From Antedon mediterranea (Eukaryota > Echinodermata > Crinoidea > Comatulida > Antedonidae), in assembly GCF_964355755.1 (NCBI RefSeq), contig NC_092673.1, positions 16,745,001-16,809,000 on the forward strand: DNA of 64,000 bases. The letters are read 5' to 3'. The notes beneath the pieces are model-generated. The model had not been told where the DNA came from, did not search any database, and saw only the letters and a program-made list of their open reading frames with translations. Positions 1 to 64,000 of this stretch are shown piece by piece. The first letter of the stretch is position 1; every line of letters begins with the position of its first letter. The position numbers were made by a program, and so were the translations under genes.

Positions 1-2852
1 TAACAATGTTAATATTAAATCTATGGTAAAGATTATCTATAAACAATTGTATAACAGGAACTCAATAATCAAAACAAACAAATCATTAATAACAATGTTA
101 ATATTAAATCTATGGTAAAGATTATCTATAAACAATTGTATAACAGGAACTCAATAATCAAAACAAACAAATCATTAATAACAATGTTAATATTAAATCT
201 ATGGTAAAGAAATCTATAAACAATTGTATAACAGGAACTCAATAAACAAAACAAACAAATCATTAATAACAATGTTAATATTAAAATCTATGGTTTAAGA
301 TTATCTATAAACAATTGTATAACAGGAACTCAATAATCAAAACAAACAAATCATTAATAACAATGTTAATATTAAAATCTATGGTTTAAGATTATCTATA
401 AACAATTGTATAACAGGAACTCAATAATCAAAACAAACAAATCATTAATAACAATGTTAATATTAAATCTATGGTAAAGATTATCTATAAACAATTGTAT
501 AACAGGAACTCAATAATCAAAACAAACAAATCATTAATAACAATGTTAATATTAAATCTATGGTAAAGATTATCTATAAACAATTGTATAACATGAACTC
601 AATAATCAAAACTAACAAATCATTAATAACAATGTTAATATTAAATCTATGGTAAAGATTATCTATAAACAATTGTATAACAGGAACTCAATAATCAAAA
701 CAAACAAATCATTAATAACAATGTTAATATTAAATCTATGGTAAAGATTATCTATAAACAATTGTATAACAGGAACTCAATAAAACAAAACAAACAAATC
801 ATTAATAACAATGTTAATAAAGATTATCTATAAACAATTGTATAACAGGAACTCAATAATCAAAACAAACAAATCATTAATAACAATGTTAATATTAAAT
901 CTATGGTAAAGATTATCTATAAACAATTGTATAACAGGAACTCAATAATCAAAACAAACAAATCATTAATAACAATGTTAATATTAAATCTATGGTAAAG
1001 ATTATCTATAAACAATTGTATAACAGGAACTCAATAATCAAAACAAACAAATCATTAATAACAATGTTAATATTAAATCTATGGTAAAGAAATCTATAAA
1101 CAATTGTATAACAGGAACTCAATAAACAAAACAAACAAATCATTAATAACAATGTTAATATTAAAATCTATGGTTTAAGATTATCTATAAACAATTGTAT
1201 AACAGGAACTCAATAATCAAAACAAACAAATCATTAATAACAATGTTAATATTAAAATCTATGGTTTAAGATTATCTATAAACAATTGTATAACAGGAAC
1301 TCAATAATCAAAACAAACAAATCATTAATAACAATGTTAATATTAAATCTATGGTAAAGATTATCTATAAACAATTGTATAACAGGAACTCAATAATCAA
1401 AACAAACAAATCATTAATAACAATGTTAATATTAAATCTATGGTAAAGATTATCTATAAACAATTGTATAACATGAACTCAATAATCAAAACTAACAAAT
1501 CATTAATAACAATGTTAATATTAAATCTATGGTAAAGATTATCTATAAACAATTGTATAACAGGAACTCAATAATCAAAACAAACAAATCATTAATAACA
1601 ATGTTAATATTAAATCTATGGTAAAGATTATCTATAAACAATTGTATAACAGGAACTCAATAATCAAAACAAACAAATCATTAATAACAATGTTAATATT
1701 AAATCTATGGTAAAGATTATCTGATAACAATTGTATAACAGGAACTCAATAATAAAAACTAACAAATCATTAATAACAATGTTAATATTAAAATCTATGG
1801 TTTAAGATTATCTATAAACAATTGTATAACAGGAACTCAATAATCAAAACAAACAAATCATTAATAACAATGTTAATATTAAATCTATGGTTTAAGATTA
1901 TCTATAAACAATTGTATAACAGGAACTCAATAATCAAAACAAACAAATCATTAATAACAATGTTAATATTAAATCTATGGTAAAGATTATCTATAAACAA
2001 TTGTATAACACAGGGAAAATTTTCATTTAAAAATTTTGTTTAGCAATATTGCTAATCAAACTGATTTTTAGGTCGAGAAATATAGTTTTGTATAGTATTG
2101 TTTGCTACACAATTTTCAAAATGTGTAGCAATAAGGTTGTTTTGTATAGCTTTTTGCTACGCTACACTGGCGAAAATGTTCCCTGTAACAGGAACTCAAT
2201 AATCAAAACAAACAAATCATTAATAACAATGTTAATATTAAATCTATGGTAAAGATTATCTATAAACAATTGTATAACAGGAACTCAATAATCAAAACAA
2301 ACAAATCATTAATAACAATGTTAATATTAAATCTATGGTAAAGATTATCTATAAACAATTGTATAACAGGAACTCAATAAACAAAACAAACAAATCATTA
2401 ATAACAATGTTAATATTAAAATCTATGGTTTAAGATTATCTATAAACAATTGTATAACAGGAACTCAATAATCAAAACAAACAAATCATTAATAACAATG
2501 TTAATATTAAATCTATGGTAAAGAAATCTATAAACAATTGTATAACAGGAACTCAATAAACAAAACAAACAAATCATTAATAACAATGTTAATATTAAAT
2601 CTATGGTAAAGAAAAGATTATCTGATAACAATTGTATAACATGAACTCAATAATCAAAACAAACTAATCATTAATAACAATGTTAATATTAAATCTATGG
2701 TTTAAGATTATCTGATAACAATTGTATAACATGAACTCAATAATCAAAACAAACTAATCATTAATAACAATGTTAATATTAAATCTATGGTAAAGATTAT
2801 CTATAAACAATTGTATAACAGGAACTCAATAAACAAACAAAACAAACTAATC
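1..2852. repeat. 89-bp AT-rich satellite array
   Basis: About 30 head-to-tail copies of an 89-bp monomer that begins TAACAATGTTAATATTAAAT and contains CAATTGTATAACAGGAACTC. Monomers differ by small indels (GGTAAAG versus GGTTTAAG, TCAAAAC versus AACAAAAC). The same variant order recurs after 880 bp, so there is a higher-order repeat of about ten monomers. One MITE interrupts the array. No coding capacity. Confidence 0.95.
2011..2185 (+). mobile_element. 175-bp MITE inside the 89-bp satellite
   Basis: Inverted ends CAGGGAAAATTTTC and GAAAATGTTCCCTG enclose an AT-rich core. The satellite word TAACA lies on both sides (2006-2010 and 2186-2190), consistent with a 5-bp target duplication. A second, end-truncated copy lies in the opposite orientation near 32.1 kb inside a different satellite. 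The superfamily is not certain; CAGGG ends occur in several DNA transposon groups. Confidence 0.75.
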
Positions 2853-4048
2853 AATTAATTTTTTTTAATAACAATTTTTACCCTGGATTTCTGTATAAAT
2901 GTTATAATGAACTTTGACTTGTATTAATTGAGAATACCTGTTTTTAATCCCACTATCAGAAAGGATTACATAATTGCAGCCAATAAAAATCTAATTCAAA
3001 CCAAATTAATAATAATATGTCTGAGAACTTACTTACAGTAGACAGATTAATTAACAATTGCAAAATGATTTTTTAAGCATTTTATAGCAATTATTTATAA
3101 TAAAAACTAGATTTGAACTTGTCATGGTAATGAGTTAGGCTATTGCACAATGCATTGTAACACACACATACTATTATGTGCAATTGTACGAACAGCATAG
3201 CCGTAGGCTTAATCCATTTCAGTCGATCAAAGGGGTATTTCTACCGTTCAACAAGCGTCAACATTTGACCGTAATAGCATTGTAAACAGTTTAGTTGATG
3301 GTTAGTTTTTATTTTACGCAACTCGCGTTTATTTAAACATTTGAATATGATGACTTTTTCAAAATGAAAAATAAATTCATATGTCTGAAAGATACTTGTT
3401 TGAGTAAATTGGAAGAAAACTGATAAAAATTAAGTAAGGCAATAAGATGATGTAGCTGCTCACAATTAAAATAGTGAGATAGATAGTAGTTTTTGTTTCA
3501 TTATGCAATGATAAATAAAAAAATAAAATTAATGTGAAGTAGGATTGCCCTTCCCATGGATTTATTTTTTCCTTCTTGATATACCTTACCAATAATTAAC
3601 CAGTTTATAGGCCAATAAATAATATTATCAATACTATTATCACAATATAAAATGGCATAGTAGGCCTCTACTAACCAAACGGAGTCTCCCTAATTAGCCT
3701 TTAGTGAAAATTGTTTTTTATACCTAAACAATTCCTTCAAAACACACATTATTATCCTAAAGCACAACATATTATTAATTTGCACTTTTTTTTATAAAGC
3801 TAACATTATTATTATTGGTAATTTGTGAATCTTTATTTTACAGTTTTAATTCTACATGTTATCCTATTTCTTATAGAATTACTTTACATTTACCTACTCA
3901 ATGTGCAAGGTGTCCTTTAAATTGAGTAAATGGCTCAGCCCAGAGATATATAAAGAGTTACAACATTGAATGATTAGAAGCCATTTGTTTATTTTGTATA
4001 GCGTTTTCCTGTAGTTCATGCATTATTTTTAGATCTATGAAATAATGC
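2853..4048. other. Intergenic, no gene recognised
   Basis: AT-rich sequence with only short open frames. No splice-consistent coding segment, RNA gene or repeat boundary was recognised. Confidence 0.5.
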
Positions 4049-4051
4049 TTA

Positions 4052-4978
4052 CGCCCGTATTCTTAAACTGGACTTTAGTCGTAGTTCGAGCTAAAACTAA
4101 AAAAATGACGTCATTTTAATTCATAAACCGAACTTCAACTAAATCGCCGACTAATTCAGGCTAACCTCGACTAAATCGAGACGGATTTTGATCGATTTTT
4201 TTAGTCCTGAAGGAGGCAGGCTAAATGGTCGACTAAATGGTTTTTAAACGATGTTTATAAAAAACGTAACAGTCATTGAGTTGTTATATTGGCCAGATAT
4301 TGAAGAATGAAATATCTATATTTATATTAGCTTAATTAAATATACATTGGTATAAGTTATAATAATGAAAATAATCTTTATTTAGAACTGTATACAAATT
4401 ACATTATTTTCTTCGCGCAAGTCCGACTTGAGCTACGTCACGCCATAGCGACAATGGGAGATGCGGCAATTCACCACGCGATGGAATGTTTAGGGGGCCT
4501 AGCGCTTTCTTGTCACGCTATGAAGTGCGTGGTTCGTCGCGATCATACTTTGTTGGGGGCCTAGAAAATATAAAAGTTACCGTACCGCCGTGGTTCCTAA
4601 ATATATTTTGAAGATTTTATTTGTTGTTAATCAAATATACTTCACTGTTAAATTAATACTGATCTTGTTCTTATAATTAACGATTAAAATTATTTTTCAT
4701 GTATATAGTCCTGATGCGTAAAAAGTGTTGTAAGAAATGGAAAGTGATATCAATGCGCAAAATTTCGTCTGCTCCTCAAATACTCTCTTGTCATTGGCCA
4801 ATGTATAGCCTTTGTTACCCAGACGTGTGCAACTCGACTAAAAGCTCGACTTCATTAAGTCGAACTGCAAACTTCGACTACTTCGTTTTTTAATCGAATT
4901 TGAAGTAATAGCTCGAACTACGACTTTTTCAAGTCGAACTTCGAACTACGACTAAAGTCCGGTTTAAGAATACGGGCG
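4052..4978. mobile_element. Harbinger-like non-autonomous element, copy 1
   Basis: Long inverted ends: CGCCCGTATTCTTAAACTGG at the left and its complement ending AAGAATACGGGCG at the right, followed inward by repeated GACTAAAGTC/AGTCGAACT words. Flanked by TTA on both sides (4049-4051, 4979-4981), the 3-bp TWA-type duplication typical of PIF/Harbinger elements. No transposase is visible. A nearly identical copy sits at 22219-23137 and a lone terminus at 9091. Confidence 0.8.
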
Positions 4979-5167
4979 TTAGATTCTGTTTATATTTTAG
5001 TAATTTATTTTATTAATGGTCTTGATTCGGTAGCCTATATGTATTTTTTATAATGAACAAAAAAATAAATGCTACATGCAAGTTGTGATAAATCAAGTCA
5101 TATAACACACATATTCATCCCTCTTTATGGCTCTGTGTTTTTAACACAAACTGCTCCACCAACTTTA

Positions 5168-5719
5168 TTAAAGATGTATTGTCCCTTGAAACACAAAAAA
5201 ATGAAGGTCAAAATATTCTAAATTTAAATTGGCCATATCAAAGTAATATTAAAGTTATACACTTTAAGTCAAAAATTTTAGCCAAAAACAACAATTTTGC
5301 GTAATTAACAGGTAAATTAATTTGATTACATTTCGTCTGGAAAATCGTCGCGAGCGAAAGATAAACAAAGATTTCAAACCATTATGCATGATGCTAATTA
5401 GGATTGTTTACAACTCGTCACGGTTGAGAAGGTGTTCTCACACAGATCGAGAGGAAGTTTCATGATTATGCATACAGCGAGTAGCCAGACATGCGCGTTG
5501 CATTATAAGATGTGTTTTGATCGAAAACTTTGACTGGAAGTCAAAGTTATTTTTTGAACAAAAAAACATCTGTATTTCAGTTAAATGATTGAATTTTTTC
5601 CGACTAATTTTTGGTGAAAGTTTAATAACTATTATGATACTTCGAAATGAACCACTTTTTTCGGAAATCTTTTTTTAAATATTTGTTTTGAATTGGTCAA
5701 AGGGACAATACATCTTTAA
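5168..5719. mobile_element. TTAA-flanked MITE of about 550 bp
   Basis: Inverted ends TTAAAGATGTATTGTCCCTT and AAGGGACAATACATCTTTAA, each with TTAA at its outer edge. TTAA target sites are used by piggyBac and Kolobok elements. No coding capacity. Confidence 0.75.
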
Positions 5720-5863
5720 ATTTCCAAGACTCGTTCATCATTTCATTTGTAATAATTTGCCTTTATTATTTGCCTTTATTATTTTCTTTCTTTCTTTCTT
5801 TCAATCATCAATAAATCTTATAATGTACTAGCCCAATTATTTATTCTTTGCCGCAAGTACTTC

Positions 5864-8110
5864 CAGTGTTCTCCCCAGGATTCACATCAAGCGTCATGCT
5901 TCCGTCCCCCGATTTTTGGTAATTGACACCCTAGATGGCCGGAAATTCATGCTGAATGACACCTCTAGTTTGGTCGGAAACGACACTTATAGTGCACTAC
6001 CTACTTTTACGCGATAAGAAAACAATTTTTCGTTCATTACGAATGTCAGGGGGAAGTCCCCAATTTTAAAAAAGGCCTACTCATCAGTAGGACAACTCTA
6101 ATTGGCCGGAAATGACACTTCATAGCGCGTTAGCAAACAGCAAAACGATCGTAGCCTACTTTTTCCGCGGGTAAACATACGCAATAAGAAACATTTTTTG
6201 CGTTCATTACAAACGTCAGGGGGAAGTCCCCAATGACAAAAAATAGGCCTACTCGTCAGTAGAACAACTCTAGTTGGCCGGAAATGACACTTAGCGCGCT
6301 AGCAAACTGCAGAATGATCGTACTGTAGCCTACTTTTTCCGCCGGTAAATATACCCGATAAGGGGGATTAGTTCCCGATGAAATACAGCCCGACTAGTTA
6401 GTAGGACACCTTTAGTTGGCCGGAAAGGACACTTCATTTTTTTGTCTTTTATGGGCTCGTCCCACTTTTATTTCAGTTTGCAGTAAAAATTAAAAACAAA
6501 GGTCATGTTCTCCATTTTTCTTGTCACATGCAAGTGACGCGTACATATTTGTGATTATTGTTAAAACTTGTTTTATTTTAATGACATAGTATATTTAAAA
6601 GTGAATAAAAAAAAAATTTACAATTATTAAAAACATTTACTTATGACCTACATATATATACAAGCATGCTGAATATTGCGGATTTCATATAAATTATTAA
6701 AATTGTCTAGAAACATAATCAAGGGTTACATTTAAAATCACTTGAAATAAAAAAGGGCTACACATTTATATTAAAACTTATACAGCATATGTCACACAAA
6801 TATAAAATACAATTGTAAATCGTAGGGAGAGAGATCTCCAGCACATATATATTTTAATTATTCAATAAGTCAAATATCTTGTCTTTACTATTTTTCCATT
6901 TCTGATCAGCAGTATAAAAGTCATACGAATAGTCATTAGATATGAGGTTTATAATTTCATTTTTAAATAGACCCCAAATATTTGCAGATTCTTTTTTTTT
7001 CTGTCGTTTCTAGTTCTTTATATATTATGGAGGATTTATATACAAAATGTAAAAACTGAAATTAATTCGTTTACAAGTTTGTTTGTTGTTCCCAAAATTA
7101 CATTAACCCACTTTGGGAAGTCTTGCTGTACTGTAACCTCATTTGGAAGACACTGAACCAGCATATCTTTAAGCTTTTTCCAGACTGGTTGAATAGTTTT
7201 ACATGCAATTAATAAGTGTTCTTCATTTTCTATATGATTTTTACACTTATTACATTTGTCTGTTGTGGATAATTTCCATCTTTTTAGTATTTTTTTACAT
7301 ATAAGGATTCGATGTAACAACTTAAAATTAAATTGAGCTACTTTTACGATGTGTTTCATTCTACATACTTTTCTATTCCATATTTCATTCCTGTCAATAA
7401 TTTCATCTCTAAATTCTATTTCCCATTTCATTTGAGGAAAGGACACTTCATAGCGCGCTAGCAAACAGCAGAACAATCGTAGCCTTCTTGATTGGAATGC
7501 AAATGTATGATCGATGCAGCTAGCAAATGAATTGCGCCTAGCAATTTAATTATTTTTTATGGTGTGTGCATACGTAACCGACGAAAGAGTAATTAAATTT
7601 TACCAATCCATAGAGAGTCAATTAATTCAGTGTGGTATTGAAAATATCATTAATAATTTATTTGTTAATGCACATAACATTTTTACAAGAAAATATACAA
7701 TCATTATTTTAACTTTATTTACAATATACAAGTTACCGCATTTTAAACGATTCAGGCAACAGCCAATACTAGAGATCGAAAGAGGAACATGGCAGGAACA
7801 AAACATGAGTTTACATCTCTCGGTGGCGGCCGATGAAAGTGCGTCTCAGTCGCAGTAACATTTTGTTACGCAGTCTTTTGTTTTTCGTCTAGTGGTCATG
7901 TCACGTGTCTCGTATGCATTGGGCACTTTATGCATGCCTCAGCTCTAGAAAGTACCTGCCTGTTATTAATCCATTTTTAGAAAGGTTGTGGTTGATATTT
8001 TTAAGCGTCACGGATAAGGTTTTAAGCGTCACAGCCGACCGTAAAGCGTCACGGCAGAGAACCCAAGCGTCACGATACGGTGACGCTTCAAGGGCCTGGG
8101 GAGAACACTG
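5864..8110. mobile_element. hAT-like element with internal repeats
   Basis: Inverted ends CAGTGTTCTCCCCAGG at the left and CCTGGGGAGAACACTG at the right; CAGTG-type ends are typical of hAT elements. A clear 8-bp target duplication was not found. The left half carries about three diverged repeats of roughly 190 bp with the words GGCCGGAAATGACACTT and AGGGGGAAGTCCCCAA. The right end has four GCGTCACG-type words. A LINE fragment has inserted inside. An ORF at 7559-7858 within it is unrecognised, and no transposase was identified. Confidence 0.7.
6438..7435 (-). mobile_element. 5'-truncated LINE insertion
   Basis: Flanked by a perfect 16-bp duplication GGAAAGGACACTTCAT (6422-6437 and 7436-7451) with a T-run just inside the left copy, as expected of a minus-strand LINE with its 3' end at the left. 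The minus-strand reading (about 7430 down to 7036) has the FNFKLLHRIL segment and a CxxC...H...C cluster matching the zinc-binding tail that follows many LINE reverse transcriptases. The reading frame breaks after that. Confidence 0.85.
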
Positions 8111-8379
8111 AATTACATTTTTTTAAATATAAGAAAACGTTTAAAGTATTTTGTTGCTCCTAATCTATACTTTACATGGGTTAATGGAGATAATTTTGAC
8201 ACAATTTGATCTGTATATCACATGACTTTTAAGTTTAACCCAATGTCGTAACTCTTTGTATATGGTACTGGCTCCGCCCATAATTTGTTCGTTTACATTG
8301 GTTGAATAGGAATTATGATATCTTCCTAACACTATCTTTGTTTATATTAAGTTTGCAAACGATAGATAGGTAAACACGA

Positions 8380-8585
8380 TTTATATTTTCTATTTAATAG
8401 GCTGGTATGCAAGACTGATTGGGAAGTCATGTGACGCACAGAAGCAGTGACAATTATAAACACCTTATTATAGTCAAGTAGCGTCTGTTGATGTAGAGCT
8501 GTTAGTCAGACTGATTTACCAGTGGATGGAGGATTGTTTCCAGAGTAGGGTACCAACAATTCTGTTGTTCAGATTCAGTTGTAGT
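8380..8585 (+). promoter_or_regulatory. Gene A promoter and first non-coding exon (shared module)
   Basis: This block matches 47355-47567 upstream of gene B: common words are TGCAAGACTGATT, GGAAGTCATGTGAC, CACAGAA, ATAAACACCTT, TAGCGTC, GATGTAGAGCTGT and the donor context AGTGTGAG. The donor GT|GTGAGT at 8586 would end a 5'UTR exon that splices to 10395. The transcription start is not determined. The contained ORF at 8526 is not conserved in the gene B copy and is probably untranslated leader. Confidence 0.6.
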
Positions 8586-8591
8586 GTGAGT

Positions 8592-9699
8592 TTTTTATAT
8601 TATTTTAACAGAATATTTAATTTAACTTTACAGAATTGTGCTTTGTTTTATGACAATTACAGGAATAGCAATACTTTGTTTGGAAATGTTGGTTCATGGC
8701 AACCCAGTTGCATCCATTGAAGTGTTTCTCAACTATTTTATTTTTACAGCAAAAATTGCAATACAATAAAATTACAGATTTTAATTCGAAATTCAGAGGC
8801 TTAAAAGGTAATCTTGGTGAACACTACAAGGGTGATCACTATCTTTTGCTCAAATTCTGCCTATGTTATCACTTACCTTTCATTTCAGGCTTTTCATTTA
8901 ATAGCACATAAATTGTTCAATAAACTTGTGTTAAAATGTTAATATCAAACGTACTAATGTCTGTTGTTGGAGAGTACAAAGGTCACAGAAGTTAGGCTGC
9001 TGAATATCTTGTAGTACTAAGTATATATTGAACGAAACATGTCTGACATGAAAATAAAAAAAGGTGTATTAGCCTGATAGTACAGTGATACGCCCGTATT
9101 CTTAAACCGGACTTTAGTCGTAGTTTGAACTTTGACTTTAAAAAGTGTTAGTTACTGTACAGTTACAGGCTCTAGACCCCTTGATTTCTATGCTACAATT
9201 TACCCAATAAATATAGGCATATTTTGAACTTTAAAGGTCACTTCTTTTTAAAATTGAAAAAATGGATTGACACAATTATTGCGCATCAGTTTTTTGCACA
9301 CAGTATTTTATTTATGCATTATGAAAAATGGAAAAAGTGGCTACCCTAAATCTGATTAAAATTGCCTCAAAAGACGCTAGAACGCGTTGCTTCAAGGGGC
9401 TTCGCCATCTGGACCCCCACCGGGGGCCCTTGGCGGCCCCTCCCTGACACCCAGCCTAGAGAGAGATTAACCAAATTATTAACCAAATAACTGATACGTT
9501 TTTCTGATACTCACAATTGCCTAGAGGGATGTTTTTGCCGTTTTTTTAGGGTGTAAAGTATAGCGGCCAAACTGAATGGGAGCCATTTGTTGTGTATTAA
9601 TTAAAGAAAAGTCATAATTGCCGTTTGGGAAAATGAATCCACAAAACAATGTTTCCAGTTGTTGATCTTTCAATCAATTATTATGAACAAAATAATAAT
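8592..9699. other. Gene A leader intron, first part
   Basis: Contains no recognised exon. It holds a lone terminus of the Harbinger-like element at 9091-9131 (CGCCCGTATTCTTAAACCGG) and a GC-rich repeat-like patch near 9390-9450 (GGGGCTTCGCC, CGGGGGCCCTTGG). Confidence 0.5.
9091..9131. mobile_element. Solo terminus of the Harbinger-like element
   Basis: About 40 bp matching the left inverted end of the elements at 4052 and 22219, then unrelated sequence. This is a truncated relic. Confidence 0.7.
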
Positions 9700-10337
9700 C
9701 TTCATTCAGTAACGCCAGCATACAAGTCATCTTCATTCAGTAACACCAGCATACAGGTCGTCTTCATTCAGTAACGCCAGCATACAGGTCATCTTCATGT
9801 AGTAACACCAGCATACAGGTCGTCTTCATTCAGTAACGCCAGCACACAGGTCATCTTCATTCAGTAACACCAGCATACAGGTCATCTTCATTCAGTAACG
9901 CCAGCATACAGGTCATCTTCATTCAGCAACACCAGCATACAGGTCATCTTCATTCAGTAACGCCAGCATACAGGTCATCTTCATTCAGTAACACCAGCAT
10001 ACAGGAGTCATCTGCATGCAGTAACACCAGCATACATCTCATCTTCATTCAGTAACACCAGCATTTATACAGGTCATCTTCATTCAGTAATATGCAGACA
10101 TACAGGTCATCTTCATTCAGTAACGCCAGCATGCAGGTCATCTTTATTCAGTATCACCATACAGGTCATCTTCATGCAGACGTAACACCAGCATACAGGT
10201 CATCTTTCATTCAGTAACACCAGCATACATGTCATCTTCATTCAGTAACGCCAGCATACAGGTCATCTTCATTCAGTAACACCAGCATACAGGAGTCATC
10301 TTCATGCAGTAACACCAGCATACAGGTCATCTTTCAT
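9700..10337. repeat. 31-bp minisatellite with alternating variants
   Basis: Roughly 20 copies of a unit like TTCATTCAGTAACGCCAGCA followed by TACAGGTCATC. In the first half, AACGCC and AACACC versions alternate almost strictly, giving a 62-bp dimeric repeat. It lies in the leader intron of gene A, just before its start-codon exon. Confidence 0.9.
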
Positions 10338-10394
10338 TCATTTAATGCAAAGGTTTCTGTCTGATGGAATTATGTTTTACATTCATATTTTCAG

Positions 10395-10473
10395 AAGAGA
10401 ATGTGTAGTCTTACTTTTACACTAGAAGCTATCGGCATTAATAATTGTTAAATGAAGACACTGTATTTTTGCA
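10395..10473 (+). promoter_or_regulatory. Gene A 5'UTR with upstream ORF
   Basis: The acceptor TATTTTCAG precedes 10395. The leader contains a 16-codon uORF (ATG 10401, TAA 10449-10451) that ends 22 nt before the coding ATG at 10474. An in-frame TGA at 10453-10455 rules out an upstream extension of the main frame. The main ATG has G at -3 and +4. The uORF could dampen translation; this is inferred. Confidence 0.6.
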
Positions 10474-13400
10474 ATGGAAAGGTACGTTTTTAACAATTAT
10501 TTCAAACAAAAATAACCAGCTCCAATATGTGTTGATATTATTGAAATATGTAACTATTAAAAACAAATTAAAATGTTTGAATAGTTATATTGACATACTT
10601 TATAATCAGAATTTATAGTTCAAACAAAAAGAAAACACTTTGATTTTAAGATATTCTTTTGAGAAAAATACTTCAAAATTCTTAAAAGATTATAAAATCC
10701 AAAATTATTTCTAATAATTTCCATCAATCATTCTCAATAAATACACGGGTATAAATGGATTATTTCTTACATTTTGACAGGAAACTTTTGGAAGAAGCTT
10801 GGTCAAGGAATGATTTGAAAACAATTAAACAAATCTGTAAGACGCAACCAGGTCTTCTGAAATCTATCAATAAGGTATAAAAACAGATATATTTTTATAA
10901 TATTATCAAAGAAGAAATTCTTTTCATTAAAGTTTAAAATTATAGAGGATGTAATTTTATTTAATAGTTTAAAGCTTTTTTACTTAATGAATTACAATTC
11001 TTTTGCATTATCACACTGATGATGGAGGTATAACCTGCATATACTGATTAACCACATTAGGCTAAAAATAATAATATAAATACACACTGATGATGGAGGT
11101 ATAACCTGCATGTACTGATTAACCACATTAGGCTAAAAATAATAATATAAATACACACTGATGATGGAGGTATAACCTGCATATACTGATTAACCACATT
11201 ATACACACTGATGATGGAGGTATAAACCTGCATGTACTGATTAACCACATTAGGCTAAAAATAATAATATAAATACACACTGATGATGGAGGTATAACCT
11301 GCATGTACTGATTAACCACATTAGGCTAAAAATAATAATATAAATACACACTGATGATAGGGGTATAACCTGCATGCACTGATTAACCACATTAGGCTAA
11401 AAATAATAATATAAATACACACTGATGGGTATGGCAAGCCTCAGCTGTCTGGAGTATTCGAAATATTATATTATTAATAATGTGGTAAACCATTCTATTT
11501 TGTTCTACTCATGTATTAATAATGATAATTATGATTATTTACCACAATATTTAGCAGCAATTGTTGTTGTTTGTATTGACAAAAAACAAACAATTTCACA
11601 TAATGTCTGTTGTCAGTATTTATAAACTTCATTATGATTCCTTTCCAGTTTGGTGACCCTCCATTACATTCATATCTGAGGGATCGTGGATATACTGCAC
11701 CTACCTTAGAAATAGTGACTTGTCTCATTCAGCATGGGGCACCAGTAGCATTGCAAAATAAGGTAAATGTACAGGGATTTGCTAGTGTAGTAGGCTAACA
11801 TTCTATAGATATGCTGTGGTAAACCATTCTATTTTGTTCTACTCATTTATTAATAATGATAATTATGATTATTTACCATAATATTTAGTAGCAATTGTTG
11901 TTGTTTGTATTGACAAAAAAAACAAACAATTTCACATAATGTCTGTTGTCAGTATTTATAAACTTTATTGTGATTCCTTTCCAGGATGGTGACACTCCAT
12001 TACATTCATATCTGAGGGATCGTGTATATACTGCACCTACCTTAGAAATAGTGACGTGTCTCATTCAGCATGGGGCACCAGTAGCATTGCAAAATAAGGT
12101 AATGTACAGGGATTTGCTAGTGTAATAGGCTAACATTCTATAGATATGATGTGGTAAACCATCCTATTTTGTTCTACTCATTTATTAATAATGATAATTA
12201 TGATTATTTACCACAATATTTAGTAGCAATTGTTGTTGTTTGTATTGAAAAAAAAAACAAACAATTTTACATAATGTCTGTTGTCAGTATTTATAAACTT
12301 TATTATGATTCCTTTCCAGTATGGTAACACTCCATCACATTCATATCTGAGGCATGGACACTCTACCTCAGAAATAGTGACGTGTCTCATTCAGCATGGG
12401 GCACCAGTAGCATTGCAAAATAAGGTAATGTACAGGGATTTGCTAGTGTAATAGGCTAACATTCTATAGATATGATGTGGTAAACCATTCTATTTTGTTC
12501 TACTCATTTATTAATAATGATAATTATGATTATTTACCACAATATTTAGTAGCAATTGTTGTTGTTTGTATTGAAAAAAAAAACAAACAATTTTACATAA
12601 TGTTTGTTGTCAGTATTTATAAACTTTATTGTGATTCCTTTCCAGCGTGGTGACACTCTATTACATTTACATCTGTTGAGTGTATATACACCTACCTTAG
12701 AAATAGTGACTTGTCTCATTCAGCATGGGACACCAGTAGCATTGCAAAATAAGGTAAATGTGCAGGGATTTGCTAGTGTAATAGGCTAACATTCTATAGA
12801 TATGCTGTGGTAAACCATTCTATTTTGTTCTACTCATTTATTAATAATGATAATTTGATTATTTACCACAATATTTAGCAGCAATTGTTGTTGTTTGTAT
12901 TGACCAAAAAAAACAAACAATTTCACATAATGTCTGTTGTCAGTATTTATAAACTTTATTATGATTCCTTTCCAGGATGGTAACACTCCATTACATTCAT
13001 ATCTGGGGAGTGTACATAAACCTACCTTAGAAATGGTGACTTGTCTCATTCAGCATGGGGCACCATTAGCATTGCAAAATAAGGTAATGTACAGGGATTT
13101 GCTAGTGTAATAGGCTAACATTCTATAGATATGATGTGGTAAACCATTCTATTTTGTTCTACTCATTTATTAATAATGATAATTATGATTATTTATCACA
13201 ATATTTAGCAGCAATTGTTGTTGTTTGTATTGAAAAAAAAAACAAACAATTTCACATAATGTCTGTTGTCAGTATTTATAAACTTCATTATGATTCCTTT
13301 CCAGCGTGGTGACACTCCATTACATTCATATATGAGGAATGGATATCCACTTACCTTAGAAATAGTGACGTGTCTCATTCAGCATGGGGCACCAGTAGCA

Positions 13401-16400
13401 TTGCAAAATAAGGTAATGTACAGGGATTTGCTAGTGTAGTAGGCTAACATTCTATAGATATGCTGTGGTAAACCATTCTATTTTGTTCTACTCATTTATT
13501 AATAATGATAATTATGATTATTTACCACAATATTTAGCAGCAATTGTTGTTGTTTGTATTGAAAAAAAAAACAACCAATTTCACATAATGTTTGTTGTCA
13601 GTATTTATAAACTCCATTATGATTCCTTTCCAGTATGGTGACACTCCATTACATATTTATCTGAGGAATGAACTTACTAGACCTACCTTAGAAATAGTGA
13701 CTTGTCTCATTCAGCATGGGATACCAGTAGCATTGCAAAATAAGGTAAATGTGCAGGGATTTGCTAGTGTAATAGGCTAACATTCTATAGATATGCTGTG
13801 GTAAACCATTCTATTTTGTTCTACTCATTTATTAATAATGATAATTATGATTATTTACCACAATATTTAGTAGCAATTGTTGTTGTTTGTATTGAAAAAA
13901 AAACAAACAATTTTACATAATGTCTGTTGTCAGTATTTATAAACTTTATTGTGATTCCTTTCCAGTATGGTTACACTCCATTACATTCATATCTGGGGAG
14001 TGGATTTAAACCTACCTTAGAAATAGTGACGTGTCTCATTCAGCATGGGGCACCAGTAGCATTGCAAAATAAGGTAAATGTACAAGGATTTGCTAGTGTA
14101 ATAGGCTAACATTCTATAGATATGCTGTGGTAAACCATTCTATTTTGTTCTACTCATTTATTAATAATGATAATTATGATTATTTACCACAATATTTAGT
14201 AGCAATTGTTGTTGTTTGTATTAACAAAAAAACAAACAATTTCACATAATGTCTGTTGTCAGTATTTATAAACTTTATTATGATTCCTTTCCAGAATGGT
14301 GACACTCTATTACATTCATATCTGTTGAATGTACGTACACCTACCTTAGAAATAGTGACTTGTCTCATTCAGCATGGGGCACCAGTAGCATTGCAAAATA
14401 AGGTAATGTACAGGGATTTGCTAGTGTAATAGGCTAACATTCTATAGATATGCTGTGGTAAACCATTCTATTTTGTTCTACTCATTTATTAATAATGATA
14501 ATTATGATTATTTACCACAATATTTAGCAGCAATTGTTGTTGTTTGTATTAACAAAAAACAAACAATTTCACATAATGTCTGTTGTCAGTATTTATAAAC
14601 TTCATTATGATTCCTTTCCAGGATGGTGACACTCCATTACATTCATATCTGAGGAGAGGAGACCCTACCTTAGAAATAGTGACGTGTCTCATTGAGCATG
14701 GGACACCAGTAGCATTGCAAAATAAGGTAATGTACAGGGATTTGCTAGTGTAATAGGCTAACATTCTATAGATATGATGTGGTAAACCATTCTATTTTGT
14801 TCTACTCATTTATTAATAATGATAATTATGATTATTTACCACAATATTTAGCAGCAATTGTTGTTGTTTGTATTAACAAAAAACAACAATTTCACATAAT
14901 GTCTGTTGTCAGTATTTATAAACTTCATTATGATTCCTTTCCAGTTTGGTGACACTCCATTACATTCATATCTGAGGGGAGGAGACCCTACCTTAGAAAT
15001 AGTGACGTGTCTCATTGAGCATGGGACACCAGTAGCATTGCAAAATAAGGTAATGTACAGGGATTTGCTAGTGTAATAGGCTAACATTGTATAGATATGC
15101 TGTGGTAAACCATTCTATTTTGTTCTACTCATTTATTAATAATGATAATTATGATTATTTACCACAATATTTAGTAGCAATTGTTGTTGTTTGTATTGAA
15201 AAAAAACAAACAATTTCACATAATGTCTGTTGTCAGTATTTATAAACTTTATTATGATTCCTTTCCAGTCTGGTGACACTCTATTACATTTATATCTGGG
15301 GAGTGGATATAGACCTACCTTAGAAATAGTGACTTGTCTCATTCAGCATGGGACACCATTAGCATTGCAAAATAAGGTATTGTACAGGGATTTGCTAGTG
15401 TAATAGGCTAACATTCTATAGATATGCTGTGGTAAACCATTCTATTTTGTTCTACTCATTTATTAATAATGATAATTATGATTATTTACCACAATATTTA
15501 GTAGCAATTGTTGTTGTTTGTATTAACAAAAAACAAACAATTTTACATAATGTCTGTTGTCAGTATTTATAAACTTTATTGTGATTCCTTTCCAGAATGG
15601 TAACACTCCATTACATTCATATCTGAGACATAGAGCACCTACCTTAGAAATAGTGACGTGTCTCATTCAGCAAGGGGAACCAGTAGCATTGCAAAATAAG
15701 GTAAATGCACAGGGATTTGCTAGTGTAATAGGCTAACATTCTATTCTATTTTGTTCTGGTTTACCACATTATTTAGCAGTAATTTTTACTGTATTGTCTC
15801 ATATTATGGCATATCTGCAGCATTGCAAAATAGGGTAATGTAGGCTTACAAAGAATTGTCAGGACAATTTCACATTTTATTGTTATCAGTATTTATAAAC
15901 TTCAACTTCAGTATCAATTAGCCTCCATATTAATCAATAGTATTACTACCTCAAAGAGTAGTATTATTTAATCAGACTTACAGATATAGAATTCTCAAGT
16001 GTTTGATTTTTTTCACATTTTTCTCTTTTTACACAAAGCACATTCTAACAAGTTTGTTTTGATTTAGATATTCATTTATAAGTCAACTATAATTGTAATG
16101 TGTTGTTGTTGTTTTAATATTTCATTTGTATCTGGATAGTATCCAAATATTATTTTCTTTGAAAGTTTATAGTAAAACTATTTGTTGTTTTATATTATGG
16201 CTCAAACATTTTAACACATTTACCTACTGTTCCAAAGTAAACTTTTATTCAATTTATCTCTCTCTCTCTCTCTCAATGTTGAAGGCGGTAGACTATAAAC
16301 AGCAGCGCTTAAGTTTTGGTTTGGATACAGGAGTTATAGGTGGCGCACTGTACAAGTTGATGTCATTTATTGGCAAATAGTAATTTCTATTCACGTCCTA

Positions 16401-19400
16401 ATTTACAACCAATGTTAAAAAATAGTAAATCTACGTGTTATCACATGATGCTCTTTCATCCAATCTCTAGATGGTAAATGTTTGAGCCATGACTGTATGT
16501 ATGTGATGCGTATTAAAGTGTGTTATATTGTATATCAATAATTTCTCAAAAACTACTAAGTAACTACACCCATTTTTTAATAGGATGGAAATACACCTGT
16601 CTCTGTTTTAGAAAGTAACAGGTGGATAGGGTACCAGAGAAAAACTGAAATTTTAAACTTCTTTAAAAGTAAGTGAAGTTTTAATTATTAAAATTTTGGA
16701 ATCAACTAGTTTTCATTACAAACGATAAAGATTTGATTTTTTGTCCCAAATGAAGAAGAATGTCCAGATAAAGAAAATTAACATTTATGATATCATTCAC
16801 AGGTTCAGATGGCAATAGATTAAATAATCCACTGGGATTGTAGTAAACATGGAAGTTGTGATATGTTGCAAGATGTAAAAACCTTATTTTTTATGATTTG
16901 AAAATTGCAAATAAATTAGAAAAATTATTTTGCCATTACGATAAAAATACACAAAAATGCAAACTTTAAAATTCCTTTGAATTAACAATATTGAATAAAT
17001 TTGGCCACACTTTTTTTTTATGGAACGTCATTTTTCACATCAAATCAATCTCTTTATTCATCAATACATCAAAACAATTATACATAAACAAATTAAAGAT
17101 TTGAAGATGAAAGGGACCTCAAAGAAACCCAAAGGGACTTGTGATAAAAGGACCACTATAAGCTAGTTACAAAAAAAACATACAAAAAATAAATTAATAA
17201 AATTAATAAAAATCCTGTATAGACAAATACACGGGATGCGCATTGTTAAGGAATATTTGAACTTTATTAATTGCATATAAATGTAAATGTAGAATATTTT
17301 TTTTTAAATGTAATCTATTATTATTTAAAATATGTATTCGCAATCGAGGCAAACAATTTACGATAGGAGGAGATAAATATTGAATTTAACAAGGCCATAT
17401 AGATGTCTGCAGTCGCTTGCTCAAGTTAGTGTTTACCAACCGACCGACATAGTGAGTTGTCGAGTGGCGTTGCACGTGACTAAAAATCTAATTTTCTTGT
17501 TAATCCCATTTTTTGTTTCCACAATGAATGAATTTTCTTCACATACTTTAAGCCAGCTTAAGAATTCTATTTCTCTGTATGTAAAATTAAGCATCATACA
17601 TAATGTATTTTACCTTGGCTCCTACAATTGTATTATCTTGCAACTTCTTATGCAAATAGGCACAAAATAATAAGTAATATTTGAGCATAAACGCTTAAAT
17701 AATTGTAAAAGTTGTTATAAATTAATGAGCTTTCAGTAGAGTACTTACACACAGAATAATAGAATATTGCATTCATATTTTGTTTCTTTTTCTTCCCAAC
17801 TTGTTGTTACTTTTTTCTGGAAGCCTAGTCTTAAAGTTTTATACTTATAAGGTTTCCTTCCACACATACTATGTTTTATTAATTATTATCTTACATGTTT
17901 ATATAATTATTATTATATGTATTTTTAATATGTGTGGAGAATATTTATTTAATATTTATTGAATATTGCATTTAACGAATTGAATTGAATTGCAAATATT
18001 TATCCTTGGCTTGGTGTAGGCCTACTAAAAAAAGGTTGAGAATACAGAACCAAAACTGATAGTAATGTATGACAAAGTTAAACTTTTATAGTCTAAGGAA
18101 CTTTCTTAGCCAATACATACAAGATTAAACCATTATAGGTAAGAGTTAAAAATCTATTTCAAAGACCCATTCCCTACAATTTTCGACGTTTTGTAAAAAT
18201 AATGCAATATTACTTTAAAAACATTAAACCAGGTTATTCCTTGTCTTAGATGTACGTTTTATGGTAATTTATGATAAAATGAGAGAAAAAATGCACTACC
18301 TAAGTAGCTCGCAGTTTATTTATTATTATAAAGTTTATTAAAATCATTAATAAACTTATATTATATATTTGATACTTTCTGATCGTACCAGACGTAGCCA
18401 TAGCCAGTGGAACAAAGCAATGATTTTTAACCAATAACGAATAATAGAAATAAAGCAATCAATGTTTAAGGATAGTCTGCCTAATTCTGATCCGACAGCC
18501 ACGCTGGGTGTGCTGTTTCCAATGCCTAAAATGAATCTTGAAAAACGTGTCTGTAAATGATCAATTGGTGATAAATTCGAAAAGCCCCATGTCTCACTCC
18601 CGTAAATTAAAATTTGTAAAACTTTGTCAAAAATGTGTTTCCATATATTCTCTGGTAGGTATTGTGTTTTGCTATTAATTGATTGTAAATAGTATGTACG
18701 TTATTTGTTTTTTGACAATTGTGTTCAATTGTGTTATTCCACTGACCATTTGAATTGAAAACCACTTCCAAGTAAGTATACGATTTAACAACTTCCATTT
18801 TAATGTTTATGTAATACCATTTTTCATATTTTCTTAATTTTTCATCTTTTTTAAATACCATTATTTTTATTTGTTTACATTTACACTAAGACCCTATGTG
18901 TCACAAAATATTTCCAATATAATTATTAAATGTTGTAAGCCTTTACTGTGTCTGCGAATAGTAATAAATCAGCAGCATTATTAGCAGATAGTTTATAAAG
19001 CAATCCCCGAATGGTATTTTTTCGTTATTTTGATTTAGCTAGTAATTCATAAATATATTAAATAGAGATGATGGCAGGGGTGACCCTTGTTGTATTCCAA
19101 TTGAACATTCAAATAGGAGCGTTAATAAGTTTCCTATTTTTACATGTGCTAATAATTGGAAACTAAATAATAATATATATGACGTCATATATATTATTAT
19201 TTACGCCTATTCTTCTTAATTTTAATAATAGAAAATTATGCTTTATACTGTCAAGTGCACGTTTTAGATCAACGAAGCAACAAAATATTCTACCCCTTTT
19301 TTTACGTAGATATTTTTTAATTATCCTGTTAAGAATGAAAATATTATCTAATGTGCGGAATCCCTTGCGAAAACTTGATTGTTCTTGTTAAATAATGTTA

Positions 19401-22400
19401 TTGTTTTCAGTTAGTTATTCTAGTGTTAAGGATGTTTAAAAATATTTAAATTAATAACAGTAGTTGTTAACTGTATACATTGTAGTTAAAAATATACATT
19501 ATTATTTATTATAGTATATTCAGAATGAATGATTGCTTGTACACAGTCACCCACAAGTGTTTGTAAGGCTTTGTATCACACAGAGCCTTTATATATAACC
19601 TTATACCATTGAAAAAAAAAGACTTTTAATATAGTGTTTTTTATGAAAATATATAATATGTAATATTTTTGTTTTGTGCATTTTTTTAGATTTACCAAGT
19701 ACTACTGTTGAGCAATTTCAAACACAATTTCAGAAACAGACAAGTGACGAACAGAAAACAAAACTTCTTAAGCCAGAGAGTGGTGAGTTTAAGAATAAGA
19801 CCTGCTGTATGTTTTATGATTGTATCTATATATAATTTAACAGAATTGTGATTAAAATGGGATTTCAGTAAAGAGAGAATTAGATGCTAATGTTATTTAA
19901 AAAATCATTTCTGAGCGGTACTGTAAAAAGGCGAAAAAGTGTGCAACTGATAACAAATAACAAATGGAGAGATTTTATTTATCATAAATAAAACAAACAG
20001 TTGATTGTTTCCATTTAAAATACTGTAATAATGGAATGAAGCTAGTTTGCAGATTTATGTGGCATGCTTGCTTGATTTTTGCTTGATTGTTGATTTTTAG
20101 GTTATATGCATTATCATGCGATCACGCGATGTACGCGCGATTTAACGAAATAACGTTTGTAATCATATCTTCACAAGCATGAATCACTTTTAAACAAAAT
20201 TTGGTACTCATAAATTTCAGGTCGATGTGGTTATGTTTTCACAGTGCGCAATCAAACATTACGTGGTCTACGCGCGATTTAACGAAATCACGTTTGTAAT
20301 CATATCTTCACAAGCATGAATCACTTTTAAACAAAATTTTAAAAATAATATAGATCGTCAGAATGCTCGGGAACACGTATTTTTTATTTCATTTTCTTGA
20401 AGTGTACAGTATGTATAATATGTATGATTTGTTATGAAATTAAGAGAACAAAAGTTGATAAAGTCATCATTAATTGCATTTTAAATTAAAAAAAATTTAT
20501 TTCGACAATCAAAAAATTATGACATTTTCTTAGGCCGAAATAACAAATTTCTTCTTTCAAAATAAAAGTTCATATATTAAAGTTAAAACTATATAGTTTG
20601 ACAGTGCATCGTTTTTTAACATTTTTAAAGATGTCATCATAGTAAAACATTATAATTCATTGCGGTATGTAATAATCTATCTGCGCCAAAGTGGTTACTG
20701 CATAGTAAATACATGGAGGAATCTTTCTACAACTTTTAGTCAGTTGTGTATAGCTCGGTGGTCTGTGCTCGTGTCTATGGCATTTAAGGTACCGAGATCG
20801 AGTCTCACATTGGGAAAGGAAATAAGATTTTTTTTTATTATCCATATTGTTTGTTCAATTTTATTTTTTAGTGTATAGATTATACACATAATTTATAATG
20901 AAATCTATAAAATGTAAGTAATGTCTTTATTATTATGTAACAATGTGGTTTATGACATTATACGCAGAGGGATCTTTGATCGAATTGTGATACCAGCTAT
21001 TGTATTCCCGTTAGCAAGATCCTATATATAAATAATTAAAGATTCTGAGAAAATCAATCAATCAATATATCTTTAAAAATCAATTATCTTTATTTAAATC
21101 AGTGATCTTTATTTAAATCAATGCATATAACCTATAATTCGTCATAGTGACTAATTAAATTCTAGTTTTTTTTAAACTTTATTTACTCCAGATGTTTAAA
21201 AAATCTATTAAAATCTTGATTCAATTTTCAGATATTGCTGCACGTGAATTAGATTTTCAGAAAGCATACAATGAAGCCTTGAAAGATGGATCCGTCCCAG
21301 TCAATCTTGGAATGCTTAAGGTGATTGGACAAGAAGGAGTTGGTAAAACATGCCTCATAAATGCATGTCTTGGAAAGATGTAAGTAGTTGGACAGTAAAA
21401 TTGACATTACAAAATACATGTAGGTACTGCCTAATTATAACAATAATAGATAATAGAATTAAATTTTAACATTGTTTTGTAATTTTAAATGAAAAATCAT
21501 TTTAATTGTTGACTAAATAACTGATTTAAAATGTGTATTTTATAAATAAAGACTATTGAAATAGTAACTATACTGGTATCTATAATTAAAAAGAGAAAAT
21601 TGAATTTTACAGCACTAAAAATGAATGACATTCATTGTTGGTTTCAAATTATTATATTATTATTATATGTATCTCAGATTTGAGGAAGAACATAAAGTTA
21701 CAGATGGCATAGCAGTGATAAGGACTGTAAGCACAACATGGAAAGAGGCTAAAGCTGATAGTGGTAAACATGAATACAAATTAGCATATTACTCTTCCCA
21801 TCATCATAGGCTATGTAACAATATTTATCTTTGATCTCATTATCATAGACACAAACAGGCCCACAATGAAACTGAGATGTAGAATGGAATTCAATAAATG
21901 CATACAACTGTAGTATGATACAGCAATTGTTACTCTATGATCCCTTAACACACAAGCTATTGTTTGTTGATGTACTGTAATTGTAATTTTACTTTAAATA
22001 ATCAATCAGTTAAAGTATTGTCACCTATTAATGTATCTGCTGAAATAATACGTACAAATGTCTTTTTTCTGTACAGGTAATCCTTCAAAACAGTATACAA
22101 AAATCGTCACTGACAAACTGAGAGAAAAGAAACCCAAAGACGTATGTCAATAATAGTGTAATGAAAACATAAAATGAATAAAGTAGCACCTACAGGACTA
22201 TTGCAAACCAGACACTTACGCCCATATTCTTAAACCGGACTTTAGTCGTAGTTCGAGCTAAAACTGAAAAAATGACGTCATATTAATTCATAAACCGAAC
22301 TTCAACTAAATCACCGACTAAATCAGGCCAACCTCGACTAAATCAAGACGGATTTTGATCGATTTTTTTTAGTCCTGGAGGGGGCAGGCTAAATGGTCGA

Positions 22401-25400
22401 CTAAATGGTTTTTAAACGATGTTTATAAAAAACGTAACAGTCATTGAGTTGTTATATTGGCCAGATATTGAAGAATGAAATATCTATATTTATATTAGCT
22501 TAATTAAATATACATTGGTATAAGTTATAATAATGAAAATCATCTTTATTTACAACTGTATACAAATTACATTATTTTCTTTGCGCAAGTCCGACTTGAA
22601 CTATGTCACGCCATAGCGACAATGGGAGATGCGGCAATTCACCACGCGATGGAATGTTTAGGGGGCCTAGCGCTTTCTTGTCACGCTAGGAAGTGCGTGG
22701 TTCGTCGCGATCATACTTTGTTGGAGGCCTAGAAAATATGAAAGTTACCGTACCGCCATGGTTCCTAAATATATTTTGAAGATTTTGTTTGTTGTTAATC
22801 AAAAGTACTTCACTGTTAAATTAATACTGATCTTGTTCTAATAATTAACGATTAAAATTATTTTTCATGTATAGTCCTGATGCGTAAAAAGTTTTGTAAG
22901 AAAATGGAAAGTGATATCAATGCGCAAAATTTCGTCTGCTCCTCAAATACTCTCTTGTCATTGGCCAATGTTTAGCCTTTGTTACCCAGACGTGTGCAAC
23001 TCGACTAAAAGCTCGACTTCATTAAGTCGAACTGCAAACTTCGACTACTTCGTTTTAGAATCGAATTTGAAGTAATAGCTCGAACTACGACTTTTTCAAG
23101 TCGAACTTCGAACTACGACTAAAGTCCGGTTTAAGAAACAGTATACAAAAATGGTCACTGACAAATTGAGAGAAAAGAAAACTATAAACGTAATGTCAAT
23201 AATAATGTAATAAAAACATATAAAGTATTAGTACCTACAGGACTATTGCAAACCAGTCACTTAGGGTTTCTTTCTAAATGAATCAATGAGGCATTATGAT
23301 TCTTTTTCGATCATTTTATAATCCAATTTACTTAAAAAATTAAAGTTGATTTTGCTTTTGAGAGTAAATAATATTAGTTTTCTCTTATATTAAATTGTAA
23401 ACAATACTGTATTTTACTTTGAATAAACATTTGTTTCTTTTTTATATCCATTTATTTTTTTTTTTTATGTGTCAGATTGACATGAAACCACCTATAGATG
23501 ATGATGAGGATGGTATTGTTGTTAATGACAACAAAGGTGATTACAAAAATGAAGGTATGTAACTTTCCATTAAATTCTAATTATTATTACTAGATGGCAC
23601 GCTCGCTTCGCTCGCGTACCATCTAGGTCGTGCCCACAGATGGTTCTCGAATACACAGTCATTTCAGCGTAACAAAACTGGCGATTTCAAATGTACGTAC
23701 CGCAGGACTATAATACATTGTCATTTACAGAAACGAATAAATAGACACGATGATTTATGTAGTCAGCTAAAATTAGCACCCTGGGAATTACTTCCGAAGG
23801 AGAAACTTATTACAAATGAGTCCAAATTTTTGATTTGGACTCATTTAAAGAAACCCAATTTGTGTTTTGTATGTAACATATTAGGGTTGAGGGATGGGAA
23901 AGCGGATAGGTACAAAGAAGAACAATTTTTAAATATATTCTTTATCCACTCAGTAACGAAATATTTTGTTCATGTTTTATAGGCCTATAAATAATATACC
24001 TCTAAATACAGTAAAACATTTGCGATTTAATACTTGTTAAAACTGTCACTGTCATAATCGATTGAAATATTAAAGTACATGTCACGATACACCACTACGA
24101 CGTTTATATTATTGGTAATTATTAATTAATACAAACGTTGAGAAGGAACTGTCAGTATAAAGTTTATTTGTATATAGTAATGTGTTTATATATCTAACAG
24201 TAGAGCCTATCCACAATCTCAGTAATAAAGTTTATTTGTTCATCATCATCATCATATCATCACAGTACGAACATTCACAGTAAGAAATGTTCGATTCAAA
24301 TGAGGACCGAAAATAGTTTATAGGTATTTACAGTACAGTATTGTCAAAGTATTGCAAGTTTATTCTCAAAGGGCCCATATATTTACCTACCGTATGTGTT
24401 AAACCAAGGACTCATCAATTTACCTACTTGTGTTAAACCAAACTTTGGCAGACTGAGAGATTGGGATGTTCCATTCATCGCAAATCAATACATTTGTATA
24501 ATCGTATATTAAATATATCAAAATAGTATTTTTTTAAAGAAAATCGGCCTGTCTTCAACATTATGATGCTGTACTCTAGCTGTTCAACCGGTTTTCAGCT
24601 ATTAAAAACAATTATCGTAGGAAGAGATAGGAAAATGCGAAGCCTCCTCGCATTTTTGTGGCGGGTATTTTTTCAAGACGGACATCCATTAGACAGTGTA
24701 TACCACGATCTGAAAAACCCCTATTTGGGGCAAATCGTTGAACCTAAATTTGTTTTAATCGTCAATAACTAATTATCTAACTTAATTTAATTAGTAAACA
24801 GGGTTACATCAGGTGGTTAAAATCAGTACCGAAAGTACGAACCAACTTTACATACCATCGAGTAAAAATTCTAGAAGTAAGGCGCGATTTACCGAATTTT
24901 GTCCTTACGTAAATTTATATATAGATTATATATTACATAGCCTATGTAAATACGCGAACGTGATTGGTTGAAACTGCATCACATGACTACCGCTGCGAGG
25001 ATAGTAAATCGTATATATCCTCGAGAACGATGATATTGACTGAGTAATTTTCCCGTAATTATCGTGTCCCCTGTCATTAATCATATAAATTATCGAGTAC
25101 GATGATATTGACTGTGTAATTTTTGTGTGCAACATTCGCGTTTGCCGATAAATAAACAAAAGTCATCTACTGGGTCTTGAACTCGCGATGAAATTGTCAC
25201 TCCATCACAAGACAACGTTTCATGCGCTGCGCCACACGGAACTTGCTTGAAGAAATTACTCAACTAAACTATTTAAACTATGCATACATAGCGCCCTCAT
25301 TTATTTTTAGTCCTCCCAAGAGGTGTTGAAACACCGTTTGTGATTGGTTAATACTCACAGTAGTATCGGGTACGCGCGCGACGCACTGAACATCTGGTGA

Positions 25401-28400
25401 TGATTCGACTCGAAAGAAGACGAATTATTATTTATTCGGCCTACCTGATAATATTATTATTATTAATGTAGGCTTATTGATGGAAATTCTTCTGTTATTA
25501 TTTAAACGACCTAGGCTAGTGAATATGTTATTTTCAAGGAATCATTAATTAGTAATTATCTGTATATTATTCTTCGAAAGGTAAGGTGTCTGGGCAGCTT
25601 GTTTACATACAATACAAAAAGGAGGCCTACCTAGCCTAGCTACCCGACCCAGCAGATATTCTACTTATTGTAATATAACAGATATCGCCTTTTATATCGG
25701 TAAAATATAAGATTAGACATCCCCTCGGGAATGATATTAAGTTCTTGGGAATTATATATTCCCTCGAACATAATATCATTCCCTCAGGGATGTCTAATCT
25801 TATATTTAAGCTCTAAGCAGTCAATATCTGTATAATATTACATTTTTTGTAGTCAAAACACTAATTTGCAATTATCTGTTTGCAATTTCTGTCATATTAA
25901 GTTTGTGCTGTAGTTATTTGAAACAGATTATTAATTAGATTTTCCAATTTAAAGTAACTTTTAATTTTTCTATAAAATTATTAAATTTATGTGATCAGAG
26001 TTGGAGGTAAAGCAACCTATCAAGTGTAACAATTATGGTGACATACTTTTCTACCTCTACTCTGACAACAATGATGACAACAATGATGACGACAATGATG
26101 ACGACTCGGTGTAACAATGATTATGAAGACTGCAATGATGATAATGACAACAATGATGACGACTCGGTGTAACAATGATTATGAAGACTGCAATGATGAT
26201 AATGACAACAATGATGACGACTCGGTGTAACAATGATTATGAAGACTGCAATGATGATAATGACAATTACAACAATGATGATAATTAGAACAACTATAAC
26301 AATATGTTAATGACTTTTACAATGATTAAAATAATGATGCTTGTTTACATGTGTTGAGAGTGACCAAATTGTGTTTCCACTACAGATACTGATAGAGCTA
26401 CTGAAGCTATTCCATTTGATACAGATCAGCAGTTAGATAAAGATGTAATCAAGAAACTTGAGGAAAAAAAGGAGGACCCCTTGGAAGAAACATTTAACAT
26501 CTGGGATCATGGAGGTCAATTAATATACCATGGTATACATCGCGTAAGTTATAATATATGTATTTGCCTTGAAGTTAATATTATATTGAAATTGTTTAAA
26601 TACTTTGTACACAGCCAGTTAAAAGAAAATGTCTCTGTCTAACATAATGGTATGACCAAGGTTTAATTTGTTCATTCAGTAATCGCAAAATTCTTTCCAT
26701 GGTACTGCTTTATATAAATTGTTATTACAAATTTTGCCTACGTCAACAAAAAAAGTATTTTCAGTAACTGTTTTCAATCATAACTTATTTTAACAGTGTT
26801 ATATGAATTTGTACTAGAAAAATGCTTTAATAAAAAGATTATCAATAGTAAATGTATAAACACAGTTTATAAAAAGACAAATAAAATGATACTTATTTAT
26901 TAAGCTTTAAAGCATATTAATCAAATATTTGAATAAAAACAAATTGTGTTTTTGCAGATGTTCATGACATTACAAGCACTTTATATTGTAGTGTTCGACC
27001 TAAGTGTAGACCTCAATGATCCTGCTGTTTATATTGATTCCAATGGAGTAAGTAGTTTGCTATATATTTTATGCATTACAAAGAGTTTTATTTCATACCT
27101 TCCAAATGAGCTGCATACATTTACATATTTGAAACCTAACCATTTTTTAAAAAATTTTTGGTTAGAAATCATTTACTTCTTCATTTCATTTTAGTTGAAC
27201 AAAGATAAAATGTTTTTTAAACTTTTTTTTTTTTTTTTACAGGAAAAGTGTGAACATCATTGGACCAATCTCCAGTTCATATTATCTTACATCCTGTCAG
27301 TTTATTCTCATAGTCGTATTGTGAAAGAAGATGAGGAGAATGAAGTTAACAAACCAACTATCCTTATTGTGGGTACACATAAGGGTAAGCTTGGTAAGAC
27401 TGAAAAAGAACAAAATGATGAGGTAATCTATTTCTATAGCTATCTTAAAAATTACCTAAAAGACATATTACTGCTCTAAAAATATGAAGATACTTTATTA
27501 ACCAACTTTATATAGGTATATAATAATAACAAAATTTTAAATATTATTTTAAATAAATATATATGTATATTACATTTTATAAACTTTTTGCAACCAGGCA
27601 AATATCATTTTTGAGAAGGTTCAAGATGTGCTTAGAGGAAAACTGTATGAAGAACATATCTATCAATATTTTGCCATTGAAAACAGCCGAGAAACAACAG
27701 ATAAAAGCTTTAGTGATCTCAAAGAGGTTATTGAAAAGTTTATGGCCACTTTAGAAAAAGATGTTCCTTTAAAGTGGATGCGTTTTCGATGTGACCTTCA
27801 AGACCTCAGAAGGGAAAAACATTTTTCTTTGTGTCCTTTAGAAGAGGTAAACTTTATTTTGTAACCACATTAATAATCTTACTTTGAGCATTACAACTGA
27901 ATTAATAGTTCCATGTTCTGCCACAGTGTATTAATCAGAGGAACTCTACACCCAAATGTATAGAAAACTCGGATTTCAAAATCTGAGTTTACTAGTTTCA
28001 TTCTGACCACTGAAATGGACCGATCCATTATTAATCGGAGGGATTATAAAAATACATTATACCTTTTTATAAACATTTCATTGCAGTATTAATGTTATAA
28101 GTTAGGATTTGCAAAATTTTATTAATTTAATACATTCGTCTCAAAAGTACAACAATAAAATAGACATGAGAAACAAACATTGCCACATGGTAAGCTGCAA
28201 TATTACTCTTTCATATTGAAAAATGGTATATAGTACTGATTAGATTTCTGTAAAGACAGTCTAATTTGAATGGATATAGAAACAATTTAGGAATGGAGAC
28301 TTGCATGAGAAAACGGTTTAACATCTATAGTGCTTGCTTCTTCTATATTATCTAAACTGAAATACCAAATAAATGTATATCTACCATGTTTTAAAAACTG

Positions 28401-31400
28401 AATATGATTTCTATTTTAATTATGTTTTTAAAATCTAATATTATAACCATTATTTCTAGCTCAAAGTACTGGCAACTAAGAATGGTATTGAAAAAGGACA
28501 ATCAATCCTTCTTAACTTCCTGTATGATCTTGGTGAAATTGTTTACATGCCTGACAACAAATTATTAAGAGATAAAGCAGTGTTAGATCCGATGCAGCTG
28601 GTTGAAATTGTTACTGCTTTTGTAACAGTCATTCCACCAAAGTTTCCAGTAAGTACAGTAGGCCCATGTAATATTTCAAATTGTAAATATGTGTTTGTGG
28701 TGTCACTCCTATGCAAGTTCGGTGCAGTTCCTTATTCCATTATTTTTGATCATAGTACTTAAGAATTCTTTTTTTGGTATAGAAGCCTGCATTTAGGAGA
28801 CTTGACAAGGGCATATTGGAAGAAAAGTTGTTGCGAAAATTATGGAAAGAGCGTAAAGTTGACGAAGGAAAGAATTTTGAGTTCCTTGTGGCACTGATGA
28901 TTCAATTAGGTTTCATTTGTGAAAAGACGACGACCAGCAGCCAAGATGTGGCAAGTACATCTACAGTAGGTTTTATTCAGTTATCTTTTTTAACATGTTA
29001 TATTTTGTATGCAAGATTGTGTAAAAAATAATTTTTTTGGGATGATACATACTTTTTAATTAATTAATTAAATTTTACATAAAATTTCAAAATATTTGTA
29101 GAGTTATGACATATTCTGGTTAAACTTTCTGCTGAAGATGTTTTTAACATGTACAGGAAATGATTTTCGTTTTCTTATTAAAAGAAATTTAAATGGCATT
29201 TTACAAATCAACAATTTCAGGAATGTGTTGGAAAGCGATCATTCTTTGTGCCACTACGCCTTGCTTTCAAGACATCAAGTGAAGTGAAACCAGTGCCTGA
29301 TGAATTTCCAGCTATCAGTATCTATTACGACTTTAAGGGATATCTGCCAGATTTATTGTTTCCATATATGATTATTGATTTCCTCAACAAATTTCAAAAG
29401 AAAGGCGATGACCCAATACTCTTGTATAATCATGCTGAACTTTACTTCAACCAAGATCATCATGTGACCTTATCTCTTGTCAAATTTCTGACTACAGACG
29501 AGGAGGATGAAAGAAAGTTCTTGTTAAAGGTACTGTATCATATAATTTCTTGTGATTAAGTCATTTTAATCTAAAAATAAACTTAAATTCAGATACCAAA
29601 ACATTACTTTTCTTCTTTTTTCAGGTGACTATTAAAAGAACAAATGTTCCTAATGAAGCAAGTAATTTAGAACCCTCTTCTGAAGCATGTAAAGAAGTAT
29701 GTTATTTCATATATCAGTTTTTAAAACTATATGATTTTTTATAGATATTTTTGTTGATTTGTTTTTTTTTGTATTTATGACATAGTTTAAAATAACTTAA
29801 ATATTTAAATTCATGTTTGTGTAGTTTACTTGACGTGTAATATAATTTGTAATTTTTATTGATATACATTATTAATTGAATATTAAATTGATTATTGACA
29901 ATTGATTTATAAAAACATTACATCTTAAACAAATAAATGATATAATCTTAATATTATATAAATTTAAAATACAAACAACTTAAAGTACAGTTATCAAAGC
30001 TAGTTTATAAGTGATTTTCACTGAAATGAAATTTTTATATGGTCATGAATCTTGGCCTCAATGCCTGCAATTAAAACTTTATAAACAATAATGAGGTTTA
30101 TTGTATGGTGACAAGATTTTGTTACATTTGTGACAAAATATGTAAAATGTTGATAGTAGTGATAATTCACCTTATATTTGTATTTTAGGAATTTATTTCA
30201 ATTATTATTGTTTTATTTTTTCCTTTATAACTATTTTGTATTGTAAATGTTTAGTGAACATTTTAAAAATGTGTGCTACATTGTTTATGTGTTAATTGCA
30301 TGTTTTTGGATATTTACCTTTATATCTTTAGGTTTTGTTAACGATCCAGAAGTCATTTGCACCTACTAAAGATGGTGGTAGAAGAGGGATTCAATATGAG
30401 AGATGCATACTTTGTGGTGTATGTAGTGATACATCAGAAAAGAAACACATTCAAAATCTTGGTGATTTCCAGGACGAGAAGTTGCCATGCACCAAAACTG
30501 GCACGTATATGAGTATGGATGTTACACGTTACAAGCAGCTATTTGGAGGTAAGAATAAAAACAGAGACAGACAAGTTCGATTTTATTTCACTGATATATT
30601 TACTACTAGTACTACAACCATGTGTATTCGAATTTGGTGTAATGGTTATGTAACCAGCCTTTCAGTTGACTAACAATAGAACAGCAACGCCAAAAACAAA
30701 CGGGTGAATTTGAAAATAATCATCAACAAACTTGTACATTAAATCTAATTATGTTTTAAAATTACAATTCACATATTATAACTGTTGCCTCTTGTACAAA
30801 AATGAAGTTTTTTGGACAAGTAGTTCTCGAGAAAATGCAATTTTAGTTTACTCAATACTTTAAGACTGTTCGCTGGCTTTTGAAAACACTAGCAGGTCTG
30901 AAAATAATTCTAAAAAGTGGTCCAGAATTGGGACCGTGGTCCGGATTGCCTCCAAAATTTAATGGAAAGATTTTGGGAAAGATCTTGTAATTACTTTTTG
31001 AGTAATCCTGCTAACAAACAAACAGACAGACAGACACACACGATTGACTACATATACCTCCTTGGCGGAGGTAAATAATAAAATTTATGTAAACCGATAA
31101 AATGTGGGGAAAAACCTAAATATACTAGTACTAGTACTATGATAAGAGGAATTAATATATCACAGTTAACAGCAGCATTTCACCTAACTCATATTTCATC
31201 ATATGGCAATACAATTACGTAATGCATATAGCGCTTAACATTTTCAAAATTGATTTTGGATGAAATTGGAGTACGTTTCAGGCAATTTTAAGCGTTTAAA
31301 AAATTGCCATTAGTGCGCAGATTTTTCACAAGCCTTTATTTTAATAATTTCATCATATTTTATTCAACTCGAAATTGCGTAATACAAGCACCTCAAAAAG

Positions 31401-34400
31401 GACAGGCTAGGCACGTGTAAGTTAACAAAATGGTGCAAATATGCCAAGCTTTATAATTAATATAGGTCGTTTGAATGCTCGGGAACACCCATTTTGCATT
31501 TCATTTTCTTAAAGTGTATGTATCATATGTATGATTTATTATGAAATTAAGTCATCACTATATTGCATATTAAATTTAAAAAAATTAATTTTGACAATCA
31601 AACAAATTATGACATTTTCTTGGGCCGAAATAACAAACTAAACATTAACTTTCTTCCGTAAATATACTTTTAGTCAGTTGCATGGCTCGGTGGTCTGTGC
31701 TCGTGTCTATGACATTCAAGGTACCGAGATCGAGTTTCACCTTGGGGACGAAACGAAATAAGACTTTTTTTATATCCGTATTGTTTGTTCAATTTTATTT
31801 CTTAGTGTATAGATTATACACATGATTTATAATGAAATCTAGATAAAAAGTAACTTGTATCTTTATTATTATGTAACAAATGTGGTCTATGACATTATAC
31901 GCAGAGGGATATTGATTGGATTGTGATATTGTACTATCAGAATCATTATTGATAATCTATACATTGTTACAACATGCTGCTATTAGCTGTGATATCTTCA
32001 TTCCTCTTACCAGTAGTAGTACTATCAGAATCATTATTGATAATCTATACATTGTTACAACATGCTGCTATTAGCTGTGATATCTTCATTCCTCTTACCT
32101 TAAAAAAAGCTATACAAAACAACCTTATTGCTACACATTTTGAAAATTGTGTAGCAAAAAATACAATACAAAACTATGTTTCTCGACTTAAAAATCAGTT
32201 TGATTAGCAATATTGCTAAACAAAATTGTTAAATGAAAATTTTCCCTGTCAGTAGTAGTACTATCAGAATCATTATTGATAATCTATACATTGTTACAAC
32301 ATGCTGCTATTAGCTGTAATATCTTCATTCCTCTTACCAGTAGTAGTACTATCAGAATCATTATTGATAATCTATACATTGTTACAACATGCTGCTATTA
32401 GCTGTGATATCTTCATTCCTCTTACCAGTAGTAGTACTATCAGAATCATTATTGATAATCTATACATTGTTATAACATGCTGATATTAGCTGTGATATCT
32501 TCATTCCTCTTACCAGTAGTAGTACTATCAGAATCATTATTGATAATCTATACATTGTTACAACATGCTGCTATTAGCTGTGATATCTTCATTCCTCTAA
32601 TACCAGTAGTAGTACTATCAGAATCATTATTGATAATCTATACATTGTTACAACATGCTGCTATTTAGCTGTGATATCTTCATTCAGTAGTAGTAGTAGT
32701 AGTAGTAGAATCATTATTGATAATCTATATATTGTTACAACATGCTGCTATTAGCTGTGATATCTTCACTCCTCTTACCTGTAGTAGTACTATCAGAATC
32801 ATTATTGATAATCTATACATTGTTACAACATGCTGATATTAGCTGTGATATCTTCATTCCTCTTACCAGTAGTAGTACTAGTAGAATCATTATTGATAAT
32901 TTCATATTTAGTTAAAATATTAACAATCTATTTGCTAATATCAAGATAGTTAAAATTCAAAAAATGTTAATGTTGGAGGTTTAATATTGTAAACCTATTT
33001 TATTTGTGTTGGCTGTTTTGTTTGAATCTCATTAGGATGCAACACAAGAATGTAGGCAAAACAAGTAATTTAACCAATGACAAGTGAATAAGCTCAGATG
33101 AGCTGTGCATTGCATCTTGGTATGCATCCATGAGATACTTTGCTAATGTTCATGTGATGTGCCCACATATGGACATGATGATGATATGTTTGATACTTTT
33201 TATACTTCTCCTGAAAATGACAAACTTAAATATATTTTGGGATACTCAGATAATTTAATTGATGAAGAGTGTGAAAATATTTTGGATAGTTTTTGTAAAA
33301 GATACCTAAAACAAGCATGGCAATTTCGAAATGATTCACTGAATTCCATGACTCAATAACTATGTTATCTACATTGCTACATTAAGTAAATTGAAAAAAA
33401 AGTGGGGGGGGGGGGGGGAGAGGAGTTGGGGGTTTTTCGTAATAAGCTGTGTTTATCAGCTGATTTTATTTTATTTTATACACTTTTACTATATCTTGTT
33501 TTGTATTCATTGTGTAAAGTAATGATCTACTGTATGTATCGATGTAAATTGGGGGGGGGGGGGTAGGATAGGGGTTGATAGTTGCTTTTGCCTTTTTTTA
33601 CTTTTCTGTTAATTGTTATATTTTATATTGTGAAGGATGCACCTTTGTGCTAAGTGTGCCACCGATCTAAAGGTGTAATTCCAAATAAATAAATAAATAA
33701 ATATATGATGTCATATCAATACCATATTTGGGCATATCACTCATATTTGGGCACATCACACTTTTTTTGTCAGACACGTTTGATAGTGTAAACAGAGTTT
33801 TAGTATTAATGCACTACTTTCTTAATGATCAAATCTCAATCATCCAGTGTAAAAGTGCCATGTATATAAACAAATCCTAACGTACTTTAAACATATACTT
33901 CTAATTTTTATCATTTTTAGGCAGTAGTGATGAGGATGAAAGAGAAGGAACATCACGGAGTCACCAACAAAGTGAAGGTAAGATACTAGTAGATAAAGAT
34001 AGTGATATTGTGGAACAATATTCCTGATCCTATTAAAAATGCATCCACTATCTATTTCAAAACCCATCTTTTTTCTTTGTAATTTCTTTCTGTTTCTTCT
34101 CTCAGCGCTTTGGGACAATCTTTTGATTGTGTAAGCGCTTTATAAATCGAACAACACACACACACACATAATGATGATGAACAAGATTATAATAATTTTA
34201 AATTAAAAAGTTGGTTATAATGATGATGATAATATACTCTCTCTTAAATTTATGATCATATTATTATAGCACCAAGAATATAATGTTGATTATTAAGTTT
34301 AAAACTAGACTTGAAAGTGATTTGTGCAAACCCAAAAAAAAAATGTTTGTGAAAATTTGTAATGTTCAAGATTTGTGGTTATTTTGTACATGTTTGAGTT

Positions 34401-36519
34401 TTTGCGACGATAGCTTTCCATATATGATTGCATCAAATTACGATAGTACTGTACTTACACCAAATGTATAATTGTTTATGGTCATCATGGTCTAGATGGC
34501 AAAGACAATTAGACTCATGTAACAGATGATCGGGTCTAGGCTAGCCTATAGCTAGTAACAGGGGTACCCATTCAGTAATACTAGTACTATACTAGTTTAC
34601 TACAGTAGTACTAGCAAGGCCTATCCTGCATGGGACACATAGTACTATACTAGTTTACTAAAGTAGTACTAGCAAGGCCTATCCTGCATGGGACACATAG
34701 TACTATACTAGTTTACTAAAGTAGTACTAGCAAGGCCTATCCTGCATGGGACACATAGTACTATACTAGTTTACTACAGTAGTACTAGCAAGGCCTATCC
34801 TGCATGGGACACATAGTACTATACTAGTTTACTAAAGTAGTACTAGCAAGGCCTATCCTGCATGGGACACATAGTACTATACTAGTTTACTACAGTAGTA
34901 CTAGCAAGGCCTATCCTGCATGGGACACATAGTACTATACTAGTTTACTACAGTAGTAGCAAGGCCTATCCTGCATGGGACACATAGTACTATACTAGTT
35001 TACTACAGTAGTACTAGCAAGGCCTATCCTGCATGGGACACATAGTACTATATTAGTTTACTACAGTAGTACTAGCAAGGCCTATCCTGCATGGGACACA
35101 TAGTATCATCACAGACGCATTCAATTCGAACCTGAACTAAATAAATTAGCATTAACACAAATGCATAAAATCAACAGTTCAATTGAGAAATAGTTTTACA
35201 GCAATGCATTAATCTTTGTTGGCAACACATTGGGAAAGCAAAACCAAGGACATGCCTCTACCCGCCCTTGGCTTACGTACCAGCCGAGCTATGGCTGCCT
35301 TCAGCCAACTACTGTCAAGTCCTTAATTTTAATTGTTTAATATACCAAAACTTGCCACATATAGCCAAGTCTAGAATGACACACATGTGACTGTCAATTT
35401 TTCCAGAATTTACAATATCAAGTTTTCCAAAGTTTACAGTAGTTTGATATTTCTTATTGAACTTGATCTGAACCTGACATAATTCCACAATATTTTTATT
35501 TTGAAATAGTAAAGTGGAGAGAGAACATAACACAAATTTAACATTTACCTCAATTACTTTTAAATTTTTTAAATTTTTTTTTGCTTTTATTTTACATTTT
35601 GTTGATATTCTATACTTATAATTAAACAAACAAATTATTTTCATTTTGGAAACAATAATAAAAAATAATAATAAATGTGCTATAATTTTATTTGCAGACA
35701 GGAACACAATTGCAGAATCGAAAACTTGCGACAATTTCCAAGATCTAAAAGCTGGTCTCAGTGGATGCTTTGACGGTGAAAAATACCGTTGGCTAAGATT
35801 CCTACTATTTTCTCACTTGAGTGTCAGTGAAATTACAAATCCACAGTTCAATGGACATAACTTACTCAATGCACTTGAAGACAAAGGTTTCATCTCACCA
35901 AGCAATGTTAACTTGCTGTTAGAGATTACAAATACATCTGAAATCCAACAGGCCAAAGATCTTGTATCAAAGTATATGACAGACAACAACATTCTGAATA
36001 GACATACTGGTAAAGCTAAGTTGTCACATTACAGAAAGCGACTGTTCAAGGCCCTGAATCAAGTTGACCCAGATGCATTACGTAATGTTACTGCTTACTA
36101 TAAATTAACAAAATATAGCTTCTCCAATGTATGGGATGCAGTTCTCTATCTGGAGATTGATAAACAATTAGTAGATGATTTAGACAAAATAAATCGGTTT
36201 GCAGAACGTCTTAGCACAACAGCAAGTAACATACTACTTGGTATGCATTTCTACTTTATATTGTATTAAGTTATTTGTAATATTATTGAATCTTTCATTT
36301 ATAAACAGTTTAAGTAATTATCATATATTATCATATTTATGATGCTAATCTACTGAATTTATTACAGTGGAAAATATTGTGTTTTATGAATTTATATTTA
36401 TTTTTCATAATCTTAAAAAAACAATTACAATTTCCACAATAATCATGATAACTGTTATACTAAATTTATTGACACTGTTTTTCATTTGTATAGATCTCTC
36501 AGAAGATAAGAAGACTTAA
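10474..36519 (+). CDS. Gene A: ankyrin-array ROCO GTPase with DED (ANK-ROC-COR-DED)
   Basis: Spliced model; all exons join in phase: 10474-10481, 10781-10874, 13 ankyrin exons (11649-15700), 16584-16668, 19690-19782, 21232-21379, 21678-21763, 22077-22141, 23476-23554, 26386-26543, 26958-27047, 27243-27422, 27598-27846, 28460-28648, 28783-28965, 29221-29529, 29625-29696, 30332-30548, 33921-33977, 35698-36240, 36494-36519. The sum is 4338 nt, or 1445 residues plus stop. Order: ankyrin N-cap (1-34), 13 ankyrin repeats (35-503), C-cap (504-531), ROC GTPase (about 560-840), COR (to about 1237), acidic linker, DED-like domain (about 1268-1350), helical tail. No signal peptide or membrane segment, so cytosolic. 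ROCO proteins (LRRK, DAPK1, MFHAS1) pair ligand-binding repeats with a GTPase; DAPK1 is the nearest known layout but has a kinase and a Death domain. A role as immune or death-signalling sensor is inferred. Splicing was predicted by eye, without transcripts. Confidence 0.85.
10781..10874 (+). CDS. Gene A exon 2: ankyrin N-terminal cap
   Basis: With the 8-nt first coding exon (ATGGAAAG, donor GTACGT) it encodes MERKLLEEAWSRNDLKTIKQ and on to ...LLKSINK, a two-helix half-repeat ending in the N-K that precedes each xGDTPLH unit. It enters in phase 2 and ends in phase 0, matching every ankyrin exon that follows. Confidence 0.8.
11012..11425. repeat. 71-bp tandem repeat
   Basis: About six copies of a 71-bp unit starting CACACTGATGATGGAGGTAT and ending AATAATATAAATA. 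One copy lacks the AT-rich tail. It sits in the intron just upstream of the ankyrin exon array. Short minus-strand ORFs within it are repeat artefacts. Confidence 0.9.
11649..15700 (+). CDS. Array of 13 single-repeat ankyrin exons
   Basis: Exons: 11649-11762, 11985-12098, 12320-12424, 12646-12753, 12976-13083, 13305-13412, 13634-13744, 13966-14073, 14295-14402, 14622-14726, 14945-15049, 15269-15376, 15596-15700. Each is 105-114 nt, starts and ends in phase 0, and encodes one ankyrin repeat of 35-38 residues: xGDTPLHSYL, a variable loop, then TLEIVTCLIQHG-APVALQNK. The unit period is 323-336 bp and the roughly 215-230-bp introns are nearly identical. Residue 1 is F,D,Y,R,D,R,Y,Y,N,D,F,S,N in order. 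The loops read RDRGYTAP, RDRVYTAP, RHGHS, LSVYTP, GSVHKP, RNGYPL, RNELTRP, GSGFKP, LNVRTP, RRGDP, RGGDP, GSGYRP, RHRAP. In known ankyrin folds these sites lie on the ligand-contacting face. Any subset of exons can be joined without a frameshift. Confidence 0.9.
15740..15910 (+). pseudogene. Decayed ankyrin unit(s) at the 3' edge of the array
   Basis: Intron-type sequence (ACCACATTATTTAGCAG) runs directly into the second half of an ankyrin exon (TTGTCTCAT...CATTGCAAAATAGG, then GTAATG), with the first half missing. More intron sequence (CAGTATTTATAAACTTCA) follows with no exon after it. This is a deleted 14th unit and the remnant of a 15th; it lacks an acceptor next to a usable exon. Confidence 0.75.
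16197..16493. mobile_element. MITE of about 300 bp with ATGGCTCAAACATTT ends
   Basis: ATGGCTCAAACATTTTAACA at the left pairs with GGTAAATGTTTGAGCCAT at the right as inverted termini. It contains a (TC)n run near 16258-16274 and no coding capacity. It lies in the intron before the ankyrin C-cap exon. Confidence 0.55.
16584..16668 (+). CDS. Gene A ankyrin C-terminal cap exon
   Basis: Encodes DGNTPVSVLESNRW and on to EILNFFK, an ankyrin-like repeat with the DGNTP turn but no LEIV/GAPV core, as expected of a capping repeat. It starts in phase 0 and ends in phase 1, joining 19690-19782 (NLPSTTVEQF..., a polar linker). Confidence 0.75.
17037..17160 (-). mobile_element. Probable LINE 3' end
   Basis: The reverse strand ends with an AATAAAGAGATTGATTT-type tail after a diverged 3'UTR-like segment. 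No frame survives. It may belong with the reverse-transcriptase relic at 18.4-19.4 kb. Confidence 0.35.
18430..19440 (-). mobile_element. Degraded LINE reverse transcriptase
   Basis: On the minus strand, in order from high to low coordinates: a FVDLKRALD segment (near 19.27 kb), a GIQQGSPLPSSLFNIF segment (near 19.08 kb) and SYTYLEVVFNSNGQW (near 18.75 kb). These match the palm and thumb motifs of non-LTR reverse transcriptases. Frameshifts and stops separate them, so the copy is dead. It is intronic in gene A. Confidence 0.75.
20340..20990 (+). mobile_element. tRNA-related interspersed repeat, copy 1
   Basis: Shares about 500 bp with 31450-31925. Both contain a tRNA-like block: TAGCTCGGTGGTCTG (A-box-like) and GAGATCGAGTCTC (B-box-like) 40-50 bp apart, near 20750-20806. 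This suggests a SINE with an RNA polymerase III promoter. The upstream sequence (20133-20340) holds a 138-bp direct duplication containing CGCGCGATTTAACGAAAT. Confidence 0.55.
21232..27422 (+). CDS. Gene A ROC GTPase exons
   Basis: Seven exons. 21232-21379 carries the P-loop GQEGVGKT (residues about 595-602). 21678-21763 carries the switch-I TDGI (620-623). 22077-22141 and 23476-23554 encode a polar then acidic insert (DDDEDG). 26386-26543 carries G3, NIWDHGGQ (726-733). 26958-27047 encodes LQALYIVVFDLS. 27243-27422 carries G4 as VGTHKG (814-819), where ROCO proteins usually have THxD. About 105 residues separate G2 from G3, much longer than usual in ROC domains. The P-loop and G3 look intact, so nucleotide binding is plausible, but the missing G4 Asp may weaken guanine specificity. 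An internal GGGTAAGC near 27384 is a possible alternative donor. Confidence 0.85.
22219..23137. mobile_element. Harbinger-like element, copy 2, right end clipped
   Basis: Close match to 4052-4978, inserted after TTA (22216-22218). Its right inverted end stops at GGTTTAAGAA, missing the last bases ATACGGGCG, and is fused directly to a duplicated fragment of the preceding gene A exon. It is in the intron after exon 22077-22141. Confidence 0.8.
23138..23264 (+). pseudogene. Broken duplicate of gene A exon 22077-22141
   Basis: Repeats about 130 bp of the preceding exon and its downstream intron (words CAGTATACAAAAAT, GTCACTGACAAA, ACAGGACTATTGCAAACCAG, CACTTA). The exon start and its acceptor have been replaced by the transposon end, so it cannot be spliced normally. 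The lysine-rich coding part has also drifted (KKTIN versus KKPKD). Confidence 0.75.
23590..24925 (-). mobile_element. Non-autonomous Helitron, copy 1
   Basis: Read on the minus strand it starts TCTATATATAAATTTACGTA and ends with a hairpin (GGTACGCGAGCGAAGCGAGC and complement) followed by ATCTAG, the CTRR-type Helitron terminus. It is flanked by A and T as expected for Helitron target sites. A second, plus-strand copy lies at 58597-60050. No Rep/helicase is present. Confidence 0.8.
25160..25262 (-). repeat. tRNA-like sequence, probable SINE head
   Basis: On the minus strand TGGCGCAGCGCATGA (A-box-like) is followed about 45 bp later by GAGTTCAAGACCC (B-box-like). It has no convincing full cloverleaf, so a tRNA-derived SINE fragment is more likely than a tRNA gene. 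Confidence 0.45.
25704..25803. repeat. Strong hairpin (inverted repeat)
   Basis: The arms TATAAGATTAGACATCCC plus GAATGATATTA and their complement are separated by about 30 bp. Arms of about 34 bp pair almost perfectly. It is intronic in gene A; it could be a small foldback MITE. Confidence 0.7.
26062..26290. repeat. 58-bp GATGA-rich minisatellite
   Basis: Three to four copies of a 58-bp unit with GACGACTCGGTGTAACAATG and GAAGACTGCAATGATGATAA. Intronic, no coding exon. Confidence 0.85.
27598..30548 (+). CDS. Gene A COR domain exons
   Basis: Six exons (27598-27846, 28460-28648, 28783-28965, 29221-29529, 29625-29696, 30332-30548), all phase 0 until the last, which ends in phase 1. The first holds the end of the GTPase fold (FAIENS, a G5-like spot) and VPLKWMRF. 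The next has ILLNFLYDLGEIVYMP and VLDPMQLVEIV, hallmark COR helices. Then GILEEKLLRKLW and FLVALMIQLGFIC, followed by RSFFVPLRLAF, FPYMIIDFLNKF and AELYFNQDHHVTLSLV from the C-terminal COR lobe. COR mediates dimerisation in ROCO proteins. The last exon is Cys-rich (CILCGVC). Confidence 0.85.
30745..31080. repeat. Interspersed repeat ending TCCTTGGCGGAGGTAA
   Basis: About 330 bp ending GTAATCCTGCTAACAAACAA, a CAGA/CA run and CTCCTTGGCGGAGGTAA, which itself forms a small hairpin (CCTCC...GGAGG). It resembles a SINE or LINE tail of a type seen in marine invertebrates; that family assignment is from memory. Confidence 0.45.
31450..31925 (+). mobile_element. tRNA-related interspersed repeat, copy 2
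   Basis: Second copy of the repeat at 20340-20990, with matching tRNA-like A- and B-box segments near 31680-31740 (GGCTCGGTGGTCTGTGCTCG, GAGATCGAGTTTC) and the shared tail TGACATTATACGCAGAGGGAT. Confidence 0.55.
31929..32900. repeat. 88-bp satellite array
   Basis: About ten copies of an 88-bp unit beginning AGTAGTAGTACTATCAGAAT and ending CATTCCTCTTACC, with an (AGT)n expansion near 32685-32708. A MITE copy interrupts it. Short repeated ORFs (MLLLAVISSFLLPVV...) are a by-product of the unit. It lies in the gene A intron before exon 33921. Confidence 0.9.
32103..32248 (-). mobile_element. MITE copy in the 88-bp satellite
   Basis: Reverse complement of the MITE at 2011-2185 (shared words GCAATATTGCTAATCAAACT, GTGTAGCAATAAGGTTG, TTTTGTATAGC). 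The end at 32248 keeps CCCTG; the other end has lost about 25 bp and reads TTAAAAAAAGC. Confidence 0.8.
33159..33702 (+). mobile_element. LINE 3' fragment
   Basis: A 66-codon frame (33159-33359) with KYILGYSDNLID and YLKQAWQFRNDS resembles the end of a LINE ORF2. It is followed by G-runs, GCACCTTTGTGCTAAGTGTG, and an (AAAT)n tail ending near 33702. 5'-truncated and intronic. Confidence 0.6.
34006..34172 (+). mobile_element. LINE C-terminal scrap with (CA)n tail
   Basis: Encodes WNNIPDPIKNAST and FKTHLFSL, which match the end of many LINE polyproteins, then AGCGCTTTGGGACAAT...AAGCGCTTTATAAAT and a (CA)n run. Confidence 0.6.
34586..35103. repeat. 58-bp satellite array
   Basis: About nine copies of a 58-bp unit (ACTAGTTTACTACAGTAGTA, CTAGCAAGGCCTATCCTGCA, TGGGACACATAGTACTAT). 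It is rich in AGTACT/ACTAGT palindromes. Intronic, between gene A exons 33921 and 35698. Confidence 0.9.
35698..36240 (+). CDS. Gene A DED-like domain exon
   Basis: One 543-nt exon encoding a death-fold bundle: FQDLKAGLSGCF, YRWLRFLLFSHLSV, NLLNALEDKGFISPSNVNLL and LEI. The pattern 'L-LE-x-x-G-x-I-x-x-x-N-x-x-L-L-x-E' is that of death effector domains (FADD, caspase-8). It is followed by a helical tail (YRKRLFKALNQV, VWDAVLYLEIDKQL) of unknown fold. In known proteins, DEDs recruit partners by homotypic contact. A CARD or Death domain is possible but fits less well. Confidence 0.65.
36494..36519 (+). CDS. Gene A terminal exon
   Basis: The acceptor TTTGTATAG precedes ATCTCTCAGAAG; it completes codon D and adds LSEDKKT then TAA (36517-36519). 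Phase 1 matches the donor at 36240. Confidence 0.75.
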
Positions 36520-36543
36520 GTCACATACTTAGCACAATGATGC

Positions 36544-36549
36544 AATAAA
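36544..36549 (+). terminator. Candidate polyadenylation signal of gene A
   Basis: AATAAA 25 nt after the stop codon, which would give a very short 3'UTR. Further downstream signals could also be used. Confidence 0.45.
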
Positions 36550-36761
36550 CATGGACATTCTATTCATACAAATATTAGACGGCGTTAAAGTGTTGAAAAC
36601 TGGTACCAGTACAATCTACCTGTTAACTCTTTTATCTGCAAATTGAGTAGTGATTTGGTTGCGATGTAATGTTAACATGTCATATCTCAATGTACAAAAG
36701 CGTAGATGTTTAGAAATTAAAACACACTAGTTATCCAAAAAAAAATATCTGTCCCCTTATA

Positions 36762-37377
36762 ATAGGATTAAATCAACTATTTGGCACTCTCAAACGTGTC
36801 CCTGTCCCTTTAATAGGGTTAAATCAACTATTTGGCACTCTCAAACGTGTACCTGTCCCTTTAATAGGATTAAATCAACCATTTGGCACTCTCAATAGTG
36901 TACCTGTCCCTTTAATAGGATTAAATCAACCATTTGGCACTCTCAAACGTGTCCCTGTCCCTTTAATAGGATTAAATCAACCATTTGGCACTCTCAAACC
37001 TGTCCCTGTCCCTTTAATAGGATTAAATCAACCACTTGGCACTCTCAAACGTGTCCCTGTCCCTTTAAAAGGGGTGTCCCCTGATTAGGAGTTGGCTGTA
37101 GTGTTAAAACATATATTTCCCCTCGTTTTATGAGAAAGTGTCCCCTGAATGGCCCCGGGTGTACTAAAGAAGGGGTTTACTCCAGTAGTAAAGAGGAGGG
37201 GTGTGTCCCCTGAATAAAGGTGTCCTAGAGAAGGGGTTTACTCCAGTAGTAAAGAGGAGGGGTGTGTCCCCTGAATAAAGGTGTCCTAAAGAAGGGGTTT
37301 ACTCCAGTAGTAAAGAGGAGGGGTGTGTCCCCTGAATAGGGGTGTCCTAAAGAAGGGGTTTACTCCAGTAGTAAAGT
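36762..37377. repeat. Two minisatellites, 51 bp and 61 bp
   Basis: 36762-37075: about six copies of a 51-bp unit (CCTTTAATAGGATTAAATCA, TTTGGCACTCTCAAACGTGT). 37137-37377: about four copies of a 61-bp unit (AAGGGGTTTACTCCAGTAGT, AGGAGGGGTGTGTCCCCTGA). Both share GTGTCCC, so one may derive from the other. They follow the gene A 3' end. Confidence 0.85.
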
Positions 37378-37614
37378 TCTATTGTTGAAAGATTTATTAT
37401 AAGATTTCAGCGTACTAAACGGTACATGAATGTTAGCAACAAAAAAAAGAGGACAAAACAAAATAACAATACTGGAATATTACAAAAAATAACAGTAGGC
37501 CTACAAAACTCAAAAAATCATGTTACCCAAAAATATACATGGGTGGGTATAAAACATTGCTACTGTTCCTGCAGGCATTACCTATATTTAGAGATAAGAC
37601 CATTTTAACTGTTT

Positions 37615-37990
37615 TTATATTTTGTTGAGATTACAGGCAAAAATCAAACGACCAACATACTTTTTAAAAAAAATAAGTAATTGGTTTAAGGTAGAAGAAT
37701 ATGTGCTACCCTCAATGCCATAAACGAATAATGGATTAATAAATGAATTGTAGATTATAATTAGCATGTCTTGAGGAACAAAATATCTCAACTTAAATAA
37801 TATGCCTATTTTTTTTATTACATTTTGTAATAAACTATGAATATTATTTTTCCATGAAAGAAATTGATCAAACAAGCCTATCTACTTCATTTATTACATT
37901 CTCTCCAATATACCCCGATACAATTTTGTTTAAAATCTTTCTTCTGTTTTGAAAAATAATCCAAAGTTTATTAAAAACAAAAATTTTCTC
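37615..37990 (-). mobile_element. LINE reverse transcriptase relic
   Basis: Minus-strand frame with LSWKNNIHSL, KKIGILFKLRYFVP and IIYNSFINPLFVYGIE, the region after the catalytic core in non-LTR reverse transcriptases. Upstream frame lost. Confidence 0.75.
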
Positions 37991-39693
37991 CTGAAGGAAT
38001 TCAACCTTGCTTGTCAAATGAAACGACAACATTATAGTACAGTACAGTAAATGAACTGAGATTAAATATTAAAAATAAAGAGGCAAAATACCCTTAACTG
38101 GAAGTAGTTGGAATGTCTTCCAATTTTTTTTTAACTTGTATGCTTTGTTAATTTATTATAAAAACAAAATGGGACAAAAACATATGCAAATGAGACCAGG
38201 TAAAAGGAAGTAAATAATTAAATCCTTGCGCCCTCTAATCCTTCCCCTTACCATACTAGACATAGACACAACTTTGTTGAATCTCACTGTGCTACTAAAC
38301 GGCACTTTTCTAGCCCTGTTCCATAGTTGATCCGATTATTAAATGTTTGATGAATGAATTGTTTATAGTGTTAAATTTTTTTGTACTAAACTATATATTT
38401 TTTATATGAATGAATTTTATAATGTCAATTTGGTAAATGAAATGTTTTATATTTTGATGTTTTTTCACTTTCAATTAAATTTTGTAAATTAAACTCAATT
38501 CAGTATTTATGCTGTTAATGTTATGTTTTAATGTTATTCATATTTGTTAATAAATACTAATGAATGAAAAAACATATTTGTTTGTTTGTAAGGATAGTGT
38601 TTTTGAAGGGGGTGGATTTTAACATCGAGGAGATCATTATATCAAAATGTACGTGCTAGCTATTGTTAAAAATGTATTGTATATTATAGGAATAATATCC
38701 AATCCACCAATCCAGAGAATAATAAAAGTTCTTCGATATTACACTACACAGCGATAATTGTTACGCAGACAAAAATGGTGATTGCGCCCTCTATAAAAAT
38801 TAAAGTTTAATCACCCCAACAAACCACTCGCATGTTTAATATCCTTGAAGAATGTCAAACATAAGATTAAGAAGTAAGTTTTTGTTTGCGTCATTATTAT
38901 CATACCATATCATATACGGAATTCGTTATACTATATTGTTTTAATAGCAGGTCTTTCTTCTTTTAATTTTTGGATCTTATATTCGTATCCTAGACTGCGC
39001 CTAGGCTAGGCCTCATACTCTCTCTCTAGCTAGGCTAGGCCTAGTAGTCTATTGGTATTGCTAGGGATTCCCATTGCTAGTAGTTTAGTAGGCCTAGGCC
39101 CTACCTCTAGCCTTGCTCTAGCTAACAAAGGCCTAGTAGTAGAGTAGTAGGCAGGGAGGGAGTCTCCACAACTTGCTGTTAGTTAGGGAACGGACATCAA
39201 CCCCGCAACCCCTGTCTCTGTCTGCTGGGGCTATATACCCTGGCCTTATCAATACACCAAGCCATCCATCTCGTTGGTCGAATCAGGTTTTACTTTGTTT
39301 ATGAATGGAGAAAAAATATATTATACGTAAGCTTTTTAACCACCCAATCAGAAGTGAGTTGACGTTGTTTCTATACTTGTGTCACCACATAACAAACAGG
39401 CCTTCCTGGGGTTTCCCTGATCTCACAACATGCATTCAAACACCGTGTTGTGGTCTTTCATTTAAAAAAAACACAGTGTGGTGGTCTTTTGTTTCCATGA
39501 TGCATCGAAACGACGAATGCATAGTTTGACGTAATGCGTAAAAAACTACTGAACTTTTCTATTTAATACTGAAATTTATTTTAACAATTTGAGAACTTGC
39601 AATGCACATAGAATATGATCATGGACCTATCTAATTTATAGGTCCATGGCATGATAAAGAAATTGGTACACTATTTAAAAAGTGTAATAAGGG
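37991..39693. other. Intergenic, no gene recognised
   Basis: AT-rich DNA. Near 38985-39140 it is rich in TAGGCCTA and CTAGGC words. A short hairpin with ATGGACCTAT arms lies near 39620-39648. The 74-codon ORF at 39305 has no recognisable domain. Confidence 0.5.
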
Positions 39694-41319
39694 ATCATCT
39701 CACAGTGTGTTGATTGACTTGGTACTGTAGACCATTCACTGTGGCTGCTGTGTACAATCTCACAGTGTGTAGATTGACTTGGTACTGTACACCATGCACT
39801 GTGGCTGCTGTGTACAATCTCACAGTGTGTTAATTGACTTGGTACTGTACACCATGCACTGTGGCTGCTGTGTACAATCTCACAGTGTGTTGATTGACTT
39901 GGTACTGTACACCATTCACTGTGGCTGCTGTGTATAATCTCACAGTGTGTTGATTGACTTGGTACTGTACACCATGCACTGTGGCTGCCGTGTACAATAT
40001 CACAGTGTGTTGATTGACTTGGTACTATAGACCATGCACTGTGGCTGCTGTGTACAATCTCACAGTGTGTTGATTGACTTGGTACTATACACCATGCACT
40101 GTGGCTGCTGTGTACAATCTCACAGTGTGTTGATTGACTTGGTACTGTACACCATGCACTGTGGCTGCTGTGTACAATCTCACAGTGTGTTGATTGACTT
40201 GGTACTGTACACCATGTACTGTGGCTGCCGTGCACAATCTCACAGTGTGTTGATTGACTTGGTACTGTACACCATGCACTGTGGCTGCCGTGCACAATCT
40301 CACAGTGTGTTGATTGACTTGGTACTGTACACCATGCACTGTGGCTGCTGTGTACAATCACACAGTGTGTTGATTGACTTGGTACTGTACACCATGCACT
40401 GTGGCTGCTGTGTACCATCTCACAGTGTGTTGATTGACTTGGTACTGTACACCATTCACTGTGGCTGCTGTGTGCAATCTCACAATGTGTTGATTGACTT
40501 GTAGACAGGTTCCATTTCTCAAAAAACGGCCTAGAAAACGAATCAAGAAGCATTTTTGGGTAGAAGCTGGGATCCACTTGGTTTAGGATATTTCGACCTC
40601 GCTGATTACGAATATGGCGGATCCCAAGCGAAATTCGGCCATCTAAGCCCTTAATTTGCATAATTAAAAATGGCGGCCATTTTTTATAATTACCCTATAT
40701 CTCGAGAACCACTAGTCACAGATAATTAATTTTGGTGTCAAAATGTTTTAAATATATGGTTTTATATTCACTTTAATGACACATTTTCTCAAAAAATTGA
40801 TGCAAGTCGTATTTCTGACATTTTGACCTTTGACCTTGATTTATCGTATCTCAGTAACCAATAATCGGAGAGACACGAAATAGGGCTCAAATTGTTCAGA
40901 AACTATACATTCATATTTATTATAATGAAATGTTTTTACAAAAAATGGCCGATTCTACAACTATTGACCTTTGAACTATTAGTCAAATATAATAATATAA
41001 TAATAATATAACTTTGAAAATTGTGGTCTTATGAATTTTTTTTTCTTTTTAAATTGTTTAAAACATGTGTGTTTCTATCCAGTCTAATGGCATATTTTGT
41101 ACAAGAATGGCCGATAGTATGGTTATTGACCTTTTAACTACAGCATAGGCCTACTGTATACTAAATATAATATAATTGCATAACTATGAAATTATTTATA
41201 CACAATAATAATTAGTAACATTATAAAATTCACTGCCATCAAATATGATGTGTTATGATTTATATAGATTTAAAAAGGAATTTGAATACGCAAGTTACAT
41301 TTTTTGAAATTTGAAATTT

Positions 41320-41935
41320 GAAATTACCTGCCATCAATATGATGGAGTGTGCTTATAGATTTTCTAAAATGTGAACATGTCAGCTACATTTGGAAATTAC
41401 CTGCCATCAATATGATGGATTATGATTATAGATTTAAATAAAAATTTGAACACGTAACCTACATTAGAAAATTACCTGCTATCAATATGATGGATTATGA
41501 TTATAGATTTAAAAAAGAATTTGAACACGTCAGCTACATTTGGAAATTTGGAAATTACCTGCCATCAATATGATGGATTATGATTGTATAGTACCTGCCA
41601 TCAATATGATGGATTATGATTATAGAATTAAAAAAGAATTTGAACACGTCAGCTACATTTGGAAATTGGGAAATTACCTGCCATCAATATGATGGATTAT
41701 GATTATAGATTTTAAAAAGAATTTGAACACGTAAGCTACATTTGGAAATTTGGAAATTACCTGCCATCAATATGATGGATTATGATTGTATAGTACCTGC
41801 CATCAATATGATGGATTATGATTATAGATTTAAAAAAGAATTTGAACACGTAAGCTACATTTGAAAATTACTTGCCATCAATATGATGGATTATGATTGT
41901 ATAGATTTAAAAGAAAATGTGAACACGTACGTAAG
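41320..41935. repeat. Palindrome-bearing minisatellite, left arm
   Basis: About nine copies of the near-palindrome CCATCAATATGATGG spaced 40-90 bp apart, alternating with GATTATAGATTTAAAAAAGA and GAACACGT. The complementary array with fewer copies is at 43500-43865 in the right arm. Confidence 0.85.
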
Positions 41936-42061
41936 CTACATTTGGAATGAACATGTTAAGGGCATCAGTTAAGATCATTCATGCAAAGGTTTCCGTCATC
42001 TTTAGCGTTGTTACAGCGGCATAAAGCTGTACATGGTAGTTTTGACTTCTTGCACCTACAT

Positions 42062-42274
42062 CTATTGGCAGGTTATGTATCGTGTCTTGCATCCACAATA
42101 AATCATCTCTAACGAAGCAGTAGGAATAGCTTCATTTTTCAGAAGCACTGGTTGAAGTTTACCATTAGATAGCTCCCAACCAAAATATGTTGGTGATGGC
42201 AAATGCTGGATTGGCGATACAGCTTTTTTCCATACGAGTGCTTGGAAGTGTGCTCTTTTTATATGTTGGTGCAC
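42062..42274 (-). pseudogene. Transposon protein C-terminal fragment, left arm
   Basis: Encodes HIKRAHFQALVWKKA, SPTYFGWELSNGKLQP and LEMIYCGCKTR. After a frameshift the minus strand continues with a Cys-rich tail (CRCKKSKLPCTALCRC). This tail is common to proteins carried by repeats in many marine invertebrates. Function unknown; Cys spacing suggests metal binding. Confidence 0.65.
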
Positions 42275-42310
42275 TGCATCGCTTGTTGGAGGTAATGCCT
42301 TTTTTTTTTA

Positions 42311-43090
42311 AAGCCTAACTTTATTGGTACTTTTAACTTGACCAACACCGTAAACGTAGCAAATGAATCTTTCCGATTTCATAATAACTTGGTCACTGAT
42401 AGGTTTTCTCCCAGGTCTTTAATTAGTTCATACCTTTTTTTAATACTTCCCATGCCGATGCCTTTGAGTGACCACTTAGATATGAGCAGTGAAGAGTTAA
42501 ATTACTGTATGTATGTATTAATATAATTTAACTCTTCCCTGGATATGAGGTAGTATCGCATCCACTAATAGTGTGGAATGGAATCAGTGCTTTTGCAGAA
42601 CCCTCGGGCAAGGCTTGAAAAATGTCTTTTATAGATACTTTCTTTTTTTGGATGTCCCTGTCATCATCCATTTGGATACCATGCTTTGGTAGTGAGACAC
42701 TAGAATCACTAGTACGTCTGTATCCCTAGAAGCAACTACAACTGTGTCGTATCGGACATTGGCAGCATGACAAGTCTCGTGTCCGATTCTTCATGGTCTG
42801 ACCAGAGACAACGTATTCGTGTACAATTTTGATGATTTAACAACTGATTCTTTCATAAATCCACCAGCTGTGACAATTTCTTTGTCTATAGGAGCTTGAC
42901 GAATCAACTCCTCTGATAGAAATCGTGTCAGATCTGCATTATTATCTTGTAATGCCAACAAGTTTGACCAGCAATTTGGCAGCGGTATTTCACCACTTTC
43001 TATAATTCGACGAATTGGTCTCTGTGTTTTGGTTCATCTTTGTCTGGTGGTGTCCTTTATCGACAGTTTTAAGTTAGGCATGCCATGTTA
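42311..43090 (-). pseudogene. Transposon protein core fragment, spacer
   Basis: The minus strand carries VVVASRDTDVLVILVSH (near 42.72 kb) and LIPFHTISGCDTTSY (near 42.56 kb), separated by frameshifts. The DTDVL and HxISGCDTT motifs are found in transposon-borne proteins with a nuclease-like (XPG/asteroid-type) region; that link is from memory. It lies upstream of the C-terminal fragment in the same direction, so the left arm plus spacer form one decayed gene. Confidence 0.55.
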
Positions 43091-43124
43091 AAAAAAAAAA
43101 AAATTACCTCCAACAAGCGATGCA

Positions 43125-43337
43125 GTGCACCAGCATCATATAAAAAGAGCACACTTCCAAGCACTCGTATTGAAAAAAGCTGTATCGCCAATCCAGCATT
43201 TGCCATCACCAACATATTTTGGTTGGGAGCTATCTAATGGTAAACTTCAACCAGTGCTTCTGAAAAATGAAGCTATTCCTACTGCTTCGTTAGAGATGAT
43301 TTATTGTGGATGCAAGACACGATGCATAACCATATAG
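43125..43337 (+). pseudogene. Transposon protein C-terminal fragment, right arm
   Basis: Inverted duplicate of the left-arm fragment with a few substitutions (LVLKKA for LVWKKA, CKTRCIT for CKTRYIT). The Cys tail follows near 43338-43400, also frameshifted. It lacks the upstream part of the gene. Confidence 0.65.
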
Positions 43338-45254
43338 ATGTAGGTGCAAAAAGTCAAAACTACCATGTACAGCTTTAATATGCTACTGTAACAACGCTAA
43401 AGATGACGGAAACCTTTGCATGAATGATCAAAACTGATGCCCTTAACATGTTCATTCCCAATGTAGCTTACGTGTTCACTATTCTTTCAAACCTATACAA
43501 TTATAATCCATCATATTGATGGCAGGTAATTTCCAAATTTCCAAATGTGGCTGACGTGTTCAAATTCTTTTTTAATTCTATAATCATAATCCATCATATT
43601 GATGGCTGGTACTATACAATCATAATCCATCATATTGATGGCAGGTAATTTCCAAATGTAGCTGACGTGTTCAAATCCTTTTTTAAATCTATAATCATAA
43701 TCCATCATATTGATGGCAGGTAATTTTCTAATGTAGCTTATGTGTTCAAATTCTTTTTTAAATCTATAATCATAATCCATCATATTGATGGCAGGTAATT
43801 TCCAAATGTAGCTGACATGTTCACATTTAAAAAAATCTATAATCATACTCCATCATATTGATGGCAGGTAATTTTAAATTTCAACAAATGTAACTTGCGT
43901 GTTCAATTTTTTTTTAAATCTATATAAATCATAACACATCATATTTGATGGCAGTGAATTTTATAATTTTACTAATTATTATTGAGTATAAATAATTTCA
44001 TAGTTATGCAATTATATTATATTATATTCAGTATACAGTAGGCCTATGCTGTAGTTTAAAGGTCAATAACCATACTATCGGCCATTCTTGTACAAAATGT
44101 GCCATTAGACTGTATAGAAACACACATGTTTTAAACAATTTAAAAAGAAAAAAAAATTCATAAGACCACAATTTTCAAAGTTATATTATTATTATATTAT
44201 TATATTTGACTAATAGTTCAAAGGTCAATAGTTGTAGAATCGGCCATTTTTTGTAAAAACATTTCATTATAATAAATAAGAATGTATAGTTTCTGAACAA
44301 TTTGAGCCCTATTTCGTGTCTCTCCGATTATTGGTTACTGAGATACGATAAATCAAGGTCAAAGGTCAAAATGTCAGAAATACGACTTGCATCAATTTTT
44401 TGAGAAAATGTGTCATTAAAGTGAATATAAAAACATATATTTAAAACATTTTGACACCAAAATTAATTATCTGTGACTAGTGGTTCTCGAGATATAGGGT
44501 AATTATAAAAAATGGCCGCCATTTTTAATTATGCAAATTAAGGGCTTAGATGGCCGAATTTCGCTTGGGATCCGCCATATTCGTAATCAGCGAGGTCGAA
44601 ATATCCTAAATCAAGTGGATCCCAGCTTCTACCCAAAAATGCTTCTTACATCATATTTCAGAGGAAATAGAACTTGTCTATTGGTACTGTAGACCATGCA
44701 CTGTGGCTGCTGTGTACAATCTCACAGTGTGTTGATTGACTTGGTACTGTACACCATGCACTGTGGCTGCTGTGTACAATCTCACAGTGTGTTGATTGAC
44801 TTGGTACTGTACACCATGCACTGTGGCTGCCGTGCACAATCTCACAGTGTGTTGATTGACTTGGTACTGTAGACCATGCACTGTGGCTGCTGTGTACAAT
44901 CTCACAGTGTGTTGATTGACTTGGTACTGTACACCTTGCACTGTGGCTGCTGTGTACAATCTCACAGTTTGTTGATTGACTTGGTACTGTACACCATGCA
45001 CTGTGGCTACTGTGTACAATCTCACAGTGTGTTGATTGACTTGGTACTATAGACCATGCACTGTGGCTGCTGTGTACAATCTCACAGTGTGTTGATTGAC
45101 TTGGTACTGTACACCATGCACTGTGGCTGCTGTGTACAATCTCACAGTGTGTTGATTGACTTGGTACTGTACACCATGCACTGTGGCTGCTGTGTACAAT
45201 CTCACAGTGTGTTGATTGACTTGGTACTGTACACCATGCACTGTGGCTGCTGTG

Positions 45255-46153
45255 AGTACAGTACATGCCGTATCTGAATTTCCTCAACTCAGGATGAATG
45301 CCACTATACATTTATGATACAGTTTTGTCACAATTGTGTGCATTAACTATTATTACGTTATCAGATTTGTGATTTGTGATATGCATTATTTGTACTGACA
45401 AGTATCTGTCATCTATTATCATATCAATTGTCTGGTAAAATTGTCAACTAGATGTTGTCTTATGATTACCTCATCCTTTGGAAAGGACATAAAGTTGTGA
45501 ACAACATAAATAAACATTTTATATGTCAAGTAGGATAATTATAGGTGCTGTGCTGTACTATGGCTACTGTAAATCTGAATTCAGTTTACAGTTACACCGT
45601 CGAAAATACTTTTTATTTTTTTGTTTTATTGACATTAATTTATTGTGACTTAAAAGTTTAATTTGTTTAAAAGAATATTACTATTTCTAATGTACAGTTT
45701 ACTACAAAGGATTGTGTTGTTGTTTTTATGTGTTAGATTGTACACATAAGGCATGTGCATTGTTACCTCACAAAATAAAACTGATAGGAAATTTAATTTC
45801 ATTATGCAATTATTTTATCTTAATTAGTCAGTAAAACATTTTTTCATGGCTTAGACTTAGAGCACTCTTCATACTAATGGAGATTTTGATGTATAAGTTT
45901 CATCCGATTAACAAATGGTAACATGCAATGACAGTTGACAAACATTTTGTGGTTTTAATAAATGAAATAATTTATTATATAATATAGAGTAAATTACACA
46001 GAAAAAGTAATGTGATGATGTGTGTTTGCCTAGCCTTTGTTTACTGTGCACTTTCACCTTGGCTGGAAAACCCCAGGGCAATTTACAGTCATTGTTGTCT
46101 TTCAGGTTTAGACACGCAAGTGACTATTAATCAGACCAAAACTGGTCAAACTA
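45255..46153. other. Intergenic, no gene recognised
   Basis: No splice-supported exon, RNA gene or transposon end was recognised. Confidence 0.4.
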
Positions 46154-47309
46154 ACATTACTATTTGTATGCCTAGTGACATTATTGACATAATTTCATAA
46201 ACATCTTCATGTCGTACAACTACTCGTAACATTTTTCTCAACTTTCTATCATCTAAAAGTCGTAGTTAGTCATGCCTCAGGTCACATTCTATGGTCACCG
46301 TACAGGTAGGCTACTACATTAGTACTTCTATGAATGGATGACTAGCCGGTGACAATAACGCTAGTTGGTCATACCCAGTACCGTTTTGATTTTACGATCA
46401 TTCGGGAAACCACCTCACGACGATTATACAGGCCTAGGAGCCGACATAGATCTCTAGTGGGATCTAACCGTCATAAGTCATTCCTCACATTCAAAATCTA
46501 TTCTTTTAATTAACAAACATTTCCTTTTTCTACATTCTATACTACTTTTTTATATTCTACCATATTATATACCTATGTTATATTTTCGATCTTCTACTAC
46601 TATGTACGATACACTTTATAAACATACACTATTGTACAACTCTGCATCACGCACATCGTACGCAAGCATTTCATTCTATTACGCGCACGCACTAATATCG
46701 AACATAGAGTATTTTAAACTAAAACCATACAACAACAAGACATCCACCGATTCAGTTCAAAACCATTTTAAGGTAAATTTTTAATTAATTATTTTCTATC
46801 CACTCTACCATTTTCATATAAAGATACCATGGAACCACGTCAGGTCAAGTTCAATATTGAATATCGAAACGTGGCAGGCTATATGGCGCTTGACCTTTGA
46901 CAAGATCGCCTAAAATTTATAATTTAAATCTACGATACTTAGTATTGTATATTCAGGAATAGCCGCTCCATAGTCTCTTTGCTTTTCTTCCTTATATCTT
47001 ATTCTTATTAACTCAAAATTATTTTTACTAACAAACATTACTATTTGTATGCCTAGTGTGTAAACCTTATTGACATAATTTCATAAACATCTTCATGTCG
47101 TACAACTACTCGTAACATTTTTCTCAACTTTCTATCATCTAAAAGTCGTAGTTAGTCATGCCTCGGGTCACATTCTATGGTCACCGTACAGGTAGGCTAC
47201 TACATTAGTACTTCTATGAATGGATGACTAGCCGGTGACAATAACGCTAGTTGGTCATACCCAGTACCGTTTTGATTTTACGATCATTCGGGAAACCACC
47301 TCACAACGA
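46154..47309. repeat. Pair of direct repeats of about 270 bp
   Basis: 46154-46423 and 47035-47309 are nearly identical (ACATTACTATTTGTATGCCT, CACCGTACAGGTAGGCTACT, CATTCGGGAAACCACCTCAC), 881 bp apart. The roughly 610 bp between them shows no protease, polymerase or gag motif. It could be a segmental duplication or a very small LTR-type element; TG...CA ends were not found. Confidence 0.7.
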
Positions 47310-47354
47310 AAATCTATTAACAGCTGCATGTGAGTTTGTTCTCTGTTTATATAA

Positions 47355-47567
47355 AATCTTTTATTTTCCATTGAATAGGCTGACATGCAAGACTGATTTA
47401 GGAAGTCATGTGACACACAGAACACAGCACACTTTGCATAACAATAAACACCTTGTAGGCGGTTAGCGTCCTTTGATGTAGAGCTGTACAATCCCATTGC
47501 TTACCAGGAGGAGATGGAGCGTTCGTTTTAGACATTCATAACCATGATTGTGTAATTTAATTCATTA
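47355..47567 (+). promoter_or_regulatory. Gene B promoter and first non-coding exon (shared module)
   Basis: Homologous to 8380-8585 upstream of gene A, with small indels. The 5'UTR exon would end at ATTAGT|GTGAG (donor at 47570). The ATG at 47514 gives only a five-codon frame. A transposon has inserted exactly at this donor. Confidence 0.55.
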
Positions 47568-47574
47568 GTGTGAG

Positions 47575-49736
47575 CATGGATTAAAGAATAGAAGGATATG
47601 CATCAACGTGAGATCAAGGGTTCCTTGACTCTCGCCGACAGACCGCGGACCGCCCACAATGTTACAGTTTAATTAACCGCATGGTAACAACGAAACGAAC
47701 GAAACGGTCGCATGCCTAATATATTGTTTACTGCACATGTGCAACGACATTTAACCTTGTTGACTACGCTTCTTTCGCGCGTTCTTTGTTGCACTGTATG
47801 TATTCATACATATTTGAACAGTATAATCAGTGGCGTAACGGCTATGTGCGCTCACTGGCTAAACCGAAGCTTGGGGCCCATGAGCAGTGCCCAGAGGAAC
47901 AGGCATAAAATATGTTGAAAATGCTAAAAACGTCCGAGGCCTCGATCTTTGAAACTTGGAGGGCCACTTAGGTTTCCTAAACAAGTGGCTTCAGGCCTCT
48001 GCCTCACGCCAATGAGTATAATGTTTATTGAAAACAGTTATTAAATTACATTGTATGTTATTGTGAAGACCCTAGTGTAGGCCTACTTCATTAATATACC
48101 AGATAAAAACAATACTATATTGTTATTGGCTTAGAATTGTAGATGCTATAATTTTAATTAGTATAGGTTTCTGCCGCGATTGATCTACGCTAATGTTTTA
48201 GGCCTATGACATTAAAGTAGCATTTTATGACCTGTAGTAGCCCTACATCTGAGACAATAACTATTTATTTGTTGTCTCAGCCTACATGTAAAATTACAAA
48301 ATCAGCAAGGATACTAGGCCTAGGCCTTCTAGGCTTACTAGTAAACCATATGATTTGCCGACATTGATACTGCCTAGGTAGGCCTATGCTAATCTTAAGT
48401 GTAGTAGATACAACGTGTAATCATGATCTATATACAGTAGAACCTCCATTTTACGTATGGTACGGGACCGAAAGGCGTACGTAAAACAAGGGATTCGTAA
48501 AATCAAGATTGACCTTAAATTGACCCCAAATACGTAGAGATCGTAGCTAGCCGTATTTGCCTACTTCTGTACTGTGTACAGTATGCGTCACTAGCTTAGC
48601 TAGGCCTAGGCTATTCAGGCTAGGCTAGCAGGCCTAGCAAGATGTGAGGCCTAACTAGAAAAGTACAGTATATACAGGCTGTGCGATGTTTAAATAAAGT
48701 GTAAAATATAATTGTTTTCTATCAATAAAAACAGTCGCTGCTTTAGGGGGAATGCACATGCGTAGCTTGTTCCCCACACAGCAGAATTCCTCACACAGCC
48801 ATGATTGTGGCTTTGTGTGCTTTGTTGTTGTTAAATTGCGCCCTCAATGTAAGAAAATGATGACGTCATCGGTTATTTTAAGCGTACGTAAAATCGAGGG
48901 AACGTAAAATCAGGGTACGTAAAACACAGGTTCTACTGTACTCACCGTTGTCTTACTTCTTGTGTGAATAATAATAGGTACTTCGTTTGTTCGTGATCAA
49001 GTTTGCCCTGCGTGTACTTTTCAAAACGACCGCTAGGTAACGAATCGCAACTATACATAGCCAGCCAATCCCGGATCAGGGATCGCTGTTTTCATTCAAT
49101 TAGACCCGGTGATTGGATGTGATGTGGATGACATAACCACTAGCCAATCATCAGGCACTACAATTTAAATAATCACATCGATAATTAAGGAGATTTATGA
49201 AGAAACCACTGCTTAGCCATATATTAAAAACACGATTGTTGTATGGGTGAACACTGGCCACGCTAATAACAACATACATGGTCAAATGCATAATTTAATA
49301 TTCTATAGATTAACGCAATTTTTAATGACAGAAGATGGCAGGCAAATAATGATAATTCAAATATAAAAATTGCATATTTTATTAATATTACCAACTACTT
49401 AAAATTACCAGTCGTAAGAAAGTGAACTTTTCGTAGTCCGATTGTGATGAAACTAAAACAGAATTATTCAGCAATATATTTTTGTTGTCAATTAATCATC
49501 GAGGCAGACATGTCAATAGAACATTCAGACTGCGCATACGATTTCTACATGGTTACGTTTTGGTCTAAAAAAATGTAACAGTTGATTCGCAGCGTTTTAC
49601 AGAGGGCCGCGGTTAGAGTCACAGAGTTCAATGAGTGTGTTTGTTTGATTGGCAGCAGTGCTTTAGTATAGGCAAGCGCGTTGTAAAATCGTTTGATGTC
49701 ACCGTCGATGCATATCCTTCTATTCTTTAATCCATG
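47575..49736. mobile_element. 2.16-kb DNA transposon inserted at the gene B leader splice donor
   Basis: Perfect 30-bp inverted ends starting CATGGATTAAAGAATAGAAG and a 7-bp target duplication GTGTGAG (47568-47574 and 49737-49743). No transposase is visible, and a pogo-like MITE is nested inside. Both copies of the duplicated target keep a usable GTGAG donor, so leader splicing may survive the insertion. A 7-bp duplication does not settle the superfamily. Confidence 0.85.
48435..48938. mobile_element. Tc1/pogo-like MITE
   Basis: Ends CAGTAGAACCTCCATTTTAC and TACGTAAAACACAGGTTCTACTG flanked by TA on both sides. Internal TACGTAAAATC-type words repeat near both ends. CAGTAGAACCT with TA duplications is characteristic of pogo/Tigger elements. 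Confidence 0.8.
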
Positions 49737-50623
49737 GTGTGAGTTATATTATTTGTTTTTATTTCATTACAGCAAATTTTAGGCTAATTTTACTTTTTGT
49801 AGTAATATGAAGGTTAATAAAAAGCTAGTCAAACAATAATACAATAACAATGTACGTTGGATTATAGTAAACATTAGCCAAAACAGGGTTCATTTATCCA
49901 GCAGAAGTATGTCGTGTGGTTTGATATGCTAAAGGCAAATTTACACAGACGAGCGGTAAAGGTGAGCGGAAAACTCACAACAGGATAGAAACAGATTTGA
50001 TTTTGTAAAAATACCGCGCGGTAATTATGGATTCTGGCCAACCACCGAGATGATTGAAATGACATCATCTATCATATTAACAACTTTTTTTGCTCGAGTC
50101 TGTCGATTCAAAGCCGACAATAAATACGAGTGCTGTAGTAGGCCTAGCCTAGTTTTGGAATTTCTTACTCAGAAATATAAACAACTATGACGTGACTGTA
50201 TAAGGATAGTGAAAAGAAAATATACATTTATAATGTTATTAGGCAAAAAGTCAAAACTTAGGCCTGTGTGTGCTAGGCCTACTGACAGTCAGGTCCATGC
50301 TCCAACTTTACGATTTTATTTTCTAATGTTTGGAACTTTTTCAGTGGTGGAGTTTTTTTAACGGTGACTTCAAACATATGATTCAAGAATACTGTGTAAT
50401 TGAAGTTTACAAATCTTTTATTTAAATCTGTGCTATTCTTTTGGCTCACAAATTACCAGTATGCAGTTGAGTCAAATAGAATGTTCAAGTTTGGTGATAT
50501 GATTAAATGCCATGTAGAGAATTTTGATAGTAAATTAATGTTATAATTCAATTTATTTGGATTTTTCTAATATTTATATACTATAACTTTGCATAAAGTA
50601 CATAAATGGTTTGTTTTTTACAG

Positions 50624-50645
50624 AAAGTCATTTGGATGAAAAGTA
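50624..50645 (+). promoter_or_regulatory. Gene B 5'UTR with overlapping uORF
   Basis: The acceptor TTTTTTACAG precedes 50624. A short out-of-frame uORF (ATG 50636, TAA ending 50659) overlaps the main start at 50646. An in-frame TGA at 50637-50639 fixes the main start. The overlap should reduce initiation at 50646 unless scanning leaks; this is inferred. Confidence 0.55.
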
Positions 50646-51446
50646 ATGGCAACTATTAAGGCAGTAACAGATTTATATCCTGAACTTTTAGAAATACCAA
50701 AAGATGATGTTGAATTTGGACAATGTATCAAAAAGGGTCAAATGAGCAACGTGTTTAAAGGTGTTTGGAAAACTAAAGATGATTTTCCAGTTGTGATTCA
50801 ACGTCTCCATGTTCCGGACATTGATGTTCTTACTTTAAGAAAAATTAAAGCAGATGAAGAAAAAAAAGACCTTGGTAGAAAGTTCATTGTAGAGGTTCTA
50901 GGGGTCATTACCAATGACCCATGGAGCTACTGTATTGTAATGGAATATGCAGTCAATGGTTCATTATTCGATTATTTAAAGCAGAGACGAAAACAGCAGC
51001 AACCTCTGGAGAAGGACCAATTTTTCACTTGGACTCGCCAAAGTGCTCTTGCAATACAGTATCTTCATGATCTTGGCAAAATTTATTGTAACATCAAATC
51101 ACCAAATTTTGTTATTACTGATAGATATAATTTGAAACTTTCCGATTGGACTGGATTTTCAATTTCTTTTCCATGGAAGGCCCCTGAAAGTTTTATAGAT
51201 TGTGGGTCAGACATATACTCATACGGTGTTGTGATATGGGAAATGTGGACTTTGCGAGACCCACATGACACGGATAAGGTGGACAGTATGTATCCGCTAG
51301 ATGAAGGAACGCCCTCTAAGTTAAAAGATATGCTGCATAGTTGCTGGGAGGTGGACAGAATGAAAAGGCCAAGTATTCCAGATATGCTGCAAACCATGGA
51401 GGATTTGTCTGTTACAATGGGGATTGAAATCAAAGATTTTATAGAG
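50646..51446 (+). CDS. Gene B pseudokinase exon
   Basis: Kinase landmarks are present but degraded. The glycine loop is GQMSNV (31-36) with only the first Gly. The VAIK lysine is replaced by Gln (VVIQ, Q52). The hinge VMEYAVNGSLFDYL is good. HRD is replaced by YCN (147-149), so the catalytic Asp is lost. DFG is DWT (167-169). The activation segment is only about a dozen residues before an intact APE (179-181). SDIYSYGVVIWEM and the RP motif are intact. Loss of the lysine and the catalytic Asp predicts no kinase activity; a scaffold or switch role, as in MLKL or other pseudokinases, is inferred. Confidence 0.85.
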
Positions 51447-54400
51447 GTGTGTTTCCTAAATATCCTTTTCAATAAGATTTTAATCCAGTGAGTCTAGAGG
51501 TTCCCGGTGAAATTACAACCTCATCAAAAGCATTCAAACCCTTTACTTGGACTCGATATTTTTAGTCAACTGCTGTATGTAACTACAATAACATTTTAAT
51601 TTTCTATAAAGTGAAATTCATTCCAATCCTCATTTTAAGATTTAAAGAATTAAAACATATACATAATTTAAAGCTATCACAATAAATTAAAAGAAAAATG
51701 AATTGAACACAATTAATGTATTAGAAATGCTTGCAGATATTATGTACATTAATACTAATATATTTTATTTTATAGATCCCAGAAGACTCTCCATTAGGTG
51801 ATAGAGGGAGTGATAGTGATGTAAATGTAACAGGAACTTTAAAAAAGGTTAGTAAATAAAGTTTATGTGATTTGCCTATGAGTTTCATCTCTTTTGCCAT
51901 TTTTCACATTCAAATATTTTGTTTATTCATGCCTAATTTTGCTCTTATAGACTATTCTCTTTCGTTGGGGTTTTTATTTTGAATAAAATGGGTCACATGA
52001 TTTAGCTATGCTGTAATGTATGTCCTACTGTATACAACAGAGATCAATTCATACAGAAGCTACTAAGCAGACCATTTTGGTTGTACCAGATGTTGTGACA
52101 CTCGACTGTAGTTGGCGGTAGGACAAGCCGTCTAGGGTCACATCTGGACGCAATGTCCCCGGAACCACCGGTAGGTGGCGCTGTACACGACTATAGCTGT
52201 AACGGGACACTCAATACTTTCTTAGCGGAATATCAGGTAAAAGACCTGTGACGTCACAAAGAACGTCGTCTTCAGCATGTCTTCGGAAGCAACGTCTTCG
52301 GAGGCATTGAGATGCTCGGAAATGTCACCCAAACAAAGTTCAAAGTTCAAAATGATCATGTAAGACAATGAATAGGACTTTCGAGTATAGAAAAGATGTC
52401 AACACTGTTCTGATTGGTCGGTTAAAATGCTTACGTATAATCATAGTCAATTGCCTATGGTATAATATATGTTTTATTCATTCATATACAAAGTAAAACC
52501 CGATTGGATCAACAAACTGGATGGCTCAGTGGGCTTGTATTGAGGCCAGGGGGGTGCATGATCGCTTCTGTACTTGACAGTTTTTAAAATATTTGTTTGA
52601 GAGAGGTTATTTAGAGGGTTAGGTTTTATTTATGTTTTCCTTCAAGACAAGTTCATAGTTGATAAAACTAAGCCGTCAGACAGATAGATACACTATTATT
52701 AGTATTAGACTAAACAACGATGCCACATACATGACCAATGTGAAGACACTATCCCAACATTCACTTCCAACATCAACATCAGTAGGTGAGATGAATAGGA
52801 CTATTCATCATTACCCATACAGGGAATGCATCCTCTCACCACCAAAGTCCTTCATCAACAAGTCATCCTCCAAGCACAGGAACATAACACAAAGTATGTG
52901 GAACATCAAAACAGTTCAAGAATCGTTAGAAGACACTTCGCGATAATTGCCCCATTATCAACAAAATTTCAATGAAGATTAATGAAGCGTTGACTGCTGA
53001 TAAGGTATCAAAACCCCAGCGACCTACTCTACTTATTTTAAGCAATATCGAAAAAGTCACACGTCGAGAAACGAAACTAATTATAGTGTAGGCATGTGTA
53101 TCTCCCAAGATCCTCTTAAAATGATTGCTAATATCTATCGAATTATTGTTTACCATCTCGCCGCACATTGTCAAAATAAAATGTTAACCTGAACGGCGCT
53201 TAACTAGGCCAATATCATTTTCATTGCTAGGATAAGTGACACTGCAAATGGAAATAAAAATGTGAAGTCAAGTAACAAACATAATATAAAAGCATTTCTG
53301 AAACGAGAACATGAAGTGAACTAAGAAATGTAGACGATAGATTCACTTTTTAACTTACGATACAATAATTAACAGCAGTTTTGTTTCTTGAGAGATAATC
53401 AGAAACGTTGTTAATTTTCGTTCCTTTGAGTCTAAACAACTTCCTTCATTATAAGGTGAACGACCGTCATTTCTAATAAAATCGAGGAGGAAGAAGAAAT
53501 CAAGATGCACATGTTTAAGTTGAATGAGTTCGTCATCAAAACATGCGTGTGTAACGTGTCATCATGCGCATAAACGTCACACGTAATGTAACAGCACAAG
53601 AGGCGACATCTGTCATATAAGCTTGTTTCTACGAATGTTATTATAGTTCGGATTTTCTTTTCTTTGCCGCCATCGAGTAACCTACCGTACTTAATTTGCT
53701 CGACGTATGCCGCTGCGGCACAACCTCAGAATACACATCAATATCGATACTGTATTATTTGTATCATTGTACCAGAACATTCTATAATACACCGTCACAT
53801 AAGTATCACATGTGATACCTGTAACATGCCATAAGCCTAACTTAATATTAAACATTCCACATTTTACATATACATGTGAAAGAATCTGCCTATAATTTAT
53901 AAGGGCAGACACTGATGTGTACAGATAATCGGATTAAAATCAGACAAAAATTCATTCATTGTTTGTATACAATATAAATAAAATAATAACCTGCATACTT
54001 TGTATACTGTACTATTCTCTAGTGCAATACAATATTTGACACTGACAGTGTTTGCAAATGGGTTATGTAGTATAATGCCAGATATTACTGAAATGAAAAT
54101 ACTATTATTTTTGCAGTGGTTTAGAAGTTTTTCTATTTGATTGTTTAACTATAAAAGTAATTCACAAGATTATACATACACAAACAAATCTAATTTAGTT
54201 TGAAAAATAATGTATTGAAATAAATGTTACAGAATTTATTTTTTGTACTGTAGATGACAACGCAATATGGTGAAATGGATGTAGATCCTACAACTTATGG
54301 TAAGTTTTTGAAAATTAAAATGTGATGAAAGGTGTATTTACTGTAGATATTAGATTCTGCTTATTTTAACAGTGTGAGCATGGGTGACATTGAAATTTCA

Positions 54401-57400
54401 GATTCTGATGATGATTCTGATTTATTCCATGCACTTTCAATGTAGTAAGATTTAATCAAACCAACTTTATGTTAACCATGTTTCTTCTTTTAGCCGACTT
54501 GTCTGCCATCTGGCAAGTCACACAGTGTTTAATTGCCTCAGTAACATGTACATCCATTTTAGGTCACGCAATTTAGTTCGAACTATGTCCCAATGGTGTT
54601 CGTGAGCAAGTTGAACTAACTGAGCAGTAAGTATTGAAGGTACAACGACACGCTGACCCCTAAATATAATCCCATTGTGAGTAGCTAACTCATCCTAAAT
54701 TCTGTTTGCGTAGTGGCTAATGTCACAAACCGCATCTTCATCATCCTTATTTATAGCCGAATCGGAAATTTGTATTGGTAATCGCGAAAGGGAGTCTGCA
54801 ATTAATTTAACTCATTACTTGGGTGTGTTGACATCATCTTTTGAAAACAAGATGGAGCTGATGATGAGCCAAAATAAACTGTACAAAAACGAAAAACACC
54901 ATCATGTGTTATGAATGCTGTAAGGTCCCAACTATCAGAATCCAACTCGAGCTGGTGGTAAGCAGACTAATTTAGAAAAATGAGTTGCCCCTTGGGTCTC
55001 ACTTATTAGCTCTTCCACTATAGCTTCATTCGGTTTCCATAAATCGACACATATTCTGATGTTACTGTTTTTTTCCACGCTACTACTATAGGCGACACCC
55101 ACTCAGAAGAATCAACTTTTTCATTGATGCCTTCAGAAACCACTGTAATTCTTCAGAAACTGCTTGCCGCACCGTAAATGGAAGTTTACGTAGTTTTTGT
55201 TAAACAGGTTTTATATCAGGACAAACTTTGACCTTATGTGTAAAACTACCTAGCCTTTCTGAAAACAAACATGGAAACTGTGATTGTACATCATTAAAAG
55301 TAGTCTCATAACATGAAAGTGTGCTCCCTTCAATATTGGGTAGTAACAAAGTGCGAGGCAGCGAGGCACGCGAGGCAGGGAAGGCATGCGAGGCAAGTAA
55401 GAAATTTATGCGAGGCATCGTTTTACCATCATCAAAAAATGCGAGGCATCATTTTATCATTTCTCAAAATTGCAAGGCAGGAAATCACCGAAATTGAAGT
55501 AGCCTAGGCCTAGGCCCGCTAGGCTAGTTTCCTTTTGCACCTGCCTTGTATTTTAACCAACTTTATCCTGAATACCACAGCTTAGAATTAGTAGGCCTAC
55601 TTTAATGAAGAAAAATCACATAAAAGTAACAATAAATCCATTAAATTGGTGATTTTACAGACGTTGTTTTTCTCGCATTTCGCACACTCAATGTTCAATA
55701 TTTTGGTTTCTATGGAACGCCAAAAGAGCAAAATTAATTAGAGGGCTAAAAACTCTGTGGAATCCATTTATATTTAACGCATTATTTGGTGAAAATCAAG
55801 TACAATTTCAATAGATTTTGTCACTGTCAGTAAGGAAAAATGTTACTGTTCACCGGTGTACTGTTGATAATGTACACGGTTTCGGTAACCTTTTAAAGAA
55901 TAAAATAGAAAAATTCATCATAATATCCTTAGTAGGATGTCCTAGGTCTAGACTAGGTAGTGATGTTGATTTAGGATCGATTATTATTCTTTGAAAACAG
56001 AACAGTATCAGCAGTAACATATTACAGCATTTTTATTGACAAATTAACAAATATATATTTCACCAATAAATGCATGTGAAATTGACGCCTTCCACTGAGT
56101 TTTAGTCCTCTATTATCGTTGCTCTTTTGACGCTCCATAGAAACAAAAATATTGAACATTGAATAAGTGAAATTCGCGAACAGTGTGCGAGAAACACGCC
56201 TGTAAAATCATTAATTTAAGGATTTATTTGTTACTTTTTATGTGATTCTTTCATTAAAGTACTCATGAGGTATACTTCTAAGGTGTGGTATTCACACGAT
56301 AAAGTTAGTTATCAAATTTGGAGTAAAAATACAAGCGAAGGAAACTAGCGCCAGGTTTATTAGTACGTACATGGACAACAATAAATAAAAATCGTTCGTA
56401 ATATACCTAGCTTACTAAAACAGGAATAGTGTATCATTATTAAATATTACACCAATTATTATTATATCAAAATTGATTAAATTATTTTCTACATAGGCCT
56501 CTTATCTAGGTTAGGGCTAAGCATATTAGCTAAAGTTTAATTTTAGGCCTAGTATTACAATTGTCGGACGTAAGTCTTTTTTCACACGCGCTCCAGAATT
56601 CTGTCGCAATTTTTTTCTTTGCGGCATGTTATTGGATCGCCATATCAGTTACCTTTTATTCACCGCCAGTTATTGAACTTGTCCTGGCAATCGCTGTTCA
56701 CCTTATTTGCGAGAGAGGTACACGTGTTGTTCCTAGAGAATGGAATTTCAAAAATGTCTTTGGCACGCCGCTCAGAGAGAAGTCTGTGCGTTGCTGCTAA
56801 AACCACGTGCTATAGGAGGGGAATGCACCACAATCCTCTGAGCTGAGGGCTGAATCATTCCGCTACCTGCTAAATAGTACAGAGGGATTTTCCATCTCTC
56901 GGGTCTACCGGATCTAGGCGCAGGGGTGTGACAAAATATTATTTTCACTCTGCTATGTTCGAGAGACATGTGAGTGAACACGCTCGAAATGCCAACAAAC
57001 ATTGCAGTCATTTGATGAGTGTGTCGCTATAACAATTATTGTTTATCGAAAGTTGAAGACTGTCGTTCAGATTTTTGAACCGTAGTTTGGGCACTTTTGT
57101 AAAAGTAAAATTTGACACGATATGACTTGAATGAAAAAACAATCGTTACATAAAAATAAACAACATGATGAGTGTATACACGAATCTATTTAGATACGCT
57201 TGTATCGATTGATTATTAGGCCTATAATATAGCATAATAGCACGTTAAGATATGCCTCGCACCTTTTTGAAATTGTAAACTATATGCCTCGCATGCCTCG
57301 CACTTTTGGAAATGATAAAATAATGCCTCGCACAAATATTTGGCATGCCTCGCTTGCCTCGCTGCCTCGCACTTTGTCAACACTCTTCAATATTGATACC

Positions 57401-60400
57401 AAGGGCCTGTTAAAATATTGCCTTTTTCAACCACATAAAGTGTAGCACATTCTGTATTGAATTTAACCTTAGCATTAAAACAGCCTACCCGTATTTATCT
57501 TATGTGTTGTGTAACTTTTAATTTGAGTTGCGCATTTGCCTAATTTGTTTCTAGCAAAATGTTTATCAAATAATTTAAGAGACAGTAAGGATGTGATGCT
57601 GTATCAAATATAAGTTGCATATCAATAGTGTTTATTTTGACAGACACCATAACAGACTTCTTCCTTGAGGTAGCCATTGTACACAAAACATCATTTTCTG
57701 AATCACTTTATTGCAGTTTGTACTTGCAAACTCTAGTTTTTTAACTGATGAATTTCGTCCATGGTATACACTAGCAAAATGCCCTCTCAGACCATAATGC
57801 TTAGCCTCACAGTCTGTAGAGTTTGCTAAATGTTTAGTACCATAGATCCACACCTGTAACATCTCTTAGTGTTGGTATAACTATCATCAGGCCTTTCCGG
57901 GTATTTTTTAAATTTTGGCTTAGAGTTTAACCCCTGAGCAAGTGTTATCTGGGTTCGTTAATGATACTCGTCGCCAATTATGGTAGAGAGCAATAAAATA
58001 ATACTAGAATAAACCGGTGGTTATTATTATTAGATTTTAATAACAGTCTTCTATTCCATCTCCTTTCCTACTACAGTACTCTACCAATGCGGTCTCCGCT
58101 ACTGCCCTTATCGACAGACTATCGGATGCCACAGATGGTACCGTTTTGGTACTACCAGTCACGTATATCCTAATGAAATTTTGTGGAAGGAAATTGGCTA
58201 ATGGAAAATCAAACGTGTTGGGGTAGGGCATAATCGTATCGGCCGCCAAACCTTTCTATTTGATCTAGGAAAGCTATGTGTTCTGTTGTTTGATAACCTG
58301 GCCAGGACAGATTCCTTTACGTTTTAATTTGTATAAATCTGCCTGTATACACTTGTGACCAATTATTACTCATTTAAGCATTTACTTGAACTTACTAAAA
58401 TTGCAAACTGGTTTAATCTAATAAGCTTTCGTTAAATATTAAAAAAAAAACAAATTTATTATTTTTCGTTCAGTAAATAAACTAATCCCCCCCAACATTC
58501 CTAAATTATATTACGGCATCAGAGAAATTGAAAGAACAAAAGCAACAACATTTCTTGGCATTTTTATTGACGAATACTTATCTTTTAGTTCTCATATCTA
58601 TATATAAATTTACGTAAGGGCAAAATTCGGTAAATCGCGCGTTATTTCTAGAATGTTTACTCGATGGTATATAAAGTTGGTTCGTACTTTCGGTACTGAT
58701 TTTAACCACCTGATGTAACCCTGTTTACTAATAAAATTGAGTTCGATAAATAGTTATTGACGGTTAAAACGAATTTAGGTTCAACGATTTGCCCCAAATA
58801 GGGGTGTTTTTTGATCGTGGTATACACTGTCTAATGGATGTCCGTCTTGAAAAATACCCGCAGACAATAATACGAGGATGCTTCGCATTTTCCTATCTCC
58901 TCCTACGATAATTGTTTTTAATGGCTGAAAACCGGTTGAACAGCTCGAGTATAGCATCATAATGTTGAAGACAGGCCAATTTTCTTTAAAAAATACTATT
59001 TTGATAGATTTAATATACGTTTATACAAATGTATTGATTTGCGATGAATGGAACATTCCAATCTCTGTTCCACAAGTGTCTATTCCCTCAGGCGTCGTAA
59101 AGGCAAGTACAGGTACTGTATACTCATAACAGAAATTCGATCGATTTTTTTTTTCAATCTGTGCTGCAGAGGTTGGATATAAATTTTTTTTAAACGGATA
59201 ATGAGCTAGCGTTTTCACTCGCCGTATATTATGTACACATCTTTATTATTGCAGTTAAACCACCCATATCATCACCCTTCCCTCACTGGCATGAGTAGCG
59301 TTGTAAAACCAGTAGAGGATAGGCCTACGGTACATCACATGCCCTAAACGCAGAACAACTTTGGTGGGTAGGGGGTGGGTAGGGTAGGAACCAAACTTAG
59401 AATTTGCTCTAAGAAACAATGTAAAACCATTAGGCCTACTAATTAAGTTGAGTTAGATAATTTAATATTTATTGATGATTAAATCGAATTTATGATTTTC
59501 CCCGAATAGAGGTGGTTTTCACAAATTGTTTTACATCATATAAACATATATACGTCGTAGTGATGTATCGTTACATGTACTGTACTAATTCAATCGACTA
59601 TGACGGTGATAGTTTCAACAAAGTATTAAATCGCAATGTTTTACTGTGTTTAGTGGTATAGTATTTGTAAAACATGAAAACAATAAATATTTCGTTAATA
59701 AATGGGTAAAGAATATATTTAAAAATTGTTCCTCTTTGCACCCATCCTCTTCCCATCCCTCAACCCAAATGTTACATACAAAACACAATTTAAGTTTGTT
59801 TAAATTTGACTTAAACAATTGGTCTCATTTTGTGACAAGTTTCTCTTTCGGAAGTAATTCCCAGGGTACTAATTTTACAGTACATAAATCAGTGTCTATT
59901 TATTCGTTCCTGTAAACGACATGTATTATTGTCCTGCGGTACGTACATTTGAAATCGCCAGTTTTTTTAACGCTGAAATTATTATGTATTCGAGAACCAT
60001 CTGTGGGCACGACCTAGATGGTACGCGAGCGAAGCGAGTGTACCATCTAGTTAATACAATTTCATTAAAACTATCAAGAGTGGTCGGTGTCCTCAATAAA
60101 CTTAAACATGCCTTGCCTTCTTCCGTATTACTATTAATTTATAAATCACTTTTTTTTCCACATTTAATTTATGGTATAACCGTTTGGGGTTTTTACTAAT
60201 TTAAACCGTATTTATATTTTGTAAAAAAGAGCTTTAAGATCAGTTTATAATGTACATTACCTCCACCATTCTGCTCCTCTTTTTGTCTTATCTAATACAC
60301 TTAATATTTACGACTTACTTACAAAAAATGTTGCTTTATTTATGTTTAAATTCAAACATAATCAACTGCCCAGAATTGTTGATACTTATTATTTTCAAAC

Positions 60401-63400
60401 TTTTAGTTCAGTTCATAATTATAATACCAGAAATAAATTAGATTATGCTTATGATTGTTTTAATACGGAGGTTGGCAAGCATGATATAACTTTTCAAGGA
60501 CCAAAAATATGGAATTCTTTACCTGAAGAACTCAAAATTATTAATTTTATATCTTCATTTAAGTTCAAATTACATGAATACCTTATTTCTACTATTATTG
60601 TTTAAGCTAATATATATCTGTCTTAAGTTAAATTATAACTGCATTTGTTAAGTTAAATCCACTTTTGGTTACCCGCAGGTGCTGATAGTACTTTTGTTCT
60701 GTTTTGTTGTTTTGTTTAAAAATTACAAAAAAAAATAAAATAAAGGAAGTGGGTAGTTTTGTTGTACTATAGTTGTTTTTAATGCTGATTATAGAAAGTT
60801 GTTATAGTGTTTCACAAATGTACAGTATATTCATAATCTTAAAACAATATGATTAACATTAACAATAGTTACGATAACTAACTTATGCTTATTAATTATC
60901 CCAAGAGGTTCCCAATTATGTGTTGGGCCATTGGCACATGGTTGTTTCCTGTTCGGCCACATTTTTTTAAATATATATACTGTATATTTCTATATTGGAA
61001 ACTTGCTTTTTTTCAGCCATTAGACTTTGATTAACCAATCTTGATTGGTCTATACTTTAGAACCAGGGAACTATTTTAATTAAATTGATAATCATCACCA
61101 TGAAAAACATTTACTAGTTTTTGCTGCTTTTACAGTTTGAGTTTTTTTCCACAATTTGCGGATATTTGAAGAATATTTTGTAACAAATATTTTACAAAAT
61201 TGTGTTGATTTCTTAAGGTGTTATTGTTGATTTTTGTGGTTTGCATTATTTATTTGCGGTTTGACACAATTATCTTCCAAAATTTCTATTTTCTTGTTTC
61301 ATTTTGATGACTTCATCATGTTAATATTTAGAATAAGTGGATCCTGTAATTTCCTCTATGCTACACTGTATACAATGTATCCTGCAAATACTGTATATAG
61401 ATTACTACTGTATGATGACACAAAATAACACATTCCAGCACTGTGAACATATTTACTTCATGTCATAAGAATGGTATAATCAATTTGCTGCACTCATTTT
61501 AACATGCATGCCTGTTGCTTTTGTGCAAATTTGTCCAAAGTGAGTTAGTAACATTTGTTTATATTGATGTTCATTCTTATTTCAGATTTGAACCATAAAC
61601 CACAGACTCATGTCTCATGGATGTAAGTATTTCTGAACTTTTTTATTAGTATTTGTTTAGGTTTATTATTTTGTGTGTAAATTGGTCATATAAGCACAGA
61701 TAGAACACAACTTTATATTGTCATTTTGGAATTTACGTAATTGTATATGTTTTATAACAGGCTTCAAAAGTATGTTTATGAAACTGTACATTTATATTCC
61801 ACTATGACAGTATATAACGGGTTGGAAGATTTAAAAAAATCATCCTTGTCATAATTATTTCACCGAAATGATTTTTTAAATGATTATAATGCCTGCTGTA
61901 TGTCACCATATCTTTAAATAGTTAGATTTATTTATAACACAAACACATACTCATTTGAATTTTACATATTTTTTTTAGCCTGAAATGGGTACAGAATTTT
62001 TGTAATGGTAAGTAAGCCTTTCTATTTTTTACAATTCAGTTTTAAGAATTAAAAATTTAATTTGAATATGTCATTGTCAAGTCAAGCTTTGTTTCTGTTT
62101 AAAAATGTATAATATAATTAGAAATAAAAAAATAAGAAATGTGTTCATTATGTGAAGATAAGATGTGAAATCACATATTATAGGCATATAAATGAAAATA
62201 AGGCAGTACGAATAAGGAATCTATATTATTATCTATATTATAAGAAAGCGAGTTTGTATGCTTGTTTGTTATAAACGTTGCATACTGCACGCATTCATAC
62301 ACATGGGGTACCTAAATTGTACGGGGAATGTTTATGATTTATATCAATATTTATTTTAGTTTGAATATTATCTGCCATCTTGGATCAAATGTAATGTCCT
62401 AAATGCGTATTAGATACTGGTGCTTGGCGTAATTAGGTACCTGTATCAAATGATGGGAATTGTACTGGGAAGGTTTTAAACTACACTAGGGTATAAAGTA
62501 CTTGCTAGTTATATATAAGCACAAAATATGTGTAAAGGTTGTCAAAATTCTAGAGAATTACACAATTGCACAAAATAAATAATTTCATATGGAGGGACAG
62601 ACAGACACAGCCACAAATGTCTCATCAAGGTATAATCTTTGAAATCTATAAAAAGTAGAAACAATTTCTCTTTCAGAGCACTGGTGGATCTTCTGTAGCT
62701 TTTTAGTTGCAGTCTTTGCAATCTCAATCTGTGTATTACCAACAAGAATTGCCATAGGTATTTGGCTACTTCTTGTTGGAATTATCTGGTTTCTACATGA
62801 TAAAGTGACCAAGTATCAAACTCACAAGACAAACGTTTCACATTACAAGAAGCTACCTGAAGGTAGGTAATATATGAGAGACAAAAGTTATATTTTATTT
62901 TATTTGAAAATAAAAAATAAAATACAAAACAGTGCAAAACAAATTTAAATAAATGGTCAACTTCAAGAGTATTAGTAAGCAGTAACCATGATTTTAACAA
63001 AATCTAGTATACAGTATTCACTACGGAGGCCCATAAGTTCCTATAAAGATATTTTGAAAAAGAATTGTAGGGATTGAAACAATATAAATTATGACTTTTT
63101 GATTACTGCAGATCAACGTATGGTATTAAATGTGAGCTCTGAAGGTGGAACTCTTCACCTCAAGGATGAAGACATAAAGTTGGTAATACCACCTGGAGCA
63201 ATAGAAGAAGGAAAGGCAGTTAACATATCACTAGAAAATATTTTGGAGGAAATAGACATGCCTGTACTTCATCCTCATGAATCAATAATATCACCTATTG
63301 TTAAATGTGGACCAGAAGGCACCGTCTTCCACAAGCCCTGTTTACTGTCTTTTCGACACAGTGTTGTAAATGAAGAGTTTTGGAAATTTACATTACTTTT

Positions 63401-63758
63401 TAAAGAATGCTTTCAAGATAAATGGAGACAAATAGCATTAGAAAGCGATAAAAAAGACATAAACTTTACTGTAGACAATGGTCAATGTTGTGTATCTTTA
63501 AATCATTTCTGTTCTAATTGTCTTTTGGGCTTTGAAGAGAAGAAGTGTTTAACGTTATTGACTTTTCAAAAGAGAACGAAAATGTCAGAAGGGGATTATT
63601 TGTTTCAACTTATAATACGACTTTGTAAACAGGAAGTGAAAAAGGTAATTACTAATTTGATATTAGAGAGGTTTTGCAACGCTACGATAACGAAAACGGA
63701 TACGTCATACACAGCTATTTGTTTTTGTAAGCCAGTAAAAATCTTTTTTGCATGGTAA
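50646..63758 (+). CDS. Gene B: pseudokinase - two TM - ZU5 protein (3' end uncertain)
   Basis: Exons: 50646-51446, 51776-51847, 54254-54299, 61586-61622, 61979-62007, 62677-62862, 63112-63644 (or to the stop at 63756-63758). All junctions keep phase; 568 codons to 63644. Residues 1-267 form a kinase fold of the Tyr-kinase-like type. 268-330 is a polar/acidic linker (DRGSDSDVN). TM1 is about 331-349 and TM2 about 352-368. The ZU5 domain (about 396-500, GGTLHL, VIPPGAIEEG) is followed by a UPA-like start (FCSNCLLGF). There is no signal peptide, so the helical hairpin should leave both domains in the cytosol. The donor AAAG|GTAATT at 63645 suggests more exons (UPA, possibly a Death domain as in UNC5) beyond the window. 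Read-through would give 605 residues, with AATAAA at 63847. Confidence 0.75.
51848..54253. other. Gene B intron, no further gene
   Basis: Contains unrecognised ORFs at 52659-52946 and 52926-53174 (opposite strand) without homology signals or splice support, and no clear transposon ends. Confidence 0.45.
55345..57379. mobile_element. DNA element with GCGAGGCA-repeat ends, inside the gypsy copy
   Basis: Left end ACAAAGTGCGAGGCAGCGAG and right end CTCGCTGCCTCGCACTTTGT are inverted. Both continue inward with many further GCGAGGCA words (about 55346-55480 and 57250-57378). CTTCAATATTG occurs just outside each end, a possible target duplication. It splits the gypsy protease from its reverse transcriptase. 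An ORF at 56561-56800 inside is unrecognised. Confidence 0.7.
55524..56355. repeat. Large imperfect inverted repeat
   Basis: 55524-55800 and about 56045-56355 are reverse complements with mismatches (TCAATGTTCAATATTTTGGT versus AAAAATATTGAACATTGAAT; TTCTATGGAACGCCAAAAGA versus CTCTTTTGACGCTCCATAGA). A foldback sub-element nested in the GCGAGGCA element. Confidence 0.7.
58470..60735 (+). mobile_element. LINE reverse transcriptase relic split by a Helitron
   Basis: ATTFLGIFIDEYLSFSSHI lies just before 58597, and the frame resumes after 60050 with SLKLSRVVGVLNKLK, LIYKSLFFPHLIYGITVWG and GPKIWNSLPEELK. The tail is A-rich with AATAAAATAAA (about 60725-60745). The codon frame is uninterrupted once the Helitron is skipped; there is a frameshift near 60.2-60.34 kb. 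Confidence 0.8.
58597..60050 (+). mobile_element. Non-autonomous Helitron, copy 2
   Basis: Begins TCTATATATAAATTTACGTA after an A, and ends with the hairpin GGTACGCGAGCGAAGCGAGT / GTACC and ATCTAG before a T. It matches copy 1 at 23590-24925 in inverted orientation, with insertions and deletions. No Rep/helicase is encoded; the small ORFs at 59615-59915 are not recognised. Confidence 0.85.
62677..62862 (+). CDS. Gene B two-helix membrane exon
   Basis: Encodes WWIFCSFLVAVFAISICVL, a short PTR turn, then IAIGIWLLLVGIIWFL and a basic stretch (HDKVTKYQTHK). The single-exon hairpin is flanked by phase-1 boundaries, so skipping it would keep the reading frame and could give a soluble isoform. Confidence 0.8.
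63112..63644 (+). CDS. Gene B ZU5 exon
   Basis: The acceptor TTACTGCAG precedes 63112. ZU5 signature: SSEGGTLHL, DIKLVIPPGAIEEGKAV, LHPHESIISPIVKCGPEG and KPCLLSFRH. It ends with LNHFCSNCLLGF and CLTLLTFQKRTK, like the ZU5-UPA join in UNC5-type proteins. ZU5 domains occur in UNC5, ankyrins, ZO-1 and PIDD. The autocleavage HFS-type site of PIDD-like proteins reads NHFCS here. Confidence 0.8.
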
Positions 63759-63846
63759 CGAAATATTGAGGGCGTCGTCCTGTATATGACTGCGGTCAAT
63801 TTGAGCAAAACGCATTTTAGTAAATTACTTTTAGTAAATTACTTTC

Positions 63847-63852
63847 AATAAA
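63847..63852 (+). terminator. Candidate polyadenylation signal near the gene B end
   Basis: AATAAA about 90 nt after the in-frame stop at 63758. It supports a possible short isoform that reads through the donor at 63645. Confidence 0.35.
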
Positions 63853-64000
63853 TCTATAATTATATTATAATCATGAATCATTCCTGATTCAAATGCAAAA
63901 TAGATCAAAAACTATACTCATTTTGTAGTTACGAATATGACTGGTGATATTCGTCAACACAAATACGCTTTACTAATATGAAATGGGATCAGCTCAAAAG

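Follow-up and report, generated by a model that had tools for sequence, protein, structure and literature searches.

The closest precedents for the gene described here are the LRR-ROCO genes of brown algae (PMC11378527, which also cites Zambounis et al. 2012) and the ankyrin NLRs of fungi. According to PMC11378527, LRR-ROCO proteins of Ectocarpus and Saccharina are proposed immune receptors that form an expanded family with selected sites on the concave face. They share with the present gene, from the crinoid Antedon mediterranea, a Roc-COR GTPase and N-terminal one-repeat exons all in one phase (13/13 here), but the algal repeats are LRRs on 72 bp exons in phase 2, whereas those of Antedon are ankyrin repeats in phase 0. 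The same source describes algal genes located mostly on different scaffolds, with LRR-ROC-COR as the sole domain structure and no DED, and reports splice variants of the repeat exons.

Fungal NLRs of the Podospora Pa_3_8560 type carry highly conserved ankyrin repeats with repeat-number polymorphism, and ankyrin repeats with such internal conservation are put at 0.8% in metazoans, both as given in PMC4986451. The preliminary description of the locus had drawn an analogy to these repeats, and that paper backs it: within-gene repeats are similar and the protein is of receptor type, and the selected sites, which in the fungi fall in the hairpin or loop and the inner helix, may lie alike in Antedon. 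The fungal switch, however, is NACHT and that of Antedon is Roc-COR, and repeat-number polymorphism is shown for the fungi, the Antedon array coming from one assembly. Mean pairwise amino-acid identity among the Antedon repeats is 76% (range 63-94%; 92% over the last 20 residues), short of the >85% over at least 100 aa used for fungi in the same paper, by a procedure that differs from the one used here.

Among the titles and abstract openings listed by capped searches of open-licence literature, none showed a hypervariable one-repeat-per-exon ankyrin ROCO array from any animal, crinoids included. ROCO GTPases are known from LRRK2 and DAPK1, the latter a human protein with an N-terminal kinase, canonical ankyrin repeats, Roc-COR, and a Death domain. 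DAPK1 resembles the Antedon gene in its ankyrin repeats, Roc-COR, and, putatively, death-fold module, but differs in the N-terminal kinase, in having a Death domain, and in repeats that are not known to be hypervariable. In the other crinoid found, Anneissia japonica, LOC117112651 (P0015) is 40% identical over 59% of the query region (from a cut list with 7997 candidates scored; a second homologue search, likewise cut, scored 8000 and listed 120 of 1831) and likewise has a cap, ankyrin repeats, and Roc, but its repeats are canonical and diverse and form no homogenised array. Arthropod Dscam also has tandem duplicated exons sharing one phase, but these encode Ig domains rather than ankyrin repeats and are chosen mutually exclusively via docking sites.

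The window, the whole stretch of 64,000 nucleotides of Antedon DNA analysed here, contains on its plus strand a gene that assembles into 32 exons, open across 1451 aa, with an ankyrin array followed by Roc, COR, and a DED match below threshold. P0001, the gene's public model, is identical to the last 856 aa of the spliced protein (856/856 aa, 0 differences), which derive from exons downstream of the array; it begins inside Roc and has no array. A linker exon (19690..19782; 94% over 32 aa to P0139) precedes the Roc exons (21232..27846), which agree with P0001 from its first residue on and comprise 21232-21379 with the P-loop GQEGVGKT, 21678-21763, 22077-22141, 23476-23554, 26386-26543 with DHGGQ, 26958-27047, 27243-27422, and 27598-27846. 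COR follows directly, with an approximate boundary among the exons, at 28460-28648, 28783-28965, 29221-29529, 29625-29696, and 30332-30548, and the C-terminal exons lie at 33921-33977, 35698-36240, and 36494-36519 (stop TAA); both sets are identical to P0001. Other tandem repeats are abundant throughout the window. An Rfam scan of positions 10700-17000 gave 0 matches, and a tRNA scan of the DNA under a bacterial setting found 0 genes.

Pfam was applied to 19 open frames of the window, to joined pieces, and to 9 of the returned homologue proteins. Roc (1e-13, 52 bits against a cut-off of 27) and COR-A (2.4e-12, 47.4 bits against 35.3) both exceed their cut-offs, and neither the array nor the 866-aa spliced part after it matches NACHT or NB-ARC up to E 1, apart from Roc showing just weak generic P-loop (AAA) matches of that kind. 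The label NLR given earlier therefore falls, and membership of that class is rejected; judged from these domain matches, the array-bearing gene is a ROCO gene, with the P-loop-bearing Roc and adjoining COR that define the family. The tail is less clear. Exon 35698-36240 matches Pfam DED weakly (6.6e-4, 20.3 bits, below the cut-off of 35.9), as do, at E <= 0.1, 5 of 7 sequences when six paralogue tails are added to the window exon (best 1.3e-4); a PDB search with a profile of seven sequences returned 2 weak matches, neither of them a DED. The paralogue P0009 has an N-terminal DED above the cut-off (45.5 bits).

The array itself spans 11649..15700 and is recognised by Pfam Ank (E 9.6e-56). Its 13 single-repeat exons lie at 11649-11762, 11985-12098, 12320-12424, 12646-12753, 12976-13083, 13305-13412, 13634-13744, 13966-14073, 14295-14402, 14622-14726, 14945-15049, 15269-15376, and 15596-15700. 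They are 105, 108, 111, or 114 bp long (35-38 codons), all multiples of 3, unlike the lengths of the 12 internal introns (218-222 bp). Phase 0 at both ends and the acceptor ATTCCTTTCCAG are found in 13/13 exons, and the donors are GTAATG (n=7), GTAAAT (n=5), and GTATTG (n=1). Mean pairwise difference is 2.66% among array introns versus 12.5% among array exons. The thirteen phase 0 single-ankyrin exons and near-identical introns of the preliminary description are thus upheld in every unit. The open frames of the exons are weak evidence in themselves, because 13 exons would stay stop-free at the intron rate with a chance of 0.62, a value that drops to 0.06 when each of the 54 inferred exon changes is treated as random.

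Upstream, a putative first exon of the array form (10755..10874; ATG plus ankyrin N-cap, 40 aa) was assigned from its translation, its phase 0 donor, and a match to the N-terminus of paralogue P0004 (62% over 34 aa), and it also weakly matches Anneissia P0015; its start is uncertain, since an acceptor-like AG at 10781 would permit an exon further upstream. Downstream, a decayed 14th half-unit at about 15704..15902 is recognisable by an intron start (98% over 41 bp), a remnant of the exon 3'-half (78% over 51 bp), and an intron end (88% over 40 bp), and a closing half ankyrin repeat exon at 16584..16668, entered in phase 0 and left in phase 1, matches P0088 and P0004.

No two of the 13 repeats are identical at the protein level. 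Residue 1 takes 6 states, residues 3, 8, and 11 take 3 each, and residue 5 takes 2; residues 12, 16, and 17 vary as much as residue 1 or more, residues 28, 31, and 33 are variant in more than one unit, and the helix-helix loop differs between units by whole codons, so that all the variable sites named beforehand (residues 1, 3, 5, and 8 and the loop length) hold. Pairwise Nei-Gojobori dN/dS, computed on pairs of array units that are not independent and with a loop alignment made by hand, is 2.77 over all codons; it reaches 10.0 at codons 1, 3, 5, and 8 and 4.0 at codons 11-18, and is 1.5 at the rest. Outside the loop, 17/69 replacement sites vary against 18/219 intron columns (Fisher p 0.001; 219 of 223 aligned columns, with at least 10 bases each), and synonymous sites vary at about the intron frequency (2/21). 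Unit 13 is followed by no array intron and does not enter the intron counts; with exons 1-12 compared with the 12 introns, codons 1-12 lie above the intron level (p 6e-8). In the same comparison, 0/207 intron triplets have more than 3 forms, whereas codons 1, 12, 15, 16, and 17 have 4-7, all of these except codon 1 falling in the hand-aligned loop stretch.

The excess is concentrated in codons 1-18. Codons 19-38 change much as the introns do (7/60 sites, p 0.22; dN/dS 1.04), which points to no constraint there, and plain relaxed constraint, which fits this half, is rejected as the full cause of the variation by the codon-specific excess in the other. The earlier picture of homogenised introns beside an excess of amino-acid change is accordingly borne out for the first half of the repeat. 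The variable positions, presumed from ankyrin and DARPin numbering and from PMC4986451 to lie on the ankyrin binding face, line up with DARPin positions by alignment, and their enrichment at DARPin-randomised positions, under that numbering, is not significant (p = 0.06). Diversifying selection on the presumed binding side of the repeats would be the best reading of this pattern.

Units of the array are mosaics that have swapped short stretches. With loop codons 11-18 left out, 82/153 site pairs fail the four-gamete test, as do 30/55 pairs in introns alone (17/28 without the poly-A tract), with no intron column carrying 3 alleles, and intron and exon distances between units are uncorrelated (rho -0.06). 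Order-dependent duplication was rejected, array distance being unrelated to intron (Mantel p 0.30) or exon (p 0.83) distance.

The explanation favoured here, with a probability of about 0.58, is that, in an ankyrin-Roc-COR protein that possibly also has a DED, the array forms a variable arm for recognition, homogenised by exchange and diversified by selection. It is favoured because amino-acid change exceeds the intron rate at the repeat start, first helix, and helix-helix loop, and because two paralogue models join array-type exons to Roc: P0088 (2 repeats, half repeat, linker, Roc) and P0004 (cap, 2 repeats, half repeat, Roc-COR). Ankyrin-like motifs, sought by a simple pattern, occur in 3 of 23 Antedon family models (P0004, P0088, and P0142), these being models of returned proteins of which some may be fragments of one gene. 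The array form may therefore be rare or not produced, given the array-less P0001 and the few models with such motifs. These two observations also suit a decaying or unexpressed leftover that drifts without constraint next to a functional gene beginning at 18462 or within Roc, as do the intron-rate change of codons 19-38, the little weight of the 13 open frames, the decayed unit at the array 3' end, and the richness of the window in other tandem repeats. Drift nevertheless predicts the intron level throughout, which codons 1-12 exceed, and it sits poorly with the dN/dS at codons 1, 3, 5, and 8, with 13/13 intact splice sites, and with exon lengths in multiples of 3; a leftover is considered improbable, and selection in the past may have been followed by recent loss. 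It is very improbable that the variable codons arose, in place of selection, from a recent round of unit duplication accompanied by a local mutational hot spot or by tracts imported from paralogues: the young introns (2.7%) and mosaic units speak for it, but synonymous positions should be hit too, yet those outside the loop vary about as introns do, and the third base is invariant at codons 1, 3, and 5 despite 6, 3, and 2 codons there.

Combinatorial inclusion of array exons, giving many isoforms and diversity used within an individual, is unlikely. The 13 symmetric exons with near-equal splice sites would allow exon skipping, a candidate alternative first exon is present, and algal LRR-ROCO repeat exons have splice variants (PMC11378527), but tandem duplication also yields phase symmetry. 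The Dscam-like splicing proposed at the outset found no support: folding of one array intron gave no greater stability than shuffled sequence (z -0.12), and no unit-specific docking pair is evident because the introns are nearly identical copies. A single ankyrin repeat makes no solenoid, and mutually exclusive choice would leave just one. The candidate first exon (18462..18552; 30 codons and one further base, with donor GTAAAT) matches the annotated P0003 N-terminus at 87% over 30 aa, an N-terminus that P0010 shares, and joins the linker exon in frame; it would give an array-less isoform.

If the array does serve as a recognition arm, its working can be sketched. Each repeat sits on its own same-phase exon, and the reading frame of the array agrees with that of a complete Roc-COR gene. 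Spliced to Roc, the 13 repeats and their caps would form one solenoid, whose concave side might bind a non-self or altered-self protein; binding would switch the Roc-COR GTPase, and through its DED-like tail the protein could recruit a cell-death or inflammatory partner. The array-less form from the alternative first exon would be a possible regulator, and new arrays would arise by unequal exchange among units, perhaps among paralogues. More tentatively, with odds a little short of even, the gene may represent an animal receptor family that evolved independently of its brown-algal and fungal counterparts. In such a family, ankyrin exons of one repeat each, placed before a ROCO cell-death switch, would undergo copying, shuffling, and diversification both inside single genes and across a gene cluster, giving each individual its own cytoplasmic binding surfaces, and a second promoter would supply array-less partners.

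Because the array is missing from the public protein, such arrays may escape annotation. Were this one expressed and individual-specific, it would be an animal ROCO receptor of brown-algal build that evolves like a fungal ankyrin NLR, one design reached by three lineages. This would suggest that ROCO GTPases can work as switches in diversified sensors, and repeat-exon shuffling would become testable in an echinoderm.

The preliminary description had placed thirteen one-repeat ankyrin exons at 11649-15700, and sequence reading, repeat finding and a splice-site script recovered exactly that count and those borders. All 13 exons are in phase 0, with lengths of 105-114 bp that are without exception multiples of three. 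They are separated by 12 introns of 218-222 bp each, preceded by 12 bases identical in every case, and followed by the donors GTAATG (seven), GTAAAT (five) and GTATTG (one). Their ankyrin identity was borne out by the joined repeats, which match Pfam Ank at 9.6e-56, and five of the repeats have ankyrins and DARPins as their closest solved structures. The array is real and well defined.

A search of a protein database with the downstream part of the gene returned 18 proteins among the matches listed, including 14 from Antedon mediterranea and one from Anneissia japonica. With the small exons 22077-22141 and 23476-23554 added, the final 856 residues of the gene model match the public Antedon protein P0001 with zero differences, and judged by this match the gene in the window is the P0001 gene. 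In full, the model encodes 1451 amino acids in 32 exons, in the order N-cap, 13 ankyrin repeats, half repeat (16584-16668), linker (19690-19782), Roc, COR and then a tail whose DED match is weak and below the Pfam cut-off. Roc and COR-A exceed their cut-offs and neither NACHT nor NB-ARC was matched in the parts scanned, so the gene belongs to the Roc-COR GTPase (ROCO) family and the earlier NLR label falls; "NLR-like" may here mean no more than a possibly similar way of working. The first exon of the array form (10755-10874) is a candidate: although the ATG at 10755 fits, an acceptor-like sequence ending at 10781 would allow an exon further upstream. A second candidate first exon (18462-18552) shows, over 18462-18551, an 87% match to the first 30 residues of P0003, another Antedon protein; with its GTAAAT donor one base past 18551, in phase 1 and joining the linker exon in frame, it would yield a form without the array.

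Evidence on whether the array belongs to this gene comes from related protein models; of 23 Antedon models compared, some may be fragments of one gene. The public model P0001 starts inside the Roc exon, and the absence of the array from it counts against membership; two paralogue models count for it: P0004 runs from cap through two repeats and a half repeat to Roc-COR, and P0088 opens with MIPFQ, encoded by the final 15 bases of several array introns, and continues with two array-type repeats, half repeat, linker and Roc. P0088 was also the sole protein named Antedon among the 120 matches listed of 1831 in a homologue search, and the Anneissia japonica protein P0015 (LOC117112651) likewise carries ankyrin repeats N-terminal to Roc. 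By a simple motif pattern, ankyrin motifs occur in three of the 23 models (P0004, P0088 and P0142), those of P0142 being canonical. For nineteen of the 23 the longest contig given is 36,192,472 bp long, presumably one chromosome. In P0139 a DED-type tail leads straight into linker and Roc, joining one ROCO gene's tail to another's linker, and P0004 contains two Roc-COR units; both suggest that neighbouring genes of a cluster were read together, through either read-through or an error of annotation.

The units had been proposed to be recently homogenised, and the analysis supports homogenisation. All four combinations occur at 82 of 153 informative site pairs; for introns alone the figure is 30 of 55, or 17 of 28 once the poly-A tract is set aside. 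Three alleles are never seen in one intron column, which makes repeated mutation improbable as the cause. Intron distance does not follow exon distance (rho -0.06), and distance between units does not grow along the array, so short stretches have most likely been swapped among units. A decayed unit just 3′ of the array (15704-15902) is far more diverged.

Diversifying selection had also been proposed, and an excess of amino-acid change over the first half of the repeat points that way. Pairwise Nei-Gojobori dN/dS over the 13 exons, with codons aligned by hand, is 2.77 for all codons, 10.0 at codons 1, 3, 5 and 8, 4.0 in codons 11-18 (the helix-helix loop) and 1.5 at all codons besides these; within codons 19-38 it is 1.04. 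Site counts are safer since exon pairs are non-independent, and introns serve as the neutral measure because synonymous sites agree with them: variable positions outside the loop make up 17 of 69 replacement sites, 18 of 219 intron columns (Fisher p 0.001 between these two) and 2 of 21 synonymous sites. Codons 1-12 vary above the intron level (p 6e-8). None of 207 intron triplets has more than three forms; codons 1, 12, 15, 16 and 17 have four to seven each in units 1-12, four of these codons lying in the hand-aligned loop and codon 15 being found in nine units. Codon 1 uses six codons, all with T as third base.

The array may instead have been under selection in the past and be silent today. 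Codons 19-38 show no excess over introns (p about 0.21; 7 of 60 sites variable, matching intron expectation) and no signal of constraint, although they have fewer changes than the first half, which counts against a selected array; their variable residues number six, four including single-unit changes. Open frames in all 13 exons weakly support a working array, as the probability of this by chance is 0.62 at the intron rate (5.2% of changes giving stops) and 0.06 when the 54 changes inferred in the exons are all treated as random.

Aligned to DARPins, exon residues 1, 3, 11 and 12 correspond to positions 3, 5, 13 and 14, all of which DARPin libraries randomise; at positions 2, 26 and 33 the Antedon array varies little or not at all. 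A formal test for enrichment at the randomised positions gave p 0.06, short of significance. In fungal ankyrin NLRs, selected sites lie at the hairpin or loop and inner helix (PMC4986451).

Elsewhere in the window, minisatellites with units of 31-89 bp occupy 1-2846, 9698-10340, 11012-11427, 31931-32900, 34582-35105, 36749-37376, 39697-40501 and 44681-45254; some sit within introns of the ROCO gene, and a 71-bp array sits in the intron directly 5′ of the ankyrin exons. A 925-bp direct repeat (4048-4970 and 22215-23137, 97% identity) has one copy inside an intron of the Roc part. The copies at 40545-41747 and 43455-44647 form an inverted repeat of about 1.2 kb with 95% identity; it has directly oriented 60-bp tandem arrays on its flanks and resembles either a mobile element or a palindromic duplication. 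Open frames include a minus-strand match to a zinc-binding reverse-transcriptase domain (7039-7545, zf-RVT 3.5e-7), likely a retroelement remnant, and two on the plus strand: a long protein kinase-like frame (50640-51488, PK_Tyr_Ser-Thr 2.1e-25), 26% identical to the kinase of P0014, an Antedon kinase-Roc-COR-Death protein, and a ZU5-domain frame (63078-63755, 2e-20) close to the window end, whose gene may extend beyond.

Among the matches listed by searches of open-licence papers, none describes an animal gene of this kind. Brown-algal ROCO genes carry LRRs on single 72-bp phase-2 exons, with selected sites on the concave face and splice variants (PMC11378527); fungal NLRs have ankyrin repeats that are alike, under selection and variable in number (PMC4986451), and a 2025 paper (PMC12222747) cites, from a sea urchin, one LRR NLR whose repeats are highly conserved. 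By inference, the Antedon array would be expressed, act in a receptor and vary between individuals. In the Antedon gene, the switch found in brown-algal ROCO genes is joined to the repeat type of the fungal NLRs.
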